Shown piece after piece: positions 1 to 64,000 of a stretch of DNA of 64,000 nt. This DNA comes from Oxalicibacterium flavum. Lineage in GTDB: Bacteria > Pseudomonadota > Gammaproteobacteria > Burkholderiales > Burkholderiaceae_D. Under the pieces are notes generated by a model. The model was not told where the DNA came from and made no database searches. It saw only the letters and a list, made by a program, of their open reading frames with translations. The position numbers and the translations under genes are program-made. Location: positions 186,001 through 250,000 of the forward strand of contig NZ_BMCG01000005.1 in assembly GCF_014635065.1 (NCBI RefSeq), in the 5' to 3' direction. How positions within the stretch are numbered: the first letter of the stretch is position 1; every line of letters begins with the position of its first letter.

Positions 1-612
<612 letters not shown>

Positions 613-622
613 CTACGCATCC

Positions 623-1231
623 ATGAAACTGATTGGTTCCCTCGGCAGTCCTTATGTGCGCAAGGTCCGTATAGTGATGCTGGAAAAGCGGATCGAATAC
701 GACTTCGTGCTCGAGAACGTGTGGTCGCCCAATACCACGATTCAGCAGTCCAATCCGCTCGGCAAGGTGCCCTGCCTGGTGATGGAAGACGGCGGCGCGA
801 TGTTCGATTCGCGCGTGATCGTCGAATATCTCGATACCCTGACGCCGGTCGGCAAGCTGATTCCGCCGAACGGCCGCGAGCGTGCCGAGGTCAAGTGCTG
901 GGAAGCGCTGGCCGACGGCGTGCTCGATGCCGGCATGCTGCTGCGCCTCGAGAGGACATTGCGGCCCGAAGAGCAACGCAGCCAGTCGTGGATGGACCGC
1001 CAGATGACGAAGATCACGAGCGGTTTGCAGGCGATGGAAACCGGGCTCAAGGACAAGGCATTCTGCGCCGGCACGCATTACAGTCTGGCCGATGTGGCCG
1101 TCGGCTGTGTGCTGGGTTGGCTGGATTTTCGTTTTCCCGAAATCGTCTGGCGTGGCGAGTATCCGGCGCTCGAAAAGCTGTTCGAGAAATTGTCCGAACG
1201 CCCATCGTTCAAGGAAACGCTGCCGCAATAA
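623..1231 (+). CDS. Glutathione S-transferase family protein
   Basis: This 202-aa soluble protein has the two-domain GST layout. Residues 1-78 form a thioredoxin fold with the cis-proline segment GKVPCLV near residue 49 and the glutathione-binding segment DSRVIVEYLD near 68. The rest is an alpha-helical domain containing the usual YSLADVAVGC helix. The N-terminal SLGSPYVRKVR resembles the small YibF-like bacterial GSTs, where a Ser or Cys replaces the catalytic Tyr. The gene stands alone, between divergent purB and a terminator shared with bfr. The substrate cannot be read from sequence. Confidence 0.88.
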   Translation: MKLIGSLGSPYVRKVRIVMLEKRIEYDFVLENVWSPNTTIQQSNPLGKVPCLVMEDGGAMFDSRVIVEYLDTLTPVGKLIPPNGRERAEVKCWEALADGVLDAGMLLRLERTLRPEEQRSQSWMDRQMTKITSGLQAMETGLKDKAFCAGTHYSLADVAVGCVLGWLDFRFPEIVWRGEYPALEKLFEKLSERPSFKETLPQ

Positions 1232-1250
1232 AGGCAGGTCGCCGAACAAG

Positions 1251-1276
1251 AAAAGGGACGCCGAAGCGTCCCTTTT
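1251..1276. terminator. Bidirectional terminator between the GST gene and bfr
   Basis: A perfect 10-bp stem (AAAAGGGACG with CGTCCCTTTT) has a 6-base loop and A/T-rich ends. It lies between the convergent GST gene and bfr, so it can serve both. Confidence 0.85.
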
Positions 1277-1293
1277 CATTCCGGCAACAAATC

Positions 1294-1770
1294 TTATTCT
1301 TCCGTGATCATCTGTGCCTGCAGGTAATTCTGGATGCCGACCTTCTCGATCAGGTCGAGCTGGGTTTCCAGCCAGTCGATGTGTTCCTCGGTGTCGTCCA
1401 GGATGTACTGGAACAGTTCGCGCGAGACGTAGTCACCGACGGCTTCGCAGGCGGCGATGCCTTCCTTGACGGTCTTCTGTGCGGCCTTTTCCAGCTCCAG
1501 ATCGCAGCCCAGCATTTCCGGCGTGGTTTCGCCGATCATCAGCTTGTGCAGCGCTTGCAGGTTGGGCAGACCGTCGAGCATCAGGATGCGGTCGATCAGC
1601 TTGTCGGCGTGCTTCATTTCGCCGATCGATTCCTCGTATTCCTTCTTGGCGATCTTTTCGAAACCCCAGTGCTTGTACATGCGTGCATGCAGAAAGTACT
1701 GGTTGATCGCGGTGAGTTCATTGGTGAGCTGCGCGTTGAGCAGCTTGATGACGTTGCTGTCGCCTTTCAT
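1294..1770 (-). CDS. bfr: Bacterioferritin
   Basis: Bacterioferritin forms a 24-subunit shell that oxidises Fe(II) and stores it as a mineral core. The 158-aa product starts [12 protein letters not shown]. An upstream in-frame ATG exists but would add a Pro/His-rich tail not seen in the family. Ferroxidase ligands are present as Glu18, Glu51 and His54, with further acidic residues in the [11 protein letters not shown] segment, and Met52 is the haem ligand. The C-terminus QNYLQAQ is typical. The nearby bfd gene encodes the ferredoxin that helps release stored iron. Confidence 0.95.
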
Positions 1771-1990
1771 GGGGGGCCTCTGTTCGGTGGGATGATGGGG
1801 ATGCAAAGGAAACCCATGCATCAGTCAGGCGCACATGATAGTCGAAGAAGAGCGATTTTGTGCCATTTTGCCTGCATTTTGTTAGCCGGAATCATTCGTG
1901 TTTCTATTGCTGCAAGCAAGGCGTGGCGCGGGTTTGCGGCGATTGCCGATGGAACGGGCGTGCGGCAATGGATGATCTTCCGCCCCAAGA

Positions 1991-2026
1991 AAAAAGCGCC
2001 GCAACGAAACCGTTGCGGCGCTTTTT
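1991..2026 (-). terminator. Terminator after exbD
   Basis: A perfect 15-bp stem (AAAAAGCGCCGCAAC with its complement) has a 6-base loop. It starts 21 bases past the exbD stop and ends in a T run when read on the minus strand, closing the hemP-to-exbD operon. Confidence 0.88.
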
Positions 2027-2046
2027 GCGAAAGGAAAGCGCGAGGT

Positions 2047-2457
2047 TTATTTCGGCGTTTCGGTGACGAATCCCATCTTGCTCAAGCCGCCTGCCTGCGC
2101 TGCCGACATTACCTGCGCCACTTTCTCGTACTGCGTGGTGCGGGCGGCGTGCAGATGCAGTTCCGGCTGCGGCGTGACCTTGGCTGCGTCGGCAATGCGG
2201 CTGGCCAGGTCTGCGTCGTTCATCAGCTCGCCGTTCCAGAACACCTGACCGTCAGCGTCGATAGACAGGCTGATGGTTTCCGGCTTGACCTCGTTCGGCT
2301 GGCTGGCAGCGCGTGGCAGGTCCAGCTTGACGGCGTGATTCATGACCGGGATCGTGATGATGAAGATGATCAGCAGCACCAGCATCACGTCGACCAGCGG
2401 CGTGGTGTTGATCTCCGGATTGAAATCGTCCTCGTCGGACAGAGAACCCATTGCCAT
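2047..2457 (-). CDS. exbD: Biopolymer transport protein ExbD
   Basis: ExbD works with ExbB as the proton-driven motor that energises TonB. The 136-aa product has a short cytoplasmic N-terminus, one membrane helix (about residues 21-40) and a periplasmic domain. The essential helix aspartate is Asp23 in the motif NTTPLVDVMLVLLIIF. Its start codon shares one base with the exbB stop (TAATG), so the two are translationally coupled. It is the last gene of the operon and is followed by a strong terminator. Confidence 0.93.
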   Translation of the reverse strand: MAMGSLSDEDDFNPEINTTPLVDVMLVLLIIFIITIPVMNHAVKLDLPRAASQPNEVKPETISLSIDADGQVFWNGELMNDADLASRIADAAKVTPQPELHLHAARTTQYEKVAQVMSAAQAGGLSKMGFVTETPK

Positions 2458-3188
2458 TATTTGCCTCCGACTGCGACCAGTTTGGTGCCGTTGGGACCGT
2501 TGGTGCCGGTATCGTTGGCGCGGGCGCCGGTGACGAACAGGGCGTGCAGGTCGAAGCCGAACTTGTTCATCTTGGCGATCAGCGATTTGTTGCCGCGCAC
2601 CAGCGCGTTGTAGCCGAAGGTGGCGGGAATTGCCACTGCCAGACCGATGGCGGTCATGATCAGCGCTTCACCGACCGGACCGGCGACCTTGTCGATGCTG
2701 GCCTGACCCGAGGTGCCGATGGCGACCAGCGCGTGGTAAATGCCCCACACGGTGCCGAACAGGCCCACGAACGGTGCGGTCGAACCGACCGAAGCCAGCA
2801 CTGCCATGCCCGATTGCAGCTTGCCGGCCGATTCGTCGATTGCCTGGCGCAGCGACAGCGTGATCCAGTCGCTGACCGACAGTTGATCGTGCAGGTGACC
2901 CTTGTGCGCTTCATGGTGACGCATCGCGGTCTTGCCGGCTTCGGCGATTTCTGCGAACGGATTGTTGGTGCCGAGCGAAGTAGTGCCTTCCTCGAGGCTG
3001 GTGGCGTCCCAGAATTCATGACCGGCGGCGCGTGCTGCACGGCGATACTGCCACAGCTGGATTGCCTTGCTGATGATGACGTACCACGAGGCGATCGACA
3101 TTGCCACCAGCAGGACGGCGACTGTCTTGATGATCATGTCGCCTTGTGCCCACAAACTTTCGAGACCGTACGGATTGACTGCTTCCAT
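2457..3188 (-). CDS. exbB: Biopolymer transport protein ExbB (MotA/TolQ/ExbB family)
   Basis: ExbB is the pentameric stator around ExbD in the inner membrane. The 243-aa product shows three membrane helices: about residues 18-45, 130-157 (with the conserved STAPFVGLFGTVWGIYHA signature) and 175-198. A cytoplasmic loop lies between helices 1 and 2. It sits directly between tonB and exbD in one operon. TolQ is an alternative family member, but the tonB neighbour and the absence of tolR/tolA favour ExbB. Confidence 0.94.
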   Translation of the reverse strand: MEAVNPYGLESLWAQGDMIIKTVAVLLVAMSIASWYVIISKAIQLWQYRRAARAAGHEFWDATSLEEGTTSLGTNNPFAEIAEAGKTAMRHHEAHKGHLHDQLSVSDWITLSLRQAIDESAGKLQSGMAVLASVGSTAPFVGLFGTVWGIYHALVAIGTSGQASIDKVAGPVGEALIMTAIGLAVAIPATFGYNALVRGNKSLIAKMNKFGFDLHALFVTGARANDTGTNGPNGTKLVAVGGK

Positions 3189-3200
3189 GATGTTTCCTTC

Positions 3201-3905
3201 TTACCTGTTTAAAGTGAAATTGATGGGGACGATGGCAAACGCGGGGGTTGGCCGGCCATCTTCGATATACGGTTTGAACAAGGCCCGCATGACCGCCTCG
3301 CGCGCAGAATCGTCCATGCGCAATGATCCGGAGGATTTCTGGATTTCCACGCGTTCGGCCTTGCCTTTTTCGTTGATCAGGACGCGCAGCATGACGGTAC
3401 CTTCATTGCCCATGCGCGCATCGAGCGGCGGATAGACCGGGCGCGGTGCGTTGATATAGGAAACGCCCGAGATGATCTTGGGCATGGCCGGTGCGGCCGG
3501 TGCCGGCGGTGCGGTCGGTGCCACATCCATCGGCGGTTCCTTGGATTCCTGTTCCTGCGGCACTTCAGGCGGCAGCTCTTCCGTGATGGCCTGCGGCGAG
3601 GGTTCCGGCGTGATCACGGGACGAGGCTTTGGCTTGACGACCGGTTTCTGGACGACGGGAACGGTTTTCGGTGGCGCGGGCTGCGGCTTGGGTTCCGGCG
3701 GCGGTTCGAGCGTGACGAAGGTCGCGAAGATCTCGCGCGGCAGCGTCTGCGCGACCTGATGCACGAGGCCGCTGCGCAACGCATAGAACAGTGCGACGTG
3801 CAGGCCGATGACTAGCAGGAGAGGAAGATATCTGCGTAGCTGGTTGAAGACTTGTGGTGTGAGCAGCGGTGTTGGTGCTGAAGACGACATTGATGATGCA
3901 TTCAT
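3201..3905 (-). CDS. tonB: Energy transducer TonB
   Basis: TonB spans the periplasm and passes inner-membrane proton energy to outer-membrane receptors. The 234-aa product has an N-terminal membrane anchor (about residues 27-45), a long Pro/Glu/Lys-rich segment (about 70-140) and a C-terminal TonB domain from about 155 containing PRPVYPPLDARMGNEGTV. It is followed after 12 bp by exbB. It probably powers the FecA-type receptor at 27.1 kb and any haem receptor associated with hemP. Confidence 0.94.
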   Translation of the reverse strand: MNASSMSSSAPTPLLTPQVFNQLRRYLPLLLVIGLHVALFYALRSGLVHQVAQTLPREIFATFVTLEPPPEPKPQPAPPKTVPVVQKPVVKPKPRPVITPEPSPQAITEELPPEVPQEQESKEPPMDVAPTAPPAPAAPAMPKIISGVSYINAPRPVYPPLDARMGNEGTVMLRVLINEKGKAERVEIQKSSGSLRMDDSAREAVMRALFKPYIEDGRPTPAFAIVPINFTLNR

Positions 3906-3915
3906 AAAAAAGTGC

Positions 3916-4125
3916 TTATGCGGCCATGGCTGTAAAAATGATGGGCTGAACGGAATTTTGTACGGCCAGGTGATCGCGCAGAACGCGTTTTGCGCAGGAA
4001 TTGCACTTCCCGCAGCATGTGCCGACCTCGAGTTGATCGCGTAATTCTGACATCCTGGTCAGGCCGCCATCAACCGCTTGACGAATTTTTCTTTCAGAAA
4101 CATTGTTGCAAACACAAACAATCAT
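3916..4125 (-). CDS. bfd: Bacterioferritin-associated ferredoxin
   Basis: Bfd is a small [2Fe-2S] protein that passes electrons to bacterioferritin to mobilise stored iron. The 69-aa product has the family cysteine pattern: Cys4, Cys6, Cys38 and Cys41 (CVCN and CCGKC), with the helix KIRQAV between. The extra Cys37 beside Cys38 is common in betaproteobacterial members. It lies 10 bp before tonB in the operon and within 3 kb of bfr. Low-iron induction would be expected. Confidence 0.92.
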   Translation of the reverse strand: MIVCVCNNVSERKIRQAVDGGLTRMSELRDQLEVGTCCGKCNSCAKRVLRDHLAVQNSVQPIIFTAMAA

Positions 4126-4235
4126 CCGATGCCTCTTGCGTCTTCTTTTTTAGGTTAAAAAAACTAAAAATGTAAGTACTTTCTATGTGCGAAGCCGGCA
4201 TCGAGGCCGGCATCGTTTGCATCTGTATCTGTTTC

Positions 4236-4559
4236 CTAGTTCATTCGACTGCCTGCTACCAGGCGCGTCAGTATTCCGAACTTCTCCGGTGGCGGCGGCA
4301 TTGCCCGCTCCACCACCATTGCCCATTGTTCCGATAACTGCTGGCAGGTCGCACGCAGTACCGGGGCCAGATCGGGCAGATCAGCCAAAGCCTTCAGGTG
4401 ACGCTCGATCACCGAGGCCAGCTTGATGCACGAACTGCTTTCCTGATTGTTCGCGGTGTATTGCGACATCAGGTGCAACACTGCCGAGACAAGCAATTCC
4501 GGCTGCGCCGATGCCGTCGTCGGTTCCTGCAATGCACGCGCCGCTGTTTCGTTTGCCAT
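4236..4559 (-). CDS. Conserved-looking 107-aa protein of unknown function in the iron operon
   Basis: I do not recognise this family. The start at 4559 is supported by a strong AAGGAG site a few bases upstream; a longer frame to 4601 lacks this. The product is soluble with no signal peptide. It is mostly helical: a segment starting QPELLVSAVLHLMSQYT, then a helix with Cys (SSSCIKLASVIERHLKALAD), then a third helix with a Trp (QQLSEQWAMVVERAM). It lies between hemP and bfd on the same strand, so an iron- or haem-linked role is likely but unproven. Confidence 0.72.
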   Translation of the reverse strand: MANETAARALQEPTTASAQPELLVSAVLHLMSQYTANNQESSSCIKLASVIERHLKALADLPDLAPVLRATCQQLSEQWAMVVERAMPPPPEKFGILTRLVAGSRMN

Positions 4560-4639
4560 CAAACTCTCCTTGTGGGTTGGTTTGGCTGGCTGGCACGACA
4601 AGATCGTCGCCGTGCGGGCTGGCTGGTCGCGAAGTGCGG

Positions 4640-4834
4640 TCAGGCCGTCAGAATCAGCTTGTTGAGCTGAGTCAGACGAAGACGATAGATCCGCCCTTCG
4701 TGTGCAATTTCAACTTCCCGCATCTGCCGGAACAAGTCGCGGCTGTTGATCCGTTCGATTGGTTTGTCGGTCGCCTGGGCGCGTGGAGCGGAGAGGCGGG
4801 TTTGCTGTGCATTGTGTTGTGCCGTGAGTGCCAT
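4640..4834 (-). CDS. hemP: Hemin uptake protein HemP
   Basis: HemP is a very small protein of haem and iron uptake loci, in some bacteria needed for haem-receptor expression. The start at 4834 (MALTAQHNAQQ) has a GAGG site 6 bases upstream; the frame extends to 4861 without one. The 64-aa product carries the family core RINSRDLFRQMREVEIAH followed by GRIYRLRLTQLNKLILT. It is the first gene of the operon that continues into bfd-tonB-exbB-exbD, directly behind a Fur-like box. No haem receptor gene lies in the window. Confidence 0.87.
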   Translation of the reverse strand: MALTAQHNAQQTRLSAPRAQATDKPIERINSRDLFRQMREVEIAHEGRIYRLRLTQLNKLILTA

Positions 4835-4850
4835 TATATCCTCTTTATTA

Positions 4851-4869
4851 AATGAGAACAATTCTTGTT
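4851..4869. promoter_or_regulatory. Fur-like box in front of hemP
   Basis: AATGAGAACAATTCTTGTT lies 17 bases upstream of the hemP ATG. It matches the Fur-type box upstream of the FecI gene (25455-25473) in the core AATGAGAAC-N-ATTCT. Two independent iron-uptake units thus carry the same palindrome, which supports a Fur operator. Confidence 0.7.
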
Positions 4870-5021
4870 TAGATTATTCTCCAATTAAAAAAGGAATGCA
4901 AGTTTTTTTCGGGATTTGTGGTGTGGAGAGCTTAAGAAAGCGTGAAGACGCTTGATGGCGGGAAAGTAAGTGTGGTTGCGGGGTTCCGGTGCATGGAGAT
5001 ATGCACCGGGATGGGGCGAAA

Positions 5022-6659
5022 TCAGTGGATGGGATTGAAGGAGTCGGCCTGTGCAACCGGCCAGTAGCGTGCGAAGACTTCGGGCAGAGGGCGTACGGAG
5101 CTGGCATCGGCTTCGGTGAGCAGCTGGCCGGGTTCGAGATAGGGCAGCAGCGACGACACCAGCTTGACCTGGTTAGTCGAAACGCGTCGCACCAGATGAT
5201 GCGGGCGTAGCTCTGATGGATGCGTGAGGCCGGCAGCAGCGATGAGTTCGGCCAGCGCCTTGAGCGTGTTCTGGTGAAAATTCGCCACGCGTTGCGCCTT
5301 GTCCGGCACCACCAGTGCGCGCTGGCGCAGCGGGTCCTGGGTGGCGATGCCGGTCGGGCAGCGGTCGGTGTGGCAGCTTTGCGACTGGATGCAGCCGAGC
5401 GCGAACATGAAGCCGCGCGCCGAATTGCACCAGTCGGCGCCAAGCGCGAGCGTGCGCACGAGGTCGAAGGCAGTCACGATCTTGCCCGAGGCGCCGAGCT
5501 TGACGCGGTTGCGCAGGCCGGCGCCGACCAGCGTGTTGTGCACCAGCAGCAGCGCTTCCTGCAGCGGCACGCCGACGTGGTCGGTGAATTCGAGCGGTGC
5601 TGCGCCGGTGCCGCCTTCGCCGCCGTCGATGACGATGAAGTCGGGCGTGATGCCGGTCGCCATCATGGCCTTGACGATGCCGAAGAATTCCCATGGATGG
5701 CCGATCGCGAGCTTGAAGCCGGTCGGTTTGCCGCCCGACAGCGTGCGCAATTGCTCGACGAACTGCAGCAGGCCGACCGGCGTGTCGAAGGCCGAGTGCG
5801 AGGATGGCGAGATGCAGTCGATGCCTTCCGGAATGCCGCGCGCCTCGGCGATCTCGGCCGACACCTTGGCCCCCGGCAGCATGCCGCCGTGACCGGGCTT
5901 GGCACCCTGCGACAGCTTGATCTCGATCATCTTCACCTGTGCCTGGCGCGCATTGGCGGCGAAGCGCTCGGGCGAGAAGCCGCCGTGCTCGTCACGGCAG
6001 CCGAAATAGCCGGAGCCGATTTCCCACACCAGGTCGCCGCCCGGTTCGTCCGGATGCTCGGGGCGGTGATAGCGGCTGATGCTGCCTTCGCCAGTGTCGT
6101 GCATGAAGCGGCCCATCTGCGCGCCGCGATTGAGGGCGCGGATCGCATTGGCCGACAGCGAGCCGAAGCTCATCGCTGAGATGTTGAAGACGCTGGCGGA
6201 ATACGGATGCGCGCGGTCGGCGCCGATGGTGATGCGGAAGTCATGCGAGCCGACCTTGGCCGGCTTGATCGAGTGGTTGATCCATTCGTAGTCGCTCTGA
6301 TAGACGTCGAGCTGGGTGCCGAACGGACGCTTGTCGATGTCCTGCTTGGCGCGTTGATAGACGAGCGAGCGCTGGTTGCGCGAGAACGGCGTGGCGGCCG
6401 CATCTTCCTCGAGAAAATACTGGCGGATTTCGGGGCGTACCGATTCGAGCAGGTAGCGGAAGTGTGCAAGCAGGGGGTAGTTGCGCAGCAGCGCGTGGTT
6501 TTTCTGCCGCATATCCATGATGCCGCGCACGGTCAGCGCGCCCGACAGCAAGGCCAGCCACCACCAGCCGCTATCGACCACCAGAGTGACTGTGAGTGAC
6601 GAGATAAAAGTCGCGACCGCGGCAATCATCGCCGCGTAACGAAGGGGCACCAAATGCAT
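5022..6659 (-). CDS. Membrane-anchored glutamate-synthase-like FMN/Fe-S protein
   Basis: The 545-aa product has two N-terminal membrane helices (about residues 8-45). The rest matches the FMN-binding glutamate synthase central domain, including ISAMSFGSLS, GGMLPGAKVS, IDGGEGGTGAAP and GADWCNSARGFMFALGC. The [3Fe-4S] pattern of GltB, C-x5-C-x4-C, is present (CIQSQSCHTDRC). It lacks the N-terminal glutaminase and C-terminal domains of GltB and no gltD lies nearby, so it is a stand-alone member of unknown substrate. The start at 6659 has an AGGAGA site; the frame is open to 6800 without one. Confidence 0.85.
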   Translation of the reverse strand: MHLVPLRYAAMIAAVATFISSLTVTLVVDSGWWWLALLSGALTVRGIMDMRQKNHALLRNYPLLAHFRYLLESVRPEIRQYFLEEDAAATPFSRNQRSLVYQRAKQDIDKRPFGTQLDVYQSDYEWINHSIKPAKVGSHDFRITIGADRAHPYSASVFNISAMSFGSLSANAIRALNRGAQMGRFMHDTGEGSISRYHRPEHPDEPGGDLVWEIGSGYFGCRDEHGGFSPERFAANARQAQVKMIEIKLSQGAKPGHGGMLPGAKVSAEIAEARGIPEGIDCISPSSHSAFDTPVGLLQFVEQLRTLSGGKPTGFKLAIGHPWEFFGIVKAMMATGITPDFIVIDGGEGGTGAAPLEFTDHVGVPLQEALLLVHNTLVGAGLRNRVKLGASGKIVTAFDLVRTLALGADWCNSARGFMFALGCIQSQSCHTDRCPTGIATQDPLRQRALVVPDKAQRVANFHQNTLKALAELIAAAGLTHPSELRPHHLVRRVSTNQVKLVSSLLPYLEPGQLLTEADASSVRPLPEVFARYWPVAQADSFNPIH

Positions 6660-6817
6660 TACGTCTCCTGAATTGCGCGCCTGAACAAATGACGCCGCCG
6701 CACCACAGTGTACAACGGCAAAAAATTGCTCATGCTCAATGGCGCCTGTATTCTTGGCCGGCAGGCGGCTGAAGAAGGATACGGGCTGCGATCGAAACAA
6801 GTCTCAACAGGTGCGAC

Positions 6818-7738
6818 ATGGAAGCTGATAGCGCGGTCTATAAGACTCTTCTGGAATCGACGAGGGCGATTCCATGGAAAATAGACTGGAAGACGATGCA
6901 GTTCAGCTACATCGGCCCGCAAATCGAAAGCGTACTCGGATGGTCGGCCGACAGCTGGATCAGCGCACAGGACTGGGCGGAGCGGATTCACGAGGAAGAT
7001 CGCGAGAATGTCGTCAATTTCTGCATTTCACAGTCCAGGGATGGCATCGATCACGAAGCCGACTATCGCGCGTTGACGAGCGATGGCGGCTATGTCTGGA
7101 TACGCGATGTCGTGCATGTGGTGCGGAACGAACAGGGCGAGGTAGAGGCACTGATCGGTTTCATGTTCGATATCAGCGAACGCAAGAAGACCGAGGCAAG
7201 ATTGATCGACATGCAGCGGGAGCTCGAGGCCCTGTCGTTCAAGGACGGTTTGACGGGTGTGGCGAACCGCCGCATGTTCGATTCCGTCATGGAGCTCGAA
7301 TGGGAAAACGCGCGTCGCAACAAGCGGCCGCTGGCGTTGATCATGGTCGATATCGATTATTTCAAGCAGTACAACGATTGCTACGGCCATATCCAGGGCG
7401 ATCATTGCCTGCAGCGTGTCGCCAAGGCGCTGGCGTCGGCTGCCACGCGGTCGCGCGACTTCTGCGCGCGCTTCGGCGGCGAGGAGTTCATGCTGGTGCT
7501 GCCTGAAACCGACGAGGGATCCGCCGCCAAGGTTGCGGAGCGCTGCCGCAGTCTGATCTTCAAGGAACAGATCGCGCATGCGCAATCGCAGGTCAGCCAG
7601 ATACTGACCATCAGCATGGGTGTCGGCGCCATCATTCCTGCGGCTGGCGACGACATTTCCTCCTTCATCGATGGCGTCGATCGGTGCCTCTATCGCGCCA
7701 AGCTGCGCGGCCGCAATTGCATTGCCAGTGAAGATTGA
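6818..7738 (+). CDS. Diguanylate cyclase with N-terminal PAS domain
   Basis: The 306-aa product makes cyclic di-GMP from two GTP. Residues 1-125 form a PAS/PAC sensor ending DISERKKTEARL, followed by a short coiled helix and a GGDEF domain from about 140 (LSFKDGLTGVANRRMFD). The active site is the functional variant GGEEF near residue 220. The inhibitory I-site RSRD (R-x-x-D) lies five residues upstream, so product inhibition is expected. No membrane segment or EAL domain is present. It is transcribed divergently from the GltB-like gene; its signal is unknown. Confidence 0.93.
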   Translation: MEADSAVYKTLLESTRAIPWKIDWKTMQFSYIGPQIESVLGWSADSWISAQDWAERIHEEDRENVVNFCISQSRDGIDHEADYRALTSDGGYVWIRDVVHVVRNEQGEVEALIGFMFDISERKKTEARLIDMQRELEALSFKDGLTGVANRRMFDSVMELEWENARRNKRPLALIMVDIDYFKQYNDCYGHIQGDHCLQRVAKALASAATRSRDFCARFGGEEFMLVLPETDEGSAAKVAERCRSLIFKEQIAHAQSQVSQILTISMGVGAIIPAAGDDISSFIDGVDRCLYRAKLRGRNCIASED

Positions 7739-7750
7739 TCACATGAAAAA

Positions 7751-7775
7751 CAAAGCCGTCGCGAGGACGGCTTTG
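7751..7775. terminator. Terminator between the GGDEF gene and mnmA
   Basis: A 10-bp stem (CAAAGCCGTC with GACGGCTTTG) has a 5-base loop and A- and T-rich flanks. It lies between two convergent genes, so it can act in both directions. Confidence 0.8.
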
Positions 7776-7794
7776 TTGTTTGGCGCATCCTGAT

Positions 7795-8937
7795 TCAGGC
7801 GGCGGTTTCGCTGGTATTGATGATGCCGCCGCCGAGGCAAACGTCGCCCTGATACAGCACCGCCGACTGGCCGGGTGTGACGGCCCATTGCGGCGCATCG
7901 AACAAGAGCGAGAAGCCGTCGGCTTCCGTATGCTGGCGGCAGGCGACGTCGGACTGGCGATAGCGCGTCTTGGCAAAGACGGCTTCATCGGTTGGTGGCG
8001 TGCCGGCAATCCAGCTTATCTGACCTGCCGACAGCTCCGACGACAGCAGCCACGGATGATCGTGACCCTGCACCACGTAAAGCGTGTTGTTGGCGACATC
8101 CTTGCGCGCGACGTACCAGGCGTCGCTGGTGCCGTCGGCATTGCGGTGTGTCTTCATGCCGCCGATGCCGATGCCCTTGCGCTGGCCTAGCGTGTAAAAG
8201 CTCAGGCCGACGTGCTCACCGACCACGGTGCCGTCCGGTGTCTTCATCGGACCAGGCTGATAGGAAAGATAGCGGTTCAGGAATTCGCGGAACGGGCGCT
8301 CGCCGATGAAGCAGATGCCGGTCGAATCCTTCTTGGCCGCGTTCGGCAGCTTCAGTTGTTCGGCAATCTTGCGCACTTCGGTCTTCCTGATCTCGCCGAG
8401 CGGGAACAGCGTCTTCGACAGCTGCGCCTGGTTCAGGCGGTGCAGGAAGTAGCTCTGGTCCTTGCTGGCGTCAACTGCCTTGAGCAGTTGCACCTGGCCG
8501 GCATCGGGGCCGGATGTGATTTCGCGTACCCGCGCGTAGTGGCCGGTGGCGATCAGGTCGGCGCCGAGCGCAACGGCATGATCCAGAAAAGCCTTGAACT
8601 TGATTTCGGCATTGCAGAGCACGTCGGGATTCGGCGTGCGGCCGGCTTCGTACTCGCGCAGGAACTCGGCAAACACGCGATCCTTGTACTCGGCGGCGAA
8701 GTTGACAGCTTCTATATCGACGCCGACCACATCGGCCACGCTGGCCGCATCGATCCAGTCCTGGCGCGTCGAGCAGTATTCGGAATCGTCGTCGTCTTCC
8801 CAGTTCTTCATGAACAGGCCGATGACTTCGTAGCCCTGCTCCTTCAGCAGCCAGGCCGAGACAGACGAATCCACACCGCCCGACATGCCGATGACGACAC
8901 GCTTTTTAGCCACTGATGGCCTCTTTGGCAACATCAT
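7795..8937 (-). CDS. mnmA: tRNA-specific 2-thiouridylase MnmA
   Basis: MnmA adds sulfur at position 2 of wobble uridine-34 in Lys, Glu and Gln tRNAs. The 380-aa product has the PP-loop motif [10 protein letters not shown] near residue 18. The two catalytic cysteines are present, in [12 protein letters not shown] and in [12 protein letters not shown]. The C-terminal beta domains run to the end. The ATG at 8937 overlaps the nudJ-like gene by 32 bases; a GTG at 8913 would shorten the overlap to 8 bases and remove eight residues. Order nudJ then mnmA is the same as in E. coli. Confidence 0.95.
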
Positions 8938-9403
8938 AGACAGACGAATGCGTGATCAGATAGGACAGCGGCATGCGCTTGCCGGCCAGGAAGTCGTCAA
9001 CGCGCTGCAGCACGGACGGGCTGCGGTGCCGATCCTGGCAGGCCACCAGTTCGTCGTAGCTCATCCAGACCGCGCGCAGGATGCCGACATCCAGCGGCTG
9101 GTCGTGGCGTGCGCCGACCTTGCCGCAGAAAGTGAAACTCAGATAGGTGATGTCCTGCCCGGTGCGTGCCGAGACGTAGCGCGACATATAGATGCCGACC
9201 AGATCGGTGGGGGTGAACTCGTGGGCGGTTTCTTCCATCGCCTCGCGGACCACGGCCTGTTCCAGCGACTCGCTGGGGTCCAGATGGCCGGCCGGTTGAT
9301 TGAAGCGGATGCCTTCGCTGGTCTCTTCCTCGACCAGCAGGAAATGACCGTCACGTTCGATGACGGCGGCAACGGTAACGGATGGTTTCCAGATATCGGA
9401 CAT
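8906..9403 (-). CDS. nudJ: Nudix hydrolase, NudJ-like
   Basis: Nudix proteins cleave nucleoside diphosphates linked to another group; E. coli NudJ also hydrolyses the thiamine precursor HMP-PP. The start at 9403 ([19 protein letters not shown]) gives 165 aa; the frame extends to 9448. The Nudix box reads G-x5-E-x7-REAMEET ([20 protein letters not shown]), keeping the catalytic Glu residues. It precedes and overlaps mnmA, the E. coli nudJ-mnmA order, which supports the name. The exact substrate remains inferred. Confidence 0.87.
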
Positions 9404-9490
9404 AAGGGCTTTCGGAATAACCCTTAATTCTAACGTGCCCGGCGCCAACTTGCCGGCAATGTTTTCCCTGCTGTTAATTTTGTACTAGAA

Positions 9491-9704
9491 TGCCGGAGTT
9501 TTTTCGCGAAAAAGAACGCGAATCTTTGCTTGGCGGGCATTTGGGCTTATCCTCTCGTCTTTGCTTTCCGGACTGCCGGCGAAAGCCGTGCCGAGGACGT
9601 TTTCTTGCAAGACAGACGAACGGGCTGCTCCAATGCGGTAACGATCCTGCCCGGATGCGCCCTGAAGGGCCAGGCTCCGATGGCAAGTCGGCAGGCGCCG
9701 GCCA
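9491..9704 (+). ncRNA. Candidate structured noncoding RNA (possibly 6S-like) upstream of panD
   Basis: This 363-bp gene-free gap (9404-9766) holds a region that folds into a long rod. GGGCTTATCC (9543-9552) pairs with GGATGCGCCC (9653-9662). TCGTCT (9555-9560) pairs with AGACGA (9614-9619), continued by TTGC (9561-9564) with GCAA (9607-9610). The tip is a CGGC-GAAA-GCCG tetraloop. A 33-base bulge (9620-9652) interrupts the rod. The closing arms are TGCCGG and CCGGCCA. A TAGAAT at 9486-9491 may be the -10. The rod-with-bulge layout and length suggest 6S RNA, but I cannot match a consensus. A long panD leader is the alternative. Confidence 0.38.
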
Positions 9705-9766
9705 TAATGAATAGATTTGTCTGCGCGAAACACGGCGCCGGCAAGGTTTGAATAAACGGAAGAAAC

Positions 9767-10129
9767 ATGCAACGCATCATGCTCAGGGCCAAGATCCACC
9801 GTGCGACGGTGACGCAGGCCGATCTGCACTATGAAGGTTCGTGCGGGATCGACGAGGATCTGCTGGACGCGGCTGATATCAAGGTCGGCGAGCGTATCGA
9901 GTTGTATAACGTGAACAATGGCGAACGTTTCGCCACCTATGCGATCAAGGGCGTCAAGGGAAGCGGCGAGATTTCGCTCAATGGTGCGGCTGCGCGCCGT
10001 GCCCATCTCGGCGATCTGCTCATCATCTGTACCTATGGACCGATGAGCGACGAAGAGATCGAGACCTATGTGCCCAAGATCGTTTTTGTCGATGAACACA
10101 ACAGGATCACGGGACTGAAGCAGCAATAA
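9767..10129 (+). CDS. panD: Aspartate 1-decarboxylase (pyruvoyl enzyme)
   Basis: PanD converts aspartate to beta-alanine for pantothenate and CoA synthesis. The 120-aa proenzyme cleaves itself between Gly24 and Ser25 in HYEGSCGID to create the pyruvoyl group. Other conserved segments are [30 protein letters not shown] and [11 protein letters not shown]. Length and sequence are typical. CoA is heavily used by the oxalyl-CoA/formyl-CoA genes elsewhere in the window, but panD appears to be an independent unit with its own terminator. Confidence 0.96.
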
Positions 10130-10146
10130 CACGTTGTAGCACCAGA

Positions 10147-10187
10147 AAAAACCCGGTCGCGCCATTGAGCTGCTTGAACCGGGTTTT
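10147..10187 (+). terminator. Terminator after panD
   Basis: An 11-bp stem (AAAAACCCGGT with ACCGGGTTTTT) has a 20-base loop and is followed by T-rich sequence. It separates panD from pntA. Confidence 0.8.
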
Positions 10188-10246
10188 TATTCATGTGCCG
10201 GTCACGTTGATCCAACCAGGAATTTAAACAACTTAAGAGAGAAGGT

Positions 10247-11848
10247 ATGTCTTTAGTTATAGGAGTGCCGCGGGAAACATTCCCCGGAGAAACGCGGGTT
10301 GCAACCGTTCCCGAGGTCGTGCAGAAGCTGATCAAGCAGGGCTATGCGATTGCAGTGGAAAGTGGCGCGGGCAATCTGTCCAACATCAGCGACGATGAAT
10401 ATCGCGCCGCCGGTGCCGAGATTGTCAGCGCGGCCGACGTATGGGCCAAGAGCGACATCATCTTCAAGCTGCGCGGTCCGAACGAGCAGGAAGTCGGCCT
10501 GCTGAAGGAAGGCGGTACGCTGGTCAGCTACATCTGGCCGGCACAGAATCCGGAGCTGATGGAAAAGCTGGCTGCCAAGAAGGCAACCGTGCTGGCCATG
10601 GATTCGGTGCCGCGTATCTCGCGCGCGCAGAAGATGGACGCGCTGTCCTCGCAGGCGAACATCGCCGGCTATCGCGCCGTGATCGAAGCCGCCAATGCGT
10701 TCGGCCGCTTCTTCACCGGCCAGATCACGGCTGCCGGCAAGGTGCCGCCTGCCAAGGTATTCGTGATCGGCGCCGGTGTGGCCGGTCTGGCCGCGATCGG
10801 TACCGCTGCCAACCTGGGCGCGATCGTGCGCGCCAACGATACGCGCAAGGAAGTTGCCGACCAGATCATCTCGATGGGCGGTGAGTTCGTCGCTGTCGAT
10901 TACGAGGAAGACGGTGCCGGCACCGGCGGTTACGCCAAGGTCATGTCGGAAGGCTTCCAGAAGGCCCAGCGCGAAACCTTCGCGCAGCAGGCCAAGGAAG
11001 TCGACATCATCATTACCACCGCGCTGATCCCGGGCAAGCCTGCACCGAAGCTGATCACGGCTGAAATGGTGCAATCGATGAAGCCGGGTTCGGTGATCGT
11101 CGATCTGGCAGCCGAGCAGGGCGGTAACTGCGAGCTGACCGTTCCGGGCGAAGTGACGACCGTGCATGGCGTGACCATCATCGGGTACAAGGATCTGCCG
11201 ACGCGCCTGGCGAAGACGGCTTCCACGCTGTACGCAACCAACCTGTTCCGTCTGTCGGAAGACCTGATCAAGACCAACAGCGTCGATCCGGCCGGCGAAG
11301 GCGCTGCCGCCATCCACATGAACATGGAAGACGAAGTCATTCGCGGCACCACCGTGATCGACCAGGGCAACGTGACATGGCCGCCACCGGCACCCAAACT
11401 GTCGGCCGCTCCGGCACAGCCCAAGCCTGCTGCCGCGCCTGCGCCGGCACATGGCCATGGTCCGAGCACCACGGTGTCGTCGCCGACGCGCGTCGTCGTC
11501 ATGTTTGCTTTTGCAGCATTGTTGTTCGGCCTGATCGGCTTTGGCGCGCCTACCGCGTTCCTCGGCCATCTGACCGTGTTCGTACTGGGTTGCTTCATCG
11601 GCTACATGGTGGTCTGGAACGTGACGCCGGCATTGCATACGCCTCTCATGAGCGTGACCAACGCCATTTCGTCGATCATCGTGATCGGCGCGCTGGTGCA
11701 GGTGGCGCCGCCGCTGGCTGAAGGCGTGACGCGTCCCGAAATGCTGATCAAGGTGATGGCTGCCCTCGGCATCGTCCTCACCGCCATCAACATGTTCGGC
11801 GGCTTTGCCGTGACCCGTCGCATGCTCGACATGTTCCGTAAGAATTAA
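10247..11848 (+). CDS. pntA: NAD(P) transhydrogenase subunit alpha
   Basis: PntA and PntB form a proton-driven pump that transfers hydride from NADH to NADP+. The 533-aa product contains the NAD(H)-binding domain I (about residues 1-375; dinucleotide motif [13 protein letters not shown] near 173). A Pro/Ala-rich linker follows (about 380-415), then three membrane helices from about 420. Domain I and the short membrane part are fused as in E. coli, not split into PntAA and PntAB. A GAGAGAAGG site precedes the ATG. pntB follows after 14 bp. Confidence 0.95.
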
Positions 11849-11862
11849 GAAGGAGACCCCAA

Positions 11863-13269
11863 GTGTCTGCAAATCTGGCTACTGTCTCCTACATTGGAGC
11901 AACCATCCTGTTCATCCTCAGTCTGGGCGGCTTGTCGCACCCGGAAACCTCGCGCCGCGGCAACCTGTACGGCATGATCGGCATGGCGATTGCCGTGCTG
12001 GCCACCGTGTTCGGCCCGCGCGTCACCGCCGACGGCTATGCCTGGATCGTCATCGCCCTCGTCATCGGTGGCGCCATCGGCCTGTACGCAGCCAAGGTCG
12101 TCAAGATGACCGAAATGCCGGAGCTGGTCGCAATGATGCACAGCTTCGTCGGTCTGGCTGCCGCACTGGTCGGTTTCGCCAGCTATGTCGATCCGTCGCT
12201 GCATTTCGAAGGCGCGGAAAAGACCATCCATGACGTCGAGATCTACATTGGCATCCTGATCGGTGCGATCACGTTCTCGGGTTCGCTGATCGCTTTCGGC
12301 AAGCTCAACGGCAAGATCGGCGGCAAACCGCTGCTGCTGCCGGCGCGTCACTGGCTCAACCTGGTGCTGCTGCTGGTCGTCATCTACTTTGGCGTGCAGT
12401 TCGTCCAGGCCGAGTCCGTCTCGGAAGGCATGACCCCGCTGATCATCATGACCGTAATCGCCCTGCTGTTCGGCATTCACATGGTGATGGCCATTGGTGG
12501 CGCCGACATGCCGGTCGTGGTGTCGATGCTCAACAGCTACTCGGGCTGGGCTGCTTCGGCAACCGGTTTCATGCTCAGCAATGACCTGCTGATCGTGACG
12601 GGTGCGCTGGTCGGTTCGTCGGGTGCGATCCTGTCGTACATCATGTGCAAGGCCATGAACCGCAACTTCATCAGCGTGATCGCCGGCGGTTTCGGCTCGG
12701 GTGCTGCCAAGTCGGGTGGTGCTGCTAAGGAACAGGTCGGCGAAGCAACGCCTGTCAGCGCACAGGAAACCGCCGAACTGCTGCGCGAAGCCAAGAGCAT
12801 TGTCATCGTGCCGGGTTACGGCATGGCAGTGGCTCAGGCCCAGCACACCGTCAACGAAATCACCAAGTTCCTGCGCGACAAGGGTGCCAACGTGCGTTTC
12901 GCGATCCACCCGGTCGCTGGCCGCATGCCTGGTCACATGAACGTGCTGCTGGCTGAAGCCAAGGTGCCGTACGACATCGTGCTGGAGATGGACGAGATCA
13001 ACGAAGACTTCCCGGATACCGACGTCGTCATGGTCATTGGCGCCAACGACATCGTGAACCCGGATGCGCAGGACGATCCGGACAGCCCGATCGCCGGCAT
13101 GCCGGTGCTGGAAGTCTGGAAGGCCGAGACCACCATCGTCATGAAGCGCTCGATGGCTTCCGGTTACGCCGGCGTCGACAATCCGCTCTTCTACAAGGAA
13201 AACAACCGCATGCTGTTCGGCGATGCGAAGAAGATGCTGGACGAAGTGCTGACGACGCTGAAAGGCTGA
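11863..13269 (+). CDS. pntB: NAD(P) transhydrogenase subunit beta
   Basis: The 468-aa partner of PntA has about eight or nine membrane helices in residues 1-270. The NADP(H)-binding domain III (from about 290) contains [14 protein letters not shown] and the [13 protein letters not shown] segment. It starts with GTG at 11863, 14 bp after pntA, with a GGAG site. With formate dehydrogenase elsewhere in the genome supplying NADH, this pair could provide NADPH for biosynthesis during growth on oxalate; this last point is inference. Confidence 0.95.
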
Positions 13270-13283
13270 TCCGCCTGAAGATG

Positions 13284-13309
13284 AAAAAGCCCGCGCAAGC
13301 GGGCTTTTT
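13284..13309. terminator. Terminator after pntB
   Basis: A perfect 11-bp stem (AAAAAGCCCGC with GCGGGCTTTTT) has a GCAA loop and a T run. It lies between convergent pntB and the LysR gene and has A/T runs on both sides. Confidence 0.88.
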
Positions 13310-13347
13310 TGTTTGTGCGGTGTTCGCAGTACGTAAAGAGTGAACGC

Positions 13348-14253
13348 TTACCTGCTCCAGTAGCCCGGCTGGTTGTACATGGCCTGCAGGTGCCAGATGA
13401 ACAGCCGGACCTTGGCCGGCACGTTGCGTTGTTGCGGATAGACCGCCATGATGTCGTATTCGGGGATCGCGTATTCGTCGAGCACGGTTTCCAGCGTGCC
13501 GTTCTCGAGCTGGCTCTGGATTTCCCACATGGAACGCCAGGCGATGCCCAGTCCTTCGGTCATCCAGCGGTGCAGCAGTTCGCCGTCGTTGCAGTCGAGG
13601 CTGCCGTCGATGCGCACCGAAACCGTCTTGCCGCGGTGATTGAAGTACCAGCCGCGCTGCTGGCCGCCTTGCAAGTTAAACGCAAGACAATTATGCTTGC
13701 CGAGATCGTCCAGTGTCTTCGGCCTGCCGTGTTTCTCGAAGTATTCCGGCGTGCCGCATACCACGCGCTTGTTGGACGCCAGCTTGACGGCCACGAAGTT
13801 GGGCTCGATGGTGCCGCCGATGCGTATCCCCATGTCATAACCTTCCTGCACGAGATCGACCACGCGATCGGTCAGGTTGAATGACATTTTCAGATCCGGA
13901 TGCTGCTGCAAGAAAGAAGGGGCATACGGTGCCACGTGAAGCCGGCCGAAGGAAGCGGGAGCCGAAACGATCAGGTGGCCGGTGACTTTGTGGCGGCCTG
14001 CGGAGATCGCGCTTTCCGCCTGATCGAGCTCCGACAGCAGCTTGCGGCAATGCTCGAGATAGACCGAGCCTTCCTCGGTCAGCGCCAGGCGCCGCGTCGA
14101 GCGATGCAGCAGCCGCACGCCGAGGCGTTTCTCCAGGGCATCGACACGGCGACCGACCATGACCGGGGTCACCTGCAGCGCCAGCGCGGCGGCGGCAAAG
14201 CTTCCCTGATCGACGGCGGTGGTAAAGGCCTCGATTTGTTTGAGCTTATCCAT
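13348..14253 (-). CDS. LysR-type regulator, divergent from the glyoxylate operon
   Basis: The 301-aa product has an N-terminal winged helix-turn-helix (residues 1-60, FAAAALALQVTPVMVGRRVDAL) and a C-terminal periplasmic-binding-like sensor domain (about 90-295). It belongs to the CrgA/AaeR-like branch judging by GHLIVSAPASFGRLHVAP. It is divergent from gcl across 105 bp containing two perfect palindromes of LysR type, one immediately before its own start. It probably senses an intermediate such as glyoxylate or tartronate semialdehyde and controls gcl-hyi-glxR. The effector is inferred. Confidence 0.9.
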   Translation of the reverse strand: MDKLKQIEAFTTAVDQGSFAAAALALQVTPVMVGRRVDALEKRLGVRLLHRSTRRLALTEEGSVYLEHCRKLLSELDQAESAISAGRHKVTGHLIVSAPASFGRLHVAPYAPSFLQQHPDLKMSFNLTDRVVDLVQEGYDMGIRIGGTIEPNFVAVKLASNKRVVCGTPEYFEKHGRPKTLDDLGKHNCLAFNLQGGQQRGWYFNHRGKTVSVRIDGSLDCNDGELLHRWMTEGLGIAWRSMWEIQSQLENGTLETVLDEYAIPEYDIMAVYPQQRNVPAKVRLFIWHLQAMYNQPGYWSR

Positions 14254-14255
14254 TC

Positions 14256-14270
14256 GATACTTTAAGTATC
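14256..14270. promoter_or_regulatory. LysR-type palindrome at the regulator's own start
   Basis: GATACTTTAAGTATC is a perfect 7-1-7 palindrome 2 bases upstream of the LysR ATG. It is well placed for autorepression. Its core ATACTTTAAGTAT recurs with one change upstream of both 111-aa genes (30605 and 48160). Confidence 0.6.
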
Positions 14271-14301
14271 TAATTGATTAAACGAAAGTTCTATTATCAA
14301 A

Positions 14302-14318
14302 TAATTGCACAGCAATTA
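14302..14318. promoter_or_regulatory. Second LysR-type palindrome in the gcl promoter region
   Basis: TAATTGCACAGCAATTA is a perfect 7-3-7 inverted repeat in the LysR/gcl intergenic space, 41 bases before gcl. It has the T-N11-A geometry of LysR operators and is the likely activation site for gcl. Confidence 0.55.
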
Positions 14319-14358
14319 GTATACGTATCAGCAAAAATTTCGTTCACTGGAGGTAATG

Positions 14359-16131
14359 ATGGCAAAGATGACCGCAGCCCAGGCAGCAGTCTGGGTTATG
14401 CAGAAGGAAGGTATCGATCAGGCGTTCGGCGTGCCGGGCGCAGCGATCAACCCGTTTTACTCGGCACTGCAGAAAAACGGCACGATCGCTCACGTGCTGG
14501 CGCGCCACGTTGAAGGCGCATCGCACATGGCAGAAGGCTACACCCGTGCAAAAGCCGGCAACATCGGCGTCTGCCTGGGCACCTCGGGCCCTGCCGGCAC
14601 CGACATGATCACCGGCCTGTATTCCGCATCGGCCGACTCGATCCCAATTCTGTGCGTCACCGGTCAGGCACCGCGCGCCCGTATTCACAAGGAAGACTTC
14701 CAGGCTGTCGATATCGAGAAAATCTCGTCGCCGGTCACCAAATGGTCGGTCATGGTACGTGAGCCGGCCCTGGTGCCGATGGTATTCCAGCAGGCTTTCC
14801 ACATCATGCGTTCGGGCCGTCCGGGTCCGGTGCTGATCGACCTGCCGTTCGACGTGCAAGTCGCCGAGATCGAATTCGATCCTGACCTGTACGAACCGCT
14901 GCCGGTCTACAAGCCTGCGGCAACCCGCAAGCAGATCGAACGCGCGCTGACGATGCTGAACGAAGCCGAGCGTCCGCTGCTGATCTCGGGCGGCGGCGTC
15001 ATCAACGCCGACGCTACCGCGCTGATGCGCGAGTTCGCCGAACTGGTCAACGTGCCGGTCGTGCCGACCCTGATGGGCTGGGGCACCGTGCCTGACGATC
15101 ACCCGCTGATGGCCGGCATGGTCGGTCTGCAGACCTCGCACCGCTACGGCAACGCGACGATGCTGGCTTCGGACTTCTGCTTCGGTATCGGCAACCGCTG
15201 GGCCAACCGCTTCACCGGCTCGATCGACGTCTTCACCCAAGGCCGCAAGTTCGTCCACATCGACATCGAACCGACCCAGATCGGCCGCGTGTTCGGTCCG
15301 GATCTCGGCATCGTGTCGGATGCAAAAGCGGCACTGACCCTGCTGGTCGAAGTCGCCAAGGAATGGAAAGCCGCCGGCAAGTTCAAGAACCGCGACGCGT
15401 GGATCGCCGAGTGCCAGAAGCGCAAGCGCACGATGCTGCGCAAGACCGACTTCGACAACACGCCGATCAAGCCGCAACGCGTGTACCAGGAAATGAACAA
15501 GGTGTTCGGCAAGGACACCCGTTACGTCTCGAACATCGGTCTGTCGCAGATCGCTGCCGGCCAGTTCCTGCACGTGTATAACGAGCGTAACTGGATCAAC
15601 TGCGGTCAGGCAGGCCCGCTGGGCTGGACCGTTCCGGCCGCCCTGGGTGTGCGCGTTGCCGATCCGGCCAGCGAAGTCGTTGCCATCACCGGCGACTACG
15701 ACTTCCAGTTCCTGATCGAAGAACTGGCCGTTGGCGCGCAGTTCAACCTGCCGTACATCCACGTGCTGGTGAACAACTCGTACCTCGGTCTGATCCGTCA
15801 GGCGCAACGCATGTTCACGATGGACTACTGCGTCTCGCTGGCATTCGACAACATCAACTCGACCGAAAACGCATCGTACGGTGTGGATCACGTCAAGGTC
15901 ACCGAAGGCCTCGGCTGCAAGGCGATCCGCGTGTTCGAACCGAGCGAAATCGAACCTGCGCTGCGCAAAGCACAGGAGTGGATCAAGGAATTCAAGGTGC
16001 CGGTCGTGGTCGAGGTCATCCTCGAACGCGTGACCAACATCGCCATGGGCACCGAGATCAACGCGATCAACGAATTTGAAGAAATCATCGACGTGGTGGA
16101 AGGCGAACCCGCGCTGGCCGGAAAGGAGTAA
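14359..16131 (+). CDS. gcl: Glyoxylate carboligase (tartronate-semialdehyde synthase)
   Basis: Gcl joins two glyoxylates to tartronate semialdehyde plus CO2, using TPP and FAD. Two adjacent ATGs (14356 and 14359) are possible; the second is better spaced from GGAGG at 14349. From it the protein is 590 aa and the position of the usual catalytic Glu is Val51 ([13 protein letters not shown]), the hallmark of true Gcl. TPP binding shows as [12 protein letters not shown] followed by [10 protein letters not shown]. The gene uses a strongly biased codon set, suggesting high expression. hyi follows after 4 bp. Confidence 0.96.
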
Positions 16132-16135
16132 TACG

Positions 16136-16915
16136 ATGACGAAACTTGCTGCCAACCTGACGATGCTGTTCAACGAGGTTCCATTCCTGGAACGTTTTGA
16201 ACAAGCTGCCAAGAACGGTTTCAAGGGTGTCGAATTTCTGTTCCCCTACGATTTTCCTGCAGAGGAAGTCGCGGCGAAACTGAAAGCCAACAACCTCGAA
16301 ATGGTGCTGCACAACCTGCCGGCTGGTAACTGGGCCGGTGGCGAACGCGGTATCGCCTGCCACCCGGATCGCGTGGCCGAGTTCAAGGAAGGCGTCGACA
16401 AGGCGCTGGAATACGCAAAGGTGCTCGGTACCAAGCACATCAACTGCCTGGCAGGCATCGTGCCGGCAGGCGTGTCGAAAGAGCAGGCAGAAGCGACGTT
16501 CGTATCGAACCTGAAGTACGCAGCGGACAAGCTGAAGGCCGCGGGTATCCCGCTGCTGATCGAAGCGATCAACACCTTCGACATCCCCGGCTTCTTCCTG
16601 ACCGGCACCAAGCAGACCCTGGACATCATCGCCAAGGTCGGCTCGGACAACCTGTTCTTCCAGTACGACATCTATCACATGCAACGCATGGAAGGCGAAC
16701 TGGCGAACACGGTGAAAGCCAACCTGGCCGTCATCCCGCACATTCAGCTGGCTGACAATCCGGGTCGCTTCGAACCAGGCACGGGTGAGATCAACTACAC
16801 CTTCCTGTTCAAGTATCTGGACGAAATCGGCTACAAGGGCTGGATCGGTTGTGAATACAAACCGAAAGCCGGCACGGTCGAAGGTCTGGGCTGGCGCGCT
16901 GCGCACGGCGTGTAA
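16136..16915 (+). CDS. hyi: Hydroxypyruvate isomerase
   Basis: Hyi interconverts hydroxypyruvate and tartronate semialdehyde. The start at 16136 follows a GGAG in the end of gcl, giving 259 aa (family about 258). It is a xylose-isomerase-like TIM barrel. Metal ligands lie in LLIEAINTFDIPGF, in FQYDIYHMQRMEGE and in the final GCEYKPKAGT segment. It is the second gene of the gcl operon, and its sequence is close to that of proteins found beside gcl in other Proteobacteria. Confidence 0.94.
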   Translation: MTKLAANLTMLFNEVPFLERFEQAAKNGFKGVEFLFPYDFPAEEVAAKLKANNLEMVLHNLPAGNWAGGERGIACHPDRVAEFKEGVDKALEYAKVLGTKHINCLAGIVPAGVSKEQAEATFVSNLKYAADKLKAAGIPLLIEAINTFDIPGFFLTGTKQTLDIIAKVGSDNLFFQYDIYHMQRMEGELANTVKANLAVIPHIQLADNPGRFEPGTGEINYTFLFKYLDEIGYKGWIGCEYKPKAGTVEGLGWRAAHGV

Positions 16916-16925
16916 GAAGAAAAAA

Positions 16926-16953
16926 TCATGGGCGGTCTGCGGGCTGCCCATGA
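16926..16953 (+). other. Hairpin between hyi and glxR
   Basis: TCATGGGC pairs with GCCCATGA around a 12-base loop, 10 bases after hyi, with no T run. It may stabilise the upstream mRNA or mark a processing point. The rest of the 133-bp gap shows no gene. Confidence 0.45.
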
Positions 16954-17048
16954 CGTTTATCGGACTTTCACGTCCTCGTCACAAAAGTACTACACCATAG
17001 CGCGTACCATTACGGACGCGTTTCATCAAAACATCAGGAGTCAATAAC

Positions 17049-17936
17049 ATGGCAAAAGTCGGATTCATCGGTTTGGGCATCATGGGCGCGCCGATGGCGC
17101 TCAACCTGCAAAAGGGTGGCCACGAGCTGTACGTTCACGATCAGAAAGCGCCTGCGCAGGAACTGATCGACGGCGGCGCGAAGGTCTGCGCTTCGGGCGC
17201 CGAAGTTGCCAAGAACGCTGACGTCATCATCACCATGGTGCCGGACACCCCGCACGTGGAAGCCGTCCTGTTCGGCGAAAACGGTGTCGCCGCCGGTCTG
17301 TCGAAAGGCAAGATCGTGGTGGACATGAGCTCGATCTCGCCGATCGCGACCAAGGGTTTCGCCAAGAAGGTCAACGACCTCGGCGCCGAATACCTGGACG
17401 CACCGGTGTCGGGTGGTGAAGTCGGCGCGAAAGCCGCTTCGCTGACGATCATGGTCGGCGGTTCGGAAGCTGCCTTCGGCACCGTCAAGCCACTGTTCGA
17501 ACTGATGGGCAAGAACATCACGCTGGTCGGCGGTAACGGCGATGGCCAGACCACCAAGGTCGCCAACCAGATCATCGTTGCACTGAACATCCAGGCAGTC
17601 GCCGAAGCGCTGCTGTTCGCATCGAAAGCCGGCGCCAACCCGGCCAAGGTGCGTGAAGCGCTGATGGGCGGTTTCGCCAACTCGCGCATTCTGGAAGTGC
17701 ACGGCGAGCGCATGGTCAAGCGTACGTTCAACCCGGGCTTCCGCATCGAACTGCACCAGAAGGATCTGAACCTGGCACTGCAGGGCGCCAAGTCGATGGG
17801 CATCTCGCTGCCGAACACCGCAGCCGCCCAGGAACTGATGAATGCCTGCGCCGCCAACGGCCTGTCCGGCATGGATCACTCGGCACTGTGCCGTGCGATC
17901 GAGATCATGTCGAACCACGAAATCGCCAAGGCGTAA
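17049..17936 (+). CDS. glxR: 2-hydroxy-3-oxopropionate (tartronate semialdehyde) reductase
   Basis: GlxR reduces tartronate semialdehyde to D-glycerate. The 295-aa product is a beta-hydroxyacid dehydrogenase with N-terminal dinucleotide motif VGFIGLGIMGAPMA, substrate motif DAPVSGGEVGAK and catalytic lysine in GDGQTTKVANQI. AGGAG lies at 17037-17041. It follows hyi, and its place in a gcl-hyi cluster decides between GlxR and other family members such as 3-hydroxyisobutyrate dehydrogenase. Confidence 0.94.
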   Translation: MAKVGFIGLGIMGAPMALNLQKGGHELYVHDQKAPAQELIDGGAKVCASGAEVAKNADVIITMVPDTPHVEAVLFGENGVAAGLSKGKIVVDMSSISPIATKGFAKKVNDLGAEYLDAPVSGGEVGAKAASLTIMVGGSEAAFGTVKPLFELMGKNITLVGGNGDGQTTKVANQIIVALNIQAVAEALLFASKAGANPAKVREALMGGFANSRILEVHGERMVKRTFNPGFRIELHQKDLNLALQGAKSMGISLPNTAAAQELMNACAANGLSGMDHSALCRAIEIMSNHEIAKA

Positions 17937-17977
17937 TTCGTCAACCGCTGTTCCACTGCAGCGTTAGTTGCAGATAT

Positions 17978-18013
17978 CGAACCGGCATTGCGCATCGTGG
18001 CAGTGCCGGTTCG
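17978..18013 (+). terminator. Hairpin, possible terminator after glxR
   Basis: CGAACCGGCA pairs perfectly with TGCCGGTTCG around a 16-base loop, followed by AATTTTCATTTTG. The broken T run suggests partial termination before the glycerate kinase gene. Confidence 0.55.
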
Positions 18014-18054
18014 AATTTTCATTTTGATTTACCCCATTAAAAGTATTTGCTCCC

Positions 18055-19320
18055 ATGTCGATTGATCCACGCCAGTTTTTGAACGACCTGTATGACACCG
18101 CAGTCGAGGCCGTGAGCGCACGTCAGTGCATGCCCGCCTACCTGCCCAAGCAATCCGCCAAGGGACGCACGCTGGTGATCGGCGCCGGCAAGGGCGCCGC
18201 GGCGATGGCAAAGGTCGTCGAAGACACGTGGCCTGGCAAGGTCGAAGGCCTGATCGTCACGCGCTACGAGCACGGCGCCGACTGCAAGCAGATCGAGATC
18301 GTCGAAGCCGCGCATCCGGTGCCGGACGAAGCCGGCCGCGCCGCTGCCGGCCGCATGCTGGAACTGGTCAAGGGCCTGACCGAGGACGACCTCGTGCTGT
18401 GCCTGATCACCGGCGGCGGTTCCGCGCTGCTGAGCCTGCCGGGCGAAGGCATCACACTGGAGCAGAAACAGGCATTGAACAAGGCGTTGCTCAAGAGCGG
18501 CGCCACGATTTCCGAAATGAACTGCGTGCGCAAGCACCTGTCGGCCATCAAGGGCGGACGTCTGGCGCTCGCATGCGCGCCGGCCAAGGTCATCACGCTG
18601 CTGATTTCCGACGTGCCGGGCGACGATCCGGGCGTGATCGCTTCCGGCCCGACGTTGCCGGACCCGACCACCTGCGAACAGTCGCTGGCGATCCTGAAGA
18701 AGTACAACATCGAGATTCCCGAGAACGTGCGCCAGCATCTCGAATCCGGCGCCGGCGAAACGCCGAAACCCGGTGACGCGCGTTTTGCACGCAACGAGCA
18801 TCACGTGATGGCGACCGCCCAGCATGCGCTGGAAGCGGCAGCCGAGAAGGCACGCGCCGCCGGCATCACGCCTTACATCCTGTCCAACGACCTCGAAGGC
18901 GAATCGCGCGATGTCGGCATGGTGCACGCGGCGCTCGCCAAGCAGGTCGCCAAGTACGGCCAGCCGTTTGCCAAGCCATGCGTGATCCTGTCCGGCGGCG
19001 AAACCACGGTCACGGTGCGCGGCAAGGGCCGCGGCGGCCGCAATGCGGAATTCCTGCTGAGTCTGGCAGTGTCGCTGCAGGGCACGCCCGGCATTTATGC
19101 ACTGGCCTGCGACACGGACGGCATCGACGGCTCGGAAGATAACGCCGGCGCGATCTATACGCCGGACTCCTGGTCGCGTGCGGAAGAGAAGGGCCTGAGT
19201 GCCAAGGCCATGCTCGAGAACAACGATGGCTACGGTTTCTTCAGCGGCCTCGGCGACCTGATCGTCAGCGGCCCGACGCGCACCAACGTCAACGACTTCC
19301 GCGCCATCCTGATTTTGTAA
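18055..19320 (+). CDS. ttuD: Glycerate 2-kinase (MOFRL family, TtuD/GckA-like)
   Basis: This enzyme phosphorylates D-glycerate to 2-phosphoglycerate. It has often been annotated as hydroxypyruvate reductase because of the early name TtuD. The 421-aa product has the N-terminal GckA domain (VIGAGKGAAAMAKV, CLITGGGSALLSLP, SDVPGDDPGVIASGPT) and the C-terminal MOFRL domain (ILSGGETTVTVRGKGRGGRN, ACDTDGIDGSEDNAGA). It follows glxR and precedes pyk, the known gcl-hyi-glxR-ttuD-pyk order of pseudomonads. Together these convert glyoxylate to pyruvate. Confidence 0.92.
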   Translation: MSIDPRQFLNDLYDTAVEAVSARQCMPAYLPKQSAKGRTLVIGAGKGAAAMAKVVEDTWPGKVEGLIVTRYEHGADCKQIEIVEAAHPVPDEAGRAAAGRMLELVKGLTEDDLVLCLITGGGSALLSLPGEGITLEQKQALNKALLKSGATISEMNCVRKHLSAIKGGRLALACAPAKVITLLISDVPGDDPGVIASGPTLPDPTTCEQSLAILKKYNIEIPENVRQHLESGAGETPKPGDARFARNEHHVMATAQHALEAAAEKARAAGITPYILSNDLEGESRDVGMVHAALAKQVAKYGQPFAKPCVILSGGETTVTVRGKGRGGRNAEFLLSLAVSLQGTPGIYALACDTDGIDGSEDNAGAIYTPDSWSRAEEKGLSAKAMLENNDGYGFFSGLGDLIVSGPTRTNVNDFRAILIL

Positions 19321-19331
19321 CCCCCGATGCT

Positions 19332-19368
19332 CCGGCCGGAATGCAGTGTTCCCGGCCGGCCCGTTTTT
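19332..19368 (+). terminator. Terminator or attenuator between ttuD and pyk
   Basis: CCGGCCGG pairs with a second CCGGCCGG around a 12-base loop and is followed by CCCGTTTTT. It probably separates or tunes pyk expression relative to the upstream genes. Confidence 0.65.
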
Positions 19369-19395
19369 AATTTTTCCTTTTAGAAGAAGATTGTC

Positions 19396-20811
19396 ATGAG
19401 ACGTAATCGCAAAGCCAAAATCGTTGCTACCCTCGGCCCTGCCAGCAGCGACGTCGAAACCATCAGCGCGCTGTTCGAAGCCGGCGTGGACATGTTCCGC
19501 TTCAACTTCAGCCATGGTTCGCACGAAGATCACCGCGCCCGTCACGAAATCGTGCGCGGCCTGGAAACCAAGTACGGCCGTCCGGTTTCCATCCTGTGCG
19601 ACCTGCAAGGTCCGAAGATCCGTCTGGGCACCTTCAACGGCGACTCCGCCGTGCTGACCGCCGGCGAGCAGTTCGTGCTCGACCGCGACCAGACCCCGGG
19701 CGACGCAACCCGCGTTTATCTGCCGCATCCGGAACTGTTCGCCGCCGTCAAGGCTGGCCAGAACCTGCTGTTCGACGACGGCAAGATTCGCGTCGCGATC
19801 GAAAGCAACTCGGGCGACCGCATCGTCACGCGCGTGACCGTCGGCGGCAAGATTTCCAACCGCAAGGGTGTCAACGTGCCCGACGCGATCCTGCCGATCC
19901 CGGCCATGACGCCGAAGGATCTGGTTGACCTGGAATTCGCGCTGTCGCTGGGTGTCGATTGGGTGGCGCTGTCGTTCGTGCAGCAAGTCTCCGACATCGA
20001 AGACGCACGCAAGATCATCGGCGACCGTGCCCTGATCCAGTCGAAGATCGAGAAGCCGGCCGCGATGCTGGACATCGATGCGATCTGCAAGGCATCGGAC
20101 TCCGTGATGGTGGCACGTGGCGACCTCGGCGTTGAACTGCCGATCTCGCAAGTGCCGCGCGCGCAGAAGGAAATCATCCGCGCTTCGCGCAAATACGGCC
20201 GTCCGACCATCGTCGCGACCCATATGCTGGAATCGATGACCGAGTCGCCGATGCCGACCCGCGCCGAAGCGTCCGACGTCGCCAACGCGATCTACGAAGG
20301 CGCCGACGCCGTCATGCTGTCGGCCGAATCGGCCAGCGGCAAGAACCCGGTGCGTGCCGTGCAGATGATGGACAGCATCATCAAGGAAGTGGAAGCCGAT
20401 CCGGTCTATCGCAAGCTGCTCGACGCGCAACAGGTCGCACCGCGCCCGACGCCGGAAGATGCGATCTGCAACGCCTTGCTCGATGTCACTTCCGCCATCA
20501 ATGCAGCCGGTACCGTGACCTACACCAAGTCCGGCAGCACCAGCATGAGCGCCTCGCGCGTGCGTCCGAACACCTCCATCCTCAGCATCACGCCGGAACT
20601 CAAGACCGCGCGTCGCCTGGCATGGGTGTGGGGCATCCACTCGATCGTTGGCAAGGACGTGCATTCGGTCGATGAAATGGTCAGCGAAGCCGTGACCTCC
20701 GCAGTACGCGAAGGCTTTGCCAAGAAGGGCGACTACATCGCCATCTCGGCCGGCCTGCCGTTCGGCGAATCGGGCACGACCAACCTGTTGCACATCGCAA
20801 CGATCAAGTAA
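19396..20811 (+). CDS. pyk: Pyruvate kinase
   Basis: Pyk makes ATP and pyruvate from phosphoenolpyruvate. The 471-aa product has the standard barrel and C-terminal domains: KIVATLGPAS at the N-terminus, RFNFSHGSHEDH, the catalytic-lysine segment QSKIEKPAAM and MVARGDLGVELP. A further signature is MLESMTESPMPTRAEASDVANA. The lack of a long insert suggests a single-domain-B bacterial form. Its location directly after ttuD indicates it serves the glycerate pathway; a second pyk elsewhere in the genome is likely. Confidence 0.95.
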   Translation: MRRNRKAKIVATLGPASSDVETISALFEAGVDMFRFNFSHGSHEDHRARHEIVRGLETKYGRPVSILCDLQGPKIRLGTFNGDSAVLTAGEQFVLDRDQTPGDATRVYLPHPELFAAVKAGQNLLFDDGKIRVAIESNSGDRIVTRVTVGGKISNRKGVNVPDAILPIPAMTPKDLVDLEFALSLGVDWVALSFVQQVSDIEDARKIIGDRALIQSKIEKPAAMLDIDAICKASDSVMVARGDLGVELPISQVPRAQKEIIRASRKYGRPTIVATHMLESMTESPMPTRAEASDVANAIYEGADAVMLSAESASGKNPVRAVQMMDSIIKEVEADPVYRKLLDAQQVAPRPTPEDAICNALLDVTSAINAAGTVTYTKSGSTSMSASRVRPNTSILSITPELKTARRLAWVWGIHSIVGKDVHSVDEMVSEAVTSAVREGFAKKGDYIAISAGLPFGESGTTNLLHIATIK

Positions 20812-20820
20812 TGCCTGACG

Positions 20821-20852
20821 GTTCTGGAAGGCGGGTGACCGCTTTTCAGAAC
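20821..20852 (+). other. Hairpin after pyk
   Basis: GTTCTG and CAGAAC close a 14-bp stem (two G-T pairs) with a GTGA loop, 9 bases after the pyk stop. No T run follows, so it may protect the mRNA end more than terminate. Confidence 0.5.
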
Positions 20853-20938
20853 TGACATCAATGGATTGCCGATATGCAAGCGATCGGCGCGAGCATGTGA
20901 GCAGGATGCGGCAATTCATTCATGTCAGACGTCAAAGT

Positions 20939-20952
20939 TTGACCGCGGTCAA
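20939..20952. promoter_or_regulatory. FNR-type palindrome upstream of the thiC riboswitch
   Basis: TTGACCGCGGTCAA is a perfect 14-base palindrome of Fnr/Crp type. A -10-like TAGACT lies at 20975-20980, starting 29.5 bases from the palindrome centre, the class II activator geometry. The predicted transcript would start near 20987 and include the TPP riboswitch. It is one of five such boxes in the window. Confidence 0.62.
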
Positions 20953-21052
20953 TGCCGGCACGGTCTGCAGTTCATAGACTGATGCTGTCGTTGGAACGGG
21001 ACTATGCGTACCGCGATGCAGCACAAGCAGTACAAAAGCAGTAGAAGCAAAT

Positions 21053-21141
21053 AGCTAGGGGTCCTAGGCCGAACGCAGTTGGTTCGGCCGGGTGAGAAAA
21101 ACCCTTGAACCTGATCTGGATAATGCCAGCGAAGGGAAGCT
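21053..21141 (+). promoter_or_regulatory. TPP riboswitch (THI element)
   Basis: The segment begins AGCTAGGGGT and ends GGGAAGCT, closing helix P1, and contains the conserved core CTGATCTGGATAATGCCAGCGAAGGGA. The first sensor arm reads GGGTGAGAAAAACCC in place of the usual GGCTGAGAA form, and an extra stem (GGCCGAAC with GTTCGGCC) is inserted before it. Thiamine diphosphate binding would repress thiC. Downstream, CTCCTT (21195-21200) and GGCTCC (21205-21210) can each pair with the ribosome site AAGGAGCC (21227-21234), giving translational control. Confidence 0.93.
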
Positions 21142-21165
21142 GACGAAGTGAGCGTCCGTACCTGA

Positions 21166-23354
<2,189 letters not shown>

Positions 23355-23357
23355 ATG

Positions 23358-23390
23358 AGGAAGGGCGGCTCCGGCTGCCCTTCCTGTTTT
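23358..23390 (+). terminator. Terminator between thiS and thiG
   Basis: AGGAAGGGC pairs perfectly with GCCCTTCCT around a 10-base loop and is followed by GTTTTTCC. It begins 4 bases after thiS, so read-through into thiG would be limited. No promoter is obvious in the remaining 70 bases. Confidence 0.75.
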
Positions 23391-23463
23391 TCCATCAAGG
23401 CAGGCACGGCGCTTGTATTCGTCTTGATGGTATGTAAATCGATTTTATTGAAGCAGGACAATC

Positions 23464-24255
23464 ATGAACGCATTCAACGATACCCAACTGACCGTTGCCG
23501 GCAAGGCCTACCGTTCGCGCCTGCTGGTCGGCAGCGGGAAATACAAGGGCCTCGCGCAGACGCGCGAAGCCAGCCTCGCCAGCGGCGCAGAAATCGTCAC
23601 TGTCGCGATCCGCCGCGTCAACATCGGCCAGGACCCAAATGCACCGAGCCTGCTCGACGTGCTGCCGCCGTCCGAATTTACCCTGCTGCCCAACTCCGCC
23701 GGCTGCTACAACGCCGCCGACGCCGTCTATACGCTGCAGCTCGGCCGCGAAATCCTCGGCGGTCACAAGCTCTGCAAGCTCGAAGTGCTGGGCGACGAAA
23801 AGACTCTGTTCCCCAACATGCCGGAAACGCTCAAGGCAGCGGAAACGTTGGTCAAGGACGGTTTCGACGTCATGGTCTATTGCAGCGACGACCCGATCCA
23901 GGCAAGGATGCTCGAAGACATCGGCTGCGCCGCCATCATGCCGCTGGCCTCGCTGATCGGCTCCGGCATGGGCATCCTCAATCCGTGGAATCTCTCGCTC
24001 ATCATCGAACAGAGCAAGGTGCCTGTCATCGTTGACGCCGGTGTCGGTACGGCATCCGATGCAGCGATCGCCATGGAACTCGGCTGCGACGGCGTGCTGA
24101 TGAACACCGCGATTGCCGGTGCGCAGGACCCGGTACGCATGGCGCACGCCATGAAGCTCGGCATCGACGCCGGCCGCAACGCTTTCCTTGCCGGCCGCAT
24201 CGCCCGCAAGTTCGCTGCCTCGCCATCGTCGCCGATGGCTGGGCGCGTGGTGTAG
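23464..24255 (+). CDS. thiG: Thiazole synthase ThiG
   Basis: ThiG builds the thiazole phosphate ring from DXP, dehydroglycine and ThiS-borne sulfur. The 263-aa TIM barrel shows [13 protein letters not shown], the Schiff-base lysine in [12 protein letters not shown], and the phosphate-binding [12 protein letters not shown]. It also has [14 protein letters not shown]. It is separated from thiS by 109 bp. The glycine oxidase ThiO or tyrosine lyase ThiH, and ThiE, ThiD and ThiF, are not in the window. Confidence 0.95.
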
Positions 24256-24329
24256 GGCGCTGCGTTGGCAGCGCTTCCGATAATCGACTATCCTGCTGCC
24301 TTCAACGTCGTCATCGATAAAGGATTCCC

Positions 24330-25310
24330 ATGCGCGCGATCGAAATCACCCAGCCAGGCCCTGCGGATGTCTTGAAACTCTGCGAACGCCCGATGCCCGA
24401 GCCCAAGGCCGGCGAACTGCTGATCAAGGTGCACGCGGCCGGTATCAACCGTCCCGACGTGCTGCAGCGCACGGGCAACTATCCGGTACCCAAGAGCGCG
24501 TCCGATCTGCCGGGACTCGAAGTCGCGGGCGAGGTGGTCGGCGGTGATCTCGAAGGCAGCGGCTTCAGGCTCGGCGACATGGTCTGCGGCCTGGCGCAGG
24601 GCGGTGGCTATGCCGAATACTGCACGGTGCCGGCACCGCAATGCCTGCCGATTCCAAAAGGCATGGACCCGATCGAAGCGGCCTCGCTGCCGGAAACCTT
24701 CTTTACCGTCTGGAGCAATGTGTTCGACCGCTGCCATCTCGCGCCGGGCGAAACGCTGCTGGTGCAGGGCGGCACTTCCGGCATCGGCGTGACGGCGATC
24801 CAGATCGCCGCCGCGCTCGGTCATCGCGTGTTCGCCACCGCCGGCAGCGACGAAAAGGCGCGTGCCTGCGAAGTGCTGGGCGCGGAGCGCGGCATCAACT
24901 ACAAGACGGAAGACTTCGGTCAGGTCGTCAAGGAAGCCACCGATGGCAAGGGCGTCGATGTGATTCTCGACATGGTTGGAGGCGACTACACCGAACGCGA
25001 GATCCGCTGCCTGGCCGACGACGGCCGCCTGGTCTTCATCGCGCTGCTTGGCGGCAACAAGGCCACTGTCAGCCTCGGCCAGATCCTGCTGCGCCGCCTG
25101 ACCGTCACCGGCTCCACGTTGCGTCCGCGCCCGGTCGCCTTCAAGGCGGCGATTGCGCAGCAACTGCGCGAGCGCGTCTGGCCGCTGCTGGAATCCGGCA
25201 AGATCAAGCCTGTCATTTATCAGGTCTTCAATCTGGAAGAAGCCGCCAAGGCGCATGAATTGATGGAAAGCAGCCAGCACATTGGCAAGATCGTGCTCAA
25301 GGTTGTTTGA
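24330..25310 (+). CDS. Zinc-free NAD(P)H:quinone oxidoreductase (MDR superfamily)
   Basis: The 326-aa product is a medium-chain dehydrogenase/reductase without catalytic zinc ligands. It has a GroES-like N-terminal domain (AAGINRPDVLQRTGNYP, PGLEVAGEVV) and a Rossmann domain with the NADPH motif LVQGGTSGIGVTAIQ near residue 150. The sequence resembles the PIG3/TP53I3-like quinone reductases. It reduces quinones or other carbonyl electrophiles in the cytoplasm; the true substrate is unknown. It appears monocistronic. Confidence 0.9.
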   Translation: MRAIEITQPGPADVLKLCERPMPEPKAGELLIKVHAAGINRPDVLQRTGNYPVPKSASDLPGLEVAGEVVGGDLEGSGFRLGDMVCGLAQGGGYAEYCTVPAPQCLPIPKGMDPIEAASLPETFFTVWSNVFDRCHLAPGETLLVQGGTSGIGVTAIQIAAALGHRVFATAGSDEKARACEVLGAERGINYKTEDFGQVVKEATDGKGVDVILDMVGGDYTEREIRCLADDGRLVFIALLGGNKATVSLGQILLRRLTVTGSTLRPRPVAFKAAIAQQLRERVWPLLESGKIKPVIYQVFNLEEAAKAHELMESSQHIGKIVLKVV

Positions 25311-25454
25311 GAGAAGGCCTGACGGGATTGCCCGTATAACGGCAGCCGGGAATCCAGCGCGAAGGGCGAGTCAGGAGTACGCTCCAGAAGGCAACGCCTG
25401 TCTTTGTTGTCCCCATGCCACGCCATGATTGCCACATCATCGCGGCATCCATAA

Positions 25455-25473
25455 AATGAGAACGATTCTCAAT
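25455..25473. promoter_or_regulatory. Fur box upstream of the FecI-type sigma gene
   Basis: AATGAGAACGATTCTCAAT is a near-perfect Fur palindrome 20 bases upstream of the sigma-factor start. It matches the hemP box at 4851. Upstream, 25311-25454 holds only a small ACGGG-ATTG-CCCGT hairpin (25322-25335) and no gene. Confidence 0.8.
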
Positions 25474-25492
25474 ATAAAATCGTTCCCATATC

Positions 25493-26020
25493 GTGAAGCC
25501 CGGCGTTACCCTGCCTGCAGAAACTTCCTCATTCGATTCGCAAGCGCTCTATCAAGCTCACCATCACTGGCTGCTGGGCTGGCTGCGCCGCCGGCTGGGC
25601 AATCCCTTCGACGCGGCTGATCTCACACACGACACTTTCCTGCGCATTCTGGTGTCCGGCCAATCGCCGGCGCCCGAACAGTCTCGCGCGCATCTGACGC
25701 AGATCGCCAAGGGGTTGGTAGTCGATCTGCATCGGCGACGCATGCTTGAGTCTGCCTGGCTTGAGGCGCTCGCATCCATGCCCGTACATTGTGCGTCGTC
25801 TGCGGAAGAGCGCGCCATCGTGCTCGAATCGCTGCTGCGCATCGATGCCATGCTCGATGCCCTGCCAGCCAAGGTGCGTGAAACCTTTCTGCTGTCGCGC
25901 TTCGATGGCCTGACCTATTCGGAGATTGCCGATCACATGGGCATGTCGGTGGCCACCGTGCGCAAGTACATGCTGCGTGCCGCGCAAGCCTGCCTGGTTT
26001 GCCTGCCGGGTGGAGCATAA
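25493..26020 (+). CDS. FecI-like ECF sigma factor
   Basis: The 175-aa product has sigma region 2 (ALYQAHHHWLLGWLRRRLGN and DLTHDTFLRIL) and region 4 (LDALPAKVRETFLLSRFDGLTYSEIADHMGMS). This is the FecI type that directs RNA polymerase to a TonB-dependent receptor gene. The predicted start is GTG at 25493, just downstream of the Fur box; no strong ribosome site is seen there. It is followed by a FecR-type gene after 4 bp, the normal arrangement for cell-surface signalling. Confidence 0.9.
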   Translation: MKPGVTLPAETSSFDSQALYQAHHHWLLGWLRRRLGNPFDAADLTHDTFLRILVSGQSPAPEQSRAHLTQIAKGLVVDLHRRRMLESAWLEALASMPVHCASSAEERAIVLESLLRIDAMLDALPAKVRETFLLSRFDGLTYSEIADHMGMSVATVRKYMLRAAQACLVCLPGGA

Positions 26021-26024
26021 CGCC

Positions 26025-26996
26025 ATGAGTGCTTCCGTATCGCCAGTCATCCTGCAGCAGGCGCTCGAATGGCAGGTGACGTTCTGGTCCGGCGAGAGCA
26101 GTAAGCAGGATCGCGACGATTTCGAGCGCTGGCTCGCCGCCGGTGCCGAGCAGCAACGTGCATGGCAGCAGGTGCAGGGTATCGATGCCGGCCTGCAGGA
26201 TGTGGCCGATCCCGTGACCGGCAAGGTGTTGCGCGCTGCGTATCGGCAAACGGCGCGCCGCCGTGTATTGCGTAGCCTGCTGCTGGTCGGCGGAAGCGGC
26301 GTGGCCCTGTACGCTGCGCAGCGAACGCCGCAATGGCAGATGGCACTGGCCGATGCCAGCACCGGCCGCGGCGAGCAGCGCGAGGTGGCCCTGCCGGATG
26401 GCGGTCACCTGATCCTCAATACCGCCACCGCAGTCGATATCGTCTTTGATCCTGCCCTGCGCCGCATTCGCTTGCGGCAGGGTGAAATTCATATTGTCAC
26501 TGCGCCTGACACTGCAGTGCCAGCACGTCCTTTTGTGGTCGAAACAGCGCAAGGTGTGGTACGTGCGATTGGTACACAGTTCACGGTACGGCAGCAGGCG
26601 GAGCATTCACTGGTCACGGTGCAGAAGGGCGCTGTCGAATTGCAGCCGCAAGACAATGCAGTGCATTCTTTGCGGCTGGATGCAAATCAGCAGGCATCGT
26701 TCAATAGCCGTGCCATCGACGCACCGCAGCCTGCCTTGATGGCCGCGCACGAATGGACGCGTGGCCTGCTGGTGGCAGAACGCATGACCTTGCATGACTT
26801 TCTGGCAGAGTTGTCGCGCTACCGCAGCGGCATCGTGAGCTGCGATCCGGCCGTGGCCGGGCTGATCGTCTCCGGTGTCTATTCGGCGCGCGATACCGAC
26901 CAGACCTTGCGCGCACTCGCGCAGACACTGCCGATTCGCGTCAGTTATGCCACGCGCTACTGGGTCACGGTGGGTCCGCAACAATCGGCCGAATAA
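26025..26996 (+). CDS. FecR-like anti-sigma/signal-transfer protein
   Basis: FecR proteins relay the receptor's occupied state through the inner membrane to FecI. The 323-aa product starts at 26025 (MSASVSPVILQQALEWQVTF). Its cytoplasmic N-terminal domain keeps the conserved WQ-x-x-F/DFERWLAA and WQQVQGIDAGL segments, and a single membrane helix follows near residues 84-100. The periplasmic FecR domain contains GRGEQREVALPDGGHLILN and FVVETAQGVVRAIGTQF. It is sited between the sigma factor and the receptor. Confidence 0.9.
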   Translation: MSASVSPVILQQALEWQVTFWSGESSKQDRDDFERWLAAGAEQQRAWQQVQGIDAGLQDVADPVTGKVLRAAYRQTARRRVLRSLLLVGGSGVALYAAQRTPQWQMALADASTGRGEQREVALPDGGHLILNTATAVDIVFDPALRRIRLRQGEIHIVTAPDTAVPARPFVVETAQGVVRAIGTQFTVRQQAEHSLVTVQKGAVELQPQDNAVHSLRLDANQQASFNSRAIDAPQPALMAAHEWTRGLLVAERMTLHDFLAELSRYRSGIVSCDPAVAGLIVSGVYSARDTDQTLRALAQTLPIRVSYATRYWVTVGPQQSAE

Positions 26997-27100
26997 TTTT
27001 TTCAGAAAGCCGTAGCACTTTTCCTTTCTCGTTCGGGATACAGACAAGGTTCCATTGCAGGAGCTTGTATCCATCATTGAAAACAGGGGGGAACTGCACC

Positions 27101-29545
27101 ATGTCATCGTCACTCATTCGCCGTCATTGCAAGGCATCTCGTTCCATGCCAACTTTGTCTGTCTTGTCGCAGGCTGTGGTTTTCGCCTGCCTGTCCATGG
27201 GGCTGGCGACCATGCCGTCTGCATCGCAGGCGCAACAGACGGGACAGGCTGCGCAGAGCCTCAGGCAATATCAAATACCAGCAGGAACGCTCGATCAGGC
27301 ATTGAATGCCTTTGCTACGCAAGCCGGGATTCTGATCTCGATCGATGGCACACACACGGAGGGTAAGCGCAGTGCCGGGTTGTCTGGGCAATACGGTGTG
27401 CAGGAGGGGCTGGACCAGTTGCTGAAGGGCAGCGGACTGGAAGCCGTTTTGCGCGCGGATGGTAGCTATGGGCTGGAGCGCCAGGCGCGGGCCGAAGCCA
27501 ATGCGCTGTCGACGGCAGAACAGTCGTGGATCGATGCGACTGTACTGGCTCCGATCATCATCCGTGGCGAGAAGTTTGCGCGCAGCCCATTCAACACTTT
27601 CACCAGCGTCGAATTCGTCACTTCCGATGAGTTGGACGATTATGTGCGGCAGTCTCTCGATGAGGCTCTCAACAGTTCGCCCAATATTCGCATGTTCGAG
27701 AACTCCGGCAACACCAACATCGCAATCCGCGGCATGAATGCCGAAGGCGCGACGCAGCCCAGCCGATCCAATCCTGTCATCTCGGTAAGCGTCGATGGCG
27801 CGGAGCAGGGCATCGAAGCGACCCGCCGCGGCACCAGAGGTGTGTGGGACGTCGAGCAGATCGAGGTCCTGCGCGGCCCGCAGTCCACCCTACAGGGGCG
27901 CAATGCGCTGGCAGGCTCGGTTGCCATCAAGACCAAGGATCCAACCTTCAAGCCAGAGGCGATCTTCCGTCAGGAGATTGACAGCGATGGCCTGTATTCG
28001 GGGGCCTTCGCCGTCTCCGCCCCGATCATCGAGGATCAACTGGCGTTCCGCCTTTCTGGCCAGGTCGCCCGGGATGACAAGGATATCTCGTATAGCGACC
28101 CGAAGTGGGCCTCTCAAGGCGATGAAGAATTCGAGGAGTTTCGTGGCAAGCTGCTCTTCACGCCAAGTGCACTGCCAGGTTTCACGGGTTTATTTACGGT
28201 CAGCCGAACGCACGACAAGCCTGCGTACAATACAGTCACCGGCCCGGATTTTTTCGCCCGCGAGTATGTGACCGCGGGATTTGAAGAGTTTCGAGATACC
28301 ACCGTCAGCCGATACATCGCGGACCTGAAATACGAGTTCAACCCCGACTGGACGATCCAGTCGGTTACCTCGTATGTCGACACGAAAGTGAAGATCAACG
28401 CACCACGATCCGCGACATTCTTCCGCGATGACACTCGTGACAGAGAGGATTTCTCGCAGGACATTCGCTTGATCTATGGTTCGGAGGAAAGCGCATTTTC
28501 CGGCGTGCTTGGACTGTATGCAGGCTACGCTTCAGGCCATAGCGTGGGGGATAGTGAAATGGACGTGTTTGGCCTCGGCTACACAGTTCCCCTTCAGAGG
28601 ATCAATTCGAGAGACAAGAGCACATCGTTGGCGGTGTATGCCGATGGACGCTACGAGTTCACGGACCGATGGACGCTTCTGGCGGGCGGGCGACTGCTTC
28701 ATGACAAGGTATCGGCCAACGTCACGGGCGTTGTCCTGGCCGGTACGATTGATGCCACGCTGGATGAGGTAAGTTCGGTGTCGAACACCGAGTTCCTGCC
28801 CAAGATCGGCCTCGCTTTCGAGATTTCGGAAAACCAGAACATCGCCCTGACAGCGAGCAAGGGCTATCGTCCGGGGTTTTCCGAACACATCCTCGGTACG
28901 ACAACAATCAACACCGTAGAGTCGGAGACGTTGTGGGCTTACGAACTGGCATATCGCTCCAAATGGCTGGATGACCGGCTACAGATCAACGGCAACGTCT
29001 TCTACTACGATCACAGCAATATGCAGGTTCCCGTTCCAGTGCCGGATCCCATCCTTAGTGCTGGATACACTTACACCATCAATGCAGGACAGGCGGAATC
29101 CTATGGTGCCGAAATTGAGGCGCGGTGGAATCTCGATTCAGGGCTTGATGTATATGCAGGCCTTGGCCTGCTGAAGACGAAGTTCAAGGACGGCGTGTAT
29201 AACGGTGCCAGCATAACCGGGAACGAGTTTCCGGAAGCTCCAGCACTGACTGCATCGCTGGGTGCGATCTACAAGCGCCAATCCGGATGGTTCGTCGGCG
29301 GCGACGTATCTTTCACAGACGGCTACTACAGCAAGGGAGAGGTCGCAAACAGACCTGTTACCGCCGTTGATTCGTTCACAATTGTCAATGCCCAGGCGGG
29401 CTACCAGACGCGCAACTTTACATTCAGTGCGTACGCGAAAAACCTGCTGAATGAAAAGTATCTGACCGGCATCAGTTCAAACGGCAACTCAGCCAACATC
29501 GGCGATGCTTGGTGCTTTGGTCTGCAACTCACTCAGCGGTTCTAG
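27101..29545 (+). CDS. TonB-dependent siderophore receptor with STN signalling domain
   Basis: This 814-aa outer-membrane receptor starts at 27101 behind AGGGGG; a TTG 36 bases upstream is less likely. A signal peptide ends near ATMPSASQAQQ. Next is the STN signalling domain (about residues 50-125, YQIPAGTLDQALNAFATQAG). The plug follows (about 170-290, with VEQIEVLRGPQSTLQGRNA), then a 22-strand barrel ending FGLQLTQRF. The STN domain and the upstream FecI/FecR pair indicate ligand-induced self-regulation. The ligand is probably a ferric siderophore; none of its synthesis genes are here. Confidence 0.92.
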   Translation: MSSSLIRRHCKASRSMPTLSVLSQAVVFACLSMGLATMPSASQAQQTGQAAQSLRQYQIPAGTLDQALNAFATQAGILISIDGTHTEGKRSAGLSGQYGVQEGLDQLLKGSGLEAVLRADGSYGLERQARAEANALSTAEQSWIDATVLAPIIIRGEKFARSPFNTFTSVEFVTSDELDDYVRQSLDEALNSSPNIRMFENSGNTNIAIRGMNAEGATQPSRSNPVISVSVDGAEQGIEATRRGTRGVWDVEQIEVLRGPQSTLQGRNALAGSVAIKTKDPTFKPEAIFRQEIDSDGLYSGAFAVSAPIIEDQLAFRLSGQVARDDKDISYSDPKWASQGDEEFEEFRGKLLFTPSALPGFTGLFTVSRTHDKPAYNTVTGPDFFAREYVTAGFEEFRDTTVSRYIADLKYEFNPDWTIQSVTSYVDTKVKINAPRSATFFRDDTRDREDFSQDIRLIYGSEESAFSGVLGLYAGYASGHSVGDSEMDVFGLGYTVPLQRINSRDKSTSLAVYADGRYEFTDRWTLLAGGRLLHDKVSANVTGVVLAGTIDATLDEVSSVSNTEFLPKIGLAFEISENQNIALTASKGYRPGFSEHILGTTTINTVESETLWAYELAYRSKWLDDRLQINGNVFYYDHSNMQVPVPVPDPILSAGYTYTINAGQAESYGAEIEARWNLDSGLDVYAGLGLLKTKFKDGVYNGASITGNEFPEAPALTASLGAIYKRQSGWFVGGDVSFTDGYYSKGEVANRPVTAVDSFTIVNAQAGYQTRNFTFSAYAKNLLNEKYLTGISSNGNSANIGDAWCFGLQLTQRF

Positions 29546-29565
29546 TGTGCATGCTGGGTTGGCAG

Positions 29566-29599
29566 AAACGCCTCGGCACTTCAGCCGGTGGCGTTTTTT
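29566..29599 (+). terminator. Terminator after the TonB-dependent receptor
   Basis: AAACGCC pairs with GGCGTTT around a 17-base loop and runs into TTTTTT. It overlaps the last codons of the convergent LysR gene, showing how tightly the two ends are packed. Confidence 0.7.
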
Positions 29600-30564
29600 C
29601 TTTTCCGCTTCACCGGCGCATCGCTCAACTGCCTTCCGGGCTTGGGGTTGTAGCGCACGATCTTCTCGATCAGGGCCGGGCCTTCTTCCAGCAGGAAATC
29701 CTTGAACGCCTGGGCCACTGGAGGCAGGCGCTTGTGCTTGCGGTGCACCACGTACCAGTTGAGCATGACGGGAAAGCCTTCGACGTCGAGCACGGCGAGG
29801 CTGCCGGCCTGCAGTTCCAGGCTGATGGTATGCGCCGACAGGAAGGCGAGACCCATGCCGGCGATGACGGCCTGCTTGATGGTTTCCATACTGCGGATTT
29901 CCATCGCGATGTTGAGGTCGGTCAGGTTGCCGCCGAAGCCGTCTTCCATCGAGTTCCAGGTATCCGAGCCTTTCTCGCGCACCACGAACGGTTCGCGCAT
30001 CAGCGTCTGGATCGGGATGTTCTTCTTCGATACCAGATGATGATCTGGCGGTGCGACGATCACGTAAGGGTGCGGGGCGAAGGCCTGGACTTCGGTGTCC
30101 ATGTCGAGCGGCGGGCGCACCATGATGGCGATGTCGGTCAGGTTGTTGGCGAGCTGGTTGAGCAGGCCATCGCGGTTGTGGACCGACAGGTTGAGCGTGA
30201 CGCCCTGGTGCCGCCGCGCGAACTCGACCAATAGGCGCGGAAAAAAGTAATCGCCCGCGCTGATCACGGCGACGTTGAGCTTGCCGCCGGTGATGCCCTT
30301 GAAGTGGGTCATGGCATCTTCAGCTTCCTGAAACTGCTGGATGATGGTGCGGCAGTAGTCGAGCAGTTCGGCACCGCCCGGCGTCAGGTAGATCTTCTTG
30401 CCCAGTTGCTCGAACAGCGGCAGGCCCGCATGGTCTTCGAGTTTCTTGATCTGGGTCGAGACGGCGGGTTGCGTCAGGTGCAGTTCCTCGGCCGCGCGCG
30501 AGAAGCTCAGGTGGCGAGCGACGGTCTCGAAAACCTTGAGTTGGCGCAGGGTGGCATTCTTCAT
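29581..30564 (-). CDS. LysR-type regulator, CbbR-like
   Basis: The 327-aa product has the N-terminal helix-turn-helix (residues 5-63, LSFSRAAEELHLTQPAVSTQIKKLE) and a sensor domain similar to CbbR-type regulators (KLNVAVISAGDYFFPRLL, EGFPVMLNWYVVHRKHKRLPP). The C-terminus is Lys/Arg-rich. It is transcribed divergently from the 111-aa gene at 30695, so it is the natural candidate regulator of that gene and perhaps of the paralog at 48273, which shares its upstream motif. The effector is unknown. Confidence 0.9.
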   Translation of the reverse strand: MKNATLRQLKVFETVARHLSFSRAAEELHLTQPAVSTQIKKLEDHAGLPLFEQLGKKIYLTPGGAELLDYCRTIIQQFQEAEDAMTHFKGITGGKLNVAVISAGDYFFPRLLVEFARRHQGVTLNLSVHNRDGLLNQLANNLTDIAIMVRPPLDMDTEVQAFAPHPYVIVAPPDHHLVSKKNIPIQTLMREPFVVREKGSDTWNSMEDGFGGNLTDLNIAMEIRSMETIKQAVIAGMGLAFLSAHTISLELQAGSLAVLDVEGFPVMLNWYVVHRKHKRLPPVAQAFKDFLLEEGPALIEKIVRYNPKPGRQLSDAPVKRKRKNATG

Positions 30565-30600
30565 GATTTTCCTAGTATAACCTTTAGGGAATCGTTAGCA

Positions 30601-30647
30601 TTAAATACTTTAACTATGCGTAATCATTGTTTTTCCCTAAGATGCAA
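30601..30647 (+). promoter_or_regulatory. Conserved promoter module of the first 111-aa gene
   Basis: Bases 30601-30628 match 48156-48183 at 26 of 28 positions, including the core ATACTTTAACTAT (30605-30617). Exactly 37 bases after the motif start, both loci have a -10-like element (TAAGAT here, TAGGAT there) followed by GCAA. No normal -35 is present, which suggests an activator-dependent promoter. Confidence 0.62.
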
Positions 30648-30694
30648 CTCGGTCCGGAGCGAAACCGGACCGCGGCATTTTTCAGGAGAGCGCC

Positions 30695-31030
30695 ATGTTC
30701 GGTTTTTCCAGCAAGCAGCACCATGCAGCAGATGACATTGCGGCTTTGCATCGCAATGCGTACAACGCCGCATTCTACGAGCTGGGCCTGAGCTGGCATT
30801 GGGACGCGGATACCGGTCACGACCTGTCCGATACGGTCGGTGGCAGCCAGCGTCTTCGCCATTATCTGGAAAATGATCAGTCGCATCTGCTCAAGGTATA
30901 TGAAGCGGATTTCCTGATCGACGCCATTCAAAACGCCAAGGCACGTTGCTATCAGGCCATGAGTGCCGCCGGCAGCCGCAAGCCTGCGATCGACTGGGCT
31001 GAATTTCAGCGCGGTCAGATCGGCGTCTGA
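30695..31030 (+). CDS. Unknown 111-aa protein, paralog 1
   Basis: I do not recognise this family. The product is soluble, 111 aa, with no signal or membrane segment. It shares with the 111-aa product of 48273-48608 the blocks AYNAAFYELGLSWHWD (about residues 22-37), QSHLL..Y..DFLIDAIQ..KARC (62-85) and WAEFQ...GV at the C-terminus. The His/Trp/Asp-rich first block could bind a ligand or metal. AGGAGAG precedes the ATG. It is divergent from a LysR gene. A hairpin-free 417-bp gap follows up to sucC. Confidence 0.8.
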   Translation: MFGFSSKQHHAADDIAALHRNAYNAAFYELGLSWHWDADTGHDLSDTVGGSQRLRHYLENDQSHLLKVYEADFLIDAIQNAKARCYQAMSAAGSRKPAIDWAEFQRGQIGV

Positions 31031-31256
31031 CGATCCTCTGCCGTTGGGCGCATCATGATCTGATGCGACGCGGCACGGTCATTTGCATCATGCGCGCCCC
31101 TGCCTATCGGTAACTGCGGTGCGCCGGAAAGCCCGGTTTTTCCTTGTTCGCTCAAGACGCGGCAAGCGAGAGGCAGGCCTCTTTCTCCTTTGCATTTCCC
31201 ATTGATGGGCGTGTGTTTGTCACATGCATGAATTTGCATGTGGACATGAAAAAAAC

Positions 31257-31270
31257 TTAACCGGGGTCAA
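31257..31270. promoter_or_regulatory. FNR-type palindrome upstream of sucCD
   Basis: TTAACCGGGGTCAA matches the window's FNR-type motif with one changed base in the left half-site. A -10-like GACAAT lies at 31293-31298, starting 29.5 bases from the box centre. The flank to 31307 is closely related to that of the tctC box at 35631. The gap 31031-31447 holds no gene; a TTTTTGC/GCAAAAA hairpin lies at 31371-31395 in the predicted leader. Confidence 0.58.
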
Positions 31271-31447
31271 GGCGTTCGGTCGGAGCTTCTCGGACAATTC
31301 GCCGCACCGTTTTAATTCGAGTCGGAAATTGCTAACATAGCAGTCTTTGCTGGAAAGAAGCCCCTGACGGTTTTTGCGTGGATTCAATGCAAAAAATATA
31401 TTCGTAGCGAATCGCTGCCAAAAAATTGGTTTTCAATAAGGACGATC

Positions 31448-32614
31448 ATGAATATCCACGAGTATCAAGGAAAAGAAATACTGCGTAAGTACGGTGTCAC
31501 GACACCCAAAGGCTTTCCCTGTTTTTCGGTAGATGAGGCTGTACAGGCTGCTGAAAAACTCGGCGGCAAGGTCTGGGTCGTCAAGGCGCAGATCCACGCA
31601 GGTGGACGCGGCAAGGGAGGCGGCGTCAAGGTTGCCAAGTCGCTCGACGAAGTGCGCCAGTACGCAAACGACATTCTCGGCATGACGCTGGTGACCCATC
31701 AGACCGGTCCTGAAGGCCGTCTGGTCAAGCGCCTGCTGATCGAAGAAGGCGCGGACATCAAGAAGGAACTGTACGTCGGTATGGTTGTCGATCGCGGTAG
31801 CCAGCGCGTTGCGCTGATGGCATCGAGCGAAGGCGGCATGGATATCGAACACGTTGCAGAACATACTCCTGAGAAAATCCACACGGTATTCATTGATCCG
31901 ACCAAAGGTCTGCTCGACAGCGAAGCCGACGACATCGCGCGCAAGATCGGCGTGCCGGAAGGTTCGATCGGCCAGGCGCGCGCATTCATGCAAGGCCTCT
32001 ACAAGGCATTCGACGAATCCGACGCCTCGCTGGCAGAGATCAATCCCCTGATCGTGACCGGCGACGACCGCATCGTTGCACTCGACGCGAAATTCAACTT
32101 CGATTCCAACGCACTGTATCGCCACCCTGAAATCCAGGAAATGCGCGATCTGGACGAAGAAGATGCCGCAGAAATCGAAGCATCGAAATTCGACCTGACC
32201 TACATCTCGCTCGATGGCAACATCGGCTGCCTCGTCAACGGCGCCGGTCTGGCAATGGCGACGATGGACGTCATCAAGCTGTACGGCGGTGAACCGGCCA
32301 ACTTCCTCGACGTCGGCGGCGGTGCCACGACCGAGAAAGTCACCGAAGCATTCAAGATCATGTTGAAGAACCCGGACATCAAGGCGATCCTGGTCAACAT
32401 CTTCGGCGGCATCATGCGTTGCGACACCATCGCGAACGGCGTGATCGCGGCAGCAAAACAGGTTGATCTGAAGGTTCCTCTGGTGGTTCGCATGGCGGGC
32501 ACCAACGAAGAACTGGGCAAGCAGATTCTGGCTGAATCCGGTCTCCCGATCATCACGGCTAACAACATGGCTGAAGCGGCTGAGAAAGTCGTCAACGCAG
32601 CACAGGGGAAATAA
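31448..32614 (+). CDS. sucC: Succinyl-CoA synthetase beta subunit
   Basis: SucCD interconverts succinate and succinyl-CoA with nucleotide triphosphate. The 388-aa beta subunit begins [17 protein letters not shown]. It has the ATP-grasp fold ([19 protein letters not shown]) and the C-terminal CoA-ligase part ([26 protein letters not shown]). sucD follows after 3 bp. Placement apart from sucAB and behind an FNR-type box near frc/oxc suggests a role in providing succinyl-CoA as CoA donor for oxalate; that is inference. Confidence 0.96.
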
Positions 32615-32617
32615 TCA

Positions 32618-33493
32618 ATGTCTATCCTGATCAACAAAGACACCAAGGTCATCACCCAAGGTATCACCGGCAAGACCGGTCAGTTCCACACCAAGATGTG
32701 CCTCGAGTACGCGAACGGCAAGAACTGCTTCGTCGCCGGCGTGAACCCGAAGAAGCCGGGCGAGTCGTTCGAAGGCGTGCCAATCTACGCATCGGTTGCC
32801 GAAGCGAAGGCAGAGACGGGCGCGACCGTTTCCGTGATCTACGTTCCGCCTCCATTCGCTGCCGCTGCGATCGACGAAGCGGTGGACGCCGGTCTCGATC
32901 TGGTGATCTGCATCACCGAAGGCATTCCGGTGCGCGACATGATTCGCACCAAGCAACGTCTGGAAAACTCCAAGACCCTGCTGCTGGGCCCGAACTGCCC
33001 AGGTCTGATCACGCCTGACGAAATCAAGATCGGCATCATGCCGGGCCACATCCACAAGAAGGGCCGCATCGGCGTCGTGTCGCGTTCGGGCACGTTGACC
33101 TATGAAGCCGCTGGCCAGCTGGCCGAGTTCGGTCTGGGTCAATCGACCGTGGTCGGTATCGGTGGTGATCCGGTCTCGGGTCTGAAGCACATCGACGTGC
33201 TGAAAATGTTCAACGACGATCCTGACACCGATGCAGTCATCATGGTCGGTGAAATCGGCGGTGAAGCAGAAGAAACCTGCGCACGCTGGATCAAGGACAA
33301 CATGAAGAAACCGGTGGTCGGCTTCATCGCCGGCGTTACCGCGCCTCCGGGCAAGCGCATGGGCCACGCTGGCGCCATCATCTCGGGCGGCAAGGGTACG
33401 GCGCAAGAGAAGCTGGCTGTCATGGAAGCATGCGGCATCAAAGTGACGAAAAACCCGGCTGAAATGGGTCGTCTGCTGAAGTCGGTTCTGTAA
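32618..33493 (+). CDS. sucD: Succinyl-CoA synthetase alpha subunit
   Basis: The 291-aa subunit carries the CoA-binding Rossmann domain ([28 protein letters not shown]) and the phosphohistidine loop [14 protein letters not shown] near residue 248. It also has the conserved [10 protein letters not shown]. It is translationally close to sucC. The gene shows the same strong codon bias as gcl, oxc and frc, consistent with high expression. Confidence 0.96.
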
Positions 33494-33502
33494 GACCCGT
33501 TT

Positions 33503-33563
33503 CCCGGACGCATGTCCGGGAGCGAATGCTTCCGCGGGAAGCGGCATCGCACCCGCGGAAGCA
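33503..33563 (+). terminator. Two hairpins after sucD
   Basis: CCCGGAC/GTCCGGG (33503-33520) is followed by a 12-bp perfect stem TGCTTCCGCGGG/CCCGCGGAAGCA (33527-33563). Neither has a clear T run, so they may slow decay or reduce read-through into the FAH gene. Confidence 0.5.
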
Positions 33564-33685
33564 GTTTCCATCTGTCATCAAGTCGAAGCATCCGGTCGAT
33601 TTCGCGCCGCGCGCGACGCCGCATCCGATAGACCACTGCACGAGTGCGGGTTTATAATTTCGACAATTTTTGAAAAGAGTAAAAC

Positions 33686-34453
33686 ATGTCACAACGTTGG
33701 GTTCGTTTCAGTCACGCAGGCAATGCACAGTTCGGTACGCTTGAAGGCGACAACATTCAGGTCTATACCGGCGACATGTTTTCCAACCCCGTCAAGACCG
33801 ACACCGTTGTCAACGTCAACGACGTCAAACTGCTGATGCCGTGTCAGCCGACCAAGGTCATCGCGATGTGGAACAACTTCCATGCGCTGGCCGCAAAACT
33901 CAACCTCGCAGATCCGGCAGAACCGCTGTATCTGATCAAGGCCCCGAATTCCTATCTGAACCCCGGTGAAACGATCGAGAAGCCGCCTACCGACGACAAG
34001 ATCGTCTTCGAAGGCGAACTCGGCATCGTCATCGGCAAGAAAGCCAAGAACGTCTCCGAAGCCGACGCGCTCGACTACGTGTTCGGCTATACCGCCGCCA
34101 ACGACGTGACGGTCGCCAACATCCTCAATCGCGACGAATCGTTCGCGCAATGGGTGCGTGCAAAAGGCTTCGATACGTTCTGCCCGTTCGGTCCCGCCAT
34201 CGCGACCGATCTGGATCCGACCACGCTGGTCGTCAAAACCATTCTCAACGGTGATGTCCGTCAGGATTACCCCATCAGCGACATGCGCTTCTCGACCCAG
34301 CAACTGGTCAGCATGATTTCGCAGGAACTGACGCTGTTCCCTGGTGACATCATCCTCTGCGGTACCTCCGTCGGTGTCGGCTCCATGAAGCCGAACAGCG
34401 TCGTCGAGGTCGAGATTGCCGGCATCGGCAAGCTCACCAACGATTTCAAGTAA
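33686..34453 (+). CDS. Fumarylacetoacetate hydrolase family protein
   Basis: The 255-aa product has the FAH domain with metal-binding acidic residues in KIVFEGELGIVIGK and a later Asp in GYTAANDVTVANI. The catalytic segment APNSYLNPGETI and the end GTSVGVGSMKPNSVVEVEI are also present. Members cleave or decarboxylate beta-keto acids; FAHD1-like ones act on oxaloacetate or acylpyruvates. It is 17 bp from the ketopantoate-reductase-like gene, forming a pair between sucCD and the Tct transporter. The substrate is unknown; a C2-C4 dicarboxylate is plausible. Confidence 0.85.
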   Translation: MSQRWVRFSHAGNAQFGTLEGDNIQVYTGDMFSNPVKTDTVVNVNDVKLLMPCQPTKVIAMWNNFHALAAKLNLADPAEPLYLIKAPNSYLNPGETIEKPPTDDKIVFEGELGIVIGKKAKNVSEADALDYVFGYTAANDVTVANILNRDESFAQWVRAKGFDTFCPFGPAIATDLDPTTLVVKTILNGDVRQDYPISDMRFSTQQLVSMISQELTLFPGDIILCGTSVGVGSMKPNSVVEVEIAGIGKLTNDFK

Positions 34454-34470
34454 ATAGTCTGAGGAAAGCT

Positions 34471-35481
34471 ATGAAAATTGCAGTTATCGGAGCAGGCGCC
34501 ATCGGTGGTTACGTTGGCGTGAAACTGGCCCTCGCGGGTGAAGACGTTACCTTCATCGTGCGCGGCGCCAACCTCGAAGCCATACGCAAGAACGGCGCCA
34601 AGCTGATCATGCACGACGGTACCGAGCACGTTGCTTCCAACGTCAAGGCCACCAACAACTACGACGAAGCCGGTCATCAGGATATCGTCGTGCTGGCCAT
34701 GAAGGCGCACCAGCTCGAAGCCATCGCCGACGATCTGCCGAAGCTGATCGGTCCGGACACCGTGATCGTGACGATGCAGAACGGCATTCCGTTCTGGTAC
34801 TTCCACAACCACGGCGGCAAGCTGGCCGGCACCTGCGTCAAGAGCGTCGATCCGACCGGTAACATCACGGCCAAGATCCCTGCCGATCGCGTTCTCGGTT
34901 GCGTCGTCTATCCGGCATCGGAACTGATCGCCCCGGGCGTCATCAAGCACATCGAAGGCGACCGTTTCCCCATCGGCGAACTCGACGGTTCGATCAGCGA
35001 ACGCGCGACCCGCGTATCGGAATGCTTCACCAATGCCGGCTTCAAGGCGCCGGTGCTGGACAACATCCGCGCCGAAATGTGGCTCAAGCTGTGGGGCAAC
35101 CTGACGTTCAATCCGATCAGCGCGCTGTCGCACTCGACGCTGCAGGACATCTGCCAATACCCGCTGTCGCGCGAACTGGCGGCTGCCATGATGACCGAAG
35201 CACAGACCGTCGCCAACAAGCTGGGCATCGAATTCCGCGTACCGCTCGAGAAGCGTATCGCCGGTGCTGAAAAAGTAGGCAAGCACAAGACCTCGATGCT
35301 GCAGGACGTCGAAGCAGGTCGTGATCCCGAGATCGATGCGCTGGTGGGTTCGGTTGCAGAGCTTGGTCGCCTGACCGACACGCCGACGCCGCATATCGAT
35401 ACCGTCTTCGCACTGGTCAAGCTGCTGGCGAAAACCATGGGTGAAGAATCCGGACTCGTGAAGCTGCAGAAAGTCGCCTGA
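34471..35481 (+). CDS. Ketopantoate-reductase-family protein, candidate oxalyl-CoA reductase (PanE2-like)
   Basis: The 336-aa product has the NADPH motif KIAVIGAGAIGGYVGVKLA and the family catalytic region AEMWLKLWGNLTFNPISAL with its lysine. By family it is a 2-dehydropantoate 2-reductase. In Methylobacterium extorquens a PanE-type protein (PanE2) reduces oxalyl-CoA to glyoxylate. Here the gene lies among sucCD, tctCBA, oxc and frc and the genome region also has a full glyoxylate pathway, so oxalyl-CoA reduction is the best-supported inference. True PanE would more often sit with panB/panC. Confidence 0.8.
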   Translation: MKIAVIGAGAIGGYVGVKLALAGEDVTFIVRGANLEAIRKNGAKLIMHDGTEHVASNVKATNNYDEAGHQDIVVLAMKAHQLEAIADDLPKLIGPDTVIVTMQNGIPFWYFHNHGGKLAGTCVKSVDPTGNITAKIPADRVLGCVVYPASELIAPGVIKHIEGDRFPIGELDGSISERATRVSECFTNAGFKAPVLDNIRAEMWLKLWGNLTFNPISALSHSTLQDICQYPLSRELAAAMMTEAQTVANKLGIEFRVPLEKRIAGAEKVGKHKTSMLQDVEAGRDPEIDALVGSVAELGRLTDTPTPHIDTVFALVKLLAKTMGEESGLVKLQKVA

Positions 35482-35500
35482 TCCGCGATTCATGCATTCG

Positions 35501-35530
35501 AAAAAGGCCTGCGAAATCGCAGGCCTTTTT
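35501..35530 (+). terminator. Terminator after the PanE-like gene
   Basis: A 14-bp perfect stem (AAAAAGGCCTGCGA with TCGCAGGCCTTTTT) has a very small loop and T run. It ends the FAH-PanE unit. Confidence 0.88.
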
Positions 35531-35630
35531 GTTTGCGAGTAGGTGATGGCGGCGAAAGGTCGTGATGAATGCGGTACGTATAAATACGTATTGCGCAGGT
35601 TTGCGATGTTTTGTTAAACATGCGTAAAAC

Positions 35631-35644
35631 TTAACCGTGGTCAA
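35631..35644. promoter_or_regulatory. FNR-type palindrome upstream of tctCBA
   Basis: TTAACCGTGGTCAA is followed by a -10-like GAGAAT at 35667-35672, 29.5 bases from the box centre. The predicted start near 35679 leaves an unusually long leader of about 440 bases before tctC. The 35482-36122 gap contains this box, one terminator and one small open frame at 35879. Confidence 0.58.
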
Positions 35645-35878
35645 GGAAATGGTCCGAATCTTCTCGGAGAATTCGGAGCAAATCAGTGTGATGGGATTGC
35701 TGCAAGGACATAAAAAAATTCCCATTTGCCACTCAAAGATGGCACACTGACGCAAAGCAATTTTAGAAAAAAGGGAACAGTGCAGGATTGATTCGGAGCA
35801 GAGATAGGACGTGCCGCGACAATGACGGCGTGCCATCGAAGTTCTGGATCGGGTTGGTCGGCAAGGTTAAAGGAGGCC

Positions 35879-36004
35879 ATGTCGATTGATCGTAGTACTC
35901 CCACTGTTCCATGCAATTTGAACGATGTGGTCGGACCGGCAGAAAGCCAGCCTCAGCGCACTTTCAGTCGATTACCGGCGAAAGGACGCATCGTTTGGAA
36001 ATGA
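35879..36004 (+). CDS. Possible 41-aa leader open reading frame
   Basis: An ATG at 35879 is preceded by AAAGGAGG (35869-35876), a full Shine-Dalgarno match, though only two bases separate them. The product MSIDRSTPTVPCNLNDV... has no recognisable domain. It lies inside the predicted tctC leader, so it may be a leader peptide or chance. Confidence 0.25.
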   Translation: MSIDRSTPTVPCNLNDVVGPAESQPQRTFSRLPAKGRIVWK

Positions 36005-36122
36005 TCGTGCTACACGAATTGTTTCAACCAGCATCGGAGCCGCACGATGCGGAGGCTCAAAAGGCACTCTGAAAAGTGGCAGCAGTACCTGTAACAAAAA
36101 TTATTATTCCAAGGAGACAGTA

Positions 36123-37145
36123 ATGATCAAGAAATTGATTTCCACACGCGGTATGGCCAAGGCAACTGCCGGCGCGATTGCCGCACTCGCACTGACTACC
36201 ACTTCAGCATTTGCAGCCTGGGAGCCGACCAAGCCGGTCGAATTCGTCGTGCCTGCAGGTACCGGCGGCGGTGCCGATCAAATGGCACGTTTCATCCAGG
36301 GCGTCATCATCAAGCACAAGCTGATGAAAGAGCCGCTCATCATCGTCAACAAATCCGGCGGTGCGGGTGCAGAAGGCTTCCTCGGCATCAAGAAGGACAA
36401 GGGCGATCCGCACAAGATCATCATTACGCTCTCCAACCTGTTCACCACGCCAATGGCAACCGGTGTGCCGTTCAACTGGCGCGACATGACGCCAGTGGCC
36501 ATGCTGGCGCTTGACCAGTTCGTTCTGTGGACCAACGCCGAACAGAACTACAAATCGGCGAAAGACTACATGGATGCCGTGAAGGCAGCCGGCCCGAACA
36601 AGTTCAAGATGGGCGGCACCGGTTCCAAGCAGGAAGACCAGATCATCACGGTCGGCCTGGAAAAGGCAACCGGCACCAAGTTCATCTACGTGCCGTTCAA
36701 AGGCGGTGGTGAAGTGGCTGTGCAGCTGGTCGGCGGCCACGTCCAATCGACGGTGAACAACCCGATCGAAGCCGTTTCCCAATGGCGTGCAGGCAAGCTG
36801 ACGGCGCAGTGCGTGTTCGATCACGAGCGCATGCCGTACAAGGCCAAGGTCACCGATACCCAATCCTGGAACGACATCCCGACCTGCCAGGAAGCCGGTA
36901 TTCCTACCGACTACACCATGCTGCGCGGCATCTTCATGCCGGCTGGTGTGACGCCTGATCAACTGGCGTTCTATGTCGATCTCTTCACCAAGCTGCGCGA
37001 AACGCCTGACTGGAAAGAGTACATGGAAAAAGGTGCCTTCAACCAGACCTTCAAGACTGGCGCAGACTTCAAGACCTGGCTGGAAAGCGCAGAGAAGCAG
37101 CACGAAACGCTGATGCGTGAAGCCGGCTTCCTGGCCAAGAAGTAA
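36123..37145 (+). CDS. tctC: Tripartite tricarboxylate transporter substrate-binding protein (TctC/Bug family)
   Basis: TctC-type proteins bind small carboxylates in the periplasm and deliver them to TctAB. The start at 36123 has AAGGAGAC upstream and gives 340 aa with a clear signal peptide (cleavage near TTTSAFAAWEP). Typical segments are VEFVVPAGTGGGADQMARF, NKSGGAGAEGFLGIKK and YVPFKGGGEVAVQLVGGHVQ. The location between oxalate-linked genes suggests oxalate or another dicarboxylate as ligand. It is the first gene of tctCBA. Confidence 0.92.
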   Translation: MIKKLISTRGMAKATAGAIAALALTTTSAFAAWEPTKPVEFVVPAGTGGGADQMARFIQGVIIKHKLMKEPLIIVNKSGGAGAEGFLGIKKDKGDPHKIIITLSNLFTTPMATGVPFNWRDMTPVAMLALDQFVLWTNAEQNYKSAKDYMDAVKAAGPNKFKMGGTGSKQEDQIITVGLEKATGTKFIYVPFKGGGEVAVQLVGGHVQSTVNNPIEAVSQWRAGKLTAQCVFDHERMPYKAKVTDTQSWNDIPTCQEAGIPTDYTMLRGIFMPAGVTPDQLAFYVDLFTKLRETPDWKEYMEKGAFNQTFKTGADFKTWLESAEKQHETLMREAGFLAKK

Positions 37146-37181
37146 ATCCTCCAGGGGCACTCACTGAACTGACTGACGACG

Positions 37182-37199
37182 CTACCGGACAACCGGTAG
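37182..37199 (+). other. Hairpin between tctC and tctB
   Basis: CTACCGG pairs with CCGGTAG around an ACAA loop in the 111-bp gap. Such hairpins often keep binding-protein mRNA more abundant than that of the membrane subunits. Confidence 0.5.
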
Positions 37200-37256
37200 T
37201 GTCGCTAGCGTTCGTCTGCCAAAAAATCATATAAATAATTTTCAGGAGCATTCCCC

Positions 37257-37778
37257 ATGGATCAGAATATGGAATCCAGTGGTGGCGTTCGCACAGGCGT
37301 AGCCACCTATATCGTGGAGGCGGTAGTCGCAGGCATCCTGCTCTTGCTCGGACTCATCGTAGCGATCACCAGCTGGGAGCTTGGCGCCGGCTGGACCTCG
37401 GATGGCCCTGGCTCTGGCTACTTCCCCTTTTACATCGGCCTTGTGATCTGCATCTCGGGTGCAGGGACGCTTTATCAGGCGCTGTTCGGCAAGGAAAAGA
37501 ACACCGACATCTTTGTCGATAGCGAGCAACTGAAGCGCATCCTGCAAGTGTTGATACCGGCAATCATCTATGTAGGGGGAATCGAGGTTTTCGGTATCTA
37601 CATTGCCTCGGCCGTCTATATCACCCTGTTCATGATCTTCCTCGGCAAGTTCTCGCCGATCAAGGCAGTCATTGCCGGGCTGGCAGTCAACACCGTCTTT
37701 TTCATGATGTTCGAGGTGTGGTTCAAGGTCCCCCTCTACAAAGGCGCGATCAATCTCTTGGGCTTCACCGGTTATTAA
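37257..37778 (+). CDS. tctB: Tripartite tricarboxylate transporter small membrane subunit TctB
   Basis: The 173-aa product has four predicted membrane helices (about residues 19-40, 54-75, 95-115 and 122-165). It also has the family features GPGSGYFPFYIGLVI and GKFSPIKAVI. It partners TctA. CAGGAG lies 9 bases before the ATG. tctA follows after 55 bp. It belongs to the DUF1468 family. Confidence 0.88.
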   Translation: MDQNMESSGGVRTGVATYIVEAVVAGILLLLGLIVAITSWELGAGWTSDGPGSGYFPFYIGLVICISGAGTLYQALFGKEKNTDIFVDSEQLKRILQVLIPAIIYVGGIEVFGIYIASAVYITLFMIFLGKFSPIKAVIAGLAVNTVFFMMFEVWFKVPLYKGAINLLGFTGY

Positions 37779-37833
37779 GCGATTGACTCGATCAATCGCA
37801 ATCGAATGAGCTCGAATCAAAGGAGTCAATAAA

Positions 37834-39363
37834 ATGGATGAAATTAGCGCATTGTTTCACGGGTTTGCCGTGATCTTCACGCCTGCGAACTTCTTGCTGA
37901 TGGTCATCGGCATCGTTCTGGGCGTGTTGATCGGCGTGCTGCCTGGCCTGGGAGGGGCGAACGGTGTGGCAATTCTGTTGCCGCTGACGTTCACGATGTC
38001 TCCGACCTCGGCAATCATCATGCTCTCCTGTATCTACTGGGGCGCATTGTTCGGCGGTGCAATCACTTCCGTGCTGTTCAATATTCCGGGTGAACCGTGG
38101 TCCGTGGCCACGACATTCGACGGGTATCCGATGGCACAGAAGGGGCATGCGGGTGAGGCGTTGACGGGTGCATTCACGTCTTCGTTCATCGGCGCATTCC
38201 TGGCCGTGGTGATGATTACCTTCATGGCGCCGCTGGTGGCGAAGTTTGCCCTGCGTTTCGGTCCGCCGGAATTCTTCTCGGTGTATCTGCTGACCTTCTG
38301 CAGCTTCGTCGGCATGGGCAAGGGTTCGCCGTTCAAGGTGCTGGCTTCCATGGCACTCGGCTTCGCGCTGGCTGCCGTCGGCATGGATACGGTGACGGGC
38401 CAACTGCGTCTGACCTTCGGTTTCGAAGAGCTGATGCGCGGCTTCGACTTCCTGATCGCTGTTATCGGTCTGTTCGGTATCGGCGAAATCCTGCTGTCGA
38501 TGGAAGAAGGCCTGGCGTTCTCCGGCAAATCGGCCAAGATCGATCCGAAGGTCGTGTTCCAGACCTGGAAGAAACTGCCGAAGTACTGGGTGACCTCGCT
38601 GCGCAGTGCCCTGGTCGGTATGTGGATGGGTGTCACGCCTGGTGGCGCAACGCCGGCATCGTTCATGGCATATGGTCTGGCCAAGAAAATGTCCCGCAAT
38701 GGCAACAACTACGGCAAGGGTGAACTGGAAGGTATCGTCGCTCCGGAAACCGCTGCCCACGCTGCCGGTACCGCTGCACTGCTGCCGATGCTGGCTCTGG
38801 GTATTCCGGGTTCGCCGACCGCTGCAGTTCTGCTGGGCGGCCTGCTGATCTGGGGTCTGCAGCCAGGTCCGCTGCTGTTCGTCGAACAGAAGGACTTCGT
38901 CTGGGGTCTGATCGCCAGTATGTACCTGGGTAACCTGGTCGGCCTGCTGGTGGTGCTGACGACGGTGCCGCTGTTCGCTTCGATCCTGCGCATCCCGTTC
39001 TCGATCATCGCTCCGGTCATCATCGTGATTTGCGCCATCGGCGCCTACACGGTGGGCAATGCGACGTTCGATATCTGGCTGATGATCGTGTTCGGTGTGG
39101 TCGGTTATCTGTTCAAGAAGCTCGACTACCCGCTGGCGCCGATGGTGCTGGCACTGGTGCTGGGCGACAAGGCAGAGGACTCGTTCCGTCAGGCGATGCT
39201 GGTTTCGCAAGGCGACGTGATGGTCATGTTCTCCAACCCGCTGGTTGGTACCATCACCACTCTGGCTCTGGTCATGCTGCTCTGGCCGCTGATCTCGCGC
39301 CTGATCGCAATGGTTCGTCCGCCGAAGAAGGACGAATTCGCCGAACATCGCGAAGCAGAATAA
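37834..39363 (+). CDS. tctA: Tripartite tricarboxylate transporter large membrane subunit TctA
   Basis: The 509-aa product has about 11-12 membrane helices and carries the TctA signature repeats: GVLPGLGGANGVAILLPLTF near residue 36 and the paired PGGATPASFMAYG region near 267. It forms the secondary-transport channel driven by ion gradients. AAGGAG precedes the ATG. It ends the operon before a strong terminator. Confidence 0.94.
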   Translation: MDEISALFHGFAVIFTPANFLLMVIGIVLGVLIGVLPGLGGANGVAILLPLTFTMSPTSAIIMLSCIYWGALFGGAITSVLFNIPGEPWSVATTFDGYPMAQKGHAGEALTGAFTSSFIGAFLAVVMITFMAPLVAKFALRFGPPEFFSVYLLTFCSFVGMGKGSPFKVLASMALGFALAAVGMDTVTGQLRLTFGFEELMRGFDFLIAVIGLFGIGEILLSMEEGLAFSGKSAKIDPKVVFQTWKKLPKYWVTSLRSALVGMWMGVTPGGATPASFMAYGLAKKMSRNGNNYGKGELEGIVAPETAAHAAGTAALLPMLALGIPGSPTAAVLLGGLLIWGLQPGPLLFVEQKDFVWGLIASMYLGNLVGLLVVLTTVPLFASILRIPFSIIAPVIIVICAIGAYTVGNATFDIWLMIVFGVVGYLFKKLDYPLAPMVLALVLGDKAEDSFRQAMLVSQGDVMVMFSNPLVGTITTLALVMLLWPLISRLIAMVRPPKKDEFAEHREAE

Positions 39364-39380
39364 GACGTACGGTTTTTCTG

Positions 39381-39414
39381 AAAAGCCCGCAAGGCAGTTG
39401 CCTTGCGGGCTTTT
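39381..39414 (+). terminator. Terminator after tctA
   Basis: AAAAGCCCGCAAGGC pairs with GCCTTGCGGGCTTTT and is followed by TTTATT. The gap from 39415 to 39575 has no gene. Confidence 0.9.
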
Positions 39415-39575
39415 TTTATTGTGCGGAAGCGCTGGGTGTGGAGCGAAGCGATGTGTGCAATGCCAAGCTTGGACGGTGCTGCCGATGGCGAGCAATCCGC
39501 GGGCGCTATTGGTGGAGGTGGGTGCGGCAGCGGGCATCGTGCGAACGGGATATCATTCCATTCGCATGTGTAGAA

Positions 39576-40184
39576 TCAGATTTTTCCTTGGTGTTTGAGT
39601 CTGCTGAGCGTTTCCGGGGATAAATTGAGGTAGGAAGCCAACTCTTTCTTGGGTATGCGGTCGAACAATTCCGGATGCTTGCGCACGAAGCGTTGCACGC
39701 GTCCCGGCGCGTCCAGCAAGTGAAGGGTGATGGTGTGCGCCATGATGTCGCTCATCAATTGCATGACGTCAAGTTCGAAGGCCTGCTTGATGTGTTCGTG
39801 GCGATCAAGGAAGGCGATCCATTGCAGCAATGGCAATTTCACGACGCGTGCCTTGGTGACGCAGATGATGCTGTACGGTGTGGGTGTCTTGAGGCGCCAT
39901 GCGGCGTAGCTGGTTTCCATGCTGCGCTCGTCGGCAAAGCGTAGAATCATCTCCTTGGCTTGCTGATTCGTCACTACGCGCTTGAGGATGCCGTCGAGAA
40001 TGAAGTACTGTTCCATCTCGTGTACGCCCTGGTGCAGCAGGAAATCGCCCTTGGGGCAATCGACCACCAGCAAATGCGGTTCCAGCTCTGCCCATTCCTG
40101 CTCCGTCACGTCCTTCAGGACATGATTCTGCTTGAGTTGAACGCGTATGACATTACGGTCAGGATGGTTATCGACAGTGGGCAT
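39576..40184 (-). CDS. Crp/Fnr-family transcription regulator divergent from oxc
   Basis: The 202-aa product has a cyclic-nucleotide-binding-like domain (residues 20-140, PKGDFLLHQGVHEMEQYFILDG) and a C-terminal helix-turn-helix (RIPKKELASYLNLSPETLSRLK). The recognition helix ETLSR (191-195) has the E-x-x-S-R residues Fnr uses to read TTGA half-sites, fitting the TTGACC boxes here. It lacks the N-terminal cysteine cluster of Fnr and ends soon after the helix. It is divergent from oxc with a box between them, so it likely controls oxc and itself. Its signal is unknown. Confidence 0.88.
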   Translation of the reverse strand: MPTVDNHPDRNVIRVQLKQNHVLKDVTEQEWAELEPHLLVVDCPKGDFLLHQGVHEMEQYFILDGILKRVVTNQQAKEMILRFADERSMETSYAAWRLKTPTPYSIICVTKARVVKLPLLQWIAFLDRHEHIKQAFELDVMQLMSDIMAHTITLHLLDAPGRVQRFVRKHPELFDRIPKKELASYLNLSPETLSRLKHQGKI

Positions 40185-40246
40185 TTACAGTCAGGAAATG
40201 GCTACCAGAAGGAGTTGAACCAAGGGCAGATATCATGCGATGAAAA

Positions 40247-40260
40247 TTGACCGGGGTCAA
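40247..40260. promoter_or_regulatory. FNR-type palindrome between the regulator and oxc
   Basis: TTGACCGGGGTCAA is followed by -10-like TATGAT at 40284-40289, starting 30.5 bases from the box centre; the expected start is near 40296, putting the centre at about -42. It is one of the two boxes (with 43839) that share TATGATACG-N-CCAC downstream. It could also serve the divergent regulator gene. Confidence 0.68.
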
Positions 40261-40328
40261 TGATAGAAGCGCAAGCCGATCGATATGATACGCCCACTTG
40301 ATAAGGATGCGTGATGCGCATTCTTAAA

Positions 40329-40370
40329 GGGTGTCTCTAAAAATCTGCCGATCGGATTTTCAGAGATGCC
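40329..40370 (+). repeat. Imperfect inverted repeat in the oxc leader
   Basis: GGTGTCTCT-AAAAATC pairs with GGATTTT-CAGAGATGCC around a CCGATCGG centre, forming a 15- to 17-bp hairpin in the predicted oxc leader. It may regulate mRNA stability, or be a small dispersed palindromic element; only one copy is seen here. Confidence 0.5.
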
Positions 40371-40455
40371 TTGCAAGTAAGGATTACCGTCGAAGTGCGG
40401 TATGTACCGGCACTGAGCAACGTTGCTCAACCTTTATCGAAAGAGACATTTCATC

Positions 40456-42165
40456 ATGACTAACGCGACTGCAGTAGTACCCGAAGGCGTAGAGCTGACC
40501 GACGGCTTCCATCTCCTGATGGATGCACTGGAAATGAACGGCATCACCAACATCTACGGTCTGCTCGGTATCCCAGTGACCGAAATCGGCCGTATGTGGC
40601 AAGCGCGCGGTAACAAGTTCTACAGCTTCCGTAACGAGCAGAATGCTGGCTACGCGGCATCGGTGGCCGGTTATCTGACCAAAAAACCTGGCGTGTGCGT
40701 GACGGTTTCCGCACCTGGCTTCCTGAACGGTCTGACCGCACTGGCCAACGCCACCACCAACTGCTTCCCGATGATCCTGATCTCGGGTTCGTCCGAGCGT
40801 GAAATCGTCGACCTGCAACAAGGCGACTACGAAGAAATGGACCAGCTGAACATCGCTCGTCCGCACTGCAAGGCTTCGTTCCGTATCAACCGTCCTGAAG
40901 ACATCGGCGTTGCCGTGGTCCGCGCCGTGCGCACCGCGCTGTCGGGCCGTCCGGGCGGTGTCTATCTGGACATCCCTGCACGTCTGTTCAGCACCGTCAT
41001 GAGTGCCGAAGAAGGCAAGAAATCGCTGTGGGTCCCGGTTGATCCGGCTCCTGCGCAGATCCCTGCACCGTCGGCCGTGCAACGTGCCGCCGAACTGATC
41101 AAGAACGCCAAGAAGCCGCTGATCCTGCTGGGCAAGGGCGCTGCCTACGCACAGTGCGACGCCGACATCAAGGCACTGGTCGAAGAAACCGGCATTCCGT
41201 TCACCCCGATGTCGATGGCAAAAGGCCTGGTTTCGGATACGCACCCGCAATGCGGCGCTGCTGCCCGTTCGATGGTTCTGCAAGAATCCGACGTGGTCGT
41301 CCTGATCGGCGCACGCCTGAACTGGCTGCTGTCGCACGGCAAGGGCAAGACCTGGGGCAATCCGAAGAAATTCGTTCAAATCGACATCCAGGCCAACGAA
41401 ATCGACAGCAACGTGCAGATCCACGCACCGCTGGTCGGCGACGTCCAGTCCTGCGTCAACGCACTGCGCGACGCACTGAAAGGCATGAACAAGCCGACCG
41501 AGTGGATGAACGCCGTGGCAGAACGCGCTGCCGGCAGCCGCGCCAAGCTGGCTACCAAGCTGTCGACCGCCACCCCGGTCATGAACTACCACAACTCGCT
41601 GGGCGCAATCCGTGACGTTCTGAAAAACTACCCGGACATCACCCTGGTCAACGAAGGCGCCAACGCCCTCGACAATGCACGTATGGTCATCGACCAGTAC
41701 CTGCCGCGCAAGCGTGTGGATACCGGCACCTGGGGCGTCATGGGCATCGGTATGGGTTCGGCTGCAGCCGCTGCTGTTGAAACCGGCAAGCCTGTCGTCG
41801 CGATCTGCGGTGATTCGGCATTCGGCTTCAGCGCAATGGAATACGAAACCCTGACCCGTTACAACCTGCCTGTGACCGTCATCGTCATGAACAACGGCGG
41901 TATCTACCGCGGTGACGAAGCCAGCCCGGAACACCAGTTCTCGTGCATGCTGTTCAACCCGAACACCCGCTATGACCAACTCAGTATCGCTCTGGGCGGC
42001 GAAGGCGTTCGCGTCAACACGCCGGAAGAGCTGGCCAAGGCACTGGAAGACTCGATCAAGTCGGGCAAAACGACCATCATCGACGCGATCATCGATCCGG
42101 CCGCTGGTGTCGAATCGGGCCGTATCGGCAACCTGAACATCGTTTCGACGATCGGCAAGAAATAA
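40456..42165 (+). CDS. oxc: Oxalyl-CoA decarboxylase
   Basis: Oxc is a TPP enzyme that decarboxylates oxalyl-CoA to formyl-CoA, the energy-yielding step of oxalate catabolism. From the ATG at 40456 the product is 569 aa, almost the length of the Oxalobacter formigenes enzyme. It has the catalytic Glu in [33 protein letters not shown], and the TPP-binding [15 protein letters not shown] followed by MNNGGIYRG. Codons are strongly biased. It sits behind an FNR-type box and before frc. Confidence 0.96.
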
Positions 42166-42228
42166 TCATCCGTACATGGCGCAAGCCATGTACAAGCGGT
42201 GACTATTGTTTTATGGTTACAAGATTGG

Positions 42229-42257
42229 CGCGTCCGGGAAACCGGACGCGTTGTTTT
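42229..42257 (+). terminator. Terminator after oxc
   Basis: CGCGTCCGG pairs with CCGGACGCG around a GAAA loop and runs into TTGTTTT. A weaker stem GTACATGGC/GCCATGTAC (42172-42193) precedes it. No FNR-type box is seen in the 302-bp gap 42166-42467, so frc may depend on read-through or a separate promoter. Confidence 0.82.
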
Positions 42258-42467
42258 CCCTGATTGCGGTTTGGGGCAAACGAATGGGACGGCCTGGCTC
42301 TTGAAATTCTGAAAAGAGACCAGAACTGCTCCGGATAAGAGAATCCAGTCGGCACGCGCCGGCAAGGTTCCACGTAGGCCTCTTGGGATTTCCCATTTCT
42401 GAAAAGCATTGCAGTACGAATGCCGTTTCAGGAAGTAAGTTAAACAATTGACAAGGAAGCTATCAAT

Positions 42468-43721
42468 ATGAGCAAGCCATTGGAAGGGATCAAGATCATC
42501 GACTTCACGCACGTGCAAGCAGGTCCTGCATGTACGCAGATGCTGGCATGGTTCGGTGCGGATGTTATCAAGGTGGAGCGCCCAGGTTCGGGTGACGTAA
42601 CGCGTTCGCAACTGCGCGACATTCCTGGCAAGGACGCGCTGTACTTCACGATGCTGAACAGCAACAAGCGTTCGCTGACGCTCGATACCAAGACCCCGCA
42701 AGGCAAGGAAGTCCTGGAAAAGCTGATCAAGGAATCCGACGTCATGGTCGAGAACTTCGGTCCTGGCGCACTGGATCGCATGGGCTTCTCGTGGGCACGC
42801 ATTCAGGAACTGAACCCAGGCATGATCCTGGCGTCGGTCAAGGGCTTCTCCGAAGGTCACCACTACGAAGACCTGAAAGTCTATGAAAACGTCGCGCAAT
42901 GCGCAGGCGGTGCTGCTTCAACCACCGGTTTCTGGGATGGTCCGCCGACCGTTTCGGCTGCTGCACTGGGTGACTCGAACACCGGTATGCACCTCGCCAT
43001 CGGTATCCTGACCGCCCTGATGGGTCGTCAGAAAACCGGCAAGGGTCAGAAAGTTGCCGTTTCGATGCAAGACGCCGTTCTCAACCTGTGCCGCGTCAAG
43101 CTGCGCGACCAACAGCGTCTGGACAAGATCGGTTACCTGGAAGAGTATCCGCAGTACCCGCACGGCAAGTTTACCGACGTCGTCCCGCGTGGCGGTAACG
43201 CCGGCGGTGGCGGTCAGCCAGGCTGGGTTCTGAAATGTAAAGGTTGGGAAACCGATCCTAACGCTTACATCTACTTCACGGTTCAAGGCCACGCATGGGC
43301 TCCGATCTGTAAAGCACTGGGCAAGGAAGAGTGGATCGACGATCCGGCTTACAACACCCCGATCGCTCGTCAAGACAAGATCTTTGACATCTTTGCCTTC
43401 ATCGAAGACTTCATCAAGGACAAGACCAAGTTCGAAGCAGTTGATATCTTCCGCAAGTTCGATATCCCTTGCGCTCCGGTCCTGTCGATGAAAGAAATCG
43501 CTGCAGACGAATCGCTGCGCAAGAGCGGTTCGATCGTCGAAGTCGAGCACAAGGATCGTGGCGAGAAGTACCTGACCGTCGGTTCGCCGATCAAGTTCTC
43601 CGATCTGAAGCCTGAAATCACCGCTTCGCCGCTGCTCGGCGAACACACGGATGAAGTGCTGGCTCAACTGGGTTACACCAAAGAGCAGATCGCCGAATTC
43701 CACGCCAACAAGGCTGTTTAA
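42468..43721 (+). CDS. frc: Formyl-CoA:oxalate CoA-transferase
   Basis: Frc moves CoA from formyl-CoA to oxalate, giving oxalyl-CoA and formate. The 417-aa class III CoA-transferase keeps the catalytic Asp169 ([10 protein letters not shown]), the conserved Gln17 ([12 protein letters not shown]) and the mobile glycine loop GGGGQPGW (246-253). Residue 48 is Gln, as in E. coli YfdW, where O. formigenes has Trp. AAGGAAG lies before the ATG. It forms a cycle with the preceding oxc. Confidence 0.95.
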
Positions 43722-43738
43722 TTCGCGGTCGTTGTAAA

Positions 43739-43766
43739 AAAAAAGCGCCCTTCGGGGCGCTTTTTT
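43739..43766 (+). terminator. Terminator after frc
   Basis: AAAAAAGCGCCC pairs with GGGCGCTTTTTT around a TTCG tetraloop, a textbook intrinsic terminator 18 bases past the stop codon. Confidence 0.93.
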
Positions 43767-43838
43767 ATTGGTGAAGGAGGAAGCAGTGCAATACGCTGCA
43801 TGCGGAAAATGCAGGGTATTTTTGCGTCGTGTGGAAAA

Positions 43839-43852
43839 TTGACCGCGATCAA
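43839..43852. promoter_or_regulatory. FNR-type palindrome upstream of the second frc
   Basis: TTGACCGCGATCAA is followed by TATGAT at 43876-43881, 30.5 bases from the box centre, exactly as in front of oxc. The predicted start near 43888 leaves a leader of about 220 bases. The 389-bp gap 43722-44110 contains two terminator-like hairpins and this promoter but no gene. Confidence 0.68.
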
Positions 43853-44055
43853 TGCCGTTACGGGGCGGGCGTCGCTATGATACGGCCACCCGAATACGAT
43901 GGGGCGAGTTGCAAGCTATGGCCTTCCGGCATTGCTGCGGCGGCACTCCTCCTACAGGCGCGATGAATGTCCAGCCGCGCCGGTAGTGATAATATCTCGC
44001 ACCATGGTTCGCCGAAGTGCGACGCAAATTTACCGGATTTGATTGAGTTGAACGC

Positions 44056-44090
44056 AGCGTGAGTGGACTCATGTTCGCTCGCGCTTTTTT
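44056..44090 (+). terminator. Terminator-like hairpin in the leader of the second frc
   Basis: AGCGTGAG pairs with CTCGCGCT (one G-T pair) around a 14-base loop and is followed by TTTTTT. It ends only 20 bases before the ATG of the second frc and lies downstream of its predicted promoter, so it could act as an attenuator. Confidence 0.5.
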
Positions 44091-44110
44091 GTACAGACAA
44101 AGGAGTAGTG

Positions 44111-45361
44111 ATGAGTAAGGCATTGAGCGGTTATCGCATTCTTGATTTCACGCACGTACAGTCCGGCCCTGCATGCACGCAGTTGCTGGCCTGGTTTGGC
44201 GCAGACGTGATCAAGGTTGAGCGCGCAGGTGAAGGCGACGTCACGCGCAGCCAACTGCGCGACATCCCCGATGCCGACAGCCTGTACTTCACGATGCTGA
44301 ACGGTAACAAGCGTTCGATCACGCTGGACACCAAGAACCCGAAGGGCAAGGCTGTCCTTGAGAAGCTGATCAAGGAGTGTGACGTTCTGGTCGAGAACTT
44401 CGCACCTGGCGCGCTGGACCGCATGGGCTTCAGCTGGGAGCGCATCCAGGAACTGAACCCGAAGATGATCATGGCATCGGTCAAGGGTTTCGGTCCCGGT
44501 CCGTACGAAAACTGCAAGGTCTATGAAAACGTTGCGCAATGCGCAGGCGGTGCTGCATCCACCACCGGTTTCGACGACGGCCCACCACTGGTGACCGGCG
44601 CGCAGATCGGCGACACTGGTACCGGCATGCACCTCGCACTGGGCATCATGGCTGCACTGATTCAGCGTCAGACCACCGGCCGTGGCCAGAAAGTGCTGGC
44701 TTCCATGCAGGACGCCGTGCTGAACCTGTGCCGCGTCAAGCTGCGCGACCAGCAGCGCCTGGAACGCACCGGCGTGATGAAGGAATATCCGCAATATCCG
44801 GATACCCCGTTTGGCGAAGCCGTGCCGCGTGCCGGCAATGCATCGGGCGGTGGCCAGCCGGGCTCCGTGCTGAAGTGCAAGGGCTGGGAAACCGATCCGA
44901 ACGCCTATATCTACTTCATCGCGCAGGCGCCGGTCTGGGAGCAGATCTGCAAGGTGATCGGCAAGGAAGAATGGCTGACCGATCCGGAATACGCAACGCC
45001 GGCTACCCGTCTGCCGCACCTGAAGAACATCTTCGCGACGGTCGAGGAATGGACCAAGACCAAGACCAAGTTCGAGGCGATGGACATCCTCAACAAGTTC
45101 GACATCCCTTGCGGCCCGATCCTGTCGATGAAGGAAATCGCCGAAGAGCAGGCGCTGCGCGATACCGGCACCATCGTGGAAGTCGATCACCCGGTGCGCG
45201 GCAAGTACCTGACCGTCGGCAACCCGATCAAGCTGTCGGACAGCCCGACCGAAGTGACGCGCTCGCCGTTGCTCGGTGAGCATAATGAAGAAGTGCTGAC
45301 CCAGCTCGGTTACTCGGCCGAACTGATTGCGGAACTGCGCGCTGAACGTGTGATTTCGTAA
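44111..45361 (+). CDS. Formyl-CoA:oxalate CoA-transferase paralog
   Basis: The 416-aa product is closely similar to the upstream Frc along its whole length. It keeps Gln17 and the catalytic Asp (Asp168), and also has Gln48. It differs in the glycine loop (SGGGQPGS for GGGGQPGW) and in FDDGPPLV where the first has FWDGPPTV. These changes near the active site could alter CoA donor choice, for example succinyl-CoA or acetyl-CoA in place of formyl-CoA. AGGAG precedes the ATG at 44111. It has its own FNR-type promoter. Confidence 0.9.
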
Positions 45362-45378
45362 TCTGTCTCCCCGCCATG

Positions 45379-45406
45379 AAAAAACCCCTCTTCGGAGGGG
45401 TTTTTT
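45379..45406 (+). terminator. Terminator after the second frc
   Basis: AAAAAACCCCTC pairs with GAGGGGTTTTTT around a TTCG tetraloop, 18 bases past the stop. The 191-bp gap that follows shows no gene. Confidence 0.93.
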
Positions 45407-45597
45407 GTTGTGTGGCTGCAAACAAAGCGCTGTTGTCGTTGCAGATTGTCCCTGGTTCATGGATGAACTGCTTGCCTAACGAGCTTGCATTGAGGCAATC
45501 TTCATAATCCTGTCCTGCAGTCTCATTCCTGGTTTAACAATTCGCATCAAGACGAATGTGGAAGGCGCAGGCGGCATGTCCCGGGAGGAGAGAAGAG

Positions 45598-46740
45598 ATG
45601 AAAAGAGCGATATGGGCGAGGATGCTGGCCTGTCTGTGCCTGGCGGCGACATTCCAGGTGGCAGGCGCGGAAGACGGCGTCTCTGATGGCGCGATCTTGA
45701 TCGGCCAGACCATTGGCGTGACCGGGCCGCTGGCCGGCACGGTCAAGGAAATGAACGAGGGCGCGCAAGCCTATTTCGCGCATGTGAACAAGCAGGGTGG
45801 CATTCATGGCCGCCGCATCGAACTGCGTACGCTCGACGATCAGGATGTGCCCGAGAAGGCGGCCGCCAACGCGCGTACGTTGATCGAATCGGAAAAGGTG
45901 TTCGCGCTGTTCCAGAGCCGCGGCACGCCGCAGACGCTGGCGATCCTGCCCGAGATCGGCGTGCGCAAGGTGCCGCTGATCGCGCCGAGCACGGGTGCCG
46001 AAAGCCTGCACGTGCCGCTCAACCGGCTGGTTTTCAATGTGCGTGCCAAGTACCAGGACGAAGTCATCAAGGCCATCGAGCATTTCAACACGCTCGGGAT
46101 GAAGAGCATCGGCTTGCTGACCTACGAGCAGGACGATGCGCTCGGCATCGATGGCGTGAACGGCTTCAACAAGGGCATGACGCAGTTCAAGCTGACGCCA
46201 GCCGTCATCGAGATATTCCCGCGCGTAAAACCGGATGTCGATGCGGTGGCGAAGAAACTGATCGCGGCCAATCCCACTGCACTGATCATCGTCAGCTCCG
46301 GCGTCAATACGGTGAACGTGATCAAGGCGATCCGCGCAGGGGGCGGCCGCATGCAGATCATGACCTTGTCGAACAATGCCTCCCAGGATTTCATCCAGAG
46401 TCTCGGCAAGGATGCAGCCGGCGTCATGGTTTCGCAGATCACGCCGCCGCCGACCTCGTCGGTAACCGGCCTTGGCAAGGAATTCCAGAGCGTGGCGAAG
46501 ACGTCCGGCATGACGGTATCGTATGCGGCGATGGAGGGTTTCATCTCGGCCAAGGTACTGGTCGAAGGATTGCGTCGCTCCGGCCGCAACCTGACGCGTG
46601 AAGGATTGATCCGGGCGATGGAAGGCATGCAGCGCGTCGATATTGGCGGCGTCATGATCAGCTATGGCGAACGCGACCACAGCGGCAGCGATTTCGTCGA
46701 ACTGACCCTGATCGGCAAGGACGGACGTTACGTGCGTTGA
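45598..46740 (+). CDS. ABC-transporter-type periplasmic ligand-binding protein (LivJ/branched-chain type)
   Basis: The 380-aa product starts at 45598 after GGGAGGAG and has a signal peptide ending near VAGAEDG. The fold is the Leu/Ile/Val-binding type I periplasmic protein (ILIGQTIGVTGPLAGTVKEMNEGAQAYF; GIHGRRIELRTLDDQ; IAPSTGAES). No permease or ATPase genes are adjacent, so it is either an orphan receptor serving another transporter or a sensor partner. Its ligand is unknown. Confidence 0.87.
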   Translation: MKRAIWARMLACLCLAATFQVAGAEDGVSDGAILIGQTIGVTGPLAGTVKEMNEGAQAYFAHVNKQGGIHGRRIELRTLDDQDVPEKAAANARTLIESEKVFALFQSRGTPQTLAILPEIGVRKVPLIAPSTGAESLHVPLNRLVFNVRAKYQDEVIKAIEHFNTLGMKSIGLLTYEQDDALGIDGVNGFNKGMTQFKLTPAVIEIFPRVKPDVDAVAKKLIAANPTALIIVSSGVNTVNVIKAIRAGGGRMQIMTLSNNASQDFIQSLGKDAAGVMVSQITPPPTSSVTGLGKEFQSVAKTSGMTVSYAAMEGFISAKVLVEGLRRSGRNLTREGLIRAMEGMQRVDIGGVMISYGERDHSGSDFVELTLIGKDGRYVR

Positions 46741-46747
46741 TCGCTCG

Positions 46748-48016
46748 CTACATGCCGGTGAAGCGGAAATCCACTTCCGGCAGCCGGCCGCAGATGATGT
46801 CGGCAATCGCGCGGCCCGAACCGCATCCCATGGTCCATCCCAGCGAACCGTGGCCGGTGTTCAGGTACAGGTTGGCATAGCGCGTGCTGCCGATGTAGGG
46901 GATGTTGGACGGCGTCAGCGGACGCAGCCCTGCCCAGTAGACCGGATTGTCATAGTCGCAGGCAGCCGGAAACAGCGTGCGTGCGCGTTGCGTGATCGCC
47001 TCGCAGCGCGCCGGGTTCAGTTCGCGCGAATAGCCGTTGAACTCGCAGGTGCCGGCCACGCGCAGTCGGTTGCCCAGGCGCGATACCACCAGCTTGTACT
47101 CATCGTCGATCAGCGACACCGTGGGTGCGGCAGCACTATCCGCGATGGCATAGGTCGCCGAATAGCCCTTGCCCGGATAGATCGGCAGGTCGATCCCCAA
47201 CGGCCGCAGCAGATCGACCGAAAAACTTCCGCATGCCATCACGAAGGCATCTGCCCGAAGCGTGCGATGCCGGCCCTGCGCATCGATCACTTCCACACCC
47301 ATGACCTTGGCCGACGCGCCTGCGCCTTCCGTGAGCAGGCGCGTCGCGCTGTGGTTGAAGAGAAAGCGCACGCCGCCTTGCGCGGCACGTTGCGCCAGCC
47401 CCGTCGTGAAACCATGGATGTCGCCCGATTCGTCGCTTGGCGTGAAATCGGCTCCGACCAGTTGCGAGCGGATGGCGGCCAGCGCCGGCTCGAGGCGCAC
47501 CGCTTCGTCGATGGTCAGCGGATCGCGCGGACAGCCGAGCTCGCGCATGATGGCGGCCGATGCCAGCGAATTGTCGAATTCCTTCCGGTCGGTATAGAAG
47601 TGCAGGATGCCGCGCGTCAGGCAGTCGTATTCGATGCCGGTCTCGGCGCGGACCTGCTGCAGCGTGCGGCGGCTGTATTCGGCGATCGCCACGATCTGAC
47701 GGATGTTGTAGGCGGTGCGCGCAGGCGTGCATTCGCGCAGGAAGCGCATGCCCCATTTCCACTGGAACCACTCGGGCCGGAAGCGATAGAGCAGCGGGGC
47801 ATCTTCCTTGCCCAGCGAGCGCAGCAGTGTCAGCGGCGCAGTCTTGTTGGCCCAGGGCGTCGCATGCGAGACCGAGATCTGGCAGCCGTTGGCAAAGCTG
47901 GTTTCCTGCGCCGGTCCGGGCTGGCGGTCGATCACCGTGACGTCGTGGCCGGCCTGATGCAGAAACCAGGCCGAGGCGGTGCCGATGATGCCGGAGCCGA
48001 GAACGATGATCTTCAT
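46748..48016 (-). CDS. dadA: D-amino acid dehydrogenase
   Basis: DadA oxidises D-amino acids to keto acids and passes electrons to the respiratory chain. The 422-aa product has the N-terminal FAD motif IIVLGSGIIGTASAWFL, SFANGCQISVSHATPW typical of DadA, and the C-terminal GLRPLTPSNIPYIGST and NTGHGSLGWTMGCGSG segments. It stands alone, convergent with the binding-protein gene and divergent from the 111-aa paralog. Other FAD amino-acid oxidases are the alternative, but the motifs favour DadA. Confidence 0.9.
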   Translation of the reverse strand: MKIIVLGSGIIGTASAWFLHQAGHDVTVIDRQPGPAQETSFANGCQISVSHATPWANKTAPLTLLRSLGKEDAPLLYRFRPEWFQWKWGMRFLRECTPARTAYNIRQIVAIAEYSRRTLQQVRAETGIEYDCLTRGILHFYTDRKEFDNSLASAAIMRELGCPRDPLTIDEAVRLEPALAAIRSQLVGADFTPSDESGDIHGFTTGLAQRAAQGGVRFLFNHSATRLLTEGAGASAKVMGVEVIDAQGRHRTLRADAFVMACGSFSVDLLRPLGIDLPIYPGKGYSATYAIADSAAAPTVSLIDDEYKLVVSRLGNRLRVAGTCEFNGYSRELNPARCEAITQRARTLFPAACDYDNPVYWAGLRPLTPSNIPYIGSTRYANLYLNTGHGSLGWTMGCGSGRAIADIICGRLPEVDFRFTGM

Positions 48017-48155
48017 GAAGGATGCGCAGGGAAGGCCGCAGGGGCAGGCAGGAGATGCGCAAGGCTACCGGGTTTTACTCGGCGCGCCCATGACGGCTGT
48101 CAAGAAGCGCCATAATCTCGGCTTCCAATTCATAAGTTATGAATAATGATATTGA

Positions 48156-48202
48156 TTAAATACTTTAACTATACGTAATCGTTCATGGCGTTTAGGATGC
48201 AA
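48156..48202 (+). promoter_or_regulatory. Conserved promoter module of the second 111-aa gene
   Basis: Bases 48156-48183 match the module at 30601-30628 in 26 of 28 positions. TAGGAT at 48193-48198 occupies the same place as TAAGAT at 30638. The rest of the 48017-48272 gap between divergent dadA and this gene shows no other feature. Confidence 0.62.
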
Positions 48203-48272
48203 GTAAGGTTGGCAAACATGCGAAGCCGCGATTGCCAGAGATGCAGCACCTGCAGCATACGAGGAGAAGTCC

Positions 48273-48608
48273 ATGAGCAATACCGTACTTGAGCAATGCC
48301 CGATCGGCCCGGAAGTCACCTGCCATCTGGCCGCCTACAATGCCGCCTTCTACGAGCTCGGCCTGAGCTGGCACTGGGACGACGAGACTTTCCACGCCCT
48401 GCAGAGCCTGCCGTGCGAGCGCGAGTGGATCAAGGCCTACATGAAGACGCATCAGTCGCACCTGCTGAACGCCTACGATCCGGATTTCCTGATTGATGCG
48501 ATCCAGTCCACCAAGGCGCGCTGCTTCGAAACCATGACCGATGGCGGTGCGAAGAAGGCTGCGTCGGTCAACTGGGCCGAATTCCAGCAGGCCGAAGTCG
48601 GCGTCTGA
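48273..48608 (+). CDS. Unknown 111-aa protein, paralog 2
   Basis: This product is the same length as that of 30695-31030 and shares its three blocks (AYNAAFYELGLSWHWD, QSHLL with DFLIDAIQ and KARC, and the WAEFQ end). The first 18 residues and the middle are unrelated in detail. AGGAGAAG precedes the ATG. It has no membrane or signal segment and no recognised domain. No regulator gene is adjacent, so the LysR at 29581 may act in trans. A perfect 10-bp stem (48616-48657) follows. Confidence 0.8.
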   Translation: MSNTVLEQCPIGPEVTCHLAAYNAAFYELGLSWHWDDETFHALQSLPCEREWIKAYMKTHQSHLLNAYDPDFLIDAIQSTKARCFETMTDGGAKKAASVNWAEFQQAEVGV

Positions 48609-48615
48609 TCCTCAT

Positions 48616-48657
48616 GCGGCATGGCCGGCCTGTGGTCGACGGCCTGCGCCATGCCGC
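48616..48657. other. Hairpin between the 111-aa gene and the PII-like gene
   Basis: GCGGCATGGC pairs perfectly with GCCATGCCGC around a 22-base loop that has GGCC/GGCC pairing of its own. It sits between convergent genes but lacks T runs. Confidence 0.5.
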
Positions 48658-48672
48658 GCAATGCGGCTGCCT

Positions 48673-48999
48673 TCAGGGCGCAGACGGTTCCCACATGTAG
48701 TGAAACTGCTCGACGGACGTCATCCAGACGATGCCGTCGCCGATCTGCCCGATGGCGCTGATCTGCCGGATGGTCTCGTAGAGGCGGGCGGCGTACTGGT
48801 CCTCGACCACGATCTCGATGCGGACCTTGGGCGAGAAATCGAGCAGTTCTTCCTTGTGCCCGCGCGGCTGATGCCGTGACGGCGCGCTACAGCCTTCCAC
48901 CTGCGTGATCGTCATGCCGGGAAAGCCCGGCGTATTGCGCAGCGCCTCGCTGACGTCGTCCAGCCGCACCGGACGGATGATGGCCTTGATTTCCTTCAT
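48673..48999 (-). CDS. PII-like protein associated with metal efflux
   Basis: The 108-aa product has the PII (GlnB) fold: KEIKAIIRPVRLDDVSEAL at the N-terminus and GDGIVWMTSVEQFHYM replacing the GDGKIFV segment. The T-loop is shortened and rich in His, Cys and Ser (VEGCSAPSRHQPRGHKEEL) without the uridylylated Tyr in its usual context. Such variants are found beside Czc/Cus operons and may sense metal or nucleotide. It follows czcA on the same strand after 67 bp. Confidence 0.82.
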   Translation of the reverse strand: MKEIKAIIRPVRLDDVSEALRNTPGFPGMTITQVEGCSAPSRHQPRGHKEELLDFSPKVRIEIVVEDQYAARLYETIRQISAIGQIGDGIVWMTSVEQFHYMWEPSAP

Positions 49000-49066
49000 G
49001 ATGCATTCCTTTCCTGTGATGCCCGCGCCGTCGCCGTGGATGACGCGGGCCTAGTTTGCGAGCGGG

Positions 49067-52000
49067 TCAGGCTTCGCCCGGGTTGTCGTCGAACCAGCGG
49101 TACAGCACCGGCAGCACCAGCAGCGTCAGCGCGGTACAGGTGATGAGTCCGCCGATCACGACCACCGCCAGCGGCTTTTGCACTTCCGATCCCGGTCCCG
49201 TCGCGAACAGGAAGGGCACCAGCCCGAGCATGGCAACGGTGGCGGTCATCATGACGGGACGGAAGCGCATGGTGGCACCCTTGACGACCGCTTCCGCCAG
49301 TTCCAGTCCTTCCGTGCGCAGCTTCCTGATGTAGGACACCATCACCACGCCGTTGAGCACGGCGATGCCCCACAGCGCGATGAAGCCGACCGAGGCCGGC
49401 ACCGACAGGTATTCGCCGGTCACGAACAGCCCGACGATGCCGCCGATGGAGGCGAACGGCAGCACGGTGATGATCAGCGTCGCGTAGCGCACCGAATTGA
49501 ACAGCAGGAACAGCAGGAAGAAAATCGCAGCCACGGTGGCCGGCACGATGATCGCCAGATGGCCGAGCGCGCGCTCCATGTTCTGGAACTGGCCGCCCCA
49601 TTCGAAGTAATAGCCGGACGGCAGCTGTACCTTGCCCTGGACCGCTTGCTGCAGTTCGGCCACGAAACCGCCAAGATCGCGGTTCTCGACGTTGATGGCG
49701 ACCACCACGCGGCGCTTGCCGCCCTCGCGGCTCACCTGTGCCGGACCGTCGCGTACCTCGATCTGCGCCAGGCTGTCGAGCGGGACGCGCACGCCGTGCG
49801 GCGTGGTCAGCAGGATCTGCCGGATCGCCTGTACGTCGCCGCGGAAATCGTCGGGCAGTCGCACTGCGGCCGAGAAACGGCGTTCGCCCTCGAAGATTTC
49901 GGTGGCGGTCTTGCCGGCGATGGCGACCTCGATCACGTCGTGTATGTCGGATACGTTCAGGCCGTAGCGCGCGATGGCCTGGCGGTCGATGTTGATCGAC
50001 AGGTACTGCTGACCCGCCACGCGCTCGACGCGGATGTCGCGCGCGCCCTGGATCTTCTCGGCCACACGCGCGACTTCCTGTGCTTTCTGCAGCAGGCGAT
50101 CGAGATCCTCGCCGAAGACCTTGACGGCGACGTCGGAACGCACGCCGGTCACCATCTCGTCGACGCGGTCCGAGATCGGCTGCGCCATCACGACCTGGGC
50201 GCTCGGTATGACCGCCAGCCGCTTCTGGATCTCGGCGGCGATGGTGTCCTGAGTCCATCCCTCCGGCCATTCGTCCTTCGGTTTCAGGCTGACGATGGGC
50301 GTCGACTCGTTCTGCGCCTGCGGATCGGCCGGACTCTCGCCGCGACCCACGCCGGAGATCGCCGATTTCACGCCCGGCACTTGCATGACCAGGCCCATGG
50401 CCTGTTTCTCGAGCGCGATCGATTCCTCGAGCGAGATGTTGGGCACGCGGTTGATGCCGGGAACGATGGAGCCTTCCTTCATTTCCGGAATGAAGGCGGT
50501 ACCCAGCAGCGGCAGCAGCGCGACCGAGAGCGCGAACGCGCCGACGGCGAGCACCAGCGTCTTCTTCGCGTTCTTCAGCACCCAGTCCAGCATGCGCAGA
50601 TAGTGCCGCTTCATGAACGCGATGACGCGCGTGTCGTGCTCGGCGCCACCCTTGAGCAGATAGGACGACAGTACCGGCGACAGGGTCAGCGACAGGATCA
50701 GCGAGATCGCCAGCGCGATCGCGATGGTGTAGGCCAGCGGCGCGAACATCTTGCCTTCCATGCCCTGCAGCGTCATCAGCGGCAGGAAGACGAGAATGAT
50801 GATGCCGATGCCGAACACCACGGGCGTCGCCACTTCGAGGACGGCGTTGAGGATGATCTGTATCTTGCGCTTGCCGTACTTGTTGGGACGCCCCAGGTGT
50901 TCGAAGGCGTTCTCGACCACCACCACCGAGCCGTCGACCATGAGCCCGATCGCGACCGCGAGCCCGCCGAGCGACATCAGATTGGCCGAGATGCCGAGCT
51001 GGTTCATGAAGAAGAAGGTCAGCAGCGGCGTCAGCACCAGCGTCGCCACCACGATCAGCGAGGAACGCACGTCGCCGAGGAAGATGAAGAGGATCACCAC
51101 CACCAGTGCCACGCCTTCGAGCAGCACCTTGGCCACCGTCCACAGGGCGGCGTCGACCAGTTCGCTGCGATCGTAGTAGGACACGATCTGCAGCCCGTCG
51201 GGCAGCATGCCCTGGCTGTTGATCTCGGCGACGCGCTCCTTGATGCGCGACACCACCTCTTTCGCATTGCCGCCGCGCATCATCATGACGATGCCGCCCA
51301 CCGATTCGGTCACCCCGTTCTTCACCAGTGCGCCGTAGCGGACTTCGTGCCCCATGCCGACGGTGGCAACGTCGCGCACGTAGATCGGCGTGCCGTTCGA
51401 TTCGGCCAGCACGATGTTGCCGATGTCTTCTAGGTTCTCGATCAGGCCGACGCCGCGGATCAGGTACTGCTCCGCGTAGTGCGGCAGGATGCCGCCGCCC
51501 GAGTTGGCATTGTTGCGCGCGAGTCCTTCGTACACCTGGTTCAGCTTGATGCCGTAGTGGTTCATGCGATCCGGGTTGACGAGTACCTGGTACTGCTTGA
51601 CGTAGCCGCCTTGCGAATTGATCTCGGCGACCTGCGGGATGGAACGCAGCAGCGGACGTACGACCCAGTCCTGCACGATGCGGCGCTCCGTCAGTTCCTT
51701 CTGCGTCAGTTCGCGGTCGCCGTCGTCGGGTTTGTCGAGCGTGTACTGGTAGACCTCGCCGAGGCCGGTCGAGACCGGACCCAGCACCGGCGTGACGCCG
51801 GACGGCATGCGCGAACCGATCTCGATCAGGCGTTCCATCACGAGTTGTCGGGCGAAATAGACGTCGGTGGCGTCGGTAAAGACCAGCGTGATCAGCGACA
51901 GGCCCGGCTTGTTCAGCGAGCGCATCTCTTCCAGTCCGGGCAGGCCGGTCATGGCGATCTCGATCGGGACCGTCACGAAACGTTCGACTTCCTCCGGCGA

Positions 52001-52168
52001 GCGGCCGGTGGCGTCGGTGGCGATCTGTACCTGTACGTTGGTCACATCGGGAAAGGCATCGACCGACAGCTTGCGCATGGCGTCCGCGCCCATCACGAGG
52101 GCGATGACGGCCAGGACGACAACGATCAGCCGCTGCTGCAGAGCGGTGCGGATTGTCTTCTCTAGCAT
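49067..52168 (-). CDS. czcA: Heavy-metal RND efflux pump, CzcA/CusA family
   Basis: The 1033-aa inner-membrane transporter has twelve predicted membrane helices and two large periplasmic domains. The HME-family helix-4 motif reads AIGLMVDGSVVVVENAFEHL, containing the Asp and Glu used in proton coupling. It differs from both the classic zinc-cobalt (DFGxIVDGAV) and copper-silver (DAAIVMIEN) forms, so the metal is uncertain. The start at 52168 lies 3 bp after czcB. Confidence 0.93.
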   Translation of the reverse strand: MLEKTIRTALQQRLIVVVLAVIALVMGADAMRKLSVDAFPDVTNVQVQIATDATGRSPEEVERFVTVPIEIAMTGLPGLEEMRSLNKPGLSLITLVFTDATDVYFARQLVMERLIEIGSRMPSGVTPVLGPVSTGLGEVYQYTLDKPDDGDRELTQKELTERRIVQDWVVRPLLRSIPQVAEINSQGGYVKQYQVLVNPDRMNHYGIKLNQVYEGLARNNANSGGGILPHYAEQYLIRGVGLIENLEDIGNIVLAESNGTPIYVRDVATVGMGHEVRYGALVKNGVTESVGGIVMMMRGGNAKEVVSRIKERVAEINSQGMLPDGLQIVSYYDRSELVDAALWTVAKVLLEGVALVVVILFIFLGDVRSSLIVVATLVLTPLLTFFFMNQLGISANLMSLGGLAVAIGLMVDGSVVVVENAFEHLGRPNKYGKRKIQIILNAVLEVATPVVFGIGIIILVFLPLMTLQGMEGKMFAPLAYTIAIALAISLILSLTLSPVLSSYLLKGGAEHDTRVIAFMKRHYLRMLDWVLKNAKKTLVLAVGAFALSVALLPLLGTAFIPEMKEGSIVPGINRVPNISLEESIALEKQAMGLVMQVPGVKSAISGVGRGESPADPQAQNESTPIVSLKPKDEWPEGWTQDTIAAEIQKRLAVIPSAQVVMAQPISDRVDEMVTGVRSDVAVKVFGEDLDRLLQKAQEVARVAEKIQGARDIRVERVAGQQYLSINIDRQAIARYGLNVSDIHDVIEVAIAGKTATEIFEGERRFSAAVRLPDDFRGDVQAIRQILLTTPHGVRVPLDSLAQIEVRDGPAQVSREGGKRRVVVAINVENRDLGGFVAELQQAVQGKVQLPSGYYFEWGGQFQNMERALGHLAIIVPATVAAIFFLLFLLFNSVRYATLIITVLPFASIGGIVGLFVTGEYLSVPASVGFIALWGIAVLNGVVMVSYIRKLRTEGLELAEAVVKGATMRFRPVMMTATVAMLGLVPFLFATGPGSEVQKPLAVVVIGGLITCTALTLLVLPVLYRWFDDNPGEA

Positions 52169-52171
52169 GGC

Positions 52172-53320
52172 TTACTCCTGGGCGACGCCGGTACGCTGGT
52201 TGTTCAGATGGAAGGCGCCTTCGGTCACGATGCGGTCGCCTTCCTTGAGGCCGGACACGACGGTACGTGTGCCGTTGTGCGACTGGCCAAGTTGCACCTG
52301 GGTCGCGCGGTACTGGCCCTCCCTGCTCTCGACATAGACGAGATCCTCGTTCTCGAAGCGGACCACGGCTGAAGCCGGAATCACCAGCTGATCGGTGGGC
52401 CGGCTGGCGATCAGCATGGTCGCCAGCATGGCCGGCTTCAGGCGGCCGTCCTTGTTGTCGAGCGCGGTGCGTACCTGCACGGTACGGGTTTCCGGGTTGA
52501 CGATCTGGCCGACGTAGATGAGTTCGCCGGCGATGCGGCGATGACCGAGCGCCGGCACCTCGATGTCGACCATCTGCCCGACCTCGACCAGATCGGCCTG
52601 CTGCTCCGGCACTTCGGCCACGGCCCACACCTGCGACAGGTCGGCCACGGTGAACAGCGCATCGGCGGGCTGCACCACCTGGCCCGGCGCGACCTTGAAC
52701 TCGACCACCGAGCCGCGCAGTGTGGAGACCACCGGCGAGAACGAACTGATCTCGCCGCTCTTGCCGAGGTTGGCAATCGTGCCGGCCGACATGCCGAGCA
52801 CCTTGAGCTGATCGGACGCGGCGCGCGATTCGGCGGCGGCGACCGCCGCCTCGTTCTCGCGGCGCTGCAATTCGGCCTTGCCGATGACGTCGGCGGCGAA
52901 CAGCTGGCGTGCGCGTTCCTTGTTGTCCATCTGCAGTTCGGCCTGCGCGCGCGCCTTCAGATAGGCGAGCTGCGCGCTGCCGAGTTCGGTGCTGTGCAGG
53001 CGCGCCAGCACGTCGCCGGGCTTGACGGCCTGGCCGAGCGTGGTCGTGATGTCGGCCACGCGGCCGGTGACCGGCGCGCCGATGCGCGCCATGCGCTGGC
53101 GGTCGAAGTCGATCAGGCCGGCCACGCGCAGCACGTCGCTGAACGGCGCCATCTTGACCGTGTCGAGCTTGATGCGGGCGCGCATCGCCTCGTCGGCGAC
53201 GACGGTATTGGGATCGGTCTGCTTGGCCGGCTCGGCGGCAGGTTGCGGTTTGTCGCCGCAGGCGGCGAGCGAGAGGCAAAGCGCAATCAGCGCTGCGGAG
53301 GAAGAGAGTCGCGGATTCAT
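52172..53320 (-). CDS. czcB: RND efflux membrane-fusion protein, CzcB type
   Basis: The 382-aa product begins with a lipoprotein signal (ALCLSLAACGD; Cys21 would be lipidated). It has a barrel-sandwich domain (IGAPVTGRVADITTTLGQAVKPGDVL), a helical hairpin (about residues 115-170) and beta-barrel domains (FKVAPGQVVQPADALFTVADLSQVW). It links CzcA to the outer-membrane channel. Its start overlaps the czcC stop by four bases (ATGA). No His-rich metal segment is seen. Confidence 0.92.
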   Translation of the reverse strand: MNPRLSSSAALIALCLSLAACGDKPQPAAEPAKQTDPNTVVADEAMRARIKLDTVKMAPFSDVLRVAGLIDFDRQRMARIGAPVTGRVADITTTLGQAVKPGDVLARLHSTELGSAQLAYLKARAQAELQMDNKERARQLFAADVIGKAELQRRENEAAVAAAESRAASDQLKVLGMSAGTIANLGKSGEISSFSPVVSTLRGSVVEFKVAPGQVVQPADALFTVADLSQVWAVAEVPEQQADLVEVGQMVDIEVPALGHRRIAGELIYVGQIVNPETRTVQVRTALDNKDGRLKPAMLATMLIASRPTDQLVIPASAVVRFENEDLVYVESREGQYRATQVQLGQSHNGTRTVVSGLKEGDRIVTEGAFHLNNQRTGVAQE

Positions 53321-54558
53321 GGATGAGTACCTGTAAGGGGTTTGGCCAGCAGCCGTTCGATTTCGATGGCGGCCACGTGCAGATCGAACTGGGCGGCGAT
53401 GAGGTCGTTGCGTGCGGTGCGCAGCACGCGTTGCGCGTCGAGATAATCGATGATGCCGCGCTCGCCGTAGCGATAGGCGGCTTCTGCGACGCGCAGGGCG
53501 CTTTCGGCCTGTCGCACGATGCCCGATTCCAGCGCCTCGACCTGCGAGGCGGCGATCTGGTATTGCTGGTAGGCGGAATCGAGCTGCTGCGTCATCTCGA
53601 ATTCGCGTGCCTCGAGCAGGCCGCGGACGCGTATGGCATTGGCGGCGGCCTCGTCGATCGGACCGCGATTACGATCCCACAGCGGCAGCGTCATGACGAT
53701 GCCGAACTGCGTGTCGCGTACTTCGGGGTCGCGCGTCGAGCTCGCCTTGAGCGCCACGTTCGGCATGCGCAGTGCGCGCTGGTAATCGATGGCGACCCCG
53801 GCACGTTCGAGTTCGCGGCGATACTGGATCAGTTCGGGATTGGTCGACAGCATGGTCTGTCGCAATTCCTCGAGCGTGGTCAGCGGCGCCACCTTGCCCA
53901 TGCTGCCTTCGACCGCGAAGCCGACCGGCAGGATCTCGCCGATCTGTCCGCGCAGGAAGGACTTGGCCTGATTGACGCGCAACAGGGCGCTCTGGCTGTT
54001 CTTCTGGGCGTTCAGCAGTTCGGCGCCAACGCGGATGGCTTCGTACCTGGGCGCATCGCCGACGTCGACGCGCACCTGGGCGCGCTCGTGCAACTGCTGC
54101 GTGAGCGCCAGGTCCTCGAGCGTGGCTTCGAACTCGGCCTCGCGGCGCAGGGTTTCATAGAAGCCGCGCTTGACCTGTGCCAGCAGTTCAACCACGAACT
54201 GATCCTGGCCGGCGGCGGTGGCGCCGAGTGTCTTGCGTGCCATTTCCTGACGCAGGTAGCGCTGGCTGGGCAGGTCGATTCTTTGCGTGATCGCGACGGT
54301 CTGGCCGGTGCCGGTTGCAGCACCCGGTACGCGGGCCGAGACGCGGCCGCTGGTGTATTCGACTTCGGGATTCGGGTAGGCAGCGGCCGAGGCGATGCCG
54401 GCGCGCGCAGCATCGACACCGGCTGCGGCTGCTTCCACCCCCTTGTTTCCCTGCATGGCGAGGGACAGGAGCTGGTCGAGTGTATAGGGCTGCGCTGCGG
54501 TCGCACAGGACCACACGCCGGCCAGACACACCGACACGAGGAGTGTGATTGGTTTCAT
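53317..54558 (-). CDS. czcC: RND efflux outer-membrane protein, CzcC type (TolC family)
   Basis: The 413-aa product starts at 54558 (MKPITLLVSVCLAG); a GTG 24 bases earlier is in frame. It has a signal peptide cleaved near CATAAQP. Two outer-membrane efflux repeats follow, each a long helix pair (GVDAARAGIASAAAYPNPEVEY; ALRVAEAAYRYGERGIIDYL). It is the first of czcC-czcB-czcA and couples by overlap to czcB. Confidence 0.92.
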   Translation of the reverse strand: MKPITLLVSVCLAGVWSCATAAQPYTLDQLLSLAMQGNKGVEAAAAGVDAARAGIASAAAYPNPEVEYTSGRVSARVPGAATGTGQTVAITQRIDLPSQRYLRQEMARKTLGATAAGQDQFVVELLAQVKRGFYETLRREAEFEATLEDLALTQQLHERAQVRVDVGDAPRYEAIRVGAELLNAQKNSQSALLRVNQAKSFLRGQIGEILPVGFAVEGSMGKVAPLTTLEELRQTMLSTNPELIQYRRELERAGVAIDYQRALRMPNVALKASSTRDPEVRDTQFGIVMTLPLWDRNRGPIDEAAANAIRVRGLLEAREFEMTQQLDSAYQQYQIAASQVEALESGIVRQAESALRVAEAAYRYGERGIIDYLDAQRVLRTARNDLIAAQFDLHVAAIEIERLLAKPLTGTHP

Positions 54559-54650
54559 GGACTTTCGTTGAAGCGAGGTCACGCCGCGCCTTGCTGCACG
54601 CGACGAGGAAAAGGAATGGCTCGCAGGCTATTCCGACAGGAAAGGGAAGA

Positions 54651-55073
54651 TCAGGCCTTCAGTGAAGGCGGGCGGTAGGAGCGGAAAGCCGGTCCCATTC
54701 GAGGCGGATGGGCGGACGCGAGGGCCGGTGCGTTGTGCACTTCTGCACTGACCAGGGGAGCGTACAGCAGCAGGTCGAGTTCGTGCGGATCGGGCGACTG
54801 CGTATCGGCAAGTGTGCTGTCGCCAGGCGAGGCTTGGCAGCCATGGTTGCCAGCAAACGCTTCGTTCCAGGGAGCGGTCGGCCGTTCGGCGACGAGGGCA
54901 AAGGTGCCGTCGGCGGTAGGCAATCCCTGCCGGAGCAGGGCGGTCTGCGCGGCAGGGAAGTCGCCGCGCACGGAGGCTGCATTCTGCTGCGGACCCTGGC
55001 ATGCGACGGAGTCCGTCCACGCCCACGAGAGCGCAAGACAGAGCATGAACAGGAACGCAGAGAAATGACGCAT
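54651..55073 (-). CDS. Exported protein of unknown function upstream of czcCBA
   Basis: The 140-aa product begins MRHFSAFLFMLCLALSWAW, a clear signal peptide with cleavage near TDSVACQ. The mature part is Ala/Pro-rich with Cys25 and Cys79 and the tail MGPAFRSYRPPSLKA. It lies 92 bp upstream of czcC on the same strand, where many Czc operons have a small exported czcI-type gene. The His-rich pattern of CzcI is absent, so it is listed only by position. Confidence 0.62.
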   Translation of the reverse strand: MRHFSAFLFMLCLALSWAWTDSVACQGPQQNAASVRGDFPAAQTALLRQGLPTADGTFALVAERPTAPWNEAFAGNHGCQASPGDSTLADTQSPDPHELDLLLYAPLVSAEVHNAPALASAHPPRMGPAFRSYRPPSLKA

Positions 55074-55195
55074 GGACGGAATTGTACCGATAGCCCGGGT
55101 TTTCGTGTAGCGCGCTTTCATTTCGGATCTCGCAAGGGACTGTGACGCTGGTCTTGCGAGCAAGTTCCATGCCGTAGCGGCAGCGGAACCGGCGA

Positions 55196-56335
55196 TCAGT
55201 TGCGTCGGCCGTACATCATTTGTTCCGCCAGCAGTTTCTTGGCGGACGGCAGGCCGTCGATGCAGCCCAGCGACAGTCCGAGGATTCCCTGCACCGGGCT
55301 GCCCTGCGGCGAGGAGGCGAAGATGCGCGCCATCAGATCGGTCAGCCGCGTGGTGGTGCGACGATCGCTGCGGCGCGCGGCGGTGAAGAGGAGGGCCGCA
55401 TTCTCCAGGCTTTCGGTTTGCAGGATGTTTGCCAGTACGGTTGCGTCGCGCAGGCCCAGATTGAGTCCCTGGCCGGCAACCGGGTGCAGCGTCTGCGCGG
55501 CATTGCCGATGGCGACCACGTGCCGGCGATCGGCGACGTGCGCATTGAGTCCGAGCGCAAAGGCGCCGCGTGGGGAGACGCCGGTGAAGCGTCCGAGCCG
55601 TGTGCCGAACGCGTGGCCCAGTTCTTCCAGGAACTTGCGGTCCTCCAGCGCGAGCAGCCGTCGTGCCGATTCCGGGCGCACACACCAGACCAGCGCATAG
55701 CCGTCTTCCTGCGGCAACAGGGCCAGCGGGCCTTCGTCGCAGAACCGTTCGAAGGCGCGGTGCGGAACCGGCGCATCGGCCTTCACGTGCGCGACCACGG
55801 CGGTCTGCTCGTAGTCGCGATGCAGTTTCTTCCTTTCCTGTTCGCCGAACACGCCGCCTTCGGCCTGCACCACGAGACGGGCGACGAGGGATGGCTGGTT
55901 CCCGAACACGATGCGGGCGCCGCCTTCCACGTCGAGGATGCCGGTCACGGTGGCGGGACGTATCAGGCGGATGCCGCTCTTCGCAACCTGGCGCTCGAGC
56001 GCCTCGACGATGGCGCCGTAGCGCAGCACGTAGCCGAGCGCCGGCAGGCGGTATGCGCTGCGGTCGATCAGCGTACGGCCGAAATGACCGCGACGCGAGA
56101 CATGGATCTGTTCGATGGCGGTGGCGGCGGACGGCCATGCATCGAGCTGTTCGAGAATCTGCCGGCTGCCCCACGACAGCGCGATCGAGCGCGGGTCGCG
56201 CACGGCCTGTTGCGCCGGCCGCGCATCGATCAGCGCGATGCATGAGGGTGCAATGCCGCGCTGCACGAGCATGACGGCCAGTGCCAGGCCGACCGGTCCG
56301 GCGCCGCAGATGGCGATGTCGACGTCGGTCTGCAT
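55196..56335 (-). CDS. UbiH/UbiF-family FAD hydroxylase
   Basis: The 379-aa flavoprotein monooxygenase has the FAD motif IAICGAGPVGLALAVML, the mid-chain NAAQTLHPVAGQGLNLGLRD segment (family motif GDAAHxxxPxxGxGxNxG) and the RSIALSWGSRQIL stretch typical of the UbiH/VisC group. Such enzymes hydroxylate the ubiquinone ring. It lies 4 bp after pepP, and pepP-ubiH is also a common pair in other Proteobacteria. The exact ring position is not decidable here. Confidence 0.88.
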   Translation of the reverse strand: MQTDVDIAICGAGPVGLALAVMLVQRGIAPSCIALIDARPAQQAVRDPRSIALSWGSRQILEQLDAWPSAATAIEQIHVSRRGHFGRTLIDRSAYRLPALGYVLRYGAIVEALERQVAKSGIRLIRPATVTGILDVEGGARIVFGNQPSLVARLVVQAEGGVFGEQERKKLHRDYEQTAVVAHVKADAPVPHRAFERFCDEGPLALLPQEDGYALVWCVRPESARRLLALEDRKFLEELGHAFGTRLGRFTGVSPRGAFALGLNAHVADRRHVVAIGNAAQTLHPVAGQGLNLGLRDATVLANILQTESLENAALLFTAARRSDRRTTTRLTDLMARIFASSPQGSPVQGILGLSLGCIDGLPSAKKLLAEQMMYGRRN

Positions 56336-56339
56336 GCTG

Positions 56340-57680
56340 TCAGCGCGCGGTATCGCGCATCAGCGCTTCGATGTCGGCCACCGTCTTGGGGGCGGCGGCG
56401 CTCAGGATGTGCACGCCGTCGGCAGTGACCAGCGCGTCGTCCTCGATGCGGATGCCGATGTTCCAGTACTGCTCCGGCACGCCTTCGGCCGGTTGCACGT
56501 AGATGCCGGGTTCGACCGTCAGCACCATGCCGGCTTCGAGCGTGCGCCACGGGCGGTCGGCGCCGGCCGGCGCCGGGTCGCGATAGTCGCCGACGTCATG
56601 CACGTCCATGCCGAGCCAGTGGCCGGTGCGGTGCATGTAGAACTGGCTGTAGGCGCGGCTTTCGATCACGTCGTCGAGATGGCCGACCTTGTCGGCGTCG
56701 AGCAGGCCGGTGTCGAGCATGCCCTGCGCCAGCACGCGCACGGCGGCATCGTGGCCGTCCATGAAGCGCTTGCCGGGACGCGTCTCTTCGATCGCGGCGT
56801 ACTGCGAGGCCAGCACGATTTCGTAGAGTTCCTTCTGCGGGCCGGAGAATCGGCCGTTGGCAGGGAAGGTACGCGTGATGTCGGAAGCATAGCTGTCGAG
56901 TTCGCAGCCGGCGTCGATGAGCACCAGGTCGCCGTCCTTGAGTTCGGCATCGCCGGCGCGGTAGTGCAGCACGCAGGCATTGGGGCCGGTGGCGACGATG
57001 GAGGTGTAGGCCGGAAACTGTGCGCCGCTGGTGCGGAATTCGTGCAGTAGTTCGGCTTCCAGATGGTATTCGCGCAGGCCGGGACGCGCGAGGCGCATGG
57101 CGCGGCGGTGCGCGGCAGCGGCGATGTCGGCCGAGCGCTGCATGATATCGATCTCGGTCGCATCCTTCTTCAGGCGCATGTCGTCGAGCAGGATCTGCAC
57201 GTCGTAGGCGGCGGCCGGCGGCGTGACGCCGGCACGCGCCTGCGCGCGCACCGATTGCAGCCAGCGCTGCACCTGCGCATCGAGCTTGGCGTCGCTGCCG
57301 AGCGCGTAATACAGCGCCGGCGCATTGGCCATCAGTCTGGGCAGTTCGGCATCGATGGCGTCGATCGCATGGGCAGCATCGACGCCGAAGGTGGTGCGCG
57401 CCGCTTCCGGACCGTAGCGGAAGCCGTCCCAGATTTCGCGTTCGAGATTCTTTTCGCGGCAGAACAGGATGGATTCGTTTTTCTCGCCTGCGACCAGCAC
57501 CAGCACGGCTTCGGGTTCGGTGAAGCCGGTCAGGTAATAGAAATAGCTGTCGTGGCGATACGGATAGTCGGCGTCGCGATTGCGCATGACTTCGGGCGCG
57601 GTCGGGAGGATGGCGACGCCGCCGCCCCTGGCCTGCATCTGCGCGATCAGCGCCGCGCGGCGCGTTGCATAGGGATTCAT
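56340..57680 (-). CDS. pepP: Xaa-Pro aminopeptidase
   Basis: PepP removes the N-terminal residue from peptides with proline in position two. The 446-aa product has the pita-bread metallopeptidase domain from about residue 180. Metal ligands lie in LIDAGCELDSYASDITRTFP (two Asp), HRTGHWLGMDVHDVGDY (His), GMVLTVEPGIYV (Glu) and GIRIEDDALVT (Glu). The N-terminal AMP_N domain contains RNRDADYPYRHDSYFYYLTG. It overlaps murU by four bases. Confidence 0.94.
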   Translation of the reverse strand: MNPYATRRAALIAQMQARGGGVAILPTAPEVMRNRDADYPYRHDSYFYYLTGFTEPEAVLVLVAGEKNESILFCREKNLEREIWDGFRYGPEAARTTFGVDAAHAIDAIDAELPRLMANAPALYYALGSDAKLDAQVQRWLQSVRAQARAGVTPPAAAYDVQILLDDMRLKKDATEIDIMQRSADIAAAAHRRAMRLARPGLREYHLEAELLHEFRTSGAQFPAYTSIVATGPNACVLHYRAGDAELKDGDLVLIDAGCELDSYASDITRTFPANGRFSGPQKELYEIVLASQYAAIEETRPGKRFMDGHDAAVRVLAQGMLDTGLLDADKVGHLDDVIESRAYSQFYMHRTGHWLGMDVHDVGDYRDPAPAGADRPWRTLEAGMVLTVEPGIYVQPAEGVPEQYWNIGIRIEDDALVTADGVHILSAAAPKTVADIEALMRDTAR

Positions 57681-58396
57681 TTGATGATGCCTCCTGTCGG
57701 CGGCGCATTCAGTGCCGCCAGTCGTTCCGGGGTGCCGACGTCGGTCCAGTCGCCGCGATAGAGTTCGCCGCCGATCTGGCCGCGCGCCGCGTATTCGCGC
57801 AGCAGCGTGACCAGTTTGGCGGGCTGGCCCGCTTCGATGGCGTCGAACATCGACGGACGATAGACGCCGATGCCGGAGAAGGTATGGCGCGGTTCGCCTT
57901 CATTGGCGATGCCGAAGCTGTTCAGCGCGAAGTCGCCCTGCGGATTGTGCGCCGGGTTCCTGACCAGGTACAGCCAGGCGACGTCGCGCCGGTCGGCCGG
58001 ATGCGGATTGCCCCAGACGTCGTTGTCCTCCAGCACGTCGAATGTCTGTCTGAAATCGAAATGGGGGCAGTAGATGTCGCCTGCAAGGGCAAGGAAGGGT
58101 TGCTCGCCGAGCAGGTGGCGCGCCTGGGCGATGCCGCCGGCGGTCTCGAGCGCGGTGCCCTCGGCCGAATAGGCGATGCGTGCGCCGAAGCGTTCGCCGT
58201 TGCCGAGCGCCTCCTCGATCAGGTGACCCAGGTGTGCGTGATTGATGACGATCTCGGTGATGCCGGCGCGCACCAGGTTGAGGATGTGCCAGACGATCAG
58301 CGGACGGCCGCGCACCTTGAGCAGCGGCTTGGGGCAGGCATCGGTCAGCGGGCGCATGCGCTCGCCGCGGCCGGCGGCAAAGATCATCGCTTTCAT
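57677..58396 (-). CDS. murU: N-acetylmuramate-1-phosphate uridylyltransferase MurU
   Basis: MurU makes UDP-MurNAc from MurNAc-1-phosphate, bypassing de novo synthesis and fosfomycin-sensitive MurA. From the ATG at 58396 the product is 239 aa. It has the nucleotidyltransferase signature MIFAAGRGERMRPLTDACPKPLL and the metal-binding ALAGDIYCPHFDF. Its position after amgK and near lptD-surA-pdxA matches pseudomonads, which supports MurU over other sugar nucleotidyltransferases. Confidence 0.9.
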   Translation of the reverse strand: MKAMIFAAGRGERMRPLTDACPKPLLKVRGRPLIVWHILNLVRAGITEIVINHAHLGHLIEEALGNGERFGARIAYSAEGTALETAGGIAQARHLLGEQPFLALAGDIYCPHFDFRQTFDVLEDNDVWGNPHPADRRDVAWLYLVRNPAHNPQGDFALNSFGIANEGEPRHTFSGIGVYRPSMFDAIEAGQPAKLVTLLREYAARGQIGGELYRGDWTDVGTPERLAALNAPPTGGIIK

Positions 58397-58427
58397 CGCG
58401 TCACCGTCGCGTGAGGAATCGCCGGCA

Positions 58428-59477
58428 TCAGAAGGTGTAGCCGACCTGCGGCGCCTTGTTTTCCAGTTCGTCGAGCAGCTTGACCAGCGGCGCCAGCTCC
58501 TTGTAGCGGTAGGACACCTTGCGTGTGTATTCCATGACCAGCGGCAGGTCGTTGAGATAGCCGTCCTTGCCGTCACGATGGTAGAGGCGCGCGAAGATGC
58601 CGAGCACCTTCAGGTGGCGCTGCAGGCCCATGAATTCGAAATCGCGATAGAAGGCGTCGATGTCCGGGTTGACCGGCAATCCGGCGCGGCGCGCGCGCTC
58701 CCAGTAGCGGATCACCCAGTCGAGCACGAGCTCTTCGTCCCACTGGATGTAGGCGTCGCGCAGCAGCGAGGCCAGGTCGTAGGTGATCGGGCCGAACACG
58801 GCGTCCTGGAAATCGAGGATGCCCGGATTGCCCTGCGGCAGCACCATCAGGTTGCGCGAATGGTAGTCGCGGTGCACATAGACCTGCGGCTGCGCGAGGT
58901 TGTTCGCCAGCAGCAGATCGAACACGCCGTTCAGCGCCGCCTGCTGCTTGTCGTTCAGTGTCGTGCCGAGATGCTTGCCGACATACCATTCCGGGAACAG
59001 CATCATCTCGCGCAGCAGCAGTGCACGGTCGTACTCGGGCAGCACGTCGGGTTGGCTTTGGGTTTGCAGCAGCACCAGCGAATCGATGGCGTCGAGGTAG
59101 AGCTTGTGGGCGGTATCCGGTGACAGCGCTTGCAGGTAGGTCGTGCTGCCGAGGTCGGACAGCAGCAGGAAGCCGCGTTCCACGTCCTGCTGCACCACGG
59201 TCGGCACCGACACGCCGGTCTGCGCGAACAGCCGGTTCACATGCAGGAACGGTTGCACGTCTTCCTGCGGCGGTGGCGCATCCATCACGATCCACGAGCG
59301 TCCTTCCTTGTCTTCCGCGCGGAAATAGCGGCGGAAGCTGGCGTCGGCCGAGGCAGGGCGCAGCGAAGCGGGGTGCAGGACAGGCGAATCGAAGGTGGCG
59401 ATCCAGTTCCTGATTTCGTTCAGACGCAGATCGTCCGTGGAGTTCGGCTGGAGGTTTGGCTGGGCTGGGGATGACAT
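58428..59477 (-). CDS. amgK: Anomeric MurNAc/GlcNAc kinase AmgK
   Basis: AmgK phosphorylates MurNAc or GlcNAc at the anomeric carbon for peptidoglycan recycling. The 349-aa product is an APH-family phosphotransferase. It has the catalytic loop YVHRDYHSRNLMV and the metal-binding ILDFQDAVFGPITYDL. The N-terminal lobe includes SADASFRRYFRAE. It precedes murU by 31 bp and is divergent from lptD, the known amgK-murU arrangement. Confidence 0.92.
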   Translation of the reverse strand: MSSPAQPNLQPNSTDDLRLNEIRNWIATFDSPVLHPASLRPASADASFRRYFRAEDKEGRSWIVMDAPPPQEDVQPFLHVNRLFAQTGVSVPTVVQQDVERGFLLLSDLGSTTYLQALSPDTAHKLYLDAIDSLVLLQTQSQPDVLPEYDRALLLREMMLFPEWYVGKHLGTTLNDKQQAALNGVFDLLLANNLAQPQVYVHRDYHSRNLMVLPQGNPGILDFQDAVFGPITYDLASLLRDAYIQWDEELVLDWVIRYWERARRAGLPVNPDIDAFYRDFEFMGLQRHLKVLGIFARLYHRDGKDGYLNDLPLVMEYTRKVSYRYKELAPLVKLLDELENKAPQVGYTF

Positions 59478-59578
59478 GAAGCAGGCTTGGCTAATCCGGT
59501 TGGCGGGCTGTGAGTTCCCATATAATAAGGGATTAATTTCAAAAAGACGCCAGCGATGGTACTCACTTCCTTATTTTC

Positions 59579-61900
59579 ATGACCTGGCTTGCTTCCCTCC
59601 TTCCCCAGCCACGGGCCATGATGGCGAAAACGGCGATGGTGGCAGCCATTTCCGCCTTGCCGTTTGCAGTATCGGCGCAGACAGCGGCCTCTTCGCCGGA
59701 CAACGACGCCAATGCGCCGACCAACGTCAGCTCCGAGCAGATGACGGGACGTCCCGACCGCGAGCTGTTTCTGGAACGCGATGTGGAGGTCATCCGCGGC
59801 GGCACCACCCTCAATGCGGACCGTGCGACTTACTGGATCGCGGAGGATGAAGTGGAGGCCAGCGGCAATGTGAGGATGACGCGCTTTGGCGATCGCTACA
59901 CGGGCGACAAGCTGCGCTACAAGATGGACGCCGGCGAAGGCTATGTCGATAATCCGACCTACCATATCAAGGCCAACAATGGCCAGGGCGCCGCGAATCG
60001 CATCGATTTCGAATCGGAGGATCGCGCCTTCATTCATCAGGGCACCTACAGTACCTGTGAAGGCCCCGATCCTGACTGGTATCTGAGCGCCAACACCATG
60101 CGCCTCGACAAGGGACGCGACGTCGGCACTGCGGGTACCACCCTCATCTATTTCAAGGGTGTGCCGGTGATCGGTACGCCCTACATGTCCTTCCCGCTGT
60201 CCGGTGAGCGCAAGTCGGGCGTGCTGCCGCCAAGTATCGGCACCAGCAGCCGCGGCGGCCTGGAAATCATGGTGCCGTATTACTTCAATATCGCGCCGAA
60301 CCGCGACTTCACGCTGTCGCCGCGCATCATCGCCAAGCGTGGCGTGCAGATCGGCGGCGAGGCGCGCTATCTGGGGAATACGTATGCGGGCGAGACCAAG
60401 TTCGAATATCTGGGCAATGATCGCGAGACCAAGACCGACCGCTATTTCATCTCGACGGTTCATACCCAGCGCCTGAGTCCGCGTGCCTCGTTCCGCTGGA
60501 ACATCAATGCGGCATCGGACGACAACTACCCGCGTGACTTTTCGCGTGATCTGGCAACCAGTACCAATCGCCTGCTGTTGCGTGACTTGTATTTCAACTA
60601 TGCGGGGGATTTCTGGAATGCCAGTGCTAGGGCTTCCAACTATCAGGTTCTGCAGGACTCATTATCGAGAATCGGTCGCCCTTACGATCGTTTGCCTCAG
60701 CTCACCTTCACCTCCGCGCGCCAAGACATCAATGGATTTGATTGGACGTTCAATGCGGAAGGGACGAGATTCTATAATCCCGACGACTATCTTGACATCA
60801 ACAATCGTCGCTTCGTTGTGAATCGGATCACCGGAGAAAGAGAATTACTGACTCCACGTAACGGAGACCGCTACCACGTCAATTCGAGCATCTCCTATCC
60901 GATTATTCGACCAGGTTATTTCATTACGCCAAAAGTCACGTTGAATGCCACGAGTTACGATATTCGGGATTCCAGTAGTGATATCAACGCCAGCTACAGC
61001 CGTGTCTTGCCAACATTTTCGCTGAATACCGGCTTGGTCTTCGAGCGGGAAGCAAATTTCCTTGGCGAGGCGATGACTCAGACCATTGAGCCACGTCTTT
61101 TTTATGTAAAGACACCTTATCGCGACCAAAGCATGCTGCCGAACTTCGATTCGGCCGAAGCTGATCTTAGCTTTGCGCAAATCTTCAATGAAAATCGTTT
61201 CATCGGCAATGATCGTATCAGTGATGCTAATCAGCTGACGGCAGCAATCGTTTCGCGTTTCATCGAGGACAATGGTGAGGAAAGATTGCGTTTGGCATTG
61301 GGGCAGCGTTATTACTTCGAGGCGCCTCAGGTGACGTTGCGGCCGAATCAGGTGCCAAGTGATGACAAAAAATCGGACATTCTGGCAGCGGCAGCTCTGA
61401 AACTGTCGGATACGCTGAGTACAGAAGGTACGCTGCAATACAGCGCAACCCAGAAGACCATCAGCCGGGCCAATTACGGATTGACCTGGCGGCCGGCGCC
61501 GAAGAAGGTGTTGAACCTGACCTACCGTCGCGACAAGCCGAACGAATTGAGCCAGATTGACGTCTCAGGACAGTGGCCGTTGAGTGACCGCTGGTATGGT
61601 GTGGGGCGCATCAACTATTCGCTGTCCGACTACGCCTTGCTGAACAACAATCAGAAGATCAAATCCGGCAACAAGATTTCCGAAGGACTGCTTGGCCTCG
61701 AATACAAGGCCGATTGCTGGATCTTCCGCGTAGTCGCCCAGCGCCTGCCGACCGGTACCGGCGAATCGAACACCAGCCTGTTCTTCCAGCTCGAACTAAG
61801 CGGCCTGACCAGGCTGGGCTCCGATCCGATGACGGCGATTCGCAACAACGTTCCCGGCTATCAGCTCATCAGTCAACCATCCAATGTAAGTGGCATGTAA
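59579..61900 (+). CDS. lptD: LPS-assembly protein LptD
   Basis: LptD, plugged by the lipoprotein LptE, inserts lipopolysaccharide into the outer membrane. The 773-aa product has a signal peptide (cleavage near FAVSAQT). An N-terminal beta-jellyroll follows (LFLERDVEVIRGGTTLNADRA; VEASGNVRMTRFGDRYTG). The LptD barrel runs from about 215 to the end. Cys residues include YSTCEGPDPDW and KADCWIF, which could form the structural disulfides. Part of the barrel (about 60600-61450) is clearly less GC-rich than the rest of the gene. Confidence 0.95.
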   Translation: MTWLASLLPQPRAMMAKTAMVAAISALPFAVSAQTAASSPDNDANAPTNVSSEQMTGRPDRELFLERDVEVIRGGTTLNADRATYWIAEDEVEASGNVRMTRFGDRYTGDKLRYKMDAGEGYVDNPTYHIKANNGQGAANRIDFESEDRAFIHQGTYSTCEGPDPDWYLSANTMRLDKGRDVGTAGTTLIYFKGVPVIGTPYMSFPLSGERKSGVLPPSIGTSSRGGLEIMVPYYFNIAPNRDFTLSPRIIAKRGVQIGGEARYLGNTYAGETKFEYLGNDRETKTDRYFISTVHTQRLSPRASFRWNINAASDDNYPRDFSRDLATSTNRLLLRDLYFNYAGDFWNASARASNYQVLQDSLSRIGRPYDRLPQLTFTSARQDINGFDWTFNAEGTRFYNPDDYLDINNRRFVVNRITGERELLTPRNGDRYHVNSSISYPIIRPGYFITPKVTLNATSYDIRDSSSDINASYSRVLPTFSLNTGLVFEREANFLGEAMTQTIEPRLFYVKTPYRDQSMLPNFDSAEADLSFAQIFNENRFIGNDRISDANQLTAAIVSRFIEDNGEERLRLALGQRYYFEAPQVTLRPNQVPSDDKKSDILAAAALKLSDTLSTEGTLQYSATQKTISRANYGLTWRPAPKKVLNLTYRRDKPNELSQIDVSGQWPLSDRWYGVGRINYSLSDYALLNNNQKIKSGNKISEGLLGLEYKADCWIFRVVAQRLPTGTGESNTSLFFQLELSGLTRLGSDPMTAIRNNVPGYQLISQPSNVSGM

Positions 61901-61902
61901 TC

Positions 61903-63345
61903 ATGAAAAAACTCGGCATGAAAAAAATTGTTTCGATGCCCGCAGTACGGAGTCATTCGCACAAGGCACGCACGGCGTTGACGGTATTGGGCCTGCTTTG
62001 CGGATTGGCGCCCGGTGTTCAGGCGCAGGACATGAGTGCTTCCTCTGGCAACGCGAATGCCGCACGCGTACAGCCGCGGCTGGCCGATGCGATCCTGGTG
62101 GTGGTCAACAGCGATGTCATCACGCGCTACGAGTTTCTGCAGCGTTTGCAGATGGTGGAGCAACGTCTGCAAAGCCAGGGTGGACAGATGCCGCCGGTCC
62201 AGCAATTGCAGCGCCAGTTGCTCGAACGCATGATCGTCGAGAAGGCGCAGCTGCAGCAGGCCAAGGAACGCGGTATCCGTGTCGACGATGCGATGCTCGA
62301 CCGCGCCATCGCCAGGATCGCGGATCAGAACAACATGGGCATGAGCGAATTCCGCCAGCGTCTCGAGCAGGATGGCATGTCGTATCCGGCCTTCCGTGAG
62401 GAAATTCGTAGCGAGATCACCATGCAGCGTCTGCGCGAGGTGGAGGTTGACAACAAGATTCAGGTATCGGATGCTGAGATCGATGTCTTCCTCGCCGCGC
62501 ACGACAACGGCAATGCCGCCGCTGCTCCGCAGGAATTGAATATTGCGCAAATCCTGATCCGCATCCCGGAAAACCCGACACAGCAGCAACTGGCGCAGAG
62601 CAAGCAGCGCGCGGACGAAGTGCTGGCGCAATTGCAGGCGGGTGGAGATTTCGCCAAGCTGGCGGCCGCCTATTCGGATGCGCCGGACGGGTTGAACGGC
62701 GGTGAGCTCGGCTGGCGCGCGCAGGATCGTCTGCCGCAACTGTTCGTCGATGCCACAGCCAATCTGCAGCAGGGTCAGATCGCACCGCTGGTGCGCAGCG
62801 CCAACGGCTTCCACATCCTCAAACTGGTTGGCCGCCGTACGCAGAGCGTGATGCGCGGCGGCGCGGATGGCGGCCAGCAGGCAGCGGCGACGCCGAGCGT
62901 GCAGCAGACGCACGCAAGCCACATTCTCATCAAGGTGAACCAGGTGGTGACGGCGGCCGAGGCGCGCCGCAAGCTGACCGAACTCAAGCAGCGCCTGGAC
63001 AACAATGCGGCGACCTTCGAGGAACTGGCACGCCTGTATTCCAACGATTTCTCGGCATCCAAGGGCGGCGATCTGGGCTGGATCTATCCGGGCGACACGG
63101 TGCCGGAATTCGAGCGCGCGATGGACGAACTGGCGGTCGGCCAGGTCAGCGAACCGATCGAATCGCCTTTCGGTTACCACCTGATTCTGGTCAAGGAACG
63201 CAAGATCGACGACGTCTCGCAGGAACGCAAGCGGATGGCGGCACGCCAGGCAATCCGCGAGCAGAAGCTCGAGGAGGCGACCCAGGACTGGCTGCGCCAG
63301 GTGCGCGATCAGGCTTACGTCGAATACCGCATCGACGAGCAGTAA
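61903..63345 (+). CDS. surA: Periplasmic peptidyl-prolyl isomerase SurA
   Basis: SurA chaperones outer-membrane proteins, including LptD. The 480-aa product starts 2 bases after the lptD stop. It has a signal peptide (cleavage near PGVQAQDM). The N-terminal SurA domain begins ADAILVVVNSDVITRYEF. Two parvulin domains follow (QELNIAQILIRIPE with LNGGELGWRAQD; QTHASHILIKVNQ with ASKGGDLGWIYPGDTVP). lptD-surA-pdxA is a widespread order. Confidence 0.95.
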   Translation: MKKLGMKKIVSMPAVRSHSHKARTALTVLGLLCGLAPGVQAQDMSASSGNANAARVQPRLADAILVVVNSDVITRYEFLQRLQMVEQRLQSQGGQMPPVQQLQRQLLERMIVEKAQLQQAKERGIRVDDAMLDRAIARIADQNNMGMSEFRQRLEQDGMSYPAFREEIRSEITMQRLREVEVDNKIQVSDAEIDVFLAAHDNGNAAAAPQELNIAQILIRIPENPTQQQLAQSKQRADEVLAQLQAGGDFAKLAAAYSDAPDGLNGGELGWRAQDRLPQLFVDATANLQQGQIAPLVRSANGFHILKLVGRRTQSVMRGGADGGQQAAATPSVQQTHASHILIKVNQVVTAAEARRKLTELKQRLDNNAATFEELARLYSNDFSASKGGDLGWIYPGDTVPEFERAMDELAVGQVSEPIESPFGYHLILVKERKIDDVSQERKRMAARQAIREQKLEEATQDWLRQVRDQAYVEYRIDEQ

Positions 63346-63360
63346 GACGTTTCTCCGAGC

Positions 63361-64000
63361 ATGAGCAAGCGCCCGATCATTGCCATCACCTGCGGCGAGC
63401 CGGCAGGAATCGGGCCGGAGATCTCGCTGCGTGCAGCGTGGGAATTGCGGGCCGATGCATGCAGCGTATTGATCGGCGATATCGCGCTGCTGTCGCGCAT
63501 CGCGCAGGCGATCAATCCCGCCATCGAACTGGTGCAGCTGTCGGCGCATGAGGTGGCGTTTCCCTCCGCTGCACGCGACCAGTTGATGGTCATCGACTGC
63601 CCGTTGGCGGCGCCGGTGACGGCAGGTCAACTGGATGCGCACAACGGCCATGCCGTGCTGCAGACGCTCGACGTCGCCATCGACGGCGCCATGCAGAAGC
63701 GTTTCGATGCCATCGTCACCGCGCCGCTGCAGAAATCCACGATCAACGATGCCGGCGTGCCGTTCACCGGCCATACCGAATACCTGGCCGAACGCACCGG
63801 CACGCCGCAGGTCGTGATGATGCTGGCGACCAATGCGACGCCGCAACCGCTGCGCGTGGCGCTGGCGACCACGCACCTGGCGCTGAAGGACATCGCGGCG
63901 GCCATCACGGTCGAACGCCTGTCGGCTATCCTCGACATCGTGCATGCCGATCTGCGCAACAAGTTCGGCATCGCGCAGCCGCGCATCCTGGTCACCGGCC
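63361..64000 (+). CDS. pdxA: 4-hydroxythreonine-4-phosphate dehydrogenase, N-terminal part (cut by right edge)
   Basis: PdxA oxidises 4-phosphohydroxy-L-threonine in pyridoxal phosphate synthesis. The plus-strand frame from the ATG at 63361 is open to the window end, giving 213 codons. It starts [21 protein letters not shown], the PdxA signature, and later has [24 protein letters not shown], with the metal-ligand histidine and conserved lysine. It lies 15 bp after surA. The C-terminal third is outside the window. Confidence 0.94.

Follow-up and report, generated by a model that had tools for sequence, protein, structure and literature searches.

Our analysis of a 64,000-nucleotide stretch of the Oxalicibacterium flavum genome (hereafter, the window) leads us to propose that the product of its PanE/ApbA-family gene is an oxalyl-CoA reductase (EC 1.2.1.17) akin to PanE2 and ApbA2, a predicted function to which we assign a probability of about 0.9 and which was also that of the original prediction for this gene. 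The clade to which the gene belongs tracks the oxalyl-CoA decarboxylase gene oxc, mostly has oxalate or glyoxylate genes for neighbours, falls together with genes from a Methylobacterium-like genus and adjoins Cupriavidus-type genes; published work in Methylobacterium and Cupriavidus has described an enzyme of this type acting on oxalyl-CoA. The fold, the conserved catalytic residues, the clade, the gene context and the distribution are the basis that this analysis provides; the reaction and the growth phenotype come from relatives in print and are carried over here, by analogy, to the predicted window enzyme.

PanE2 was reportedly described by Schneider in 2012 as the oxalyl-CoA reductase of Methylobacterium extorquens, and Quayle is said to have studied the reactions of oxalyl-CoA in Pseudomonas oxalaticus in 1963. 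The original prediction stated that M. extorquens PanE2 takes oxalyl-CoA to glyoxylate, and the available part of PMC8411744 bears this out, as PanE2 is characterised there and used for this conversion. The available sections of PMC7486775 place apbA2 of Cupriavidus necator near frc-oxc, give ApbA2 as 51% identical to PanE2, and report that deletion of apbA2 lengthened the doubling time on oxalate from 6.5 to 10 h, that a glycerate-pathway deletion, with a doubling time of 13 h on oxalate, was likened to the apbA2 deletion, and that a frc-oxc deletion abolished growth on oxalate. The excerpted PMC12927642 gives the assimilation set as Gcl, hydroxypyruvate reductase and serine-glyoxylate transaminase, and in its main text, as excerpted, oxalyl-CoA reductase is named once, by EC number, and panE never. 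The activity and two relatives, PanE2 and ApbA2, are thus already known, with the C. necator case covered in the available sections of PMC7486775; what we offer here is a corrected gene name and no new system. In a literature search we found no paper in which the term "2-dehydropantoate 2-reductase" occurs together with both oxalate and formyl-CoA transferase, and a search for oxalyl-CoA with ketopantoate reductase returned nothing related, as judged by title.

The gene is an uninterrupted reading frame of 336 codons for amino acids, from ATG to stop (Table 1), and it is, as had been claimed, a PanE-family gene that would usually be called ketopantoate reductase. Its product scored above the curated cut-offs of NF005089 (PRK06522.1-4; 479.3 bits, cut-off 223) and TIGR00745 (208 bits, cut-off 141), both of which carry the name 2-dehydropantoate 2-reductase, and above those of both PF02558 and PF08546, as expected of the two-domain PanE/ApbA fold. 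Because the NCBIfam models give the protein this name, automatic annotation can easily overlook the assimilatory side of oxalate metabolism; named plasmid-borne relatives are likewise labelled 2-dehydropantoate 2-reductase. The AlphaFold2 model of the window protein (mean pLDDT 89.4) had as its top solved-structure match 3ghy, a putative ketopantoate reductase from Ralstonia solanacearum (41% identity, TM 0.89-0.90).

We observed that residues R31, K78, N104, K206, N210, N214, S275 and E287, which we take to be the E. coli PanE positions for NADPH binding and catalysis, were invariant in all 112 clade rows and in all 14 comparison PanE rows of the alignment. These residues indicate an intact PanE active site and do not set its substrate: as the catalytic residues of clade and non-clade PanE proteins are identical, the substrate is not provable from sequence alone, and we dropped them as proof of substrate. 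Conservation of R31 across the clade rows only hints that NADPH is the cofactor. Among the positions conserved in at least 90% of the clade but in at most 25% of the proteins outside it were Y147, P148, K192, E202, F255, R256, V257, G265 and H272.

The surroundings of the gene agreed with the original prediction on several points (Table 1): oxalate genes lie alongside it, the window also contains the gcl pathway, and panD is found near 9.8 kb. The genome's one copy of panB is remote from the reductase gene, on another contig (C3:400209-400991). The earlier remark that no isocitrate lyase is seen in the window extends to the whole genome, rated 99.99% complete, where model TIGR01346 had no match. 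The single sucD match of the genome sits inside the oxalate cluster (sucCD, 31448-33493). A promoter and terminator scan, which gave 4 sites where 2.4 were expected and 8 where 6.9 were expected, was left unused.

Table 1. Genes of the window that bear on the predicted oxalyl-CoA reductase (positions are those of the window).
Feature	Position	Strand	Remarks
panD	9767-10129		TIGR00223
pntA + pntB, NAD(P) transhydrogenase	10247-13269	+	possible NADPH supply
gcl, glyoxylate carboligase	14356-16131	+	likely consumer of the glyoxylate
hyi, hydroxypyruvate isomerase	16127-16915	+	gcl pathway
glxR, tartronate semialdehyde reductase	17049-17936	+	gcl pathway
Glycerate 2-kinase-like gene	18055-19320	+	score under model cut-off
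LysR-family regulator	29581-30564	-	similar gene at many related loci
sucC, succinate-CoA ligase beta	31448-32614	+	in the oxalate cluster
sucD, succinate-CoA ligase alpha	32618-33493	+	TIGR01019; sole match to this model in the genome
FAH-family protein	33686-34453	+	ends 17 bases 5' of the reductase gene
PanE/ApbA-family reductase, predicted NADPH-dependent oxalyl-CoA reductase	34471-35481	+	336 aa; ATG-to-stop ORF
TctC-like binding protein	36120-37145	+	start provisional; ORF open from 35925
TctB	37257-37778	+	part of TctABC
TctA	37834-39363	+	part of TctABC
Crp-like regulator, cNMP-binding domain	39576-40184	-	beside oxc at many related loci too
oxc, oxalyl-CoA decarboxylase	40456-42165	+	TIGR03254, 884 bits
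frc1, formyl-CoA:oxalate CoA-transferase family	42468-43721	+	TIGR03253, 726 bits
frc2, second CoA-transferase of the frc1 family	44108-45361	+	TIGR03253, 726 bits

The distribution of the gene was assessed in one draw of 116 genomes from the GTDB family of the source (completeness at least 90), with the clade gene defined as a match of at least 620 bits on alignment A2, the next lower score being 526. An oxc above cut-off was present in 32 of these genomes and the clade gene in 36; 31 genomes had both, 5 the clade gene only, 1 oxc only and 79 neither, such that the clade gene was found in 31/32 genomes with oxc versus 5/84 without it. As a P value for this co-occurrence ignores relatedness, we instead tallied genera: 13 had both genes, 2 had just the clade gene, 1 had just oxc and 24 lacked the two. 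In g12, three genomes contained oxc and the clade gene and one (G060) neither, yet panB was present in it; within g21, one genome contained both and four neither, all four with panB. Where the clade gene occurred without oxc, three genomes (G044, G106, G120) carried, within ~10 kb, both frc and a gene for a second ThDP enzyme, a fourth (G092) had the second ThDP enzyme at a contig end together with OxlT-like genes, and the fifth (G022) had OxlT-like, sucCD and FAH genes. In the sole oxc genome lacking the clade gene (G043), the stretch that was read held an OxlT-like gene besides frc and oxc, but PanE was absent from it. We conclude that the clade follows oxalate use rather than pantothenate.

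A genome scan confirmed 231 relatives, the best 80 of which make up the named loci, and neighbourhood genes were counted at a minimum of 45% identity. These best 80 include loci from Oxalicibacterium, Herminiimonas, Oxalobacter, Noviherbaspirillum, Massilia, Polaromonas, Variovorax and Ramlibacter, and the nearest relative among the matches listed was from Oxalicibacterium faecigallinarum (97%). Among the best 80 of the 231, oxc or frc was found in 51 stretches and oxc, frc or oxlT in 58, a count that rose to 61 once gcl, hyi and glxR were included and to 65 if an aminotransferase, whose gene comes after the reductase gene in Oxalobacter, was also counted; the 15 without any of these genes had stretches 4.4 to 12.6 kb long, with the exception of L081, and for 19 of the 80 the stretch that was read lacked any independent oxalate or gcl-pathway gene. 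In the family draw, the clade gene occupied 39 loci in the 36 genomes, all of which were read, the window included. Here oxc or frc was present at 22/39 loci, 26/39 with oxlT, 28/39 with the gcl-pathway genes (gcl, hyi, glxR) and 37/39 if the aminotransferase was counted, while at 11/39 the sequence read was devoid of independent oxalate or gcl-pathway genes. Nine Oxalobacter-like loci had the aminotransferase alone, and their genomes have oxc elsewhere; the last two loci (L153 and L155), on 8.7- and 6.0-kb stretches, were without these genes.

The queries for the aminotransferase and, from L128 and L129, those for oxlT and the second ThDP enzyme were taken from the PanE loci themselves, which makes the counts that include the aminotransferase partly circular; we kept our confidence because the co-occurrence with oxc is independent of these queries. 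The Oxalobacter aminotransferase scored 222 bits against the 650 cut-off of the best glyoxylate-aminotransferase model (aspartate-glyoxylate aminotransferase BhcA), and although it is related to BhcA, a glyoxylate substrate for it would be a guess.

By comparison, oxc, frc, oxlT, gcl, hyi and glxR were found at 0/23 non-clade PanE-family loci, five of which lie beyond BLAST reach of the window PanE, and oxc, frc, oxlT and gcl-pathway genes at 0/15 low-scoring loci of a phylum draw, both sets being picked by hand from score lists and not drawn at random. On the strength of these hand-picked loci, we rejected a chance neighbourhood. Middling-score loci had oxlT in 5 of 8 cases, and 11 of 20 high-scoring phylum loci carried at least one of oxc, frc, oxlT and the gene for the second ThDP enzyme, with the remaining 9 carrying none. 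The order oxlT-FAH-panE was observed in all four genomes read from the Methylobacterium-like genus, so called as one member is 99% identical to a Methylobacterium bullatum gene; in 11 of 26 genomes of this genus, the TIGR00745 match was split, as it is for the clade. A Phyllobacterium locus had the order panE-FAH-bhcR, accompanied by sucCD, frc and a gene for a ThDP enzyme. BhcR is a glyoxylate sensor. Overall, the oxalate context of the clade gene recurs across several families and two classes. At loci from Skermanella and Azospirillum (L127, L128), a CBS-domain gene comes after the PanE gene, with NAD(P) transhydrogenase genes a short way beyond it.

To place the window protein among its relatives, we relied on a careful tree of 63 hand-chosen rows, preferred over a quick tree of 163 extracted PanE proteins (144 rows after removal of identical ones) that came with a long-branch warning. 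In the 63-row tree, the window gene fell in a core group of 15 (support 100/96) and in a 27-row group (support 100/99) that also holds four Methylobacterium-like genes, which stand in for PanE2, with PanE2 and ApbA2 left out of the tree. Cupriavidus-, Azospirillum- and Phyllobacterium-type genes adjoin this group and lie outside it. Fifteen of the 20 comparison PanE rows were on the far side of the tree, and the five in the near half were the long-branched L264 and L265 and second copies from the genus Oxalobacter (L181, L182, L183). These extra Oxalobacter copies are ~50% identical to the window gene and have no oxalate genes nearby.

Identity to the window protein was 81% for O. formigenes, 59-62% for the Methylobacterium-like proteins and 51% for the relative from Cupriavidus metallidurans. 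The Methylobacterium-like and Cupriavidus-type proteins are 47-50% identical to one another, in agreement with the printed 51% for PanE2 and ApbA2 in the available sections of PMC7486775. The window gene is like PanE2 in its family and in having its 59-62% identical counterpart within the oxlT-FAH-panE set of the four Methylobacterium-like genomes that represent PanE2; it is unlike PanE2 in belonging to another bacterial class and in being accompanied by sucCD, TctABC, oxc and two frc genes. It shares with ApbA2, the CoA-acylating glyoxylate dehydrogenase of C. necator, an origin in the Burkholderiales and a position near frc and oxc (for apbA2, as given in the excerpts of PMC7486775), but Cupriavidus-type genes stand outside the group that unites the window gene with the Methylobacterium-like genes.

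Since panB was present in 114/116 genomes of the family draw versus 36/116 for the clade gene, presence of the latter is not tied to the pantothenate pathway. A PanE match at E 1e-30 was missing, among the matches listed (at most 17 candidates scored per genome), from 46/116 genomes, and all 46 have panB, because both panB-less genomes (G035, G098) do have PanE matches. These counts suggest that the pantoate step is commonly performed by another enzyme in this GTDB family; ketol-acid reductoisomerase and PanG are known substitutes for PanE. As PanE-less genomes with panB are common, being a sole panE is no argument against an oxalate role. The original prediction had asked whether the genome holds another panE and had held that an only panE in a pantothenate prototroph would speak against the oxalate function. 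A second homologue does exist, at C3:597928-598783 (-) (L001, in genome G000), but it is broken across two reading frames, which may reflect a real mutation or an assembly error, and the window gene is the sole intact PanE homologue found in the genome. With the second copy frame-broken, the gene comes close to being the only panE, yet given the 46 genomes above this is not diagnostic.

The lack of another intact homologue, the absence of a second PanE match (E 1e-30) from 11/12 genomes of the same genus (G001 alone has one), the presence of panB in the genome and the NCBIfam name would all fit a housekeeping ketopantoate reductase of the genus that has an oxalate neighbourhood by accident. 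We consider this explanation highly improbable and rejected it on distribution: within g12 and g21 the gene goes with oxc while panB persists in genomes without both, panB is retained in every one of the 46 genomes without a PanE match, and the oxalate context is repeated in several families and two classes. The clade resembles ketopantoate reductase PanE (EC 1.1.1.169) in its fold and in its conserved Arg, Lys, Asn, Ser and Glu positions, but differs from it in a distribution that follows oxc and not panB. An unlikely but less improbable alternative, which overlaps with our preferred explanation, is a dual-function enzyme that would reduce oxalyl-CoA and, where no other PanE is present, ketopantoate as well; a fold and catalytic residues that are the same as in other PanE-family proteins and the status of only intact PanE in this genome are consistent with it, whereas the frequency of genomes with panB but no PanE match counts against it.

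An FAH gene was located no more than 400 bases from the reductase gene at 57/80 loci among the best 80 of the 231 relatives, and is also present at the Methylobacterium-like and Phyllobacterium loci. The closest solved relative of the window FAH protein by sequence is the HpaG isomerase/decarboxylase, and we know of no role for an FAH-family protein in oxalate metabolism; its position beside the reductase gene makes it a lead open to testing. A broader proposal, in which one PanE-fold enzyme of this genus would act in oxalate assimilation, would also carry out the pantoate step of CoA synthesis and would be paired with the FAH protein as an unrecognised part of alpha- and betaproteobacterial oxalate assimilation, seems to us doubtful. 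A second ThDP enzyme was encoded near PanE, mostly with frc, at six loci (L131, L132, L133, L134, L126, L129). This enzyme scored far under the cut-off of the OXC model (219 bits for that of Phyllobacterium, against a cut-off of 557), its nearest solved structure is a 2-hydroxyacyl-CoA lyase, and it is present in four genomes with no oxc above cut-off (G044, G106, G120, G092); it may be another oxalyl-CoA decarboxylase.

Under the oxalyl-CoA reductase function that we favour, the frc products would load CoA onto oxalate, Oxc would decarboxylate one share of the oxalyl-CoA for energy and reducing power, and the predicted reductase would use NADPH to turn another share into glyoxylate, which the products of gcl, glxR and the glycerate kinase gene would take on to glycerate phosphate. 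Oxalyl-CoA (CoA-S-CO-COO-) is a 2-oxo acid and as such should be open to PanE-type hydride transfer, which would give a hemithioacetal and then glyoxylate and CoA with no requirement for a catalytic cysteine. The probable donor is NADPH, as suggested by R31 and by the NAD(P) transhydrogenase genes that come after the reductase gene in Skermanella and Azospirillum. Because the reductive branch would yield no formyl-CoA, oxalate would require a different CoA donor; for this reason, and because the only sucD found lies here, we propose that succinyl-CoA, recharged by the adjacent SucCD, may be that donor.

The reaction could instead run in a direction other than the formation of glyoxylate from oxalate, given that the available sections of PMC7486775 handle the ApbA2 reaction as reversible and report that frc-oxc aids growth on glycolate once the glycerate pathway is gone. 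The same sections present such a route as secondary, and the presence of gcl in the window together with the lack of an isocitrate lyase match in the genome favours glyoxylate formation from oxalate, so we give this possibility very little weight. We regard as equally remote from the evidence, or slightly more so, the idea that the enzyme reduces another 2-oxo acid imported by TctABC. The TctABC genes do lie 3' of the reductase gene here, 22 of the best 80 of 231 relatives have a tctA-like gene in their stretches, and in four alphaproteobacterial-looking clade relatives from other classes (L240, L245, L246, L249) the sequence read contains a Tct-type transporter gene but lacks oxalate genes; however, the other 58 of these 80 have no tctA in their stretches, some of which are short, and 58 of the 80 have oxc, frc or oxlT.

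If the predicted reductase acts on oxalyl-CoA as we propose, this bacterium can build cell material from oxalate, and a profile specific to the clade could flag bacteria that make biomass from oxalate, Oxalobacter formigenes included. On the chromosome of O. formigenes HC-1, the reductase gene with the aminotransferase gene behind it occurs at two sites (L029, L030), with equal identities to the window gene.
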